Shown here in pieces: positions 1 to 38,542 of a stretch of 38,542 nt of DNA. The stretch is from a virus: IMG/VR virus record IMGVR_UViG_3300020156_000058, positions 1-38,542 of that record; one strand, written 5' to 3'. Under the pieces are notes generated by a model. That model searched no databases. It was not told where the DNA came from and saw only the letters and a list, made by a program, of their open reading frames with translations. Positions within the stretch are counted from its first letter, which is position 1. The number at the start of each line of letters is the position of its first letter. The translations under genes and the position numbers were made by a program.

Positions 1-242
1 AGGCCGCTCGGTTTCTGAATGTGGACAGCTACTGGCTCGCCACCGGGAAGGGCAAGCCGCGCCCAGTCGAAGCAACGACCGAGGCACCGGACCGATGGCC
101 ATTTCAACGCCTTGCCCTTGACCGCTTCCTGCAGCTCACCCAGAATCAACAACGGGGCATCGAAGATTCATTGATCAAGCAGGTCGATGCATTCCTTGGA
201 CCTGCGCCTGTCAAAAGCAAAGGCCACCGTAAAGCGGCGTGA
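1..242 (+). CDS. C-terminal part of small XRE-type phage repressor (5' end cut by window edge)
   Basis: The frame is open from base 3 to the stop at 240-242. The first residues read ARFLNVDSYWLATGKG, the usual segment after the HTH of short phage repressors (the 'FLxVxxxWLATG' stretch). A GTG at 21 could be a start, but the open frame upstream argues against it. The remainder (DRWPFQRLALDRF...) resembles the C-terminal tail of roughly 110-130-residue XRE regulators that lack an S24 peptidase domain. Its N-terminal HTH is almost certainly the partial gene at 38413-38542 at the other window end: joining the ends keeps the frame (...GNTK-E-AARFLN...). Family members usually have several more residues between these blocks, so a few codons may be missing at the join. 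The role inferred is lysogeny maintenance by binding the operators at 761-796 and 38349-38409. Confidence 0.7.
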   Translation, partial: AARFLNVDSYWLATGKGKPRPVEATTEAPDRWPFQRLALDRFLQLTQNQQRGIEDSLIKQVDAFLGPAPVKSKGHRKAA

Positions 243-308
243 TGAGCGGCAGCTCCATCTAAAGCTCGTTCCCGACACGGGAAAATTTTTGGCGTGACAT
301 GTAACCAA

Positions 309-701
309 ATGAGAAATCTAAAACTTTTCTTTTTTCCATGTGCACTCGCTTTGGCCGGCTGTATATCGGTCCCACCGGAAGAAGCTGACGCCTCGGTTCG
401 GATTGGAAACGCCCCTTCGAGTGTCATCGATGTCAAAGCTGCTCGTGCCGACATTCGTGTGTACAGCACCGCTCCAGCCGGCGCCCAAGAACTTGGGCGA
501 GTCAAAGCGATACGGTGCCACCGATACCCTAGCGAACCCAAGCCCAGCAAAGAAACGGTGCTCGACGACTTGCGAGTCGCAGCGCTGGGCTTGGATGCCA
601 GCGGGATTACCGATGTGACCATTGAACGACAGCCCGGGAATGTCGGATACAACTGCTGGTTCCGATATTTCGGCCGCGCCACCGCAATCAAAGGCCCGTA
701 A
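309..701 (+). CDS. putative lipoprotein, lysogenic-conversion candidate
   Basis: The start MRNLKLFFFPCALALAGC is a short type II signal peptide with a clear lipobox (LAGC, Cys about residue 18). The mature protein would therefore be lipid-anchored in the cell envelope. A GTG at 294 gives five extra residues and is the alternative start. The mature part (about 113 residues) has no domain I recognise; it has three further Cys/Trp-rich spots near the C-terminus (CHRY, NCWFRYF). The gene lies directly downstream of the repressor, in the same direction, and is followed by a terminator. This suggests co-expression with the repressor in the lysogen, the position occupied by rex-like or envelope-modifying morons. 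Function is not known. Confidence 0.7.
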   Translation: MRNLKLFFFPCALALAGCISVPPEEADASVRIGNAPSSVIDVKAARADIRVYSTAPAGAQELGRVKAIRCHRYPSEPKPSKETVLDDLRVAALGLDASGITDVTIERQPGNVGYNCWFRYFGRATAIKGP

Positions 702-722
702 GACCGGCCTCCCCAGCCACTT

Positions 723-746
723 GGCCGCCACAGCTGCGGCCTTTTT
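723..746 (+). terminator. rho-independent terminator after lipoprotein gene
   Basis: GGCCGC and GCGGCC form a 6-bp GC-rich stem with a 7-nt loop, followed directly by five T residues on the plus strand. It sits 22 bases after the lipoprotein stop and separates the repressor/lipoprotein transcript from the early operon. Confidence 0.75.
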
Positions 747-760
747 CTGCCTCTGAAATT

Positions 761-796
761 AAAGCATACTTGCTTTTAGAACAAGCATGCTTTAAT
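761..796. promoter_or_regulatory. left operator/promoter region (OL-like)
   Basis: A perfect dyad AAAGCA-TACT-TGCTTT occupies 761-776. A second palindromic site AAGCATGCTT lies at 783-792, and ATTAAAGCAT/ATGCTTTAAT bracket the whole region. Closely related dyads occur in the Cro-repressor intergenic region at 38349-38409. Candidate promoter hexamers TTGCTT (770-775) and TTTAAT (791-796), 15 bp apart, overlap the sites on the plus strand, so bound repressor would block the rightward early operon. The operator role is inferred. Confidence 0.6.
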
Positions 797-826
797 CTGT
801 GCGCTCACCCTACCTGGGAGTGCCAC

Positions 827-925
827 ATGTCCTATTTCGGATTCCTCTTGATTGGCCTTGCGGCCGCGTTGCCGCTGGCGGTACTCGGCGATCATGTGAT
901 GGCCGCGCTCAGGGGCGAAGCATGA
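827..925 (+). CDS. 32-residue membrane peptide, first gene of early operon
   Basis: ATG at 827 is preceded by GGGAG at a normal distance. The product is almost entirely one hydrophobic helix (FGFLLIGLAAALPLAVLG) followed by a short charged tail. Its stop overlaps the next start (ATGA at 922-925), typical of translational coupling in this operon. Function unknown; its reality is supported by the ribosome binding site and the coupling rather than by homology. Confidence 0.5.
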   Translation: MSYFGFLLIGLAAALPLAVLGDHVMAALRGEA

Positions 926-1056
926 AGCGTTTCATCCGCACCCACTTGGAAGGCGTCGTCATGGCGCTCGTGTTCGCCGGCAGCTTTGTGCTGGCCAGCA
1001 CGCTCGACAAGGCGGCTCACGAACGCCACGAAGCGGCGCAGGACGCCAGCCGATAG
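922..1056 (+). CDS. 44-residue single-span membrane protein
   Basis: The start ATG overlaps the stop of the preceding small gene, and AGGGGCGAAG lies just upstream. Residues MKRFIRTH are basic, followed by one hydrophobic segment (GVVMALVFAGSFVLAS) and a charged C-terminal tail rich in Glu, His and Arg. This suggests a single membrane span with the basic end inside. No family recognised. Confidence 0.5.
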   Translation: MKRFIRTHLEGVVMALVFAGSFVLASTLDKAAHERHEAAQDASR

Positions 1057-1065
1057 GGAACAGCC

Positions 1066-1287
1066 ATGGCCGCCCGAATCGAACCGAGCCCACAGCAAAT
1101 GCAGGAGGCGCTTCGCGCCGCCCGGTGCGGGCGCAACCTCGAAGCGGCCCTCTCAGATCCCCTGCTGCGCATCTTGATCACCAATCACGCCGAGGCACTG
1201 GCCCGGCAGCAGATCGACATTTCCCGCGCACGGCGCTTTTCCGGCCGGGCTGACTGGCGCGCACGCGCGGCCGGCGACACCGATTAA
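1066..1287 (+). CDS. small hypothetical phage protein
   Basis: A 73-residue soluble protein, predicted helical and rich in Arg and Ala, with one Cys (AARCGRNLEAAL). It lies in the early operon between a membrane peptide and another small conserved-looking gene, with short intergenic gaps. No motif tells its function. Confidence 0.5.
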   Translation: MAARIEPSPQQMQEALRAARCGRNLEAALSDPLLRILITNHAEALARQQIDISRARRFSGRADWRARAAGDTD

Positions 1288-1332
1288 CCACAACGCCGGC
1301 CAGCAGCCGGCACCACACCCAAGGAGCAACAC

Positions 1333-1575
1333 ATGCCCCCTCTCGGCAAACGCTACCGCGACGTTATCACCGGCTTTACCGGCGTCGCGACCGGCCACGT
1401 GACGTACATCAGCGGATGCAACCAGGTCCTGCTGGCACCCGCGGTCGCACCCGATGGCGCCCTGCGCGACGCGCAGTGGTTCGATGAGCAGCGGCTGCAG
1501 CCCGTCGAGGGCGAGGCCATCGTGCTGGACAACGGCAGAACCCCCGGCTGCGACCGTGCGGCGCCCGTGCGCTGA
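1333..1575 (+). CDS. small conserved-type phage hypothetical protein
   Basis: The start MPPLGKRYRDVITGFTGVATG follows AAGGAG at 1321-1326, a good ribosome binding site. The 80-residue product looks like a small beta-rich domain: 'GVATGHVTYISGCNQVLL' and 'WFDEQRL' are typical of short proteins seen in temperate phage early regions. No catalytic motif is visible. It lies immediately upstream of the nucleotide kinase gene in the same operon. Confidence 0.55.
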   Translation: MPPLGKRYRDVITGFTGVATGHVTYISGCNQVLLAPAVAPDGALRDAQWFDEQRLQPVEGEAIVLDNGRTPGCDRAAPVR

Positions 1576-1597
1576 TCTTCGGTACTGGAGGATGGCC

Positions 1598-2314
1598 ATG
1601 CAAACCAAGCACGCCGGCGGCCCCTATATGATCGTCGGGCTGGTCGGCCGCGCCGGCGCCGGCAAGGATACCTGCGCGCAAATCCTTGCCGACGCCCAGG
1701 CCTTCGCGACGGTGGCGTTTGCCGACGCGTTGCGCCGTGAGCTGGTCGGCGCCTTCGGCATCGATCCCCGGCTTTTCGCGAACCGCACGACGAAGGAGCA
1801 GGTGCAGCCCGCGCTGGCGCTCAGCCGCGCCAACGAGCCGCGGTTCGTCGAACTCATGCGTGCGCTGGGCGAGGATCTGACGCGCCCGCGCAGCCCGCGC
1901 GGCCTCATGAGGCTATGGGGCACCCAGTACCGCCGCGCGCTGGATGGCGACAGCTACTGGCTGCTGCGCCTGCACGAAACGGTGGAAGTGCTGCAGGGGC
2001 AAGGCTGGCGCCGCATCGCCATCACTGACATCCGCTTCCTCAACGAAGCGGCTTTCACGCGCGACATCGGCGGCGCGACCTGGCGCATTCACCGCCGGCT
2101 GGCTGACGCCGTGGCGCCCGATCACGACAGCGAGGCCGAGGTCGATCAGATCACCCCCGACCTGCGCTTGCACAACGATGGCAGCGTCAGCGCCCTGGTT
2201 TACGACGTTCTGTGCGCGTACGAGCAAACCCTCTTTCTCAACGGCCCCAGCGGCCACCACAACTCTCAAGTGGGGATTTTCCATGCAGACCATTCAACAA
2301 CCACCGCTCGCTGA
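1598..2314 (+). CDS. deoxynucleoside monophosphate kinase-like protein
   Basis: A P-loop GRAGAGKDT is present near residues 18-26, followed by helical and RFLNEAA/DIRF-type segments found in the T4 gp1-like dNMP kinase family. Members phosphorylate dNMPs to feed phage DNA synthesis, so a cytosolic role in nucleotide metabolism is likely. Two in-frame ATGs exist (1592 and 1598). GGAGG at 1586-1590 is too close to the first, so 1598 is chosen. The last 32 bases overlap the start of the first retroelement target gene, tying the two together translationally. The substrate cannot be read from the sequence. Confidence 0.7.
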   Translation: MQTKHAGGPYMIVGLVGRAGAGKDTCAQILADAQAFATVAFADALRRELVGAFGIDPRLFANRTTKEQVQPALALSRANEPRFVELMRALGEDLTRPRSPRGLMRLWGTQYRRALDGDSYWLLRLHETVEVLQGQGWRRIAITDIRFLNEAAFTRDIGGATWRIHRRLADAVAPDHDSEAEVDQITPDLRLHNDGSVSALVYDVLCAYEQTLFLNGPSGHHNSQVGIFHADHSTTTAR

Positions 2315-2642
2315 AGGCGAGAAGTACGGCTTCGCCATCGGCGACAAGAACGGCAATTTGTATCACGTCATCCTGCTGCCCGGCGACAGCGACCGAGCCG
2401 GTTGGCAGGCCCAGATGGACTGGGCGAAAAGCATCGGCGGCGACCTGCCTACCCGCGCTGAACAGGCGCTGCTGTGGCAGGAGCACCGCAACGAGTTCGA
2501 AACGGAGGCGTACTGGAGCAATGCGATCGAAGAAGACGACGCCGACTACGCCTGGTGCCAGCTCTTCAGCTACGGCCACCAGAGCTACGGCCACAAGAGC
2601 AACGGGCTTCGCGCCCGCGCCGTCCGCAGATTGCCCATTTAA
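2283..2642 (+). CDS. DGR variable protein 1 (C-type-lectin/DUF1566-like target)
   Basis: A 119-residue protein whose residues 89-117 are encoded by the variable repeat at 2547-2633. The body (VILLPGD..., GGDLPTRAEQALL, AYWSN, then YAWxQxFxxGxQ...LRARAVRRL) matches the DUF1566-type C-type-lectin-like fold used by DGR targets. The variable residues sit on the surface loops next to the conserved AW and RAVRR framework. No signal peptide, membrane span or tail-attachment domain is visible. AAGTGGGG lies 7 bases before the ATG, and the gene overlaps the kinase by 32 bases. A paralogue follows at 2697. The ligand is unknown. The tropism role known from Bordetella phage BPP-1 cannot be assumed here, because the gene is in the early operon. 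Confidence 0.85.
   Translation: MQTIQQPPLAEGEKYGFAIGDKNGNLYHVILLPGDSDRAGWQAQMDWAKSIGGDLPTRAEQALLWQEHRNEFETEAYWSNAIEEDDADYAWCQLFSYGHQSYGHKSNGLRARAVRRLPI
2547..2633 (+). repeat. variable repeat VR1 of the diversity-generating retroelement
   Basis: An 87-bp (29-codon) copy of the template repeat at 3686-3772. It differs from the template at 11 positions, in codons 4, 6, 8, 9, 11, 13, 14, 15 and 18, and each difference is at a template adenine. The last 30 bases (GGGCTTCGCG... to ...CAGATTG) are identical and include a 15-base G/C-only run, the likely IMH-type initiation region. The stop codon follows two codons later. Confidence 0.93.
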
Positions 2643-2656
2643 CCCTTATCAATTTC

Positions 2657-2671
2657 GCCGGCCGCGCCGGC
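2657..2671. promoter_or_regulatory. GC hairpin downstream of VR1
   Basis: GCCGGC-CGC-GCCGGC can form a 6-bp stem with a 3-nt loop, starting 23 bases after VR1. Phage DGRs such as BPP-1 have a hairpin or cruciform just 3' of the variable repeat that boosts target recognition. This could be its counterpart, but it is farther away, shorter in loop than the known example, and no similar hairpin was seen after VR2. Confidence 0.3.
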
Positions 2672-2696
2672 ACGTTCGCTCATCTGGGAAATTTCT

Positions 2697-3152
2697 ATGA
2701 CCGTCACGCTCCAGGCCATTGAGGCCAAGCACGCAGAAGTCGCGGCGATGATCGCGACCTACAAAGACCAGCAGCCCACGTCGTACCGAATGCCGGAAGC
2801 CATGATCGAGCTCGCCCGCGGCGAAGACTACGCCGGCATCGTACTCGACGATGAAGGCAACCCCTCGCACCACGTGATCCTGCTGCCCGGCGAAATCGAG
2901 GGTGCTGACTGGGAAGCCGCCAACGCGTGGGCGGAACAGCAAGGCGGCGACCTGCCCACACGCCGCGAGCAGGCCCTGCTCTACGCCAATTGCAAGGCAA
3001 AGTTCCAGCCGCGCGCCTATTGGTCCGTCGAAGAACACGAGTCCGATTCGGGCTACGCCTGGTACCAGACCTTCGGCTACGGCCTCCAGTACGGCTACCA
3101 CGAGAGCTTCGGGCTTCGCGCCCGCGCCGTCCGCAGATTGGTCATTGATTAA
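2697..3152 (+). CDS. DGR variable protein 2 (C-type-lectin/DUF1566-like target)
   Basis: A 151-residue paralogue of the preceding gene with about 30 extra N-terminal residues (a helical start, MTVTLQAIEAKHAEVAAMIA). The shared core includes HHVILLPGE, GGDLPTRREQALLY, AYWS and YAWYQxFxYG...LRARAVRRL. Residues 120-148 are encoded by the variable repeat at 3054-3140. There is no signal peptide or transmembrane segment. The gene starts 54 bases after variable protein 1 and ends 17 bases before the Avd-like gene, giving the order target-target-accessory-template-RT. Two targets served by one template is less common than one. The extra N-terminal helix could mediate oligomerisation or partner binding (inference). 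Confidence 0.85.
   Translation: MTVTLQAIEAKHAEVAAMIATYKDQQPTSYRMPEAMIELARGEDYAGIVLDDEGNPSHHVILLPGEIEGADWEAANAWAEQQGGDLPTRREQALLYANCKAKFQPRAYWSVEEHESDSGYAWYQTFGYGLQYGYHESFGLRARAVRRLVID
3054..3140 (+). repeat. variable repeat VR2 of the diversity-generating retroelement
   Basis: An 87-bp copy of the template with 14 differences, in codons 6, 8, 9, 11, 13, 14, 15, 17, 18 and 19, all at template adenines and none elsewhere. Its pattern differs from VR1 at most variable codons, so the two repeats were mutagenised independently. The terminal 30 bases are identical to both VR1 and the template. Confidence 0.93.
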
Positions 3153-3169
3153 TTCATCCATTTGACGCC

Positions 3170-3544
3170 ATGGCACAGCACACACAGCTCCCGATCTACA
3201 AGGTCGTGTACGACCTCTTGAACATCGTGGCCGACATCCACACGAACATGGACCGCAGCTTCAAGCGCACCATCGGAGAGAAGATCATTTCCGAATGCGT
3301 CGAGCTCACGGTGCTGGTGTTCCGCGCGAATGTCAGCCGCGACAAGGCGCCGTACCTGACCGAGCTGATCGAGAGGCTGCAGGTGATCGAGTTGCTGCTG
3401 CGCCTCGGCAAAGACAAAAGCATCATCCACCGGCCCGCTTGGGCCCGAGCCATCGAACAGACCACCAGCATTGGCAAGCAGGCCAATGGATGGCGCAAGT
3501 CCGCATCTCGCCCGCTCCATGGGGGTCACGATTTCCATGGCTGA
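3170..3544 (+). CDS. avd: Avd-like DGR accessory variability determinant
   Basis: A 124-residue, basic, all-helical protein (IYKVVYDLLNIVADIHTNMD, ERLQVIELLLRLGKDK) of the size and helix pattern of the four-helix-bundle Avd family. In BPP-1, Avd forms a pentamer that binds the reverse transcriptase and template RNA and is needed for cDNA priming. The assignment rests on position (between targets and template), length and helix pattern, because sequence identity in this family is low. No clear Shine-Dalgarno is visible before the ATG. The stop overlaps the candidate reverse transcriptase start at 3537 by 8 bases. Confidence 0.75.
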   Translation: MAQHTQLPIYKVVYDLLNIVADIHTNMDRSFKRTIGEKIISECVELTVLVFRANVSRDKAPYLTELIERLQVIELLLRLGKDKSIIHRPAWARAIEQTTSIGKQANGWRKSASRPLHGGHDFHG

Positions 3545-4883
3545 GCGATCTTTCAATCTGGTCGTGCCGCTGGCCCACAAGGCCACCGACATGCGCACCA
3601 CGGATACCGCCGGCTCAACGCCGGGCCGGTCTGGCGCAGTTTCCCGGCTGAGCATTCGGCCGGGCGACGTAGATTGCACGACGGGTACGCCTGGTACCAG
3701 AACTTCAACAACGGCAACCAGAACAACAACCACAAGAACAACGGGCTTCGCGCCCGCGCCGTCCGCAGATTGTCATGCGCCGTCCGACCTGTTCCCCCTG
3801 CTCGCCCAAGCCTATGCAGACTGCCGCCGCACCAAGCGCAATAGCGCCAGCGCGCTGGCCTTCGAGGCGCGCCAGGAAGCCCATCTGCGCGAGCTGCGCG
3901 ACGAGCTCGCCAGCGGCTCCTATCGCCCCGGCCCGTCCGTCTGCTTTGCCATCACGCGCCCCAAGCCTCGGGAAGTGTGGGCCGCCCAGTTCCGCGATCG
4001 CGTTGTGCATCACCTGCTGCACAACCATATCGCGCCGCGGTTCTACGCCCGCTTCATCGCCGATTCTTGCGCCTGCATTCCTGGGCGCGGGACGCTGTAC
4101 GGCGCGCAGCGCCTGGAGCGCCACGTGCGCAGCATCTCCCGTAACTGGAGCCGCCCGGCCCAGTACCTGAAATGCGACTTGGGGAATTTCTTCCTAAACA
4201 TCGACAAGAACATCCTCCACCGCCTGCTAGCGCGGCATATCAGCGAGCCGTGGTGGCTGCGCCTGACTGAAACCATCCTGCTCCATGACCCGCGACAGGA
4301 CTACCAACTGCGCGGCAGCATGCAGGCGCTTGCGCGGGTGCCGGACTACAAGCAGCTCACGCGCCAGCCTGCGCACCTAGGACTGCCCATCGGCAACCTG
4401 CCCAGCCAGTTCTTTGCCAACGTGTACCTGAATGAATTGGATCAGTTCGTCAAGCACGACCTGCGCTGCCGGCATTACGTCAGGTATGTCGACGACTTCG
4501 TACTGCTGCACGAGTCCCCGCAGTGGTTGACCGAGGCCAAGCGGCGCATCGAGACATTCCTTGCCGATGAGCTGGCTGCACACCTGAATCCACGCAAGAC
4601 GGTGTCGCAGCCTGTGGATCGCGGCATTGACTTCGTAGGCCAGGTCATCAAACCCTGGCGCCGCACCCTGCGCCGGACTACGTTCAACGCCGCCCTCTCT
4701 CGCGTCCGCACGATGCCGGCCGGCGACCTGTTCGAAGCCGCCAACAGCTACTACGGCACGCTGCGCCAGGCGACCCACAGCCATGGCGACCGTGCCGAGT
4801 TCTCCAACGAGCTACGCCGCCGTGGCCATAGCATCAAGACGGACCTCACCAAAACCTATCGCCGATCCGCGAGGAAATCATGA
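3537..4883 (+). CDS. DGR reverse transcriptase
   Basis: The RT domain occupies about residues 80-448. It contains LKCDLGNFF (first catalytic Asp, codon 4176-4178), GLPIGNLPSQ (4380-4409) and RYVDDFVLLH (YVDD at 4485-4496). The (I)GNLPSQ form, with SQ instead of the retroviral SP, is the hallmark of DGR and group-II-like RTs. It would copy the template RNA with adenine-specific infidelity. The start is uncertain: the RT-like sequence begins near 3774, but no ATG, GTG or TTG in this frame follows the template repeat. The nearest are 3591 and 3537; the latter overlaps the avd stop and is preceded by a G-rich run. The template repeat would therefore be translated, in another frame from the targets, as a Thr-rich leader of this protein. 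Length from 3537 is 448 residues, longer than the 328 of BPP-1 Brt. The stop overlaps the next gene (ATGA). Confidence 0.85.
   Translation: MAERSFNLVVPLAHKATDMRTTDTAGSTPGRSGAVSRLSIRPGDVDCTTGTPGTRTSTTATRTTTTRTTGFAPAPSADCHAPSDLFPLLAQAYADCRRTKRNSASALAFEARQEAHLRELRDELASGSYRPGPSVCFAITRPKPREVWAAQFRDRVVHHLLHNHIAPRFYARFIADSCACIPGRGTLYGAQRLERHVRSISRNWSRPAQYLKCDLGNFFLNIDKNILHRLLARHISEPWWLRLTETILLHDPRQDYQLRGSMQALARVPDYKQLTRQPAHLGLPIGNLPSQFFANVYLNELDQFVKHDLRCRHYVRYVDDFVLLHESPQWLTEAKRRIETFLADELAAHLNPRKTVSQPVDRGIDFVGQVIKPWRRTLRRTTFNAALSRVRTMPAGDLFEAANSYYGTLRQATHSHGDRAEFSNELRRRGHSIKTDLTKTYRRSARKS
3686..3772 (+). repeat. template repeat (TR) of the diversity-generating retroelement
   Basis: An 87-bp template with 27 adenines, most of them in AAC codons relative to the target frame (YAWYQNFNNGNQNNNHKNN...). 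AAC codons randomise to NNC and can never become stops. The one AAG codon could become TAG. The last 30 bases are shared exactly with both variable repeats; sequences beyond both ends differ. It lies between avd and the RT domain, in the avd reading phase, with no in-frame stop between the avd stop and the TR. Confidence 0.93.
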
Positions 4884-5317
4884 GCAACCCCCACCGCAAA
4901 GCCCGGCGGGCCAAGCGTTATACGCCGAAGATGGTGCGCACGCCCCTTATGGGGCACTTCTGCGACAAGATCAGCCTGGACATGCACCTGGCGCTGGCTC
5001 GACTGTTTAGCCTGCCCACCACGGACGCGCGTGACGATCTCGCCGACACGCTGAATCTGATCGGTCTGACCATCCAGGGCGACAGCCGTTTCGCCGAAGA
5101 ACTGGCCGTGCTGAACCGGGCCGCCGCGGTGCTGGATCCATACCAGGCGCCCGCCGAGCTACCTGAGGATGGCCGACACATCCTGTCCCACGCCGCCAGC
5201 GTCATCGACACCATTCTTGGCCTGCTGGACGCGGAAACGCTCTACGCGGCCGAACGCGCCTATGTCGCCGCCATGAGAGCGATACGGGCCAAAGGCGGCC
5301 GGGAGCACGCATGCTGA
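4880..5317 (+). CDS. phage hypothetical protein with basic N-terminus
   Basis: A 145-residue protein. The start MSNPHRKARRAKRYTPK is strongly basic; the rest is helical (LDMHLALARLFSL, RHILSHAASVIDTILGLLDAE). This architecture, a short KRYxPK motif and then helices, is seen in uncharacterised early proteins of temperate betaproteobacterial phages. It is coupled by 4-bp overlap to the reverse transcriptase upstream and by 7 bases to the methyltransferase downstream. Nothing shows that it belongs to the retroelement itself, though its position right after the RT makes that worth testing. Confidence 0.55.
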   Translation: MSNPHRKARRAKRYTPKMVRTPLMGHFCDKISLDMHLALARLFSLPTTDARDDLADTLNLIGLTIQGDSRFAEELAVLNRAAAVLDPYQAPAELPEDGRHILSHAASVIDTILGLLDAETLYAAERAYVAAMRAIRAKGGREHAC

Positions 5318-7194
5318 CCTCGCAGCTCGTCCTGGGCCTATCCGCCAAGCTGGTGGTGGACATCTTCGCAGGCGGCGGTGGCTGGTCGACCGCGTACGAA
5401 TTGGCCACCGGTCAGCACGTGCACATCGCGATCAATCACAACCCCGATGCGCTGAGCATGCACCAGATGAACCACCCGCAAACGCAGCATTTCATCGCCG
5501 ACGTGTGGGAAGTGTGCCCGCGCCAGGCGACTGGCGGCGCGCCGGTGGGCTGGCTACACCTGTCGCCCGACTGCACCGACCACAGCCAGGCCAAGGGCGG
5601 ACAGCCTCGGCGCAAGAACATTCGCGCCCTGGCCTGGGTGGCCGCCCGCTGGGCCGGCACGGTCAAGCCCGACATCATCAGCCTGGAAAACGTTGTCCAG
5701 ATCCTGAAATGGGGCCGCCTTATCGCCAAACGCGATCCAGCGACAGGGCGCGTGGTCAAGCTGGACGGGACCGTGGCCGAACCTGGCGAGCGCGTGCCTG
5801 TGCAGGACCAGTATCTGGTGCCGGACCCCAAGCAGCAGGGAAAGCACTGGCGCCGCCTGGTGGCGATCCTGCGCGGCATGGGCTACATCGTCGAGTGGCG
5901 GAAGCTGAACGCTGCCGACTACGGTGCCGGCACCACACGCACGCGCCTATTCATGATGGCCCGTCGCGACGGCCTCCCCGTCGTCTGGCCCGAGCCAACC
6001 CACTTCAAGAGCCCGGTCAACGGACAAAAGCGCTGGCGCGCCGCGGCAGACGGCATCGACTGGAGTATCGAGGGGCGCAGCATCTTCAATCGCTCGCGCC
6101 CGTTGGCCGACGCCACCATGCTCCGTATCGCCCGCGGCATGAAGCGGTATGTGCTGGACAGCGCGAACCCGTTCATCGTGCCCATCGCCAACTGGAGCCG
6201 CGATGGCTCGCACTCGACGCGGCAGCCTATCAGCACGGTCACGGCGAATCCGCGCGGCGGGTCCCATGCCGTGGTGACCCCTGTCCTGGCAGGGGTCGGC
6301 GGGCGAGCGGGCCAGAGTGAGCCGCGGCCAGCCAGCGAGCCGCACTACACCATCACCCGGAAAGGAGACAGCGCCGTCATTGCGCCGGTGCTGGTCCAGG
6401 CTGGGTACGGCGAGCGGGACGGCCAGGCCCCGCGTTGTCTCGACCACGGGCAACCGCTAGGCACCGTTGTCGCCGGCGGGATCAAGCATGCCCTCGCCAC
6501 GGGATTCATGGTACAGGCCAACGGCGGCTACAACACCACGCCGGCCCACGACCTGCGCCGAGCGGCGTCCACCATCACGAACACCGGCAGTCAGCAGCAG
6601 CTCATCACGGCACATCTGACGACGCTACGCCAGCACAGCACCGGCACAGCCGCCGGTGAGCCGGTGACCACCATGGCGGCCGCAGGACAGCACCATGGCC
6701 TTATCGCCGCCCATCTGACGGCGATGAGCCAGAACGTGACGGGCTCGGACATGCGCGACCCAGCGCAGACGGTACTGGCCGGCGCGGGCTGCTACGGCGT
6801 GGTTGAGTACGACATGCTGCCCGACGACGAGGCGGGCGCGCTGCGGGTGGCCGCATTCCTGATGCGCTACTACGGCGAGGGCGGCCAGTTGGGCGATCTA
6901 CGCGATCCAGCCAGCACGCTCACCACGCGCGACCGCCTGGCGCTGGTCACTGTGCACATCCAGGGCGCGCCCTACGTCATTGTGGATATCCGCCTGCGCA
7001 TGCTTTCGCCGGCTGAGCTCTATGACCTGCAGGGCTTCCCCAAGGGCTACATCGTCGAGCGCGGCCACGACGGCCGGGCCTTCACCAAATCCCAGCAGGT
7101 GCACATGGTGGGCAACAGCGTCAGCCCGCCCCCGGCGATTGCGCTGATCGCCGCCAATGCGCCGCGCGAACTTCTTCTGAGGAAAGCAGCATGA
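5311..7194 (+). CDS. DNA (cytosine-5)-methyltransferase, Dcm-type, with internal repeats
   Basis: Motif I FAGGGGW (residues 19-25) binds S-adenosylmethionine. The catalytic Cys is in LSPDCTDHSQAKGG (about 84-97), a variant of the usual PPCQ. ENV (126-128) is motif VI, TRTRLFMMAR matches motif VIII, and GFPKGY...VGNSVSPPPA gives motifs IX-X at the C-terminus. At 627 residues it is longer than a typical 330-450-residue enzyme. The extra length, roughly residues 300-560, is a series of about five related units of ~30 residues (AAHLTAM..., TTMAAAG..., DLRDPAST...) in the target-recognition region. It likely methylates phage DNA against host restriction. No partner endonuclease is encoded nearby. 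Target sequence unknown. Confidence 0.85.
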   Translation: MLTSQLVLGLSAKLVVDIFAGGGGWSTAYELATGQHVHIAINHNPDALSMHQMNHPQTQHFIADVWEVCPRQATGGAPVGWLHLSPDCTDHSQAKGGQPRRKNIRALAWVAARWAGTVKPDIISLENVVQILKWGRLIAKRDPATGRVVKLDGTVAEPGERVPVQDQYLVPDPKQQGKHWRRLVAILRGMGYIVEWRKLNAADYGAGTTRTRLFMMARRDGLPVVWPEPTHFKSPVNGQKRWRAAADGIDWSIEGRSIFNRSRPLADATMLRIARGMKRYVLDSANPFIVPIANWSRDGSHSTRQPISTVTANPRGGSHAVVTPVLAGVGGRAGQSEPRPASEPHYTITRKGDSAVIAPVLVQAGYGERDGQAPRCLDHGQPLGTVVAGGIKHALATGFMVQANGGYNTTPAHDLRRAASTITNTGSQQQLITAHLTTLRQHSTGTAAGEPVTTMAAAGQHHGLIAAHLTAMSQNVTGSDMRDPAQTVLAGAGCYGVVEYDMLPDDEAGALRVAAFLMRYYGEGGQLGDLRDPASTLTTRDRLALVTVHIQGAPYVIVDIRLRMLSPAELYDLQGFPKGYIVERGHDGRAFTKSQQVHMVGNSVSPPPAIALIAANAPRELLLRKAA

Positions 7195-7922
7195 CCTACC
7201 TACTCGAAAACATCAACAGCACCATCGCCAAGATCGCCGAGTGCCTTGCCCGCGACCCGAAGCGGGCGGAGCGGCTGCTGAGGGACCTGCAGAAGCTCGT
7301 TCGACAACTGGCCGAGGATGCGCCGGCATCGGGCGGCACCTTGCCCGCCATCCCCTTCGGCCCTGCCTTCATCGACGCGTACCGGGAGCACTACCTTGCC
7401 TGGGGCGAGCAATGCTTTGACGCCGGCCGAGCAAGCAATCGGCTGATTGACGTCATGGCGGGCACCTCGCTCAGCACTGGTCACCGCCCGATCGCGTCTT
7501 GCAAGCAAACGAGCACTCACCTTGCAACGCTCGAAGGCCTCCGGGTAGGTCTCGAGTGCGATTGGAAATTGAACGATGCGGAAGCAAAGTTGGACGCATT
7601 GGATGCAGCCATCTCCAAGCTGCGCGAGGCGGGCGAGCCGGCAAAGCGGGACTGGACTGCGATCAACGCCGCCATCGAAGAGTACGTTGGCGGCTATGAG
7701 CTGCGCGCTGATCCGGGCAATCACACGCCAACGGAATTCGAGCAGTTCCTGATCCTCGACGCTATCCACGGGTTGCTTGCAGAAGATGACTTCTTGTCGC
7801 TGATGAGCGCCGCGCCCCAGGCCAGCGCCGACCGGCACATCGCTTCTCTGAAGGGCCAGGTCACCAAGCTGCGCAAGAAGCGCGGACAGCGACAGAACTG
7901 CGGAGGGGTTGATGGACGTTAG
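7191..7922 (+). CDS. hypothetical early-operon protein
   Basis: A 243-residue, mostly helical protein starting at an ATG that overlaps the methyltransferase stop (ATGA). The N-terminus is a leucine-rich amphipathic stretch (INSTIAKIAECLARDPKRAERLLRD). The C-terminus ends in a Lys/Arg-rich helix (SLKGQVTKLRKKRG), suggesting nucleic-acid contact or a coiled coil. It is the last gene of the contiguous early operon before the inverted membrane-protein gene. No family recognised. Confidence 0.55.
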   Translation: MTYLLENINSTIAKIAECLARDPKRAERLLRDLQKLVRQLAEDAPASGGTLPAIPFGPAFIDAYREHYLAWGEQCFDAGRASNRLIDVMAGTSLSTGHRPIASCKQTSTHLATLEGLRVGLECDWKLNDAEAKLDALDAAISKLREAGEPAKRDWTAINAAIEEYVGGYELRADPGNHTPTEFEQFLILDAIHGLLAEDDFLSLMSAAPQASADRHIASLKGQVTKLRKKRGQRQNCGGVDGR

Positions 7923-7949
7923 ATCCACCCTAGTCGCGTCAGCCGCATC

Positions 7950-8654
7950 CTACTCTTGCCGATGGGCCTTCGATTGCGAGGAAGCCCGACTATTTATCGC
8001 CTCTACAAAAGCCTCGACGGTCTCACAGTACTTACTGACTGTTTCGGGCAATATCGGGGTCCGCCCGTCAGCAACCCTGTCTCGCACCGTAATAAGTTGG
8101 GTAAAAACCTGTGCTTCATTGGGACTTATGACGTCTCGTGCCACTAGTTCCCAAAATTCGTTCTCAAGATCGACGATTGAACTGGGCGGTCTCCGCATGG
8201 CCACCGCAATCAAGGCACGCGCAGCACCTTCGGCTGCCCCCCAATACGCCTGCACCACTTCTGTCGGTTCCTTTAGGAGCATTGCGCGATCCAATGCCTC
8301 TGCCCAGCGTGGCCGAGCCTGCGACCCAGCCGGTGTGGCCGGCGGCTCGGAGGGCGGAGCCTCTGGTTTCGTTGTCGCATCGGGGCTTCCCTCAGTTGGC
8401 CAGGATCGTGTGATTTCCAACGCGCCGGAGATCTTGCGATCGTTCTCCTGCGCCTCTAAAAGTTCGATCGAGATACCCGCAGCAGCAAGTCTTTTGGCCC
8501 GGCCTAGCATTGCCCGAATATCGGAACGAAAGAGATACGCACAATATGCAATGGCCACAGGCCATCCGAGCGCAGCAACCAAGTCGGTTGTGTTCTTGAA
8601 CATGCTGGCCATGAATGTAGCGACGTCCATACTTGGCACCCGATTTATAAACAT
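7950..8654 (-). CDS. inverted membrane-anchored protein, moron candidate
   Basis: The gene is on the opposite strand to its neighbours and in locally lower-GC sequence, the pattern of an independently expressed lysogenic-conversion gene. From the ATG at 8654 the protein is about 234 residues; ATG 8630 is an alternative, and further upstream the frame loses its character. One membrane span (TTDLVAALGWPVAIAYCAYLF) lies near the N-terminus. A Pro-rich linker (EAPPSEPPATPAGS) and a C-terminal helical cytosolic domain follow (EPTEVVQAYWGAAEGAARALI). It resembles uncharacterised inner-membrane proteins found in prophages. Superinfection exclusion or defence would fit the context but is only inference. 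Confidence 0.6.
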   Translation of the reverse strand: MFINRVPSMDVATFMASMFKNTTDLVAALGWPVAIAYCAYLFRSDIRAMLGRAKRLAAAGISIELLEAQENDRKISGALEITRSWPTEGSPDATTKPEAPPSEPPATPAGSQARPRWAEALDRAMLLKEPTEVVQAYWGAAEGAARALIAVAMRRPPSSIVDLENEFWELVARDVISPNEAQVFTQLITVRDRVADGRTPILPETVSKYCETVEAFVEAINSRASSQSKAHRQE

Positions 8655-8747
8655 CACAAATCGTAACTCAGCACAGGTGATGAAGGAAGGCAGGAAAATC
8701 TCTAGACGCCTGCAGATCCTCCAGCAACGAAACGATGGGGCCCTGCA

Positions 8748-9365
8748 ATGAGAGAACGCCCTATCCTGTTCAGCGGGCCCATGGTCCGCGCCATCCTGGC
8801 CGGGCAGAAGACGCAGACACGGCGGGTCGCCAAAGACGTGCGGCATCCCGACTTCGGGAACTGGTACGCCCCGGGCGCCCTGGCGCTTGAACCGCAGCAC
8901 GTCATCGACCGCGCATGCCCCCATGGCGAGCCAGGCGACCGCCTATGGGTGCGGGAGACGTGGAACCGGTTCGAGCCCTGGAGCGGCTTCCATTACGCGG
9001 CCGACTATGAAGCCTTCGGCATCGGCCCAGACGACGACCCGGACCATATCCCGGATCACGAGGTGCGCTGGCGCCCCAGCATCCACATGCCGCGCGCTGC
9101 GTGCCGGATCGTGCTGGAAATCACCGGCGTACGCCTCGAGCGCCTGCAGCAAATCACCGATGCTGACTGCTGGGCAGAAGGTATCGAGGAATGCGACGGC
9201 CTGCTCGATGAGGCGGAAATCTGCCGTCTGGCCAAGGCCATGGGCCGGAGTGTCGAAGATCCGCAGCCGACCTTCGCTGCGCTCTGGGAATCCATCAACG
9301 GCACCGGCGCGTGGGACGTGAACCCTTGGGTGTGGGTGCCTGAATTCCGGCGGGTGCAGCTATGA
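8748..9365 (+). CDS. ASCH-domain-like phage protein
   Basis: The start MRERPILFSGPMVRAILAGQKTQTRRV, then GDRLWVRETW, WRPSIHMPRAACRI, ITGVRLERLQQI and DVNPWVWVPEFRRV, follow the order seen in ASCH-superfamily proteins common in phage early regions. ASCH domains (a PUA-like beta barrel) are thought to bind RNA or nucleotides; the phage members have no established role. Length (205 residues) is normal. The last base quartet overlaps the start of the next gene. Confidence is high for the family and low for function. Confidence 0.75.
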   Translation: MRERPILFSGPMVRAILAGQKTQTRRVAKDVRHPDFGNWYAPGALALEPQHVIDRACPHGEPGDRLWVRETWNRFEPWSGFHYAADYEAFGIGPDDDPDHIPDHEVRWRPSIHMPRAACRIVLEITGVRLERLQQITDADCWAEGIEECDGLLDEAEICRLAKAMGRSVEDPQPTFAALWESINGTGAWDVNPWVWVPEFRRVQL

Positions 9366-9562
9366 AGCGCTGGTACAGCATCGACGTCCATGCGCGCTGG
9401 TCGGTGCCCTTTCAAGCCACGCCCGCCCAGGTCGCCGACATGCGCGCCGACGGCCTTGTCATCGACGAAATCTGCAACACCGTGCCCCAGTGGCTCCCCT
9501 CTCCCCTCGTCCGGCCCTGGTGCTGGGTCCAGGATGGGTGGCGCTGGCTGCGGGTTTTCTAG
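9362..9562 (+). CDS. small tryptophan-rich phage protein
   Basis: A 66-residue protein, coupled by 4-bp overlap to the ASCH-like gene. It begins MKRWYSIDVHARWSVPFQA and ends in a Trp-rich segment (RPWCWVQDGWRWLRVF). Soluble and without a signal. Unknown function; it sits just upstream of the excisionase. Confidence 0.5.
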   Translation: MKRWYSIDVHARWSVPFQATPAQVADMRADGLVIDEICNTVPQWLPSPLVRPWCWVQDGWRWLRVF

Positions 9563-9570
9563 GAGGCGAG

Positions 9571-9954
9571 ATGGATCAAGAATTGCCCGTGCAGCCAGCG
9601 GATGCGGCCGCCTTTCTGGGGGTCTCCTTGCGGCAGGTGTACGATTTAGCCGCCCCACATGGGCCAATCCCTTGTTACAGAACCGGCCGGCGCATCACCT
9701 TCGACCGGTCTGACCTGCTGGAATACCGACAAAAATGCCGATCTACCGAGACAAAGCGCGCGGTCGCCTCGTGTTTGAATTCGACCGTCACATTGCCGGC
9801 CAGAGGATCCGCGCTCGAAAAGTACTTCCGGCGGCGTGGACTCGAGCCCAGGCTGACGCCTTCGACCGCCAGGAAAGTGCCAGGCTCTACGCCGTCGCAA
9901 GCGGGGTCGAACGTCCTGAGCATCTCATCGAAGAGGCCATCGCGGTCTACCTGA
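9571..9954 (+). CDS. xis: excisionase-type HTH protein, overlaps integrase
   Basis: Residues 8-48 (PADAAAFLGVSLRQVYDLAA, then IPCYRTGRRITFDRSDLLEY) are a MerR/AlpA-type winged HTH of the excisionase family. It is predicted to bind near attP and direct excision. GAGGCGAG lies just before the ATG at 9571. The frame continues well past the HTH to 9954, overlapping the integrase in another frame by 220 bases. That tail is Ser/Arg/Pro-rich and may be either a genuine dual-coded extension or translation to the first available stop. Position immediately upstream of int supports the call. Confidence 0.7.
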   Translation: MDQELPVQPADAAAFLGVSLRQVYDLAAPHGPIPCYRTGRRITFDRSDLLEYRQKCRSTETKRAVASCLNSTVTLPARGSALEKYFRRRGLEPRLTPSTARKVPGSTPSQAGSNVLSISSKRPSRST

Positions 9955-10838
9955 AGGAACGGGCCCCGCAGCTTAAGACCGGTTACCAGATCGAGGGCGA
10001 ACTGCTCTTGATGTACTGGGCCTACCAGGGCAAAGCTCTGCCCGCGCTACCGGACGTATGCCGGGATTACTCAGCGCGCGGCACGAAAGCGGACGGCAGC
10101 CCCCTTGCGCCGGCCACGATCCGGAACCGCATCCGATACCTGACCAGCGCCTGCCGGTATGCTTGGAAGTACCACGCTATGTGTAAGCATGACCCTGCGT
10201 CAAGGGTCGTGACGCCAAAGGTGCGCAACGAACGCCAGTTTTACGTCAATCGCCGGCAGATGCTCCTGCTGGCCCTGGCCACGCAGCACCGCCCTACCCG
10301 CGTGGCGATCCGGATAGCGTTCTATAGCGGCATGCGCATGCACGAAATCCGCACCGCCGTGCGCGAGGATGGAATGTTCACCCTACCGGACACCAAGAAC
10401 GGTAACCCCCGGCATATCCCGATGCACCCGAAAATCCGGTCGGCGGCCAAAGTGAGGCTACCTGACCAGAGCACGATTTCGAGACATTGGAGAGAGGCGC
10501 GCACGGAGATGGGCATGGAGTGGCTGCACTTCCACGACCTGCGCCATTCTGCGGCCAGCGAGATGATCAACTGCGAGGTCGATCTGTATACAGTCGGTGC
10601 CGTGCTGGGGCACAAATCTGCCCAAAGTACGAAGCGATATGCGCACCTCGCCACGGCGGCATTAGGGCGGGCGCTGGGGAAGATTGGCAAGAAATCCCCC
10701 ACCAAAGAAAAAACGCGGGTTGCGGAAACTGCCCGCAAACCCGCGTCAACACTTGGTAGGCCCCCCGAGAGTCGAACTCGGCACCAACGGATTATGAGTC
10801 AAGGCCGCGATATACGCGCAAAGAAGAAAGCCGCTTGA
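9735..10838 (+). CDS. int: tyrosine-family site-specific integrase
   Basis: A 367-residue protein of the usual length for phage tyrosine recombinases. Catalytic residues are recognisable: Arg in FYSGMRMHEI, Lys in PDTKNGNPR, HxxR in FHDLRHSAAS, His in GHKS and the nucleophile Tyr in TKRYAHL. The N-terminal part carries an arm-binding-like domain followed by a core-binding helical region (TIRNRIRYLTSACRYAWKYH). Its last ~30 codons run through the tRNA-like attachment core. The C-terminal tail (GRPPESRTRHQRIMSQ) is therefore encoded by attP and would change on integration unless the host sequence restores it. It catalyses integration into a host tRNA gene. Confidence 0.9.
   Translation: MPIYRDKARGRLVFEFDRHIAGQRIRARKVLPAAWTRAQADAFDRQESARLYAVASGVERPEHLIEEAIAVYLKERAPQLKTGYQIEGELLLMYWAYQGKALPALPDVCRDYSARGTKADGSPLAPATIRNRIRYLTSACRYAWKYHAMCKHDPASRVVTPKVRNERQFYVNRRQMLLLALATQHRPTRVAIRIAFYSGMRMHEIRTAVREDGMFTLPDTKNGNPRHIPMHPKIRSAAKVRLPDQSTISRHWREARTEMGMEWLHFHDLRHSAASEMINCEVDLYTVGAVLGHKSAQSTKRYAHLATAALGRALGKIGKKSPTKEKTRVAETARKPASTLGRPPESRTRHQRIMSQGRDIRAKKKAA
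10754..10800 (-). other. attP: attP core: 3' part of a tRNA gene (CAU anticodon)
   Basis: Read on the minus strand, the segment starts at an anticodon loop CTCATAA and continues through the variable region. It then has a T-arm stem CCGAG/CTCGG around TTCGACT, an acceptor strand GGGGCCT and the terminal ACCA. The 5' half of the tRNA is absent, so this is not a functional tRNA but the identity block carried by phages that integrate into a tRNA gene. CAU with this loop fits tRNA-Ile2 or elongator tRNA-Met. It overlaps the integrase 3' end. Phage genes on both sides show the phage is not integrated here. Confidence 0.8.
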
Positions 10839-10947
10839 ATCAAGCGCTTAGCATCGCGCGACTACCGCGGGAAACGCGCGAAGTGCGCCCGGTTGGTCAA
10901 AATTTCCCCCACTGTGGATATACTGGCCTGGACCGTAGGAGCCGGCG

Positions 10948-11018
10948 ATGTGTTCTCACTACCAGGGCATCAAAAAAGCGCGAGCAAATGGAGAAGTACT
11001 TCGGGGCCCGCGTCTGAA
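10948..11018 (+). pseudogene. frameshifted, truncated SRAP (YedK-like) gene remnant
   Basis: ATG at 10948 follows a good Shine-Dalgarno (TAGGAG). The first codons give MCSHYQGIKK, the conserved start of SOS-response-associated peptidases, whose Cys2 is catalytic and crosslinks abasic DNA. After a run of six A residues the frame shifts. The continuation KREQMEKYFGARV is in the +1 phase and stops at 11018. Family proteins are over 200 residues, so only the first ~22 codons remain. Intact homologues are common in related phages, so this is probably a decayed phage gene rather than host DNA. Confidence 0.6.
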
Positions 11019-11078
11019 TTCAAAGGTTGATCGGGTGGAATCGGTCGGCTACCGTAGGATCTCGATCAGGAGCCAGAC

Positions 11079-11306
11079 ATGGAACAGTACGATCCCGCGG
11101 AGTCCGACTCTGAGAACCTCGGCTTGCGACCCGACGAACTCCTCCAATTTTCCCGTGGCGCCGGGTTTGCGCGCGACGTCGACCAAGAGGCACTCTTGAA
11201 CTTTGCCCTCGCGATCGCCGAATCCTGCGCCGAAATTGGGGATCACTACACGGCCAATGGGAAGAACTGTGGTGACGCAATTCGAGCCAAGTTCGGGTTG
11301 GGGTAA
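11079..11306 (+). CDS. small acidic hypothetical protein
   Basis: A 75-residue acidic protein (MEQYDPAESDSENLG start) with a helical middle (LLNFALAIAESCAEIGDHY). It belongs to the group of short rightward genes after the integrase. No clear Shine-Dalgarno within the expected window and no family, so confidence is moderate. Confidence 0.45.
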   Translation: MEQYDPAESDSENLGLRPDELLQFSRGAGFARDVDQEALLNFALAIAESCAEIGDHYTANGKNCGDAIRAKFGLG

Positions 11307-11327
11307 ATAGGGACGTGGCCCCATTTT

Positions 11328-11358
11328 CCTGTATGGATATACTGGATATCCACACAGG
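11328..11358. promoter_or_regulatory. long dyad, probable operator, partly repeated at 10913
   Basis: Arms CCTGTATGGATAT and ATATCCACACAGG pair with 12 of 13 matches across a 5-base spacer. The site lies 9 bases before the ATG of the next gene. A related element TGTGGATATACTGG occurs at 10913-10926, upstream of the SRAP remnant, and 13 of its 14 bases match 11332-11345. Half-sites CTGT/ATACAG resemble LexA boxes, but the spacing is not canonical. TATACT within both copies could serve as a -10 hexamer. Confidence 0.5.
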
Positions 11359-11367
11359 TATTTAGCC

Positions 11368-11685
11368 ATGTCTCGCTATCCCCCGCTGACCATTAAGGAA
11401 CTTCAGGCCATCCAGGAAGCCAACCGGGACAATCCCACAGTGCGGCGTCTGCTATGGGAGATCCATCGACTGCATCAGGTGATGTTCCAATTTGACATAA
11501 GCATGCGCCGGCTTTCGGGAGATCAGACTTTCCTTGCCCTGGAGACGAGATCGTTCTGCCTCCCGCTGCTCGACAACGAACCTGCAGTCCGGCGCCGGCG
11601 CGTGACCGAGAGACGGGCGCGTCAGACCAAGGCACCGGGAATTTTTGACCACTACAAAGGTTACGGATCCGCGGACTCGCCCTGA
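11368..11685 (+). CDS. hypothetical protein behind dyad operator
   Basis: A 105-residue helical protein (TIKELQAIQEANRDNPTVRRLLWEIHRL in its first third). It has a basic stretch EPAVRRRRVTERRARQTK toward the C-terminus that may contact nucleic acid. It follows the strong dyad at 11328-11358, which probably controls it. Not recognised. Confidence 0.5.
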   Translation: MSRYPPLTIKELQAIQEANRDNPTVRRLLWEIHRLHQVMFQFDISMRRLSGDQTFLALETRSFCLPLLDNEPAVRRRRVTERRARQTKAPGIFDHYKGYGSADSP

Positions 11686-11762
11686 CGCAACGGCGTGGCG
11701 ACCTTAGCCACCTCGGCATCTACGCACAGACTGGCTGAGCCGGCCCAGGCACACTGCCGGTC

Positions 11763-11978
11763 ATGACAGAACTGAAGCAATGGGAAAAGCGGGCGGCGAA
11801 ATGCGGCCTTCTGCTACACGAGCGCCAGGCGATGCTGGCGACGGCTGGCATGCTGGCCGGCGCAGTGGCGGCTTGCATTGACGTGCTGGAGCGGCCGAGT
11901 GAGGCGGCGGTGCTGGCGGTATTCGCGGAGGCATGCCGGCGGGCAGATGCGCCGGGGGAAATGCCGATCAGGGGCTAG
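11763..11978 (+). CDS. small helical hypothetical protein
   Basis: 71 residues. The middle is Ala-rich and moderately hydrophobic (AGMLAGAVAACIDVL), possibly one buried helix. There is no ribosome binding site of note. Codon use is like the neighbouring phage genes. Confidence 0.4.
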   Translation: MTELKQWEKRAAKCGLLLHERQAMLATAGMLAGAVAACIDVLERPSEAAVLAVFAEACRRADAPGEMPIRG

Positions 11979-12017
11979 GCTATCAAATTGCACTAGGCGT
12001 AACGCTGTGGGCGGCTT

Positions 12018-12416
12018 ATGCTACAAGCCATTACAACGATTGAGATTGAGATGAAAAACTCAACTGGATTTCTCATCAAGGGGATGCCGAATGTCACCGT
12101 ACAAGGAGCTAGGCTTCATAACGTCGACCGGCCATTTGTAGTTCGCGGCGGGGACAATTTCAAAGCGATCAGCAACAGCGCGAGATACGACGATCAGCCC
12201 GGGGCGGTTGTGTTTGTGGAGCGACTGACGATAGGCTCTCCGGACAACACCGCCCCCCGCCCGCATCTACCTCCGCCTCGCAGGCCGGTCATGGTGCACG
12301 GTTGGCGGCCACCGAAACCGGCGCCTCCTCCTTCGCCAGTTCCCGTTCCGAGTTGGCATTGGTCGCAGTTTGCGCCACAATCGATTTATATCTCCGAGGG
12401 AGTCATCAATGTCTGA
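12018..12416 (+). CDS. hypothetical protein with proline-rich tail
   Basis: A 132-residue protein; ATG 12051 (MKNSTGFLIKG) is an alternative start. The first half (PNVTVQGARLHNVDRPFVVRGGDN) has short N-V/N-V-D repeats suggestive of beta-helix-like strands. The second half is very Pro-rich (PPPRRPVMVHGWRPPKP, PAPPPSPVPVPSW), a likely unstructured linker. The stop overlaps the next gene, which repeats the 'LxNVD' motif and ends in a membrane helix. The two probably act together. Function unknown. Confidence 0.5.
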   Translation: MLQAITTIEIEMKNSTGFLIKGMPNVTVQGARLHNVDRPFVVRGGDNFKAISNSARYDDQPGAVVFVERLTIGSPDNTAPRPHLPPPRRPVMVHGWRPPKPAPPPSPVPVPSWHWSQFAPQSIYISEGVINV

Positions 12417-12675
12417 TGACCAGCGCGGCCCGATGTTTGACATCGACGGAGCCAAGAACGTAAGACTCGAACAGAATGCCACGGAAGGCGACACACTCTT
12501 GCGCGGCAGAAGACTCGATAACGTGGACGCAACAGCCAATGTCGCTAGCGGAGCACGTCTATCGGCAACAAAACCGTGGTGGCAGAGATTCGCGGTCGGA
12601 TCTTGGAAGTGGATTCTCTCGGTGGTGGCTGGCCTGGTGATCTTGGCCATAGCGGGATGGATGGGCATCAAATAG
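12409..12675 (+). CDS. tail-anchored membrane protein, partner of preceding gene
   Basis: ATG at 12409 with CGAGGGAG upstream; overlaps the previous stop. 88 residues. The N-terminal polar domain (DIDGAKNVRLEQNATEGDTLL, RRLDNVDATANV) is followed by a single C-terminal membrane helix (WILSVVAGLVILAIAGWM). The topology predicts a cytosolic domain tethered to the inner membrane. It shares an 'LxNVD' motif with the upstream product. Its position between lysogeny and lysis regions would suit an exclusion function, but this is unproven. Confidence 0.5.
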   Translation: MSDDQRGPMFDIDGAKNVRLEQNATEGDTLLRGRRLDNVDATANVASGARLSATKPWWQRFAVGSWKWILSVVAGLVILAIAGWMGIK

Positions 12676-12793
12676 CCCGGGCAATTCCGCTCGGTAACTA
12701 TGAAGGGCTGCCGGTAAAAAATTGCTGCAAAGCAGCACACCGACAACAGTGTCAGCTACCCTGAGGTCTCGCTTTTTTTGGAGATCCAACAGC

Positions 12794-13072
12794 ATGGCAT
12801 CAACACGAAACACCCGCCCTGAACGTAGCTCTGCGGACATTGCCCTGGAAATTGTGAAGGCGGCCCTAGCCGGTGGGGCAATTCGCCCTACAGGAACGGA
12901 AGCGCCAGGCGAACCTCTCAAGGCCGTGACGGGAAAAGCCGCCCTGGACGCCGTATATGCAGTCCGCTTGTACCAGAACGTGCTAGCTCGATTGGAAAAG
13001 CCGCGGGTAACACGGCAAGCCAACCAGAACGACGAAACACCCGACCCTAGCCAGGCCAAGCTTCTACCGTGA
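12794..13072 (+). CDS. small hypothetical protein, convergent with lysis genes
   Basis: 92 residues, mostly helical and polar (SADIALEIVKAALAGGAI, AALDAVYAVRLYQNVLARL), with TTTTTTTGGAG shortly before the start. Its last bases overlap the end of the oppositely oriented Rz1 gene by 26 bases. No motif identified. Confidence 0.5.
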   Translation: MASTRNTRPERSSADIALEIVKAALAGGAIRPTGTEAPGEPLKAVTGKAALDAVYAVRLYQNVLARLEKPRVTRQANQNDETPDPSQAKLLP

Positions 13073-13298
13073 CACGATGGCGTGCGGCGCAGATTCCGTA
13101 GGCTACCAGCACTTGGTCCTGCACCCACATCTGCCAGGCGTCGTAATCGTCAGGGTTTTGCGGCGGGTCCGGAATCTGTGGGCATGGCGCCGCTAACTGA
13201 CTGTCCAGAGGCGGCACGGCTCGTGGTACGTACACTGTCCGTGAGGTTGCGCACCCGGTCAGCATCAGGGCGACAGCCAGCAGGAAGAGGTTTCGCAT
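13047..13298 (-). CDS. Rz1: Rz1-like outer-membrane spanin lipoprotein
   Basis: MRNLFLLAVALMLTGCATS is a lipoprotein signal with lipobox LTGC. The remainder is Pro-rich (VPRAVPPLD, CPQIPDPPQNPDD) as in Rz1 outer-membrane spanins. It begins inside the Rz gene in a different frame, the usual nested arrangement. With Rz it would fuse inner and outer membranes at the last step of lysis of a Gram-negative host. Confidence 0.75.
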   Translation of the reverse strand: MRNLFLLAVALMLTGCATSRTVYVPRAVPPLDSQLAAPCPQIPDPPQNPDDYDAWQMWVQDQVLVAYGICAARHRVTVEAWPG

Positions 13299-13590
13299 CT
13301 TTCAGGGCCTTGGAAATGACGCCGATCTGGGCCGGCAGTTGTTCAGCAGTCTCGCTCGCCCGCCGCGCGGCAGTTGCGATGCTCTGGACGTCGTTGGCAA
13401 GCTGGCCGAGAGAGGCCGTGGCAGTATCGGCCTGAGCTTGCGCTTGCTGGCGCTGGCAGTCGGCTATTCGAACCCCTAGGCGCCATTCTTGGGCCACCCC
13501 TACCAGTAATCCTGCTGCCAGCGCCCCGGCAGCGCCCACAGCGGCGTAGCCCTTCCAGCCTGTCAGTAACTTCAGTGTGTCGGTGATCAT
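13150..13590 (-). CDS. Rz: Rz-like inner-membrane spanin
   Basis: Starting at ATG 13590 (MITDTLKLLTGWKG), which overlaps the previous stop by 4 bases; a longer start at 13605 is possible. One membrane anchor (YAAVGAAGALAAGLLVGVA) is followed by a periplasmic coiled-coil (DCQRQQAQAQADTATASLGQ...). The Rz1 lipoprotein is nested in its 3' half. Length of about 146 residues is normal for Rz proteins. Confidence 0.75.
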   Translation of the reverse strand: MITDTLKLLTGWKGYAAVGAAGALAAGLLVGVAQEWRLGVRIADCQRQQAQAQADTATASLGQLANDVQSIATAARRASETAEQLPAQIGVISKALKDAKPLPAGCRPDADRVRNLTDSVRTTSRAASGQSVSGAMPTDSGPAAKP

Positions 13591-14105
13591 GGTCCGTCCA
13601 GCCATCTAGGCGGTGACTGGGACAGCTGCGGCTCAAGAGCATCCGTCAGGCTCGATGCCGCCTCCCTGACAGTGGTGGCCGCCCGCTGGGCCTTGGATGA
13701 AGCCGCCTTGGCTGCCGCCCCGGCGCCGGCGGCCGCCTGTGCTGCGGTGTGGGCGGTGCTGGCGGCTTCCTTGGCCATCTGCGCGGCATCCCCCGCGGTT
13801 CCCGCAATGGCGGGCAATCGCTGCTCAATGATCAGCATCAGCTGTCGGTTGATATCCATCAGTCGCTGTTGTTCAGCCTGGTGGGCGCGCGACTGTTCGG
13901 CAATCTGCACGTCCGCCCGGGACAGGCCGGCAAAGTGGCCGGTGGCAAAGCTTCCGCCCACGACCATAGCCAGCAGCAGCCAGCCCTCCAATATCTGAAT
14001 CGGGCGGGTGTGTTTCTCGCAGATTCGGCAAATCCGTTCACGTATTCGGTTGGGCACGGGCCTTCTCCTGTTCCCAGATCTGCATTCGGGTCTCCAGACG
14101 GGCAA
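13587..14105 (-). CDS. membrane protein with Ala-rich coiled coil, lysis cassette
   Basis: One hydrophobic span (EGWLLLAMVVGGSFATGHFAG) is followed by a long Ala-rich helix (AAQAAAGAGAAAKAASSKA). The start at 14105 overlaps the upstream gene by 68 bases and gives an Arg-rich leader (RIRERICRICEKH). A later non-ATG start is possible. Located between a holin candidate and Rz, it may be a second holin or antiholin-type protein. Confidence 0.5.
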   Translation of the reverse strand: MPVWRPECRSGNRRRPVPNRIRERICRICEKHTRPIQILEGWLLLAMVVGGSFATGHFAGLSRADVQIAEQSRAHQAEQQRLMDINRQLMLIIEQRLPAIAGTAGDAAQMAKEAASTAHTAAQAAAGAGAAAKAASSKAQRAATTVREAASSLTDALEPQLSQSPPRWLDGP

Positions 14106-14364
14106 CCTTCTCGCGCAAATCGGCGATAGATTCGTAGGCCAGCCGCAACTCTTTCGTCAGAGTGTCGGCTCGGGCAAGCGCGGCGGCGAGTTGCGCCGTC
14201 AACATATCAATCACTTCCTTTTGCGCTTCGTCGCCCGCGCGCTCGACGGCATCCTTGGATAGCCAGCGCCGAAGGAACAAACCACCCCCGACGACGGTGG
14301 CAGCAATAGCCCCAATCCATCCGCCAATGCCGCCGCCCGACAATTCCTCAGGTATCTGCATCAC
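14038..14364 (-). CDS. holin candidate, single-span membrane protein with coiled coil
   Basis: 108 residues. The start overlaps the amidase stop by 4 bases. The N-terminal hydrophobic helix (IGGWIGAIAATVVGGGLFL) is followed by a charged heptad-rich region (TLTKELRLAYESIADLREKVARL). Its position right after the endolysin makes it the best holin candidate. Holins are too diverse for a firm call from sequence alone. Confidence 0.55.
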   Translation of the reverse strand: MMQIPEELSGGGIGGWIGAIAATVVGGGLFLRRWLSKDAVERAGDEAQKEVIDMLTAQLAAALARADTLTKELRLAYESIADLREKVARLETRMQIWEQEKARAQPNT

Positions 14365-14894
14365 TCCCCCAATGCGTCCCTTGCCGCCGCCATGAGAACA
14401 CCCGCCAGGCGTGCCGCCAGCTCATGTTTGCCAGCGTGATACCGCTGCAGATCAAGCGGATTGCTGATAAAGAACAGTTCGAGGATGAGGCCGCCGGCGC
14501 GCACAAAGCCTAGCCTCGAGTGTTGGCCAGCGACCTCCCCCTTGGCGCCACGGTTTCGGATGCCCAGCACATCGGACACCGCTTCGCACAGCTGGGCACC
14601 GAAGGGCATGTCGCGGACGTTCGATAGTGTTTCGACACCAGTGGCCGAAGGCGAGGCAGCTGCGTTACAGTGGAACTCGACGGCAACGCTCCCTGGCTTG
14701 ACCAAACTGATGGCCTGGCGCAGCGGCAGGTTCTGTACGCCAGAGCCGTCCGTCACCGGCTCAATGCCTGCTGCACGCAGCTGGACGGCCACCAGGTTGC
14801 GGAACTCCGTGACGATGGCAGCCTCGGTCGTCCCGCCGCCGACTGCGCCGGGGTCTGTGTTGCTGTGCCCCGCGGTGATAACGATGGTACGCAT
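14361..14894 (-). CDS. endolysin, N-acetylmuramoyl-L-alanine amidase (Amidase_3-type)
   Basis: The zinc-site pattern of Amidase_3 is visible: AGHSNTDPGA (His), TEFRNL (Glu), VEFHCNA (His) and the catalytic Glu in ILELFFISNP. 177 residues, a catalytic domain alone with no binding domain and no signal peptide, so it should need a holin to cross the membrane. It cleaves the amide between muramic acid and the peptide stem. Confidence 0.85.
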   Translation of the reverse strand: MRTIVITAGHSNTDPGAVGGGTTEAAIVTEFRNLVAVQLRAAGIEPVTDGSGVQNLPLRQAISLVKPGSVAVEFHCNAAASPSATGVETLSNVRDMPFGAQLCEAVSDVLGIRNRGAKGEVAGQHSRLGFVRAGGLILELFFISNPLDLQRYHAGKHELAARLAGVLMAAARDALGE

Positions 14895-14908
14895 GATCTC
14901 TCCAGGCG

Positions 14909-14929
14909 GAAAAACCCGCCGAAGCGGGC
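14909..14929 (-). terminator. rho-independent terminator before endolysin
   Basis: On the minus strand GCCCGC-TTCG-GCGGGT forms a tight stem with a UUCG-type loop followed by five T. It separates the tail genes (stop at 14947) from the amidase, so lysis genes either have their own promoter or need antitermination. Confidence 0.7.
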
Positions 14930-14946
14930 ATTCAGGCTTGCTGTAA

Positions 14947-15780
14947 TCAGGCGATGCCGTAGGTCGATTTCAGCGCCGCCACCAAGTCGGTGAGTTGTTG
15001 GGTTCCGATGGTGCTGGACATGAGCGATCGTGGCCATACATACAAGCGCGCGATACGGCCGATCGCTGGGCCAGCGATGGACGGACCCAGCCGCCAACGG
15101 GCGTTCGCGTCCGTAGCCGCCGCAAACGAGTTCGGCAAGGCGGTCTGCGCCGTGGCCACCGACGAATTCACGCCAAGGCGCAGCAACTTGGCGCTGTTAG
15201 ACCAATCCACCACGTAGACCACGGTGGAATCTGCCACAGGCAATGTCCCGGTCGATTCCAGGATTGACAGCCGATCATTGCCGGTCGCGCTGTACGGCTG
15301 GATATACAGACCGGGCGCAGACAGCTGGGCGCCAAACCGCCGGATGGTCAATGCGACGGTGTCGCCGTTCGGATTGACGATGGTCAGAATCCTGTTCTCG
15401 CCACCCGCCAACCCTTCGGCGGCATGCGCCATGACCAGCACGGCGGTATAGGACTGAATCCCGCCAGCACTACCCGCCGGCATATCGAGCCCCGAGGCAT
15501 TCGGCATGGTGATCGAGGGCCGGCCCGCGAAGATGGGATCCTGCTGGTTGACCGCGATCAGGCCGGCATTGACACCAGAGGTGATGAGCAGCCGGCTGTC
15601 GGTCGCGTCGAACCCCTCGAAACCCGCCGGCGTGATGCGCACGGACTCAGCCATAAGGCAGGTCATCAGGTCAGGGATCATCGCAGCGGCACTATCGCCC
15701 TGCGTCATGTCGTTCCGCGCGCCGCTGGCTGCCGCCGCCGCAACGCCGGGTAGGATGATGGATTGTCCGTTGATTGCCAT
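14947..15780 (-). CDS. putative tail-associated structural protein
   Basis: The start MAINGQSIILPG at 15780 is preceded by AGAGGAAGT. 277 residues, beta-rich, with no Cys-His sites. The C-terminus (RLGPSIAGPAIGRIARLYVWPRS...LTDLVAALKSTYG) resembles the concanavalin/LamG-like ends of proteins downstream of phage fibres. It probably decorates the tail or fibre. The family is not certain. Confidence 0.5.
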   Translation of the reverse strand: MAINGQSIILPGVAAAAASGARNDMTQGDSAAAMIPDLMTCLMAESVRITPAGFEGFDATDSRLLITSGVNAGLIAVNQQDPIFAGRPSITMPNASGLDMPAGSAGGIQSYTAVLVMAHAAEGLAGGENRILTIVNPNGDTVALTIRRFGAQLSAPGLYIQPYSATGNDRLSILESTGTLPVADSTVVYVVDWSNSAKLLRLGVNSSVATAQTALPNSFAAATDANARWRLGPSIAGPAIGRIARLYVWPRSLMSSTIGTQQLTDLVAALKSTYGIA

Positions 15781-15790
15781 GACTTCCTCT

Positions 15791-17869
15791 TTAGATGACG
15801 GTGACAGGCACGCGTTGATGGCATGCCCAGTTAAAAATCGGATGACCCTGCAAGTCGACATAGGGCGATGAGTCGCGCAGACAAGACCGCGGCCCGGTCG
15901 TCGGGCCGCCAGAGGCCCCTGCGGTCCCAATATCGGCGATGCCAATCATCTGACCGGTACCGGTGGGAACGCCCGATAGCGCGACGGAAACGGTGTTGTC
16001 AATATTGACAACCACCGATGTGATCGAGACGGCATTGCCGTCGCCAGCGTCGATCCAACGTAGGCCCAAATCGCCGGGATCGAGCACGTTCACGGTATCG
16101 GCGACCAGGGGCGCATGCGGCGTATGGAAAGTGATCGTTACGACAGTGCCAGATAGCTCGGCGCCGGTCGCGTGCGTCGGCAACCATGCCTCGCCCCGAT
16201 ACGCCGCAATCATTGCTTCCGAGAATTTTGCTCCGAGCCGGCGCGACGATTCAGATCGCATATGCACACCATCATCGGCATGCAGCAGGTGATACTTCGG
16301 CCCTGCGCAGAGGAACTGATCCGGATGGTCCAGCGCCAGCTGCAACTGCTCGAACGGCACCAGCGATTCCGTGGAGCCGTAGGCAGTCCAGCTTGAAATC
16401 TGATCTAGCAGCACCAGGATCGGCGAAACTTGGGCTGTGAAGATCGCGCGCAGATCAGTGTCGTAGTTCGGCTGCAGATCCAGCATCCACATGCTGTACT
16501 CGCCGGCAGGCATGTCCCGGTCCGCTTCACCTTGAATCCAAGTCGCAACTGGGCACACAACCTCAAGGCCAGCCTCGTCGCACAGTTGCTTTGCGCGTTG
16601 TGCCGCCGTGATGCCGTTTTGATACGGCGTCGACCCCTTGCCCAGTTCGGTGATCGATGTGCCACCCTTGCCGTACTCGCCCGCGATTATCGCGACATCA
16701 TCGTCATAGCGGACGGTGCCAAGCAGCGCCGTCGCCGACTGCTGTATCAGAGGAACCTCTGCAATGTTGGAAGCGCCTGGGACCAACCATTCAACTTCCC
16801 ACGGTCGGATCGGCACGGTGCTTAAATCGCCATCTCGACGCACACCATGGTTGAATGTAACCAGTCGGTCGGGGGCCGGCGGCGTCACCGTCATTGGCAC
16901 CGTGGCGGCACCGATCGCCAGAGACTGGCCCGACGCCAGGGCAAACACAACCCGAGCAATCTCAGGACCGAACGGGCCGCCGGGCACCACCTGCCGGCGA
17001 CGCAACGCTATGGAGCCGAATGCATCGGTCAGCCACTGAACCTCCCCCTGCACCAATTCTGGCGCCCAGTTGTCATACACGTTGTCCGTGATCTGAAGCT
17101 CGCCCAGACGTTCATTCCAAGCGTAGATTTGGCGCGCGCCCTCGACACCCTTTGTGTAAACCCGGGAACGGCCGCGCAAGCCCGTGCCCATATCAAGGGA
17201 ACCGTCATGGCGTTGCCCCATGACAATCCGGCCGCCTTGCGACCACGTCAGTCGATAGTCGCCGTCGAGCAACTGCTCACCGCCCGCGACGAAGCCCCCG
17301 CGATGCGTCACACCAAAAGCAGCGCGGCCTGCGACCTGCACCAAGTACCGGTACACCGCGCCCAGGTACGGCAGACCCGGCAACTGATCCGTCAACGTGC
17401 GAAATACACCAGCACGCCCATCCACATAAGCCAACATGTTGCCGGCCCCATCGGCGACCCGCCACGGGTATGGCCATAGCCCACGGGCACTTACCCCGAC
17501 GGCCAATGCGTCGGCGGCAACCTGGTCCAGCTGCGCAGCGCTAGGCGGCTGAAGGCCCGACCATAACCAGGCAGTGCCATTCCATACGTAGTATCCATTC
17601 AGCGCGGGGTTCGGATCGTTTGTCACCTGTCCTACGGTGGGTACGGGCTGAGCCAGATCCGCGTACATGTCGGCCTGAGTCAAGTACGTGACCATGCGCG
17701 CGGCGCCGGCTGCCACCTCAAGCACCTCGCCTCTCAACGTCTCCAGGTTGGAGACATCATTGCCAACCCGGTTGACATTCGGCTCGCCAAGCGGGCCATT
17801 GACAAACTTCTCTAGGGTGCTGGCGTCCGTGCTCGCGCCCTGCAGATCTTGCGCGGTAATGTATTTCAT
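15791..17869 (-). CDS. tail fibre with SGNH/sialate-O-acetylesterase-like domain
   Basis: Start at MKYITAQDLQGAS (17869). The N-terminal ~100 residues look like a tail-attachment region with WNGTAWLWSG-type turns. The middle carries esterase blocks: GQSLAIG (nucleophile Ser), TWIQGEAD and DDGVHM (Asp/His). This is the order of SGNH and DUF303-type carbohydrate esterases. It likely deacetylates host surface polysaccharide during adsorption. 692 residues. It is the candidate receptor-binding fibre and carries no variable repeat. Confidence 0.75.
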   Translation of the reverse strand: MKYITAQDLQGASTDASTLEKFVNGPLGEPNVNRVGNDVSNLETLRGEVLEVAAGAARMVTYLTQADMYADLAQPVPTVGQVTNDPNPALNGYYVWNGTAWLWSGLQPPSAAQLDQVAADALAVGVSARGLWPYPWRVADGAGNMLAYVDGRAGVFRTLTDQLPGLPYLGAVYRYLVQVAGRAAFGVTHRGGFVAGGEQLLDGDYRLTWSQGGRIVMGQRHDGSLDMGTGLRGRSRVYTKGVEGARQIYAWNERLGELQITDNVYDNWAPELVQGEVQWLTDAFGSIALRRRQVVPGGPFGPEIARVVFALASGQSLAIGAATVPMTVTPPAPDRLVTFNHGVRRDGDLSTVPIRPWEVEWLVPGASNIAEVPLIQQSATALLGTVRYDDDVAIIAGEYGKGGTSITELGKGSTPYQNGITAAQRAKQLCDEAGLEVVCPVATWIQGEADRDMPAGEYSMWMLDLQPNYDTDLRAIFTAQVSPILVLLDQISSWTAYGSTESLVPFEQLQLALDHPDQFLCAGPKYHLLHADDGVHMRSESSRRLGAKFSEAMIAAYRGEAWLPTHATGAELSGTVVTITFHTPHAPLVADTVNVLDPGDLGLRWIDAGDGNAVSITSVVVNIDNTVSVALSGVPTGTGQMIGIADIGTAGASGGPTTGPRSCLRDSSPYVDLQGHPIFNWACHQRVPVTVI

Positions 17870-17882
17870 ACGAACTCGCAAT

Positions 17883-17906
17883 AAAAAACCCCGCTCGGCG
17901 GCGGGG
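17883..17906 (-). terminator. terminator between J-like and fibre genes
   Basis: On the minus strand CCCCGC-CGCCGA-GCGGGG followed by six T, directly after the J-like gene stop at 17926 and just before the fibre start. It would reduce transcription of fibre and lysis genes relative to the tail genes. Confidence 0.75.
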
Positions 17907-17925
17907 TAGTCAATGTGGTGTACTG

Positions 17926-20832
17926 CTATGCGTGGAAATCCAGGTCGTTCTGGTAATACCGGGCGTCGTAGTTGATGGCTGTCACGGGGATCGTGCCGTC
18001 GTCATTCGGCGACCCTTTCTCAGTCACCAAGAACGGCCGCGCCTGGCGGGGACTCTCTCCCACGCCAATGATGTAGGTGGTCGTGTTGTAGGCCTCGCCT
18101 CTCGCCACGATCGGCGTACGCGGCACGCGCTCCAGCAATGCGTGGCGCCGACTACCGCCATACGTCACCTCCATCGCCTCGACCCGTCCGTCACTGTTTT
18201 GCAGGAAGATTCGATAGGCCTGCCCATCCTGCCAATCGATCGGCTGAGACAGCGTTATCAACCGCGGCTCATCCGCATCCACGGCCAGCACGTCGCCATC
18301 CAGGCTTTGGCCCCGCGTGTTATCCGCACAAAGAAACCGCTCGCTGACCGTCAGCATGTTGGCCTCCGGCAACGCGGTGAATTCCGCCACTTCATCCTGG
18401 AATTGGATCTTGTTCCAGGCGCGCCAGGCGTGCAGGTAGGCCTGCTCATAGATGCGCACGCCCACCGACTCGATACGCTTGGGGTTCACCGCCGAGCGGT
18501 CTTCCGGCAAGTAGATTGTCACGGGGGCATCGTTTTCAGGATCGATCCACTGATACTCGACGCCGTCATTGCCTTCGGAATTGCCGAACTGGTCGGTACG
18601 CTGTTCACTGCCGGGCACCTTGTTCCGGTGGTTGAATAGCAGTGAACTGTCATCCGTCTCCCGCTCGAAGAGTAGGCGGATCACGCTGCCTCGACGGTAG
18701 GCCTTGCAGTACACCGCCTCCGCAATCATCGCGATCGTTTCCTCGAAGCTCAGATTGTCGGAATCGATGGTGTAGTTGAACTGCGCGACATCCACCCCGA
18801 AGTAGTCGCGGACAGCCTGCGCGGTCTGGTAAACGTTGTCGAAATCCACTTCTGCCAGCGTGCGATTCCCAATCTTCGAGTCCAGGCAGATAGCCGATAT
18901 GATGTCGGCGACATTGTTGGTCGGATACAGCTCGGCGGAAAAGCTGCCATCCGCTTCCCGGCGTGGCAGCTTGCGCGTCACTAGCATGTTCAACTTGCGC
19001 TCTTTGATGGCCAACGCGCCATCGGTGGCGAAGGTCACCGACTGGGCGGTCGTGATGTTACCGAAGTGGGGTTCATTGACATACGACGCCACGTACAGGT
19101 CTCGCCACTTGATCTCGTCAACGACCGAGCCTTCGAAGTCATCGTCAGAAGGAGTAATCCGGCGGTTGCGGAACCGCCACGCTTTGCTTCGGACTCCGCC
19201 CAGCGCTGCTCGCAGAGTGTCCGCACGTGTCGACCTACTCACAGCCGAGCCTTGAATAGTTCGGTCATAAATCTGTATTGGCCCGGTCGGATTATTCGCC
19301 TCATCCAGTCGCTGTGCCTCCAGTCGGTAGGCAACATCACGACGGCTTTGAGACTGTCCGTTGTCTGCGTACAGACCATTCAGGGCAATAACATTGCCAA
19401 TTACCTCGTCGATATAGTCGAACGACCTCACCTCCATCCAACCCACCCAACGTTCCCCGCTAGTGACAATCACTGGACGCAGTGATTTCGACTGGCCGCC
19501 ATAGTCGTTCAGCATCACATCCCAGCCCGGATTGACCGCGGCCGGGTTGTTCAGGGTCAGCGTGGTCGACGTGACAGTGTTGACCACGTAGGTGCCCGAC
19601 AGGTCGAACTGCACTACACCGGAAGGCCGGCTGAGCGTCGGCCCGCCCCGCACCTCTGAAAATCGGTTCCGGAAAGCGCTCCAGGCGCCAGTGTTGCTAG
19701 ATATGTCGAGGCGTACCGCCGTCGTAGCGGCCAGCTCGTCGTAGGTTGAATACAGTACTGGGTAAATCCCGTTGACATTGCCGTATACCTCGTAATCCTG
19801 GCCGGCATCGCCGCCAGTATTCTGGGTCCAGTGGATTGTTCCGTTGGTGATCGTCATGACCATCCCACCGCCCCAGTCGGCCGTGCGATTGCCCGGAATG
19901 ACCACTTCGCCCCATTCTGGCTCGCCATCGGCCCTGAACTGCGCCTCATCCGGGCCCAGCGAGTAGGTGAAGATGCCCTCTGTCTGGGCAGCTTCCGAGA
20001 TCACTACCGTGTCGCCGGGCACGAACAGATCGGCATAGTCGGCGCTGGAGCCCAGGTACCGCACCACATTGGGCGACTCGAAACGCGTGGACGCACGCAC
20101 CACCCGGCCAGCATCCTGGGGCAGCAGGGTCTGGCCGTTTACCGAGCCCACACGCTTGGCTGTCAGGACGGGAATGTTGATGGGGTCGCCGATGGTCAGC
20201 TGCGGCGCGCCGCTGTTCGGCGATGTGAAGGGGCCGTAGACCTGCACCGAGGACCCCGCGATCTGCGATATCGAGGTGGTGTCGTCACGCACATCGTGGA
20301 TCTCATAGCTGCCCCGGCCTACGCACATGTAGGCGATTTCCTGCTCGACGTGGTTCAAGAATATCTTGTACGGCGGCGCGAGCAGATCCAGCGTGGAACG
20401 CACGGTCCCGTAGATATCCGGGAGCCTGCCGTTGATGCGTGCCTCGTTGGTACGCTCGGACAGCCCATTATTCGGGCTCTCCTGCTGCACGTTCCGCTGC
20501 GTGGCATTGGGCGGATCCGGGGCGAGAATAGCCGTCAGGATCATCGATGCCGTTGACAGCGCGAGCGACACGGCGATGGCCACGAGCGTGCTTGGATCTC
20601 GCGGGAACACCTCCACAACAAGCGGGCCGGTTAGAGTGTTCAGGCGCTGCTCATCCTCCGGCGCAGCGGGCGTCACGATTGCGCCGGTCGACATGTCGAC
20701 AATTCGCCCGCCCGCCGGAAAATGGCGCCTGCCAAACTCGCGACGGAGGAAGGCTGTCACATCCCCGTCGACAAAATGTTTCTCGGGCGCTGCCACGTCC
20801 GGCGCGCGATACAGATACACCAGCACGCTCAT
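17926..20832 (-). CDS. host-specificity/tail tip protein J-like
   Basis: A 968-residue protein at the tail-tip position between the NlpC-like gene and the fibre. An early hydrophobic segment (TLVAIAVSLALSTASMILTAILA) and the following NGLSERTNEARINGRLPDIYGTVR are characteristic of TipJ/GTA-type host-specificity proteins. Beta-rich repeats follow. It forms the tail tip hub and contacts the cell. Its start overlaps the preceding gene's stop. Confidence 0.8.
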   Translation of the reverse strand: MSVLVYLYRAPDVAAPEKHFVDGDVTAFLRREFGRRHFPAGGRIVDMSTGAIVTPAAPEDEQRLNTLTGPLVVEVFPRDPSTLVAIAVSLALSTASMILTAILAPDPPNATQRNVQQESPNNGLSERTNEARINGRLPDIYGTVRSTLDLLAPPYKIFLNHVEQEIAYMCVGRGSYEIHDVRDDTTSISQIAGSSVQVYGPFTSPNSGAPQLTIGDPINIPVLTAKRVGSVNGQTLLPQDAGRVVRASTRFESPNVVRYLGSSADYADLFVPGDTVVISEAAQTEGIFTYSLGPDEAQFRADGEPEWGEVVIPGNRTADWGGGMVMTITNGTIHWTQNTGGDAGQDYEVYGNVNGIYPVLYSTYDELAATTAVRLDISSNTGAWSAFRNRFSEVRGGPTLSRPSGVVQFDLSGTYVVNTVTSTTLTLNNPAAVNPGWDVMLNDYGGQSKSLRPVIVTSGERWVGWMEVRSFDYIDEVIGNVIALNGLYADNGQSQSRRDVAYRLEAQRLDEANNPTGPIQIYDRTIQGSAVSRSTRADTLRAALGGVRSKAWRFRNRRITPSDDDFEGSVVDEIKWRDLYVASYVNEPHFGNITTAQSVTFATDGALAIKERKLNMLVTRKLPRREADGSFSAELYPTNNVADIISAICLDSKIGNRTLAEVDFDNVYQTAQAVRDYFGVDVAQFNYTIDSDNLSFEETIAMIAEAVYCKAYRRGSVIRLLFERETDDSSLLFNHRNKVPGSEQRTDQFGNSEGNDGVEYQWIDPENDAPVTIYLPEDRSAVNPKRIESVGVRIYEQAYLHAWRAWNKIQFQDEVAEFTALPEANMLTVSERFLCADNTRGQSLDGDVLAVDADEPRLITLSQPIDWQDGQAYRIFLQNSDGRVEAMEVTYGGSRRHALLERVPRTPIVARGEAYNTTTYIIGVGESPRQARPFLVTEKGSPNDDGTIPVTAINYDARYYQNDLDFHA

Positions 20833-21173
20833 GCGTAGTACCTCATGTTTCGGTATAAGGGCGCCATTGCTTCCACCGAGAAAAATGTCGGGCCCAGTTC
20901 GCTGTTGTGCAGCAGCCGCTGCCGAACGCAGACGCCAATATGGGCCTCCCCTTCCAGCGTCTCCATCAGCACAATGGCGGGTGTGACGGTGGGCCCTGCC
21001 ACGCGCCGGTAGTCTCGGAACAGGGCAGCCAGCCGGCCCGCCTTGAAATCGTCTTCGCGCACCTGGCGCAGCCGGCCGTCGCCGGTCAGAAGTTCCCAGG
21101 CGTCAGCCGCGAAGTGCAGGCAGTTGTAGGTCTTGCGGTCGTACTCGCGGTGCAGCAAGTCATCGATGGTCAT
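20829..21173 (-). CDS. NlpC/P60-like tail assembly protein
   Basis: 114 residues. YNCLHFAADAW supplies a Cys-xx-His start and EAHIGVCVR a later His, a small cysteine-peptidase-like domain as found between tail tip proteins in lambda-like tails. It lies in a chain of 4-bp overlaps with genes on both sides. It probably acts on peptidoglycan or in tip assembly. Confidence 0.6.
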   Translation of the reverse strand: MTIDDLLHREYDRKTYNCLHFAADAWELLTGDGRLRQVREDDFKAGRLAALFRDYRRVAGPTVTPAIVLMETLEGEAHIGVCVRQRLLHNSELGPTFFSVEAMAPLYRNMRYYA

Positions 21174-21682
21174 AGGAACCCCAGCAGCATCGGAAACCGG
21201 TCGGTCTTATAGATCTCGCCGGTCTTGCTGACATTCAGCTCGGGCGCCTTGGCATTGAACTGTGCCCCGTCATTGGTGCGCGAAATCTCCCGCGCCTGCA
21301 GCACGATCGGCCCGACCATCGGCGCTTCCAAGCTGTCGCTGCGATAGACGCGGTAAACCACACGCGGGCGATGCGTGCGCAGCGTGCCGGCGTCGCGCGC
21401 GCGCTGGATCTCGTCGGGCAGGATCTCGCCCAGGTCGCCCAGCGTCACGGTCAGGCCAAAATCCAGGTTTCCGGTTTCCTCGAGCTTGCGCAGCCGCATG
21501 GGCACATACTGGAAAAACACCTGTTCGGCATTCTCCAGGCGAGCCCACAACCCCAGCCGGTAGTGGAACTGCAGGTACCAGACCTGCGAGAAGCTGATCT
21601 GGCTGATTTCCAGCGTCTCGATACCGGCCGTGGACGCTGGCGCGGCGAAATAGAAATCGGCTTCGGGATTGATGTCAGGCAT
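21170..21682 (-). CDS. DUF1833-type minor tail protein
   Basis: 170 residues, beta-rich (NLDFGLTVTLGDLGEILPDE, PRVVYRVYRSDSLE). This pattern, upstream of an NlpC-like gene and downstream of a short tail protein, matches DUF1833 minor tail proteins. No enzymatic motif. Confidence 0.6.
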   Translation of the reverse strand: MPDINPEADFYFAAPASTAGIETLEISQISFSQVWYLQFHYRLGLWARLENAEQVFFQYVPMRLRKLEETGNLDFGLTVTLGDLGEILPDEIQRARDAGTLRTHRPRVVYRVYRSDSLEAPMVGPIVLQAREISRTNDGAQFNAKAPELNVSKTGEIYKTDRFPMLLGFL

Positions 21683-22169
21683 GGGGCAGATCCTCGTTCA
21701 CGAGCTTCGCCAGCAGATTCAGGATCTCCTGCGCAGCTGGGAGACTGCCGTAGATAACCAGCAGCATGATTAGCGAAGCCCAGTAGTCCAGGTCTCCGCC
21801 GTCAAACTCGGGCAACGTGTCCACCTCCAGCGTCGCGGCCACGGTGAAAAAGCGTCCGGCCTTGCTGACCAGGCGCACAGATTCAGGCAGAAAATGAGCC
21901 TCATACCGCCGCTTTTCATGCCCGTCGATCTTGAGATCGACTTCGAAGGGCCCGCCCCCCTGCGCCTGGCAGGCGCGGTAGAACCCCATGAACAGGCTGT
22001 ATTTCTCGTCGCGGAGGCGCCAGAACGCCGTGACGGTATTCGGGCTACCCTGCACGCCTGCCCGGTAGCGCGCCGGCCCTCCATCGAGGGCGATGCGCTG
22101 CGTACCGTCACCGAACTGGACCGAGTAGCCTTCCTGCAGGGGCAGGAATGGCAGACGTAGCTTGATCAT
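21675..22169 (-). CDS. minor tail protein
   Basis: 164 residues between the tape measure and DUF1833 genes. Conserved-looking features are GPARYRAGVQGSPNTVTAFWRL and FYRACQAQGGGPFEVDL, as in distal tail/baseplate proteins of siphophages. Overlaps both neighbours slightly. Confidence 0.6.
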   Translation of the reverse strand: MIKLRLPFLPLQEGYSVQFGDGTQRIALDGGPARYRAGVQGSPNTVTAFWRLRDEKYSLFMGFYRACQAQGGGPFEVDLKIDGHEKRRYEAHFLPESVRLVSKAGRFFTVAATLEVDTLPEFDGGDLDYWASLIMLLVIYGSLPAAQEILNLLAKLVNEDLPHA

Positions 22170-24379
22170 CGCTTGCGCGCCACATTGAATGACCGGCCCA
22201 TGGCGCGCGAGCCGCGCGAATTCGCCTGGCCGAACTGCGTTTCCATCATCCGGGGACCTTCCTCATAGACCTGATCGCGGGCGATCAGCCTGATCTCGTC
22301 CCGCGATATGCTTTCCGCTTCATACTGCTGGGGCGTGCCGTAGTTGTTGACCGTGATGCGGGGCATGGCCGAGGCGCCGAATCCAGTGTCAAGCGGCGTG
22401 ACATAGCCGCCGCCCGCGCCTGTCGCCAGGAAGGTCCGCCCGCGCGTCGTGTACAGCTCCGGCCAGCCGCGCTCGTTGAGTTCATACAGCCCGTTGGCGG
22501 CGGTGGATCCGCCATTGGCCCGGCCACCCAGAACCGCGCCCCAGCTTCCGCTCAAGCCCGAGGTGCCACCCAGCGCAACGCCAGTCTTACCGCCAAACAG
22601 CCACTGCGTGGCCCCGCTTAACAGACTTCCGAACAGACCACCCACCCCACTGGAGGAAGATCCATAGCCGCCCAGCAGCAACTTGCCCAGCTCGGATGCC
22701 GCCAGATCGGCGCCCATGCGCGCCAGGATGTTGGCGAACTTCAACCCCATCCCTTCCCATTTGCCAGACACCAGGTCATAGATGCCGTCGCCCAGATAGC
22801 CCTGGATGTTCCGGGCGCCCTCTTTGGCGAATTCCGTCAGGGTGTCGGTTGTCTCGCCAAACCGCTTCGTCAGCCGCTCCAGCGCATCCGCATACTCGGG
22901 GCTGTCGACATCCAGGTTTTCGCCCAGCACGGCCACCTGGCCGATGAAATCCTCTGCCTTGGCCCGTTCGGGGTACAGCTGATCCATCAGCTTGGCGTAC
23001 TGCTCGGTCCGCTTCTTCGCCACCTCGATCGCTTCCATCTGGTCATTGACGGCGTCGGTGGACGCGGCCAGGGCCAGCGCGAAACTGCGCTCCTGATCGG
23101 TCTTGAACGTAATAGCACCCGTGGCGATGTTCGCCAGCAGTTTCTCAGCTTCGGTTTCCCGGCCAATCAGCTCCAGTCGCTGCTGCATCTGCTCGATATA
23201 GCGCTGGCCTTGGTCCAGGCGCGCTTTTCCGCCGCCCTTGCCGCCATCACTTCCGGTAACCGTCACTGGCGCAAGTGTCGGCACCGTCCCGGTGGGAACA
23301 TCAATGCCCCACTCCTTAGTCGCCTGATCGATACGGGCCCGTGCGGATGCGATATAGCGGTCGACAATGCGCAGCTGGTCCTGCATATCCATTTCGGTAA
23401 CACCGACCAGGATCGAGTTTGCGTGGGCCAGGATGTCGCCGCGCTGCAGCGCATCCAGTTCGCGCTGAATAGACTCCCGCTGCTTCTCATACTCCCCAAT
23501 GGCCAGGAATGGGTTTTCGTTACCAAAGAGTGAGTCATAGGCGGCACCTTGAACCGCGCCCAGAAAGTCCTTTAGTTCCTTCCGAGCTGTCAACACCCTT
23601 TCAATAAACGTGTTGAGCACCGGCAACGCCGCGGCGGCCAGTTCGTTGAACGCCCCTTTGGCGATGCGCTGCATATCATCCATGGAGTCATTGAACTGTG
23701 CGGCAGCGTCAATCACGTCTTCGCCGACCACGATGCCGAAGTCGCGCGCCCGCGCAGCCGCCTCGTCGAAGCCTGCCGCCCCGCCATTGAGCATGACGAT
23801 CATATCGGCGCCAGTCTTGCCGAAAAGCTCCTGCGCGATGGCGGTCTTGTTCGCGCCATCCTCCATTCGGGCAAAGCGATCCGCCACATCGCGCATCACC
23901 TCATCCGCGCCGCGCAGCTTGCCCGTGCTGTCGGCCACGTCGACGCCCAACGCCTTGAACAGCGCCGCCTGCGTCTTGGTGCCGCGCTGCGCCGCCTCCA
24001 TGTTCTTGGACAGCGTCTTGATACCCGTGTCGAGCCCTTCAATCGAAACGCTAGAGAACTCGGCGTAATAGGACAGCTCCTGCAACGATTCCGCCCCGAT
24101 GCCCAGCCGCTGCACGCGATCGGACACCGCATCCATTTCGTCGACGGCGTTCTTGACTGCCGTCAAGGCCTCGCGCGGAATCTGCATCAGCGCATCGGTA
24201 ACACCTTGCGCGAAGCCCGCCCACAGGCCCGCCACGCGTCCGATGTCCGCCGCCATGCCGCGGCGAATGCGCTCCATGGCCTGGCGCGCGCTGTATTCCG
24301 ATTTCGTGAGGCCCGAACTGAACTCGGTCGTATCCAGACCGAGCAGCATGTTCAGCTTGCCAATTGCACCGCCAGCCAT
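22166..24379 (-). CDS. tail tape measure protein
   Basis: 737 residues, the longest helical protein in the tail module. The N-terminus (LGLDTTEFSSGLTKSEYSARQAMERIRRGM) is typical of tape measures. It contains a long helical stretch, a Gly/Ser-rich C-terminal region and hydrophobic patches. It sits just downstream of the tail chaperones, as expected. At roughly 0.15 nm per residue the tail would be about 110 nm, which fits a siphovirus. Confidence 0.85.
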   Translation of the reverse strand: MAGGAIGKLNMLLGLDTTEFSSGLTKSEYSARQAMERIRRGMAADIGRVAGLWAGFAQGVTDALMQIPREALTAVKNAVDEMDAVSDRVQRLGIGAESLQELSYYAEFSSVSIEGLDTGIKTLSKNMEAAQRGTKTQAALFKALGVDVADSTGKLRGADEVMRDVADRFARMEDGANKTAIAQELFGKTGADMIVMLNGGAAGFDEAAARARDFGIVVGEDVIDAAAQFNDSMDDMQRIAKGAFNELAAAALPVLNTFIERVLTARKELKDFLGAVQGAAYDSLFGNENPFLAIGEYEKQRESIQRELDALQRGDILAHANSILVGVTEMDMQDQLRIVDRYIASARARIDQATKEWGIDVPTGTVPTLAPVTVTGSDGGKGGGKARLDQGQRYIEQMQQRLELIGRETEAEKLLANIATGAITFKTDQERSFALALAASTDAVNDQMEAIEVAKKRTEQYAKLMDQLYPERAKAEDFIGQVAVLGENLDVDSPEYADALERLTKRFGETTDTLTEFAKEGARNIQGYLGDGIYDLVSGKWEGMGLKFANILARMGADLAASELGKLLLGGYGSSSSGVGGLFGSLLSGATQWLFGGKTGVALGGTSGLSGSWGAVLGGRANGGSTAANGLYELNERGWPELYTTRGRTFLATGAGGGYVTPLDTGFGASAMPRITVNNYGTPQQYEAESISRDEIRLIARDQVYEEGPRMMETQFGQANSRGSRAMGRSFNVARKR

Positions 24380-24422
24380 GGAGGCTCCCGTTTCATTGCT
24401 TCACGTTTCAGGTGGATCGACT

Positions 24423-24718
24423 TCAGCCCACCACTTCGGCATCCAGCACCAGGGTCCCGATGTCGCCGGCCCCGGCCTGGTCTGACTGGCCCCAGAAGCT
24501 CATCACCTGGTCAACGCCCAGCATCTTGTTGCCGGCCGCGCGAGCCACGACAACAGCCAGTTGCGCCACCCGAAAGTCGTCTCGCCATAGGCCGAATGGC
24601 TGTTTCTCGTAGAGCCGTTCGAACTCCACAAGATGCTGTTCGGGCATGGCCTCGATCTCGGCCGGCAACTTACCCAGCGCGAGGCACAGCAGTAGCTGGA
24701 ACTCGCGCCGGGGCGTCA
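24423..24718 (-). CDS. T extension of the tail chaperone, reached by -1 frameshift
   Basis: In the -1 frame after the slippery heptamer, translation continues LTPRREFQLLLCLALGKLPAEI and on to the stop at 24423. This includes the helical YEKQPFGLWRDDFRVAQLA motif of DUF4035-like tail chaperones. It has no good independent start: the first ATG, after IEA, would lose the N-terminal part. The main product is expected to be a G-T fusion, as in lambda GT. Confidence 0.75.
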
Positions 24719-25123
24719 GTTTTTTTCGATGGGTTCCTCGCCGGTATCGGCCGCCTGCAGGAACTCATTGCCCAGTCCGTTGATGAACTTAAGATCGTCT
24801 TCGAGCGAGGGGTCGAATATCCGCGTACCGGCGCTGTCGCACAAGCGATGTGCGATGCGCGAGGCCATGGCATAGGGGTCCGCGATGGCGTCCAGTTCCG
24901 ACTGCAGCGCCTCGGCATCATCGAACGTCAGCTCGATTCCGGCTGCTTCGGCCAGCTTGATCTTGCGCTTGCGGGCGGCCTGGTAATAGTCGTTGGCCTC
25001 CCCCACGCTCAGGTCCTGGCGCATGTAGGCTTTCTGGCCCAGCACTTCGACGGGTTTCATCTTGGGCTTGTGCGCCAGGATGTGTGCGCGCAGTTCCTGG
25101 GCGTTGGGTTCACGTTGGTCCAT
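24716..25123 (-). CDS. tail assembly chaperone G-like
   Basis: 135 residues from ATG 25123 (MDQREPNAQEL). The body (VEVLGQKAYMRQDLSVGEANDYY, FINGLGNEFLQAADTGEEP) is an acidic helical protein typical of G-type chaperones, which keep the tape measure soluble during tail assembly. It ends ...IEKN at the slippery site. The position between the tail tube and the tape measure is diagnostic. Confidence 0.75.
   Translation of the reverse strand: MDQREPNAQELRAHILAHKPKMKPVEVLGQKAYMRQDLSVGEANDYYQAARKRKIKLAEAAGIELTFDDAEALQSELDAIADPYAMASRIAHRLCDSAGTRIFDPSLEDDLKFINGLGNEFLQAADTGEEPIEKN
24719..24725 (-). promoter_or_regulatory. programmed -1 frameshift slippery heptamer A AAA AAC
   Basis: Read on the minus strand the heptamer is A-AAA-AAC in the zero frame of the G-like gene, followed immediately by TGA. 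A -1 slip gives AAA-AAA-CTG and opens the T extension. This is among the most efficient bacterial slippery motifs and is placed where tail chaperone genes use it. Confidence 0.8.
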
Positions 25124-25133
25124 GGCTTGCACC

Positions 25134-25817
25134 TCACGCACCCGTCACGGTCGGGAACCAGACTTTCGACCGCGCGCCGCTGACAGGCGGGGTCTTCTGG
25201 ATGGTGACCCCGCCCGTGAACAGCGCGCCGGTCGAACCATCCATGCCGATGCCCGTCTGGATATAGCCGTGCACCAGCATCGTGCCCTGGCCATTGGTCA
25301 GGCGCAGCCGCGACCAGAACTTCGTGGTAGCGTCGTCCAGGGCCTGCAGCGCCTGCTGGCTGGCGGTGGCCGGCGCCGAATTGAACTGCAGGGTCAGCGT
25401 GCCGGGCGTGCGGGAGCCGGGCTCGGATTCTTCCTCGTCATCCGAGCAGATCGTCGACGTGGGAAGCTGGGCGCGGGTGTCGCCGACCTCGTTGTAACTG
25501 GTCAGTTCGCAGATGTTGGCGAACACGCCGCGCGCCACGGTCGCTTCCGCGACATCCGTGAAGTCGTAGTCCTCGCCATTGCTGCCTCGCAGCTCGAAGG
25601 TATCGGCGGTCAGCACCTTGATGGCGTAGGTGGCGTCGACATCTTCGTGCAGCCCGACCACTTGCACCACGTCGGCCGATGCGTAGCCATGGGTGGTCAC
25701 CGTCAGCACAATGGGTTTGGTGGACGTGGCCAGCGTGATGGCCTTCGGGGTGTCTTCGAAGCCGGTCTGCACGGCGTAGCGCGACCCGTTGAATCGGGTA
25801 GTTTTACCCTTGGACAT
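25134..25817 (-). CDS. major tail tube protein
   Basis: 227 residues. Beta-rich with an Ig-like or tube-domain pattern (GTLTLQFNSAPATASQQALQAL, RLRLTNGQGTMLVHGYI). It is followed by the tail chaperones and preceded by the tail completion genes, the canonical order. It polymerises into the tail tube. Confidence 0.8.
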   Translation of the reverse strand: MSKGKTTRFNGSRYAVQTGFEDTPKAITLATSTKPIVLTVTTHGYASADVVQVVGLHEDVDATYAIKVLTADTFELRGSNGEDYDFTDVAEATVARGVFANICELTSYNEVGDTRAQLPTSTICSDDEEESEPGSRTPGTLTLQFNSAPATASQQALQALDDATTKFWSRLRLTNGQGTMLVHGYIQTGIGMDGSTGALFTGGVTIQKTPPVSGARSKVWFPTVTGA

Positions 25818-25878
25818 AAATGCACCTCTGAGTGTGAGTTATCCCGATTGCCGGGAAAGAAAAATGGGCGACGCCCTA

Positions 25879-26232
25879 TCAAGTTGCCGCGACCGAATAC
25901 TCGATCCGCCGGCGGAAAAGTCTTCCGTCTTCCTCGAAGTCCTCATCGATGGCGACCAGTTCGAAGCTTTCGAACGCACCCTCGATAGCCAGGCACACCG
26001 GCCCACCCTGTGCCGCCAGGGCGGCGACGGCGTCGTACTCGACCCCGAACACATCGGCCTGGATCCGGTAGTCGCCCAGATCCGACGAGCCGCAGTTCGT
26101 ATTGGCAGGAACGAGGTAGGCCGTGTAGCGAATGGCCGGCCAGTCGGCCAGGTCCTGCGGCAGCAACACCGGATAGGCACGGCCGCCCACCAGAGGCCCC
26201 AGGACGCTTGCCAGGGTTTCCGCGACGCTCAT
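25879..26232 (-). CDS. tail terminator/completion protein
   Basis: 117 residues, starting MSVAETLASVLGPLVGG. The beta-strand pattern and position between the HK97 gp10-like gene and the tube gene match DUF3168-type tail terminators. Confidence 0.6.
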   Translation of the reverse strand: MSVAETLASVLGPLVGGRAYPVLLPQDLADWPAIRYTAYLVPANTNCGSSDLGDYRIQADVFGVEYDAVAALAAQGGPVCLAIEGAFESFELVAIDEDFEEDGRLFRRRIEYSVAAT

Positions 26233-26739
26233 CTACTTCACCTTTCCGATTGTGTTGCCGATGACCTTGCCCTCGGCCTCCAGGCGTTTCCCCAGCTGGG
26301 TCGCTGTCTTCTGCGCCGCCGCCAACTTCTTGGCGTCGAAAGCCCGCGACATCCACGGATTGGCCGGCAACTTCGACGTGCCGAAATGCACCATCCACCA
26401 GTAGTAGGGATCATTCGGGTTGTCACTGCTATTCAGGCCCGTAGTCGCTTTGAACGCCTTGACCTTTTTCGACCCGATGCCCTTGACCCAGACGCGGGCC
26501 TCGAACTGACCGGTCCTCTTGCGCACCGCCTTGACCCGCGTCGCATCGCGCACCGTACCGGGCTTGCGTCGAGGATCGGGATCCTTCAGCACTGGCGCCT
26601 GGCGCTTGGCCTCGCGCTGCAGCTCCCGGCCGCCCGCCGACACAGCGCTGCGCCCGATCCGTTTCTGCAGCCGGGCGTCCAGCTCACGAAACGCCGCGCC
26701 CATCTCGCGCAACCCGGTCATCTTGACCCTATCGACCAT
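26233..26739 (-). CDS. HK97 gp10-like head-tail protein
   Basis: 168 residues from ATG 26739 (MVDRVKMTGLREMGAAFREL). KMTGLREMxxAFRELDARLQ followed by a basic region and YYWWMVHFGTSKLPANPWMSRAF is the standard gp10-family signature. The N-terminus overlaps the adjacent connector gene by 11 bases. Confidence 0.8.
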   Translation of the reverse strand: MVDRVKMTGLREMGAAFRELDARLQKRIGRSAVSAGGRELQREAKRQAPVLKDPDPRRKPGTVRDATRVKAVRKRTGQFEARVWVKGIGSKKVKAFKATTGLNSSDNPNDPYYWWMVHFGTSKLPANPWMSRAFDAKKLAAAQKTATQLGKRLEAEGKVIGNTIGKVK

Positions 26740-27094
26740 CGGACACCCCGCCGGCCTTGGCCGTGATTTCCAGCATGTCGCCCGCTTCCTTGACATTGGC
26801 GACTGACACGAACCCATAGACCGCCTGCCCGTAAGTCGCCCGCATCGTCGCGTCGAACTGCACCGAAGGCTGCACGCGCATCACGATGCGTGTGTCCATG
26901 TCAGCTCGGATCTGCACGCCCGCTGCGTAGTACTCGCGTCCACGCAGCGGCTCGACCGAGGCCCAGTAGCGCCCCTGCGGGTTCGCCGCACTGCCGACCG
27001 GCTCCCAGCCCAGCAGGCGCTGCGCGCCCGTCGTGGTGCGCTCGTACACCGGTCGCTCGATGGCGATGCGCTTGTTCAGGGGACCGGCCTTCAT
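26729..27094 (-). CDS. head closure/head-tail adaptor protein
   Basis: 121 residues. MKAGPLNKRIAIERPVYERT is the typical opening of SPP1 gp16-like adaptors, and the remainder is beta-rich. Overlaps the upstream connector by 4 bases. It forms the closure ring that accepts the tail. Confidence 0.75.
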   Translation of the reverse strand: MKAGPLNKRIAIERPVYERTTTGAQRLLGWEPVGSAANPQGRYWASVEPLRGREYYAAGVQIRADMDTRIVMRVQPSVQFDATMRATYGQAVYGFVSVANVKEAGDMLEITAKAGGVSDGR

Positions 27095-27429
27095 ACACCC
27101 ATTCCTGTCCGGTACGGCGTCAGCAACGCCTTGAAGGCCGGCGAGCGCACCGGCGCCTCGGGCTCCCGATTGGCGTACAGCGCACCCAGCTCCAGCTTGA
27201 TGGCGGCGTTTACGGATTCGGGCACCGGTTCGATGACCGGATCCCCAGCCCCGTCCACGACCGGCACCCCCTCATCGTCCAGCTTCGGCCACGGTATCGG
27301 CCGGGCCAGGAAATTGGAGGCAGACTCGATAGCCGCCAACAGCAGCAATGAAATCAGCGTGTCGTCGTCGTCGAAATCGACGCGCAGGTGCAGCTTCGCC
27401 TCGTCAAGCGTCGGCAGCGCCATCGCCAT
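27091..27429 (-). CDS. gp6-like head-tail connector
   Basis: About 112 residues from ATG 27429 (27423 also possible). TLDEAKLHLRVDFDDDDTLI, then AAIESASNFLARPI, is the signature of HK97 gp6-like connectors that bind under the portal. It overlaps the 3' end of the Ala-rich gene upstream. Confidence 0.8.
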   Translation of the reverse strand: MAMALPTLDEAKLHLRVDFDDDDTLISLLLLAAIESASNFLARPIPWPKLDDEGVPVVDGAGDPVIEPVPESVNAAIKLELGALYANREPEAPVRSPAFKALLTPYRTGMGV

Positions 27430-27769
27430 CACCCTTGTTCGACGCGGCGGGAGCATCGCCGTTGGATGCCTGCGGGTTTTCCTGGGTGGCGGCAGGACCG
27501 GCGGGCGGCGTTTCAGCAGCCGGGGCCTGCTTGTTCGACGGCGTGGCGGCTTGCTTGCCGGCAGCCGCTTTGGTGGCGCCCCGGGCGCCGCCCGGCCGCG
27601 CGCGCCCCTTCGCGCTGGCCGATGCCGGGCTGGGGTCGCCCGCGCCTTTGCGACGAACCAGCTTGTTTGCCTCCAGATCTTTGCCGCGGCCGTCCGACAC
27701 GGTGAGCGGCTGGCCCGGCTTCACCCAGTCAGCACCGTTCAGGAATGCTCTTTGGACTATCACTTCCAT
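27404..27769 (-). CDS. Ala/Pro-rich protein after capsid gene
   Basis: 121 residues. The first 40 (MEVIVQRAFLNGADWVKPGQ) look folded. The rest is low-complexity Ala/Gly/Pro/Lys sequence. Proteins like this occur between capsid and connector genes and may decorate or assist head assembly. No firm family. Confidence 0.5.
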   Translation of the reverse strand: MEVIVQRAFLNGADWVKPGQPLTVSDGRGKDLEANKLVRRKGAGDPSPASASAKGRARPGGARGATKAAAGKQAATPSNKQAPAAETPPAGPAATQENPQASNGDAPAASNKGDGDGAADA

Positions 27770-27827
27770 GGTTTCCTACCGGCCAGGTTGCCCCGGCCGG
27801 CCCTTATGGCTGATGGTTGAAGGGTGC

Positions 27828-29126
27828 TTAAGGCGTTTCGGGCGCCTCGAAGTCGCCGAACACGAACGATTCGGGGCGGTACACCGCCAGACCCAGGCGC
27901 TCTTCGCCACGGATCGTCACCATGTTCTTGCGGAAGTTGTCGCCGTCCTCGGTCGACACCTCGACCGCGGCGTCTTCACGGTCGAAGATCTGGGCGGCCA
28001 TGTCGAAGGCACCGACCAGGAACGAGCCCTGCGGGATGGCCGTGGTTTCCACCACCGGCAAACGCCACATCCGCGCCTGGCCACCCTCGACGACGTTGAC
28101 CCAGATGTAGCGACCATTGGCATCCGTCTCGAGTTCGATGTCCGCCCAGTCAATCGGGTTCAGGACGATGCCGCTGGCGCGGTACTCCGCCAGGCGGACC
28201 TGCAGGATGGCGCGACGCAACGTCTTGATCTTCGTGTCGCCCGTTTGGCGCAGTGCGTCGTCGAACGGGGTCGCCTGCGGGATCAGCCCCAGCAGGTTCT
28301 GGCCCGTGCCATCGCCCGCCAGCAGTTGCTGCTCTTCGACGTACTGCAGGCCGTAGAGCAGCCGGCCGTCGATGTAGCTCTGCAGCAGCGGAATATCGGC
28401 CAGCACCTGTTTGGACGCACGCATCCAATGCGCGATAGTGCGAACCGGGGTGGTCTTCAGCTCGAACGACAGGTCCGACTGGGGCTTGTCGGCGCCTTCG
28501 GCCACGGGGCCGGCCATGTTCTGGAAGCCGCTTTCCTGCACAAACTCGATCGAGTCCGATGCGGTGCGCCCCGGCATCAGCAGATCACGGATCGTCATCG
28601 GCCGGTCGGGGCGGCTGATGATGCCCGGCACGCGGGTGGGTTCGATCGCCGCGCCAACGCCGCCGGTTCCGGTCGTGATGCTGGTGATATTGGTCACCGC
28701 CTTCAGGCGCATGCGCGCGGTGCCACGACCCTTGCTGGACAGCTCCTTGTAGTCCTCGGTTTCGGCGAATTGCTCGCCGACCGACTTGATGCGCTCGTTG
28801 TCGTTGCCCGCCCGACGAACCATTTTCTGCTCGAGCTCGAGCAGACGATCGTTCATCTTGATACCTTCGGCCGAGATTTTTTCCAGGGCCTCGCGCGTTT
28901 CGTCAGAGACTTTGCCCAGCGACTTGATTTCTTCCGTCGCCTTTTCGGCAAACTTCTTGATTTCGTCGTCGCGCTGCGTCAGGGCCTTGACGAGCTCTTT
29001 GACTTCGAGCGCGTCGCCGCCCTCGCCACCGGCACCGCCGGCGCTCTTGCGCTCCATGGCGCGCGCCTGCAGGCCTTTGCCTACGGCGACGGCCAGCGCC
29101 GACTGTTCGAGTTGACTGATTCGCAT
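27828..29126 (-). CDS. HK97-fold major capsid protein
   Basis: 432 residues. It begins with a long charged coiled-coil scaffold or delta domain (ALEVKELVKALTQRDDEIKKF...). This is followed by the HK97 gp5 type core with IEPTRVPGIISRPDRPMTI, DLSFELKTTPVRTIAHW and GDGTGQNLLGL. The delta domain would be removed by the adjacent protease. Confident by sequence order and context. Confidence 0.9.
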   Translation of the reverse strand: MRISQLEQSALAVAVGKGLQARAMERKSAGGAGGEGGDALEVKELVKALTQRDDEIKKFAEKATEEIKSLGKVSDETREALEKISAEGIKMNDRLLELEQKMVRRAGNDNERIKSVGEQFAETEDYKELSSKGRGTARMRLKAVTNITSITTGTGGVGAAIEPTRVPGIISRPDRPMTIRDLLMPGRTASDSIEFVQESGFQNMAGPVAEGADKPQSDLSFELKTTPVRTIAHWMRASKQVLADIPLLQSYIDGRLLYGLQYVEEQQLLAGDGTGQNLLGLIPQATPFDDALRQTGDTKIKTLRRAILQVRLAEYRASGIVLNPIDWADIELETDANGRYIWVNVVEGGQARMWRLPVVETTAIPQGSFLVGAFDMAAQIFDREDAAVEVSTEDGDNFRKNMVTIRGEERLGLAVYRPESFVFGDFEAPETP

Positions 29127-29135
29127 GGTGTTTCC

Positions 29136-29834
29136 TTAGAATTTGGGAAGAGAGAAGCCCGACGCGTGGTGCGCCAGTTGGGCCAGTTCGTTGGATATCG
29201 CGGTGTGGCCCTCGGACTCGCTCCGGAGCAAATGCTTCAGGCCACGATTCGCGATCACCGCGGCCTGCGACTTCGAAAAGCCTGCCTCGCGCAGGAACCG
29301 CTCGAAGTCGGGAAGTTCTGGCAGCGCCCCATGGGCAAGGCGCGCCTTGATTGCGTCGATGCGCGCCTCATCGTTGGCGGGCGCGGTGACAATGGAAATC
29401 TCGACCAGGTCCAGCTTCTTCAGCGTGCGCAGCCGGGTCTTCTCGTCGTACGAATCGTCGCGCACGTAATAGCCAATAGACAGGCCCGTGATCGCGCGCG
29501 TCTGCAACCCCCGGTAGGCCGTCTTGGCATAGGCAGCGTCCTGCAGCCACAACTGGCCTGCGCCGTACAGACCATGGGAATCTTCCTTGAGCGTGGAAAT
29601 GTCCCAGTGACCAATAGGCTCGGGCGCGCGGTGGTGCCACAGCACCGGCAGCGTTCGGCCTTTCGCGCGCGTGTCGGCCAGACTTTCGACAAAAGCGCCG
29701 GGTGCCACCACTTCGTTGTAGCTGTCGACCACGCCGAAGACCGAGCCGTACCCAGAAAAAAGGCCGTCTTCGCTGACGGCCTTGACTTCGTAATCGAATG
29801 ATCGGATCTGCATCGCTGCGTCTTTTCGCTTCAT
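29136..29834 (-). CDS. HK97-type prohead protease
   Basis: About 232 residues from ATG 29834 (a later ATG, MQIRSF, is possible). The S78 family pattern is present: His in LWHHRAPEPIGHW, Ser in GLSIGYYV, and LVEISIVTAPAN. It cuts scaffold and capsid delta domains during maturation. Overlaps the portal stop by 4 bases. Confidence 0.85.
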   Translation of the reverse strand: MKRKDAAMQIRSFDYEVKAVSEDGLFSGYGSVFGVVDSYNEVVAPGAFVESLADTRAKGRTLPVLWHHRAPEPIGHWDISTLKEDSHGLYGAGQLWLQDAAYAKTAYRGLQTRAITGLSIGYYVRDDSYDEKTRLRTLKKLDLVEISIVTAPANDEARIDAIKARLAHGALPELPDFERFLREAGFSKSQAAVIANRGLKHLLRSESEGHTAISNELAQLAHHASGFSLPKF

Positions 29835-31123
29835 TTCTTGTCCTCGAACGTTGGGAGGCCCAGCCACTGCTGGAGGGCCGACTTCGCCTGCCGGTCTTCA
29901 GACTGCTGGCCCAGGCTTTGAATCGGGGTGAGGTTGGACTGCACGGTGAAGATCTCGCCGCCTTCGTACGGCGGATCGTCTTCGAGTTCGCGCAGTTCGT
30001 TGCGGCTCGCCAGGCCGTTCTGCGCCTTCGAGGCATAGAGCTGCGCGCGGCCAGCAGAATCGGCTCGCATCAGCCCTTCCAGCGAGAATTTCCAGTAATG
30101 GTCGCGGCGCTCGACGGGCGCCAGCAGCTGCCGGCGAACCGACTGCTCGATGCCCACTACCAACGGACCTAGACCCATCACGCGCCAGCCCATGATGACC
30201 TGCTCCACCCCGCTGCCCCACATCGTCTGACCCTGCTGCGAATGGCCTATCAGAATGGGTGGGATGTTGTAGAACCAGCGGCACAGCTCTTCGATGGAAA
30301 AGGCGCGGCTTTGCAGCAACTGCGCATCTTCCGGGTTCATCGTCACCGGCTGATACTTCATGCCGGCCTCGAGCACGACCGTACCGCCCGACTGCGACGA
30401 TGACGCGACCTGCGCCAACACGCTTTTGCGGATCTCGTCCCGGTTCTTGGGGGTCAGGATCTGGTCGGTCGACACCACGCCGCTGGGCCGCAGGCCGTTG
30501 GCAAATATTCGGCTGGCTGTCTCTTCCTGCGCCATGGCCGTGCCCAGCGTGTTGCGGGCATAGGCGATTGGCGACAGCCCGATCAGACCATCCAGGGAGA
30601 ACCCCTTGATGTGGAAGATCTCCGACTCGCTATAGATGGTCAGCTTGCCTTTGAGATCGGTGTAGTGGTATTCCCGATCACCCGCCTTGTTGAGTTTGAC
30701 CACCATGAGCTCAGGCCGCAGCGGATCCAGGGCGACGATCCGGCCGGCCACCCGGTGAATCAGCGCGTAGCTATTGCCCCACAGCGCCACGCAGGCGATT
30801 AGGCACTGCCAGAAATCCGCCGCCGTCATGTCGGCGTTCGGCTGGTCGTGCAGGATGGTATACAGCGGGTGTTCGGTGGCCAGCCGGCGCCGCCCGTTGG
30901 CATCCCTGACATACAGGAACCCCGGCAACGTCCCGACGACTTGCGACAGCAGCCGCACGCAGCCCCACACCACCGACAACTGCAGGGCCGTCTGGGCTGT
31001 CACGGTCTTGCCGGCGTAGTTGTCGGAGCCGAAGTACCAGCGCCAGAATCCCGAATCGGCAAGGCCCAGCGATCGGCCCAGCCACTGGGCGATCCCAGCC
31101 GAGGCTTTGGTGAGTATTTTCAT
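29831..31123 (-). CDS. portal protein
   Basis: 430 residues. The motif series ALQLSVVWGCVRLLSQ, GNSYALIHRV, HIKGFSLDGLIGLSP, and AFSIEELCRWFYNIPPILIG with MGWRVMGLGP follows HK97 gp3-type portals. Lies directly downstream of the large terminase, sharing one base with its stop. Confidence 0.9.
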   Translation of the reverse strand: MKILTKASAGIAQWLGRSLGLADSGFWRWYFGSDNYAGKTVTAQTALQLSVVWGCVRLLSQVVGTLPGFLYVRDANGRRRLATEHPLYTILHDQPNADMTAADFWQCLIACVALWGNSYALIHRVAGRIVALDPLRPELMVVKLNKAGDREYHYTDLKGKLTIYSESEIFHIKGFSLDGLIGLSPIAYARNTLGTAMAQEETASRIFANGLRPSGVVSTDQILTPKNRDEIRKSVLAQVASSSQSGGTVVLEAGMKYQPVTMNPEDAQLLQSRAFSIEELCRWFYNIPPILIGHSQQGQTMWGSGVEQVIMGWRVMGLGPLVVGIEQSVRRQLLAPVERRDHYWKFSLEGLMRADSAGRAQLYASKAQNGLASRNELRELEDDPPYEGGEIFTVQSNLTPIQSLGQQSEDRQAKSALQQWLGLPTFEDKK

Positions 31124-32952
31124 CAGAAGACGATTGGATCGTTGAGGAAATCGGATAGATCACGAGGCTCATGCACGGCAGCCCGACTGAGCGCCAGCAC
31201 GGCAGCGACGATGGGATCTATCCGACCCTTCGTCGAAGACTTCTTTTTGTCCGGCCTGAAGTTGCCGTTCGAATCGAATAGCAGCGACACGTTCATCGCA
31301 GCCCAGCGCAGGACTGGATTTCCACCGTGCCGCAGCCGCTTGCCATACACACACAGCTCCAGCAGCTTGGAGCCCGGGTACATGCCGCCGGTGTTCTGCG
31401 GCACCTCCACCATCACGACGCCTTCCTCTACCAGCTCATTGACCAGGTGGGTCGCGTTCCACTTGTCGTAGGCCATTTCGACGATGTCGTACAGCTGGCT
31501 GGCCGCCAGGATCTGCCGCTTCATCGGGGCATAGTCCACGATGTCGCCCTCGGTCACCGTCAGGTGCCCGGCCTGTTCCCACTTCGCATAGGGGGCCGCG
31601 TCATCCTTTTGCGCCAGAACCCGGGCACGCGGGCAGTAGGTCCAGGCCAACACGTACCAGTAGGGATCGTCTTCGGTCGGCGGGAACACCAGCACGAAGG
31701 CCGTCAGGTCGGTGGTCTGCGACAGATCGATACCGCCAAAACACCGCCGGCCGCGCAGGGCCAGCGGGTCGAATGGCTTCTTGCCCTTGTCCCACACGTC
31801 GACGTTGAACCACCCTTCGGCGTCGTTGCACCAGATGTTGAGATCCTTGGTCTTGAAGTTGACCAAGGCACTGGGCAGCGCCGCCGCCTTGCGCGCCATC
31901 GAGCGCATGTATTCCCAGGTCTTGGACATACCCAGGCCCGGGTTTGCCTTCGGCCAGTTGCGCTCGCTGAAGGGGTCGTCACCTTCATCGAGCGTGTAGA
32001 TGTAGCCAAAGAACGAATCATCTTGCCGCTTGCCTTCCAGGATGCTGATCAGGTAGTTGCGCACATCGACGCACACGCCATCGAGAATGAAGCCCGCCGT
32101 CGTGATCGCCGACTGCAACGGCTGACTGCGCGCGCCGCGGGCGCTCTCCATGACCTCCCACACTTCGCGGGTCTTATGCGCGTGCAGCTCATCGACAAAG
32201 GTGGCGTGCGGGTTCTTCCCGTCCAGCGCATCGGCATTGGCCGGCAGCGGGCGGAACTCCGAACTGTCGAAGGTGATCTGCTCCTGATTCTTGCCGTCGT
32301 GGATCTTGAAGTTCTTGGCGATCCCCGGCGACTCGCGGGCCCAGCGCTTGATATTGTCCAGGGCCGGCTTGAAGACCGCCATGGCCTGGTCGCGCGTGGT
32401 GGCGATGGTGTACACCTCGGCGCCCACCTCGCCATCCATCATGAACATGTATGCAGCCTGCGGCCCCTTCCAGGTCGACTTGCCGTTCTTGCGTGCTACC
32501 TCCTCGTAGCCGGTGCTGAACCGACGCAGCCCATCCGATGACCGAAGCCACCCGTAGAGCACCGCGGTCCAGAACTTCTGCCACGGGTCCAGCAGTACCG
32601 GCTGGCGCGCCAGCGGGCCGCGGATGTGGACGAAGTTGTTCTGGATGAAATCAATGACATGCCAGGCATGGCCCGGGCTGAATTCCAGCCCCCGCGCCGG
32701 CCCGTCCAGCAGATCCTGGTAGTGCCGCGCGACGGCCTGGTAGGTCCGCCGCCCCACCAGAATCTCGCCCCGCAGGACAGGCAAACCGTAGTCGGTGTCC
32801 CAGACCTGCAGGGCAAGCGGTGTTACCGCGCCGAGTAGCTTTTTCGATCCGCGCTCGCGTGGGCCACCAGGGAGCTGAACGGCAGATCGAGCTGCCCGCT
32901 TCCGCCGAGCTTGCTTCGGACGTTCGCAAAGGATGGGATCGTCAGGCAGCAT
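31123..32952 (-). CDS. terminase large subunit
   Basis: 609 residues. Walker A-like ARKNGKST (about 153-160), Walker B FVDE (252-255) and the nuclease-domain start GGIDLSQTTDLTAF with Asp near 409 and 415. It packages DNA into proheads as an ATP-driven motor and nuclease. The ATG at 32952 lies 130 bases inside the small-subunit gene, an unusually long overlap. No good later start exists before the conserved region. Confidence 0.9.
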   Translation of the reverse strand: MLPDDPILCERPKQARRKRAARSAVQLPGGPRERGSKKLLGAVTPLALQVWDTDYGLPVLRGEILVGRRTYQAVARHYQDLLDGPARGLEFSPGHAWHVIDFIQNNFVHIRGPLARQPVLLDPWQKFWTAVLYGWLRSSDGLRRFSTGYEEVARKNGKSTWKGPQAAYMFMMDGEVGAEVYTIATTRDQAMAVFKPALDNIKRWARESPGIAKNFKIHDGKNQEQITFDSSEFRPLPANADALDGKNPHATFVDELHAHKTREVWEVMESARGARSQPLQSAITTAGFILDGVCVDVRNYLISILEGKRQDDSFFGYIYTLDEGDDPFSERNWPKANPGLGMSKTWEYMRSMARKAAALPSALVNFKTKDLNIWCNDAEGWFNVDVWDKGKKPFDPLALRGRRCFGGIDLSQTTDLTAFVLVFPPTEDDPYWYVLAWTYCPRARVLAQKDDAAPYAKWEQAGHLTVTEGDIVDYAPMKRQILAASQLYDIVEMAYDKWNATHLVNELVEEGVVMVEVPQNTGGMYPGSKLLELCVYGKRLRHGGNPVLRWAAMNVSLLFDSNGNFRPDKKKSSTKGRIDPIVAAVLALSRAAVHEPRDLSDFLNDPIVF

Positions 32953-33323
32953 TCGGGTAGGTAAGCCAGCAGTTCTTTACGCAGATCGCGCGCCACGTAG
33001 TACGCCTGGTGCGGCTGTTCGTAGCCGTTCGGCGTCTTGGTCATGTACGTACCTTCCGTCTCGACCAGCTCGCGCAGGCGCTCGGTCGCCGCCAGCCACT
33101 CGGCGTACAGCTTGCACACGACCACCCCGGCCAGGCCGAAGGTCGCGTGCTCGATGCCCGCGCTGCGCAGCTGGGCGCAGATGTAGTTCCAGATCTCCAG
33201 TTCGCGCGGACTGAGATCGCCTGGCGGCGGCGGAGGCGACTCGACCTCCGTGCCCATCTTGGGTGGAAGCTTGGCCGCCCCGCCACCCGGGATAACCGTC
33301 AGGTTCGGGGGATTGCCGTTCAT
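32823..33323 (-). CDS. terminase small subunit, P27-like
   Basis: 166 residues. The Pro-rich leader is followed by ELEIWNYICAQLRSAGI and VVCKLYAEWLAATERLRE, with NGYEQPHQAYYVARDLRKELLAYL. This is the P27-family pattern of small terminase subunits that recognise the packaging site. It lies just upstream of the large subunit. Confidence 0.8.
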   Translation of the reverse strand: MNGNPPNLTVIPGGGAAKLPPKMGTEVESPPPPPGDLSPRELEIWNYICAQLRSAGIEHATFGLAGVVVCKLYAEWLAATERLRELVETEGTYMTKTPNGYEQPHQAYYVARDLRKELLAYLPECCLTIPSFANVRSKLGGSGQLDLPFSSLVAHASADRKSYSAR

Positions 33324-33491
33324 GATTTCCTCTACCGCGCTCAGCGATGGAGGAACGCCTTACGCCAATCCACATGGGAGGGCCGTTTGACCCCCCCCCT
33401 CCTAAAATCCTGCTCCATAAATTCCTGACTGGGGGCGCGGTCTACAGGGGAGGCCCCGGGACTTTTACCCCCCCTACCCCTGCGATCCTGA
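33324..33491. other. gap before small terminase, candidate packaging-site region
   Basis: 168 bases with no gene on either strand that I can support. It contains long C and G runs (nine C at about 33390, several GGGG blocks). Its position directly upstream of the small terminase, next to an HNH gene, is where cos-type phages carry their cohesive site. This is inference only; no cos sequence can be pointed to. Confidence 0.25.
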
Positions 33492-33656
33492 TCACCTTTT
33501 GACCAACCGCACCACCACGCCCCGAAGGATCCAGCGCCGCACCCGGTCCAGGTCAGGCTGGCAGCCCGTCGCCAGGGACATCATGGAGACACCGGCCAGG
33601 TACCACCGCACCCACCACCGAACGCGCGCTTCCAGCTGAACCGTGTTTGATGCCAT
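33492..33656 (-). CDS. 54-residue conserved-type small protein next to HNH gene
   Basis: ATG at 33656 overlaps the HNH stop. MASNTVQLEARVRWWVRWYLAGV, then LATGCQPDLDRVRRWI, is a pattern seen in small proteins between HNH and terminase genes of temperate phages. One hydrophobic helix with two Trp. Function unknown; the coupled overlap supports it. Confidence 0.6.
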   Translation of the reverse strand: MASNTVQLEARVRWWVRWYLAGVSMMSLATGCQPDLDRVRRWILRGVVVRLVKR

Positions 33657-34096
33657 CAGTCTTCTGCCATGCGCCGCAGCGCCTTATTGCCGAAGCCGCC
33701 ATCCTCTCGCGCGGTCTTGGCCGAGTGGCACGGCCCGCACAGGCCTTGCCAATTCGATGTGTCCCAGAACAATGCCTGCGCCTTCGTGATCCGCTCAGGA
33801 TCCCCACTGTCCAGGGCCTCGCGAAGCCGAGGCGGGACCTTGTGGTCGACATCGCTGGCAGCGACTGGCCGCTCATCTGTGGAGCAGCCAGCGCACAGCG
33901 GGTTGCGCGCCAGGTAGGTAGCCCGCGCCTTGCGCCACCGACTGCTGTAGCCGCGCTTGGCTGCGCTGGCCCGGCCTCGGTCGCGCTCCTGCTCGCGCTG
34001 CTGTTCAACAGGGCGATGCGTATCGCAGTAGCCGCCGCCAGACACCAGCGCAGGGCAGCCCGGCTCACGGCATGGCCGGGGTCGGGCTACGGGCAC
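33656..34096 (-). CDS. HNH endonuclease
   Basis: Start GTG at 34096 (VPVARPRPCREPGC) is the best choice; a longer start is possible but would enter the terminator. Zinc Cys pairs (CREPGC, CAGC) and the HNH core DVDHKVP...NWQGLCGPCHSAK are clear. HNH proteins beside terminases assist cleavage of the packaging site in HK97-like phages. 146 residues, normal length. Confidence 0.85.
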   Translation of the reverse strand: MPVARPRPCREPGCPALVSGGGYCDTHRPVEQQREQERDRGRASAAKRGYSSRWRKARATYLARNPLCAGCSTDERPVAASDVDHKVPPRLREALDSGDPERITKAQALFWDTSNWQGLCGPCHSAKTAREDGGFGNKALRRMAED

Positions 34097-34128
34097 AGGC
34101 GCCTCCAAACACAAGGCGGACACCCAGC

Positions 34129-34160
34129 AAAAAGCCCCGGCCGTTTGATCGACCGGGGCT
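34129..34160 (-). terminator. strong terminator upstream of late operon
   Basis: On the minus strand AGCCCCGGTCG-ATCAAA-CGGCCGGGGCT forms an 11-bp stem with at most one mismatch, followed by five T. It lies between the late regulator (stop at 34204) and the HNH gene (start at 34096). Early leftward transcription should end here unless antitermination allows it to pass. Confidence 0.8.
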
Positions 34161-34203
34161 CTTAGGTTGCGGGCTCCGCAGGAATGTACCGGATTATGCA
34201 TGC

Positions 34204-34608
34204 TTATGTATAAGTTGCAAAAAGTCCCCTTTGCTTCAATTCCTGGGCCCGCTGCTGTTTGGCGTCCAGCCAGTCCCTCACCCGGCGATCAGCATGACAA
34301 AGCCGCGTGTGCAGCGTTGCGCGCGTGCAACCAAGCCGGCGGGCCGTATCCTGCATGCCGCCTTCCCATCGGTACGCGGCAATGACAGCACGCTTGAGGT
34401 CTGGGGGCAGCTGCGCGATCGCTCGGTCGGTGTCGAGGGCCGCGGCGTCGAACAACGGGTCGGTGTTGCGCAGCCCCGCGCGCACATCCTCCGTCTGGTC
34501 AACCCGATTGGCATCGAACATCGAGCCGCCGCCGTAGCCGCTGCCGGTGGCCAGCCACAGCGCCCACGCTTCGAAGCGCTGGTGCACCCACTGTATACGC
34601 TCCATCAC
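34204..34608 (-). CDS. late regulator/antiterminator candidate with sigma-region-4-like HTH
   Basis: 134 residues. LPPDLKRAVIAAYRWEGGMQDTARRLGCTRATLHTRLCHADRRVRDWL is a helical segment ending in a sigma-70 region 4-type HTH, as in ArpU/RinA/Q-like late regulators. It is the last gene before the terminator and late operon, the place of lambda Q. The role, antitermination or late-promoter activation, is inferred. Confidence 0.65.
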   Translation of the reverse strand: MMERIQWVHQRFEAWALWLATGSGYGGGSMFDANRVDQTEDVRAGLRNTDPLFDAAALDTDRAIAQLPPDLKRAVIAAYRWEGGMQDTARRLGCTRATLHTRLCHADRRVRDWLDAKQQRAQELKQRGLFATYT

Positions 34609-35063
34609 ATGCCCCCGAAACGCTGCTGATCCTCCATGGCCGCCTGGATCCGCGCGCGGTACTGGTCAGCGCTCTCGCCCGCCCGCGCCGGCCCGACGCC
34701 GACCTCAATGCCCTTGCGCTCCATGGAACTGTGCGATGTCCACCAGGGCGGCCCGGCCGGCACCTTGGGCTTGGCCGCCGGCGCTTCCTGTATCTCGTCT
34801 TCCCAGCGCGCCCCATTGAGCCACGTTGCCGGATGCGGGATGTATTGCGGCTCGGTGCCGGCGCGCCGCCAGTGCCGGACATGCTGCGGCAAGGCCTCCA
34901 GCGCCGCGGCCTTGTCGGCCGGCGTCAATTTCGACCAGGCCCGCTCGGCATCACGCTTGGCGACCTTCCTGGGCCAACTCGCCCAGAACGCAGCGAACTC
35001 CGGCGCGGCTCGCGGGATTTCATGCGCGGACTCTTCTTCTTTGAACAATCTGAGGACATTCAT
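34605..35063 (-). CDS. replication-type protein with conserved C-terminal motif
   Basis: 152 residues. FAAFWASWPRKVAKRDAERAWSKL, with IPHPATWLNGARWEDE, is the C-terminal block common to phage replication proteins (the 'YPRK...IPHPATWLN' family, related to lambda O/DnaT-like replisome organisers). The usual N-terminal HTH is missing here, but a separate wHTH gene lies just upstream at 35774. The two may be halves of one function. Overlaps the late regulator by 4 bases. Confidence 0.6.
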   Translation of the reverse strand: MNVLRLFKEEESAHEIPRAAPEFAAFWASWPRKVAKRDAERAWSKLTPADKAAALEALPQHVRHWRRAGTEPQYIPHPATWLNGARWEDEIQEAPAAKPKVPAGPPWWTSHSSMERKGIEVGVGPARAGESADQYRARIQAAMEDQQRFGGM

Positions 35064-35378
35064 CGACCACCTCTATCTATCATGCCGATTGCTGTTGCAG
35101 GCTATTGCTGGACTGGTGGGATCGGTGCGATGGGCAGAGCACCCCCTTACCCATCGTGTTCAACCTTGCGCATTGCCGAACCGGAGCCGACCGTATGCAT
35201 CAGGGCCCGCAGGCGGGGATATGCCCCCTGCAGTCGGCCAGACTATCGACACCCATATCGGTGTCCCTTCCCGCGCTCTAGCCTTTCGCACCCACGCTGC
35301 CCCCTGGGTTCGGTTTGGGGCATGGAACAGGATGGGTAACCGCGTATTCAGCCTCTTCCCCCATCCTGGTGTCATGAT
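35064..35378 (-). other. structured leader-like region with small ash/Icd-like open frame
   Basis: Between two minus-strand genes lie 315 bases that would be transcribed leftward. They hold inverted repeats (GACACC/GGTGTC around 35250; CGATGGG/CCCATCG around 35120-35150) and a 71-codon frame at 35160-35375. The segment ending WPTAGGISPPAGP...RFGNAQG resembles the short ash/Icd-like sequences seen in P4-type immunity regions. The region may act as RNA. Confidence 0.4.
35160..35375 (-). CDS. small Ash/Icd-like protein candidate
   Basis: 71 residues starting MTPGWGKRLNTRLPILFHAP 4 bases after the stop of the preceding gene. The end PTAGGISPPAGPDAYGRLRF is reminiscent of Ash/Icd-like prophage proteins. 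The real signal may be the RNA structure rather than the protein, so the coding call is weak. Confidence 0.35.
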   Translation of the reverse strand: MTPGWGKRLNTRLPILFHAPNRTQGAAWVRKARAREGTPIWVSIVWPTAGGISPPAGPDAYGRLRFGNAQG

Positions 35379-35777
35379 CTACGGCGGCGCTCGCCCCGCT
35401 GGCTGGATGTACATGATCTCGCCATGCTTCCAGAACGGCTGCTTGGCAGGGTCCTGGCGCCCCAGGTAATCCAGCCTCGCCGGATGATTGCGCGGGATCT
35501 GGCACAGGTACACGATCGGGCGCAGCACTGCGCAGTCGAGCACGACCACGATGTCATCGTCCGGATAGGCGCGGCAAGCGGCCTCAAACTCGGCAATGGC
35601 ATAGATTTCGTCGCGGGTGTAGCTGCGACCGCCCACGCTGAAATAGCGTCGAGCAACCGGCGGCAATGGGCCAGAGGCCACAACACGCGCGTCGTTACGC
35701 GGCTCGGCATGTCCGCGCGCCGGACGCGCAGGCCGGCCGGAACCCGGGCCAGAGCCGCCGAAGAGGTCGCGGTTCAT
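35379..35777 (-). CDS. hypothetical protein in replication operon
   Basis: 132 residues. A Gly/Arg-rich N-terminus (DLFGGSGPGSGRPARPARG) is followed by a compact domain (SYTRDEIYAIAEFEAACRAYPDDDIVVVLDCAVL). Coupled by 4-bp overlap to the wHTH gene. Not recognised. Confidence 0.5.
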   Translation of the reverse strand: MNRDLFGGSGPGSGRPARPARGHAEPRNDARVVASGPLPPVARRYFSVGGRSYTRDEIYAIAEFEAACRAYPDDDIVVVLDCAVLRPIVYLCQIPRNHPARLDYLGRQDPAKQPFWKHGEIMYIQPAGRAPP

Positions 35778-36076
35778 GGCCGACCGGCAAAGAACAGCAT
35801 GGGGAGCTGGCAGGGTTGCGCGGCCTGCGGCGCGGCTGTACGTGCATAACAGGCGACGGGTTTATGCGACCCCGAAACCTTCACGCGAGCGACTATCGTC
35901 AAGAGGCCGGCGGCCTCCAGGCGCGAGCAGGTATACCTGGCCGCAGAGGCCCGCAATTTCAGCTTGCGCGATACCGCCAAGGCGGTCATCGGACTGCTCG
36001 CCAACGCATCCAGAATTGCGACGGCAATAGGGCCAAGAGCCCCCTTTGGCCGCCCAGTTCGATTTCGCGGTTTCAA
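35774..36076 (-). CDS. winged-helix DNA-binding protein
   Basis: 100 residues. The AVAILDALASSPMTALAVSRKL...YTCSRLEAAGLLTIV pattern is a wHTH, the form found at the N-terminus of phage replication initiators. With the FWASWPRK protein downstream it could make a split replication initiator. Coupled at both ends by ATGA-type overlaps. Confidence 0.6.
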   Translation of the reverse strand: MKPRNRTGRPKGALGPIAVAILDALASSPMTALAVSRKLKLRASAARYTCSRLEAAGLLTIVARVKVSGSHKPVACYARTAAPQAAQPCQLPMLFFAGRP

Positions 36077-36300
36077 TCTTGCCTCCCGGCCTCAGTAGCT
36101 CTGCGGACGGCCAATTGCGCTAGTCTCGACCTTGCGTCCAATACGCAAAGACGGCCGATCAGCGCCGCGACAAACACATCACGGTTTGCGCCCGCCAAGC
36201 GGTAGTGGTCAAACAGCTCTGTCGCCGAATTGTTATTATTTACTTCCAAGATTGACGAAATAGCTGAATCCTGGAAAACAATCGACTGAGGATTAAACAT
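36073..36300 (-). CDS. small hypothetical protein, start shared with divergent gene
   Basis: 75 residues, N-terminus MFNPQSIVFQDSAISSILEV, then a helical C-terminal half. Its stop overlaps the wHTH start, which supports it as part of the leftward operon. Its ATG lies across the ATG of the rightward gene at 36299, and no Shine-Dalgarno is visible. A shorter start is possible. Confidence 0.45.
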   Translation of the reverse strand: MFNPQSIVFQDSAISSILEVNNNNSATELFDHYRLAGANRDVFVAALIGRLCVLDARSRLAQLAVRRATEAGRQD

Positions 36301-36931
36301 GGCCGTTTTCGTCCATACATGCCCGCATTGCGGTGCGGAAAAGGCAGCGTTTCGCTATCTCTACGAAACGTTCAGCGCGAAGAATCCGAAGACCGCACAG
36401 GGCTGGTTTTCCTGCCCCTCGTGCACCCTCACCGTCACAGTCCTCATCGAGCGGCCTAACTCGACTCCAATTAAGAACTACTTTGAGGACATCGGCGCCG
36501 CCCAGGAGCTGCGGGTGGTGAAGGTCTACCCAGGCGCCGGTGCTGCTAAGGCGCCTGCATATGTTCCAGAACGCGTTGGGGAGCTTTACCTGGAAGCTCT
36601 GGACAGCCTCAAGCGGCAAAAATGGACCTCGGCGGCGAGCATGTTCCGCAAAACGCTGGAAGTCGCGCTTAAGGTGCTCGACCCCACCGTGGATGCATGG
36701 AAGCTCGAGAAGCGGATTGACCAACTGGCCAAAGACGGGGCCATCACGCCGGCCATTCGCGATTGGGCACATGAGCTTCGCTTGGACGGCAATGAAGCCC
36801 TGCATGGAGACGCCGCCGCCGATGAGCAAACCGCCACCGCCATGCACGCGCTTACTCAGCACACGCTGACTTATCTTTTCACGCTGCCCAGAACAGTGGA
36901 ACTGGCCCGGGCTAGGCGAAATGGTGATTAA
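36299..36931 (+). CDS. DUF4145-like protein with zinc ribbon, moron candidate
   Basis: 210 residues on the strand opposite to the early-left operon. CPHCG and CPSC supply a zinc-ribbon Cys pair at residues about 8-11 and 39-42. The helical DUF4145 segment follows (LYLEALDSLKRQKWTSAASMFRKTLEVAL..., LRLDGNEALHG). GAGG lies 8 bases before the ATG and the upstream sequence is AT-rich. DUF4145 occurs in prophage and defence-related proteins. An independently expressed lysogen gene is likely. Confidence 0.7.
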   Translation: MAVFVHTCPHCGAEKAAFRYLYETFSAKNPKTAQGWFSCPSCTLTVTVLIERPNSTPIKNYFEDIGAAQELRVVKVYPGAGAAKAPAYVPERVGELYLEALDSLKRQKWTSAASMFRKTLEVALKVLDPTVDAWKLEKRIDQLAKDGAITPAIRDWAHELRLDGNEALHGDAAADEQTATAMHALTQHTLTYLFTLPRTVELARARRNGD

Positions 36932-36948
36932 AAAAGTAACCTGGGCGC

Positions 36949-37500
36949 TCATTCATCGTCCCCGATAGATGCTAGGGTGGCGCCTTGCTCGGCGGCGCGC
37001 TCGACCTTGCGGGCCAGACGCAGTAAATCGCGGATCTCGGCGTGCACTTGGCCCTTGATTTCCTCGGCCTCCCGCTGCGTGACGTGACGGTCGCGCAACG
37101 CCGACGCGAGCAGGCCGGACAGAACTCCGCCATGCTGGTTGAGCGTCAGCCCCTTTTCCATGATGGAATTCAGCGAGCTGCCGCTGGGCGCGCCGGCGGG
37201 CGCATCCAATTCGATCGACGCCCGGTCGAATCGCGCATTCAGCGCGTCCAGCCAGTCGCAGGCGCGATCGCGCGTGGCGACGTGCATGCGCAGGTACTCG
37301 GTGATCAACTCGGCATCATCGACCGCCAGGCGCTCGGCCGGGTCGCTGCCGTCAAGCTTTTTGTACAGGGTCTTCGGCGCGATCCGCCGACCCCTGATCT
37401 CGGCGGACCAGGCGCAGAAGCCCGCGATGCCATCGGGGGCCGCACGTAGCGCGTTGTAGATGGCACCACGCCAATGCGTGTCGGCATAGCGTTTCGTCAT
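36949..37500 (-). CDS. CII-like phage regulatory protein (CP76 type)
   Basis: 183 residues. The opening MTKRYADTHWRGAIYNALRAAP, then PKTLYKKLDGSDPAERLAVDDAELITEYL, is the pattern of CII/CP76 regulators with an HTH near the N-terminus and a helical C-terminus. It lies in the leftward early transcript after the Cro-like gene, the place of cII. It probably helps the lysogeny decision. Confidence 0.65.
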   Translation of the reverse strand: MTKRYADTHWRGAIYNALRAAPDGIAGFCAWSAEIRGRRIAPKTLYKKLDGSDPAERLAVDDAELITEYLRMHVATRDRACDWLDALNARFDRASIELDAPAGAPSGSSLNSIMEKGLTLNQHGGVLSGLLASALRDRHVTQREAEEIKGQVHAEIRDLLRLARKVERAAEQGATLASIGDDE

Positions 37501-37599
37501 AGAGCCCCCAGGCGGCGAGGAAATCGAGATGGGGCGGCCAGCCCGGACCGACTATGATTTCGGCTCCTACACACGAAACCCTGCCGAAAGGGGCTGGCC

Positions 37600-37809
37600 A
37601 TGAACTGGTGGAAACGATGGAAAAACAGGCACTGGGAGAAACGATGGATACCCGACCCTCCGGGCGGCCCCTTCGTGGTCGAAGGGTATGAAGAAACGCC
37701 ACTTTTCCGTTCCGTACTGGAACGCGTGTGGCGCGACCTGGTTACCCATCGGTGGCTGGCATTCAGCATCATCGCGGCCATCATTGCGGCGCTGATCGCA
37801 CGACCGTAA
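37600..37809 (+). CDS. small tail-anchored membrane protein, inverted
   Basis: 69 residues. AAAGGGG precedes the ATG by 9 bases. The polar, Trp-rich N-terminus ends in one C-terminal membrane helix (WLAFSIIAAIIAALIA). Opposite strand to its surroundings, convergent with the gene at 37781 (29-base overlap). TATGAT at 37554-37559 could be its -10. It may be an exclusion-type lysogen gene; function unknown. Confidence 0.5.
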   Translation: MNWWKRWKNRHWEKRWIPDPPGGPFVVEGYEETPLFRSVLERVWRDLVTHRWLAFSIIAAIIAALIARP

Positions 37810-38056
37810 CGGCGCACCCGCCGTCCAGGAAGCAAAATCTGATACCGCGCGTTTCCTCCATCTGGTGCGCGTAGTCCCGAAAGCACCTCCGCTCGATTGG
37901 CTTAATGCGTTCGGGCATCGTGACGATGACCAGGTCCCCTCGCTTCGCAATTGCAATCTGGCGCTCGTCGATGGAGATCGACGGCCGCAGCGGCGGCGCC
38001 GCTTTGCCTGCCATCCAGGTCAACGGGTTCCACCATGTGGCGTTTCGCTTTGTCAT
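37781..38056 (-). CDS. small hypothetical protein after Cro-like gene
   Basis: 91 residues from ATG 38056 (MTKRNATWWNPLTWM) with GGGAGGGG immediately upstream. A compact alpha/beta pattern (AIAKRGDLVIVTMPERIKPI, RGIRFCFLDGGCAVTV). Second gene of the leftward early transcript. Not recognised. Confidence 0.55.
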   Translation of the reverse strand: MTKRNATWWNPLTWMAGKAAPPLRPSISIDERQIAIAKRGDLVIVTMPERIKPIERRCFRDYAHQMEETRGIRFCFLDGGCAVTVVRSAPQ

Positions 38057-38132
38057 CACCCCTCCCGAAAATGCGGTTCGTTTCTCGTGGATGCCGGCAC
38101 CGGGGCGCCGTACGATGCGCTTTCTGTAGCCA

Positions 38133-38342
38133 TTACGCGGCCTTCCTGTCGGGCTGAATGGATGTCCAAGCAGCGACCAAATCAGGAAACGCCTGGCGCG
38201 ACAGGGCCGCAATCACCCTATCAACTAGTCGCTGGGGCAACGGATCAGGCCACTGGCCGTACGCCTGTGGCGTGATCCCGATCGCGTCCGCCGCCGAAGT
38301 CGTGCTGCCACCAAGGAGCCGGGTTGCTTGAGATTTGCGCAT
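38133..38342 (-). CDS. Cro-like regulator
   Basis: 69 residues from ATG 38342. SAADAIGITPQAYGQWPDPLPQRLVDRVI is the HTH pattern of YdaS/Cro-type proteins. ATG 38381 gives 13 more residues and has GGAAG upstream, but then the coding region would cover the operator. TTGCTT and TTTAAT, 17 bases apart, lie just before 38342 with only 6 bases to the ATG, which predicts a leaderless transcript. Divergent from the repressor. It should repress the lysogenic promoter. Confidence 0.65.
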   Translation of the reverse strand: MRKSQATRLLGGSTTSAADAIGITPQAYGQWPDPLPQRLVDRVIAALSRQAFPDLVAAWTSIQPDRKAA

Positions 38343-38348
38343 GCCAGA

Positions 38349-38409
38349 ATTAAAGCATTCTTTAATTTCCAAAGCAACCATGCTTCCACTTCATGAAAGT
38401 AAGCTTTCA
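38349..38409. promoter_or_regulatory. right operator/promoter region between Cro and repressor (OR-like)
   Basis: Three dyads lie in a row: ATTAAAG-CATT-CTTTAAT (38349-38366), AAAGCA-ACCA-TGCTTC (38371-38386, 11 of 12 arm bases conserved) and TGAAAG-TAAG-CTTTCA (38394-38409). The middle one matches the left-operator dyad at 761-776. Promoters for both divergent genes must overlap here. Confidence 0.6.
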
Positions 38410-38412
38410 GGC

Positions 38413-38542
38413 ATGCCAAGCACATTCGGACAACGCCTCGAACTAGCCCTGAAGCTCGCGGAGAAAAGTCGCAACGAGCTTGCAGAAGCCGCTGACCTCA
38501 CCGTCCAAGCGATCGGACAGGTGATTCAGGGGAACACGAAGG
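38413..38542 (+). CDS. N-terminal part of small XRE-type phage repressor (3' end cut by window edge)
   Basis: The start MPSTFGQRLELALKLAEKSR, then NELAEAADLTVQAIGQVIQG, is an XRE helix-turn-helix. The frame runs open to the last base. The first codons at the window start (...ARFLNVDSYWLATG) continue it in frame, see the 1-242 entry. The ATG is 3 bases from the last operator dyad, with no Shine-Dalgarno, so the transcript may be leaderless like lambda PRM. Confidence 0.75.
   Translation, partial: MPSTFGQRLELALKLAEKSRNELAEAADLTVQAIGQVIQGNTK

Follow-up and report, generated by a model that had tools for sequence, protein, structure and literature searches.

Phage diversity-generating retroelements (DGRs) are usually read as a means to change host attachment. 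The BPP-1 element (mtd-avd-TR-brt) has one target, Mtd, which is encoded beside the tail genes in the late structural operon, as the earlier note had it, and four other phage DGRs lie in structural regions as well. The sister DGRs of the lineage described here (L070–L080; reverse transcriptases (RTs) 44–50% identical) share its CLec/Lcl_C-like domain and have a similar spacing; most of their measured targets are 610–680 aa long, with one target per DGR and the CLec domain at the C-terminus, and in the one case examined (L072) the target is located inside a P2-like tail operon. Individual members of the lineage have been catalogued before, and the authors of the Magia genome noted its DGR and possible targets (PMC7883833). 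In their accessible portions, Roux et al. 2021 sort viral targets into structural and unknown ones, and DiGReF 2012 lists DGRs with two variable repeats (VRs), e.g., in Pseudomonas fluorescens WH6; these portions describe neither placement in an early operon, nor a stand-alone target pair, nor a link to the RT-15 RNA. No earlier account of early-operon placement was found in the literature searched, whose coverage was incomplete.

The window, i.e., the whole 38,542-nucleotide stretch of viral DNA that was analyzed (IMG/VR record IMGVR_UViG_3300020156_000058), is circular, as judged from the CI gene, which reads in frame across the record ends. It contains a complete DGR with two targets (T1 and T2), Avd, RT-15 RNA, template repeat (TR) and RT (Table 1). 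Like BPP-1, it has the order target-avd-TR-RT, an adenine-specific template, an Avd and a C-type-lectin target, and the two RTs are homologous (31.5% identity); in the RT tree, the window RT groups with DGR RTs. The 86-nt TR core has 27 adenines, and the mismatches that face adenines are 11/11 in VR1 and 14/14 in VR2, patterns with chance probabilities of 5e-7 and 4e-9, respectively. The end of each VR is at most a few codons from the stop of its target, and a scan of both strands of the window revealed no third VR. RT, adenine-confined TR/VR mismatches, Avd and a C-terminal VR in a CLec fold are thus all present, as expected of a DGR. The RT-15 RNA, which precedes TR in the window lineage but not in BPP-1, was matched over the full model length, well above the gathering cut-off (177.6 vs. 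82 bits). The RT frame is open from 3471, with an in-frame ATG at 3537 that overlaps the avd stop codon. We considered the possibility that the RT protein is encoded through RT-15 and TR, since its frame is open across TR in 109 of 138 loci. However, the conserved RT-15 core lies in the RT frame in only 79 of 133 loci, and there is little excess of variability at third codon positions. There is thus no evidence for coding, and this candidate was rejected.

Table 1. Features of the window that bear on the DGR and its surroundings.
Feature	Position	Strand	Details
CI-like repressor, N-terminal part	38413..38542	+	continues at 1–242; 123 aa whole; in-frame translation across ends
CI-like repressor, C-terminal part	1..242	+	
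Left operator	761..793	.	two CI-type sites, AAAGCATACTTGCTTT + AAAGCATGCTTGTTCT, at 761–776 and 778–793
Deoxynucleoside monophosphate (dNMP) kinase	1628..2314	+	PHROG 139 (dNMP kinase) E 4e-40; PF21448
T1, 119 aa, stand-alone C-type lectin domain	2283..2642	+	contains VR1; AF2 pLDDT 94.4
VR1	2548..2633	+	in T1; 11 TR mismatches, all at TR adenines
T2, 151 aa, N-terminal helix and C-type lectin domain	2697..3152	+	contains VR2; AF2 pLDDT 93.6
VR2	3055..3140	+	in T2; 14 TR mismatches, all at TR adenines
bAvd (accessory variability determinant), 124 aa	3170..3544	+	PF22296 49 bits, cut-off 40; PHROG 3206 (Avd protein of DGR) 2e-28
RT-15 structured RNA (RF03018), DGR RNA directly 5' of TR	3506..3688	+	177.6 bits, E 2e-43
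TR	3687..3772	+	9 AAC codons in target frame
DGR reverse transcriptase	about 3762..4883	+	PHROG 1423 E 1e-111; PF00078 46.7 bits
145-aa protein, no assigned function	4880..5317	+	start overlaps RT stop (ATGA)
C5-cytosine DNA methyltransferase	5311..7194	+	PF00145
243-aa protein, no assigned function, same operon	7191..7922	+	
Tyrosine integrase, distal end of early region	9735..10838	+	PF00589
Tail fibre with SGNH/SASA esterase domain	15791..17881	-	PHROG 4201 (tail fiber) E 4e-87
J-like tail tip protein	17926..20832	-	PHROG 469 E 2e-193

The DGR was assigned to the left early operon on the basis of operators, gene overlaps and strand. It lies downstream of the CI-type sites of the left operator, which are matched by a second set at 38352–38410, and the 3' end of the kinase gene overlaps the start of T1. 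The 145-aa gene is likely to be on the same transcript as RT, since its start overlaps the RT stop. Neither a + strand terminator-like site nor a sigma-70-like promoter was detected between 793 and 8346, although both are weak tests. All structural genes of the window are on the opposite (-) strand, and so the targets do not belong to a late structural operon of the BPP-1 type. From the sequence, the identity of the DGR and its place in the early operon, a label that derives from synteny, appear nearly certain. The earlier note had likewise put the targets between a nucleotide kinase and a methyltransferase under the left operator, and had claimed that the tail operon runs on the other strand with its own SGNH fibre and no variable repeat; both descriptions were borne out, and the VR scan of the fibre was empty.

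Structure models of T1 and T2 were made as single chains from alignments whose rows contained no phage records. The T1 model best matched the C-terminal domain of Legionella Lcl (8q4e), with Z 13.4 over 110 residues (Foldseek, VIA). The targets thus resemble DUF1566/Lcl_C proteins such as Lcl in fold, but lack its collagen-like part, and their scores for Lcl_C/DUF1566 (PF07603), 28 and 21.8 bits, are under the Pfam gathering cut-off of 34.9. No Pfam, PHROG or NCBIfam domain was found in T1 or T2 beyond the CLec region, and neither is fused to a recognizable virion-attachment domain. Among 270 targets of the lineage, hydropathy (not SignalP) flagged 9 with a borderline membrane segment and 19 with a hydrophobic N-terminal stretch above a crude signal-peptide threshold, with no clear case of either by eye. 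The domain and hydropathy searches thus agree with the previous description of both proteins as devoid of signal, membrane or tail-attachment domain, and the products are probably small soluble C-type-lectin binders.

The window RT belongs to a lineage with 94/90 support in the RT tree, which separates it from the sister groups (this tree also joins BPP-1 to Bise on long branches, a grouping that is not trusted). The carriers are temperate phages of Beta- and Gammaproteobacteria, and prophages in these bacteria; prophage carriage is common, and the phages have contractile or non-contractile tails. While BPP-1 has its one target, nearly all loci of the lineage (51/53 in phages, 71/76 in bacteria) have two to four small targets on the same strand, mostly 120–210 aa long and free-standing in the early operon, and the open frames and conserved domain of two or more targets are kept over about 120 loci. 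Additional targets in relatives are on the CI side of the RT, on the same strand. In nearly all relatives with an integrase, the latter is located up to 12 kb downstream or is reached across the contig ends. Where the flank is 9 kb or longer, 48/57 bacterial loci have it downstream; an upstream integrase occurs in 2/63 bacterial and 0/33 viral loci. Seven phages of the lineage (Burkholderia phage Magia, Shewanella QDWS, Pseudomonas Haboob, phPA-G, LPPA56, Cruim01 and SC_8) have the same early arrangement of small targets, Avd, TR and RT, and differ in target number and neighboring genes. No RT match was found in E. coli genomes (blastn) or in plasmids (tblastn, E <= 1e-60).

Diversification is active in the family, since both targets vary at TR-adenine sites between relatives that are otherwise near-identical; this evidence comes from relatives, as the window itself has no near-identical record. 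In near-identical pairs, 195/623 TR-adenine sites differed vs. 5/1217 other VR sites. For Haboob and phPA-G, which have identical TRs, the counts were 25/62 and 0/98, compared to 2.3% divergence over the rest.

The early-operon placement and the free-standing targets suggest that the site of action of the targets is the infected cell, not the particle. We give a probability of roughly 60% to the reading that they are early-made, non-virion, intracellular binders. Upon infection or induction, the operon would be transcribed to yield T1, T2, Avd, RT and the TR RNA. From TR, RT and Avd would make a cDNA mutated at adenines, which would be exchanged for the 3'-terminal parts of T1 and T2, as indicated by the TR/VR patterns and the near-identical relatives. 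Each incoming genome would then express its own early variant, most likely with a cytoplasmic role, and we infer that this variant acts inside the cell on a changing partner, which may be part of a host defence system, some other host factor or a competing phage. Some points count against an intracellular role: a protein made early may last long enough to enter the particle, the best-characterised DGR targets act on surfaces or tails, and 19 of the 270 targets have the hydrophobic N-terminal stretch mentioned above. It is conceivable, if tentative, that these cytoplasmic lectin-fold proteins are hypermutated as a counter-defence or anti-competitor repertoire, resembling an antibody library that is expressed in the host as infection begins. 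Should the ligands turn out to be rival phages or proteins of host defence, diversification would be pre-emptive, would take place in the cell and would represent the phage side of an arms race.

An alternative, which we consider rather doubtful, is that the targets are virion parts that are made early, held in the cell and bound non-covalently to the fibre or baseplate; as detached receptor-binding domains, they would make up a tropism switch like that of BPP-1. For viral DGR targets, the usual annotation is a tail protein (PMC8144416). The ACA1 antireceptor adjoins its DGR, and L072 provides a sister DGR in a tail operon. However, the lack of a recognizable attachment domain, the strand opposite to the late genes in the window and the occurrence of the cassette in both tail types argue against a virion role, as does the finding that no scanned phage record has a VR beyond its early region: none was found in tail genes on either strand in the window, Magia, QDWS, LPPA56, Haboob, phPA-G, SC_8 or the searched part of Cruim01. 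We compared Magia and QDWS, in which T1, T2, Avd and RT are 63–96% identical (T2, 90%) and the cassette DNA is 88% identical over 2.6 kb, with little similarity elsewhere. None of 11 Magia virion proteins had a tblastn match in QDWS, the window, Haboob or Cruim01, although such a miss is compatible with a shared docking site. (Haboob and phPA-G were dropped as a same-DGR, different-virion pair because the two are 80% identical in the J-like tail region.) The comparative evidence thus leans against the virion option, one of the roles suggested in the earlier note, whose claims that can be tested on sequence hold generally: early location, free-standing targets, and a tail module that lies elsewhere. 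This module is, moreover, unrelated between phages sharing the cassette. Since the whole lineage has free-standing early-operon targets and unrelated virions, targeted hypermutation is probably also of use once the phage has entered the cell.

It is less probable still that the targets have an extracellular role or serve the lysogen, being released at lysis or made by the prophage to bind competitors or surfaces. The nearest solved domain is that of Lcl, a collagen-like adhesin by its NCBIfam name, and the frequent prophage carriage would also fit; yet neither a clear signal peptide nor a lipobox or membrane segment is seen in the targets, and the position behind the CI operators predicts that the DGR is silent in a lysogen. 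That the DGR is a passenger of little use, placed by an accident of insertion, is very improbable in spite of the horizontal movement of the cassette between the Magia and QDWS lines, given the two or more intact targets per locus and the concentration of changes at TR adenines.

The neighboring genes vary within the lineage. A constant methyltransferase partner was rejected, as a C5-methyltransferase is present in only 16 of 45 records. T1, T2, Avd and the operon genes with no assigned function have no homology to defence genes; a Lar-like gene in one relative is the single tie of the operon to defence or counter-defence by homology.

The window element is a DGR, beyond chance. Over an 86-nt core holding 27 template adenines, the variable repeat of target 1 (VR1) differs from the template repeat (TR) at 11 positions and that of target 2 (VR2) at 14, and every mismatch lies opposite a template adenine (11/11, P = 5e-7, and 14/14, P = 4e-9). 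Read in the target frame, the TR has nine AAC codons. A scan of both strands of the window revealed no further VR, which bears out the earlier note's claim that the tail genes carry none. Directly 5′ of the TR lies a 177.6-bit match to the RT-15 RNA (Rfam RF03018), which also overlies the DGR RNA region 5′ of the TR in the relative Cruim01. The match covers the stretch just 5′ of the TR, which makes RT-15 the DGR RNA, at least in these two genomes, and possibly a marker of this lineage. No stop interrupts the reverse transcriptase (RT) frame through the RT-15 RNA and TR, and it includes an ATG that overlaps the stop codon of avd (ATGGCTGA). In 109 of 138 relatives the frame is likewise open across the TR; codon-position variation over the RT-15/TR stretch gave no support for coding.

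The + strand gene run follows CI-type operators and comprises, in order, a dNMP kinase, targets 1 and 2, Avd (accessory variability determinant), the RT-15 RNA, TR, RT, a gene of unnamed function, a C5-methyltransferase and a second gene of unnamed function, with an integrase farther along. The placement proposed earlier, between a nucleotide kinase and a methyltransferase behind the left operator, was thus confirmed by gene order and operators. The kinase 3′ end overlaps target 1, starts and stops overlap from the RT to the methyltransferase, and weak tests for + strand terminator-like sites and sigma-70-like promoters found none between 793 and 8346. The head, tail and fibre genes occupy the minus strand. 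A circular or circularly permuted genome follows from the CI frame, which continues across the record ends. The interval separating CI from the left operator holds a 135-aa ORF whose N-terminus resembles that of a lipoprotein (LALAGC); this ORF, which has a terminator-like hairpin after it, is possibly a lysogenic-conversion or exclusion gene.

Coordinates of features in the window and in related phages
Feature	Record	Position	Strand
CI-like repressor, in frame across the ends	window	38413-38542, 1-242	
135-aa ORF	window	294-701	+
Terminator-like hairpin	window	723-741	
CI-type operators, left	window	761-793	
Target 1, 119 aa	window	2283-2642	+
Target 2, 151 aa	window	2697-3152	+
Open RT frame over RNA and TR	window	3471-3762	
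RT-15 RNA	window	3506-3688	
ATG overlapping avd stop	window	3537	
CI-type operators between Cro and CI	window	38352-38410	
RT-15 RNA	Cruim01 (L004)	16559-16751	
Lar-like protein	phPA-G (L088)	28745-29287	
Variable region 2 in bbp36	BPP-1 (L175)	33229-33558	

The machinery itself is that of a normal DGR, and members of the lineage have been catalogued earlier. The DGR of Burkholderia phage Magia was catalogued by its authors (PMC7883833); DiGReF lists a Pseudomonas fluorescens DGR with two VRs, and Roux et al. (PMC8144416) class viral DGR targets as structural or unknown. A partial coverage of the literature yielded no earlier description of the early-operon lineage.

Relatives of the RT are encoded in 136 viral and 269 bacterial-genome stretches, whose record titles name mainly Burkholderiales, Rhodocyclales, Gallionella-type bacteria and Pseudomonas. 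Two targets are present in 44 of the 53 phage loci with sufficient upstream sequence and three in 7, none on the opposite strand; the 76 bacterial loci with a target have two (50), three (19) or four (2), with a median target of 158 aa. Third targets lie on the same strand, between repressor and RT where the repressor is known (Magia gp57, Shewanella phage QDWS, Cruim01, L035 and L045). Where the flank reaches 9 kb or more, the integrase is downstream in 48/57 bacterial loci; it is upstream in 2/63 bacterial and 0/33 viral loci. Hujiaoplasma phage zrk29-1 (OP650936) and QDWS (OK094664) have equal lengths (47,902) and equal DGR match statistics, and the Tenericutes host stated for the former looks doubtful.

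Comparison of 12 near-identical cassette pairs showed adenine-directed diversification in the family: 195 of 623 TR-adenine sites differ versus 5 of 1217 other VR sites, while the TR is constant. These are counts rather than independent events, as four pairs show no difference at all, L070/L072 is a sister-group pair, and certain cassettes enter more than one pair. The isolates Haboob and phPA-G differ at 25/62 TR-adenine sites, 0/98 other VR sites and 2.3% of the remaining cassette.

In a 66-row RT tree, the early small-target group forms one side of a branch with 94/90 support. The sister group (RT 44-50% identical) mostly has measured targets of 610-680 aa that carry the C-type-lectin domain C-terminally; one (L080) has a tail-fibre match, and the DGR of another (L072) sits within a P2-like tail operon, preceded by a tail protein gene and followed by those for sheath and tape measure. 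The DGRs of BPP-1, Bise, ACA1 and ARM81mr are likewise in the structural region, whereas the window lineage is in the early operon. These placements indicate that a move between tail and early operons occurred in this part of the tree. Small targets are found as well in a middle group (L060-L064, RT about 50%). P. aeruginosa phages harbor both kinds, Haboob in the early region and Bise, with a distant RT (36% identity), in the tail region. In the BPP-1 record, bbp36, a gene on the early side, contains a feature labelled "variable region 2".

AlphaFold2 models of targets 1 and 2 are C-type-lectin folds (pLDDT 94.4 and 93.6), target 1 being the lectin domain alone and target 2 the same with one N-terminal helix. 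Among solved structures, Legionella Lcl matches best, through its C-terminal domain (Z 13.4, 22% identity). As the earlier note had held, the targets lack recognizable signal, membrane or tail-attachment domains: hydropathy gave no clear signal or membrane segment among 270 lineage targets, and Pfam, PHROGs and NCBIfam gave no attachment domain in either window target.

We put the probability that the targets have an intracellular, non-virion role at about 0.6, judging from sequence. Loading onto the virion, as the tail-operon sisters might suggest, appears unlikely. Magia is a myophage (PMC7883833) whose RT, Avd, T2 and T1 are 91%, 96%, 90% and 63% identical to those of QDWS, and none of 11 Magia virion proteins matched QDWS, the window, Haboob or Cruim01 (tblastn, E 1e-3). 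Baseplate J occurs in 6/44 relatives; Cruim01 and phPA-G have annotated tape-measure and tail-terminator modules, with no sheath annotated in the parts covered. That a cassette travels with its targets among such phages makes a dedicated tail docking site rather improbable. For an intracellular role, the DGR operon would be transcribed early and the targets, presumably soluble and cytoplasmic, would act after entry. Were they synthesised ahead of retrohoming, the protein in progeny virions would be parental and the genes mutated, a mismatch that would suit a virion part less well than a protein acting at the next genome expression. The partner bound may be a host defence component, some other host factor or a competitor phage. 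The early region of phPA-G encodes, on the same strand as the DGR, a Lar-like restriction alleviation protein, a hint at best.

Follow-up and report, generated by a model that had tools for sequence, protein, structure and literature searches.

A diversity-generating retroelement with one template, two target genes and an RT-15 leader RNA that may pair with the far end of the template

The window analysed here is the whole 38,542-base stretch of DNA of the virus record IMGVR_UViG_3300020156_000058, and the cassette found in it is listed in Table 1. The element is almost certainly a diversity-generating retroelement (DGR) of a temperate phage and of a working type. The original prediction, which was made without database searches, had proposed a DGR in which one template serves two target genes. 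Direct comparison of the template repeat (TR) with the two variable repeats (VR1 and VR2) reproduced the predicted positions and the 11 and 14 adenine-only differences exactly, and the same pattern holds clade-wide. The TR consists of 27 adenines and 60 other bases, and none of the 60 non-adenine positions is changed in VR1 or VR2. The probability that all differences fall on adenines by chance (hypergeometric) is ~5e-7 for VR1 and ~4e-9 for VR2. VR1 and VR2 mismatch each other at 14 positions, the blocks of TR/VR identity stop precisely at the coordinates in Table 1, and no additional TR or VR copies are present elsewhere in the 38.5-kb record.

Table 1 Features of the cassette in the window.
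Feature	Position	Strand	Description	Basis
Target gene 1	2283..2642	+	119 aa, C-terminal VR, Lcl_C/C-type-lectin-like fold	Pfam, AlphaFold2, Foldseek
VR1	2547..2633	+	11 differences from the TR, all opposite TR adenines	
Possible target-recognition hairpin	2657..2671	+	GCCGGC-CGC-GCCGGC, 6-bp stem, 23 nt 3' of VR1	
Target gene 2	2697..3152	+	151 aa, paralogous to target 1, N terminus longer	Sequence comparison
VR2	3054..3140	+	14 differences from the TR, all opposite TR adenines	
Avd accessory protein gene	3170..3544	+	124 aa	bAvd PF22296; PHROG 3206
RT-15 structured RNA (Rfam RF03018)	3506..3688	+	5' leader of the template RNA	Covariance model
RT ORF (RVT_1)	3537..4883	+	Overlaps the Avd stop codon; spans RT-15 and the TR	
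Leader strand CAATCTG	3554..3560	+	Complement of the TR 3' end, left unpaired by the Rfam model	Covariation
TR	3686..3772	+	Only template in the record	Direct repeat comparison
TR 3' terminus CAGATTG	3766..3772	+	Partner of 3554-3560	Covariation

The neighbouring genes named in the prediction, namely two targets, an Avd-like gene and an RT with IGNLPSQ and YVDD, are present by profile and homology matches. The Avd protein matched the Pfam bAvd profile above the cut-off (E 9e-13) and the PHROG family described as 'Avd protein of DGR' (E 2e-28), and it has no sequence relatives in the PDB at E 0.01. The RT contains the motifs LPIGNLPSQ and YVDD and is homologous to the BPP-1 RT (PDB 8ub7, E 1e-37). 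The comparison drew on 80 viral loci that have related RTs; in most of these, an unbiased scan for adenine-biased repeats placed a TR on the upstream side of the RT, usually together with two VRs.

Recognisable RT coding begins near position 3801 in the window, codon periodicity is seen only from ~3801, and there is no start codon between the TR and the RT domain. From the Avd stop codon to the end of the TR, the RT frame of 40 loci contains 7 stops in 3245 codons, compared with 101 and 72 stops in the other two frames, and it is free of stops in 35 of the 40 loci, compared with 1 and 4. Among 61 further loci, 43 were open in the RT frame against 3 and 4 in the others (33 stops in the new loci versus 166 and 123), and in 42 of the 61 the stretch that separates the TR end from the RT domain was devoid of ATG, GTG and TTG. 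The simplest reading is that translation of the RT would start upstream of the TR and read through the leader and the template, with amino acids that are probably little constrained. A coding role for the leader region was rejected because no codon periodicity was detected there, although the frame stays open. In a minority of the clade (L051, L053, L054 and others), the RT starts after or within the TR.

The 141-nt gap between the avd stop codon and the TR is occupied by RT-15, which overlaps the 3' end of avd and adjoins the 5' end of the TR. The covariance model matched the window with 177.6 bits (E 2e-43), exceeding the gathering score of 82, and also scored over the cut-off in 41 of 50 related records. 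The 3' end of the RNA lies within a few nucleotides of the TR start in nearly all matches (the exceptions are L009 and L057). On the RT tree, RT-15 is confined to one clade, for which a single query retrieved more than 500 relatives among viral contigs. Comparison of 35 relatives on the 5' side of the TR gave 39 consensus pairs, among which 22 show compensatory changes, and a consensus energy of -42 kcal/mol, while RNAalifold found essentially no common structure on the 3' side of the TR in relatives (-1.1). When the window alone was folded and compared with shuffles, the z values were -2.8 for the 5' side and +0.82 for the 3' side. The Rfam family Phage_DGR (RF03022) was not detected in the window, with E allowed up to 1, and exceeded its cut-off in 0 of 17 related loci, while BPP-1 itself matches. 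An Sp-like RNA 3' of the TR was considered and rejected, as RNAalifold, the shuffles and Rfam were all negative. The Rfam entry for RT-15, as printed, does not mention DGRs.

A strongly conserved AAUCUG within RT-15 is the reverse complement of the TR 3' end. The Rfam model stops at the TR and thus does not include the partner of this AAUCUG. In 45 distinct loci, the two strands pair in register at nine positions. Of the helix cells, 89.2% were paired compared with 77.9% after shuffling, and the covariation was 0.316 compared with 0.114 in shuffles (0/500); the signal was lost when one strand was slid by one column. A swap test gave 0/2000. Since shuffles do not remove relatedness, changes were also counted on the RT tree, and 7 two-sided changes at helix positions 4-8 were found, all of which keep the pair, where ~2 coincidences were expected. 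The covariation ends at position 10. Loci from bacterial genomes supplied 7 new pairs with weak agreement (162/5000 swaps reached the observed value). As there were only 7 of these, three more viral scans were made for validation. They yielded 61 unused viral pairs, in which positions 6-9 had a z of 8.1 (0/5000 swaps) and position 7 was paired in 54 of 61, against 26 by swap. Position 6 is often an A-C mismatch. The helix appears in the single-sequence minimum-energy fold of just 20 of 40 loci, and single-sequence folds of RT-15-negative relatives were inconsistent as to a leader helix.

Mismatches between the TR and the VRs at non-adenine positions amount to 0.2% over the ten bases that precede the helix and rise within it to 12% at positions 3-4, 44% at positions 5-6 and 65% at position 7. 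The copied segment thus ends where the helix begins, although a TR 3' junction that acted only as a recombination boundary would end TR-VR identity too. The location of RT-15 before the template and its apparent pairing with the far end of the template together suggest a start of copying different from that in BPP-1. Because the leader strand runs antiparallel to the TR end, an RNA end after ...CAAUCUG would point into the template; judged from the sequence, the polarity of this strand would be right for it to serve as the primer itself after cleavage. A BPP-1 structure paper of 2025 reportedly describes an RNA duplex set in the RT active site for initiation.

We propose that a single transcript probably carries avd, the RT-15 leader, the TR and the RT message, with the TR inside the RT frame. 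The leader would fold, and its CAAUCUG would pair with CAGAUUG at the TR 3' end, by which the template would be closed into a loop. RT and Avd would then bind the leader-TR RNA, and cDNA synthesis would begin at the helix, which may position or prime the RT. The template would be copied toward its 5' end with random bases placed opposite adenines. In one or the other target gene, the homologous end would be replaced by the mutated cDNA, and each lectin-fold protein would thereby acquire its own new binding face. Taken as a whole, a DGR in which an RT-15 leader helix starts cDNA synthesis is the best explanation of the data, with a rough probability of 0.85. Its specific component, a start of cDNA synthesis set by the leader helix, is somewhat favoured on the basis of the covariation and the end of copying. 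In the RT-15 clade, the initiating duplex would accordingly be formed by the leader and not by a 3' spacer. The broadest form of the proposal concerns a whole phage-DGR clade in which the template RNA would be reversed relative to BPP-1, with one strand of the initiation duplex coming from the RT-15 5' leader, the TR nested in the translated RT message and no 3' spacer. We regard the evidence for and against this form as evenly poised.

Alternatively, cDNA synthesis could start as in BPP-1 from RNA 3' of the template, here within the RT coding sequence. RT-15 would then merely stop the RT at the TR 5' end or act as a scaffold, and the helix would be a secondary clamp. In BPP-1, cDNA initiates in the 3' spacer and stops within the 3' end of avd (PMC12875486), which is the part of avd that RT-15 overlaps in the window, and there is a conserved 4-bp complementarity between the TR 3' end and the RT codons for D-C. 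However, this 4-bp match hardly varies and sits in invariant codons. No conserved structure or Rfam match was found 3' of the TR in the window. Conservation is lowest immediately 3' of the TR, and the covariation of the leader helix extends into these poorly conserved bases. We therefore consider a BPP-1-like start unlikely, though it is the strongest competitor of a start at the leader helix.

A role of the RT-15 leader and its helix in controlling RT translation, without a direct part in cDNA initiation, is less probable still. Because the RT frame is kept open through the leader and the TR (the 7 stops in 3245 codons given above), ribosomes probably cross the structure. Translation control leaves unexplained, however, why the leader strand pairs with precisely the 3' boundary of the copied segment, and L051 and L053 retain both RT-15 and the helix even though their RT starts beyond or inside the TR.

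Variation among relatives bears on whether the element is at work. When close relatives are compared pairwise, 40-57% of the VR positions opposite template adenines differ, against 0-3% of other VR positions, 0-2% of TR positions and 0-17% of the rest of the cassette. Non-adenine positions thus do not differ as often as adenine positions in close relatives, and the search of related genomes for a constant TR with different VRs, a check suggested along with the prediction, argues for activity in the clade. The pair L067/L070 differs at 18/43 VR adenines compared with 0/1724 flanking positions, and L021/L022 at 32/56 VR adenines compared with 3/148; L025/L078 are nearly identical throughout, VRs included. 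Within the repeat body of relatives, 39-50% of adenine positions and 0.2-2% of non-adenine positions were changed. In a second set, which admitted no more than two non-adenine mismatches per VR, the counts were 717/1637 for adenines and 3/3403 for non-adenines. Separate retargeting of the two repeats, as predicted, is supported because the two VRs are not alike, in relatives as well as in the window. The description of the mutagenesis as active stands for the clade, on the comparison of relatives; for the phage of the window, of which no near-identical relative was found, it is a prediction from sequence.

The DGR of this phage could also be silent or decayed, with VRs frozen from past activity, and a single genome of the phage is at hand. 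We judge this improbable, given that the reading frames, RT motifs, Avd, TR, leader and VR1 hairpin are all intact and that neither VR has accumulated a single non-adenine change. An origin of the three repeats by ordinary gene duplication and drift, as the paralogy of targets 1 and 2 might suggest, is already contradicted by the location of 25 of 25 differences from the TR on adenines and by the same bias clade-wide, and can be dismissed.

Both targets matched Pfam Lcl_C below the curated cut-off (E 3e-6 for target 1 and 2e-4 for target 2). A structure of target 1 was predicted with AlphaFold2 from 31 sequences (the window and relatives, with L084-L086 left out) and had a pLDDT of 84. In the Foldseek search with this model, the best PDB match was the C-terminal domain of Legionella Lcl (8q4e), followed by C-type lectins; the E-values are weak (0.1), though the probability of the 8q4e match is 0.99. 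No tail-anchor domain was found in target 1, and the targets of the window clade are short and without a recognisable anchor. In the fetched loci, stems of at least 6 bp follow 34 of 122 VRs, compared with 5.1 expected from shuffles, and lie mostly 25-33 nt downstream of the VR; downstream of VR2 in the window, there is neither a 6-bp stem nor a conserved hairpin.

The targets of the window are grouped with a nucleotide kinase and a DNA methylase, on the other strand from the tail genes, and the neighbours of the cassette in relatives include methylases and integrases. This location amid early genes, opposite the tail genes, is a poor fit to a simple tail-fibre role. In sister lineages without RT-15, the VR domain is often at the end of long proteins (610-680 aa), and one of these long targets has an N-terminal Mtd-like domain, which ties the VR domain to phage receptor binding. 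Our guess, held with a slight preference, is that virions bind surface molecules by means of the targets; action in the infected or lysogenic cell seems less likely.

The DGR itself is a member of a known and common kind, and two targets per template are known and typical of the clade. Both the presence of several VRs per TR and the overlap of TR and RT ORF were reported in 2012 (PMC3521204), a survey of 2019 found several VRs in 28.6% of DGRs and listed DUF1566 targets (PMC6642488), and one template with two lectin-fold targets is discussed for gut phage DGRs (tentaclins, PMC10743442). The targets of the latter have unrelated architectures, whereas those of the window are short paralogues. 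The overlap of the TR with the 5' end of the RT ORF is shared with DiGReF group 3 (PMC3521204), and the clade of the window keeps this overlap together with RT-15. A closely similar cassette (68% DNA identity over 96%), with RT-15 and short lectin-fold targets, is present in Burkholderia phage Magia (MT701587) and was published as a potential DGR (PMC7883833). Magia is a different phage with a further possible target annotated several kb away, and neither RT-15 nor the leader helix is annotated in it.

The likeness of the window to the BPP-1 DGR (mtd/avd/TR/brt) extends to the adenine-only change from TR to VR, Avd, the homologous RT, the C-terminal VR in a lectin-fold target and the order target-avd-TR-RT. 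In contrast, BPP-1 has one large tail-fibre target in place of two small stand-alone ones, its TR directly follows the avd stop codon without the RT-15-filled gap, and its 144-nt 3' spacer, which matches Phage_DGR, has no counterpart in the window. The predicted 'BPP-1 type' thus applies to the mutagenesis but not to the template RNA, where the RT-15 5' leader is found and the 3' spacer RNA is absent. What is new, provisionally, is the RNA: the RT-15 leader, the nested template and the leader-template helix. DGRs are natural machines for protein diversity, and the start of copying has been detailed only for BPP-1. If the leader helix does start copying, a large phage clade would show that the initiation duplex can come from either side of the template, and a concrete role would be given to an RNA family catalogued only as RT-15. 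The template RNA is compact, and with one 7-bp helix its initiation is directly testable.

Shewanella phage vB_Sb_QDWS (OK094664) also has two small targets, Avd, RT-15 and a TR in an open RT frame, in a cassette not annotated as a DGR; as in the window, a DNA cytosine methylase comes next. Prophages of Comamonas, Cupriavidus and Pseudomonas are further relatives. In Pseudomonas phage Cruim01, RT-15 is annotated by name.

In the clade-wide comparison of template repeats (TRs) with variable repeats (VRs), the frequency of change at template adenines depended on the following base. Changes were found at 62% of the adenines preceding A, 42% of those preceding C and 34% of those preceding T, and at only 8 of 468 preceding G. 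The near-absence of change before G may reflect either selection on conserved Gln and Lys codons or an intrinsic context effect.

The target gene of L077, a viral locus outside the clade marked by the RT-15 leader RNA, links the small stand-alone targets to tail receptor-binding proteins. Extra or distant VRs are present in three other loci (L005, L011 and L057), and the number and place of targets per template therefore vary within the clade. The tail fibre gene of the window phage itself has no VR.

Coordinates of target, repeat and neighbouring features
Feature	Location	Strand	Remarks
Target gene, 610 aa	L077:1472-3304		Mtd N-terminal-like domain and same Lcl_C variable domain as window targets
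Additional or distant VR	L005:904-1007		
Additional or distant VR	L011:2310-2402		
Additional or distant VR	L057:799-882		
C5-cytosine DNA methylase gene	window 5311-7194		a short distance downstream of cassette
Tail fibre protein gene	window 15791-17881	-	sialic-acid-esterase-like domain (SASA)

In a sister lineage (L057-L061), the RT-15 match is weak or absent, with L061 slightly above the cut-off. Only a single-sequence fold suggested that the TR 3' end (TCCGCA) could pair with TGCGGA of the leader in a shifted register. Two RT-15 clade members, L030 (3563-4001) and L046, are exceptions to the otherwise tight TR-RT junction, having approximately 300 or more additional bases between the TR and the RT domain, and an ATG precedes the RT in both. 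In L016, L022 and Shewanella phage QDWS, too, methylase-like genes lie 3' of the cassette.
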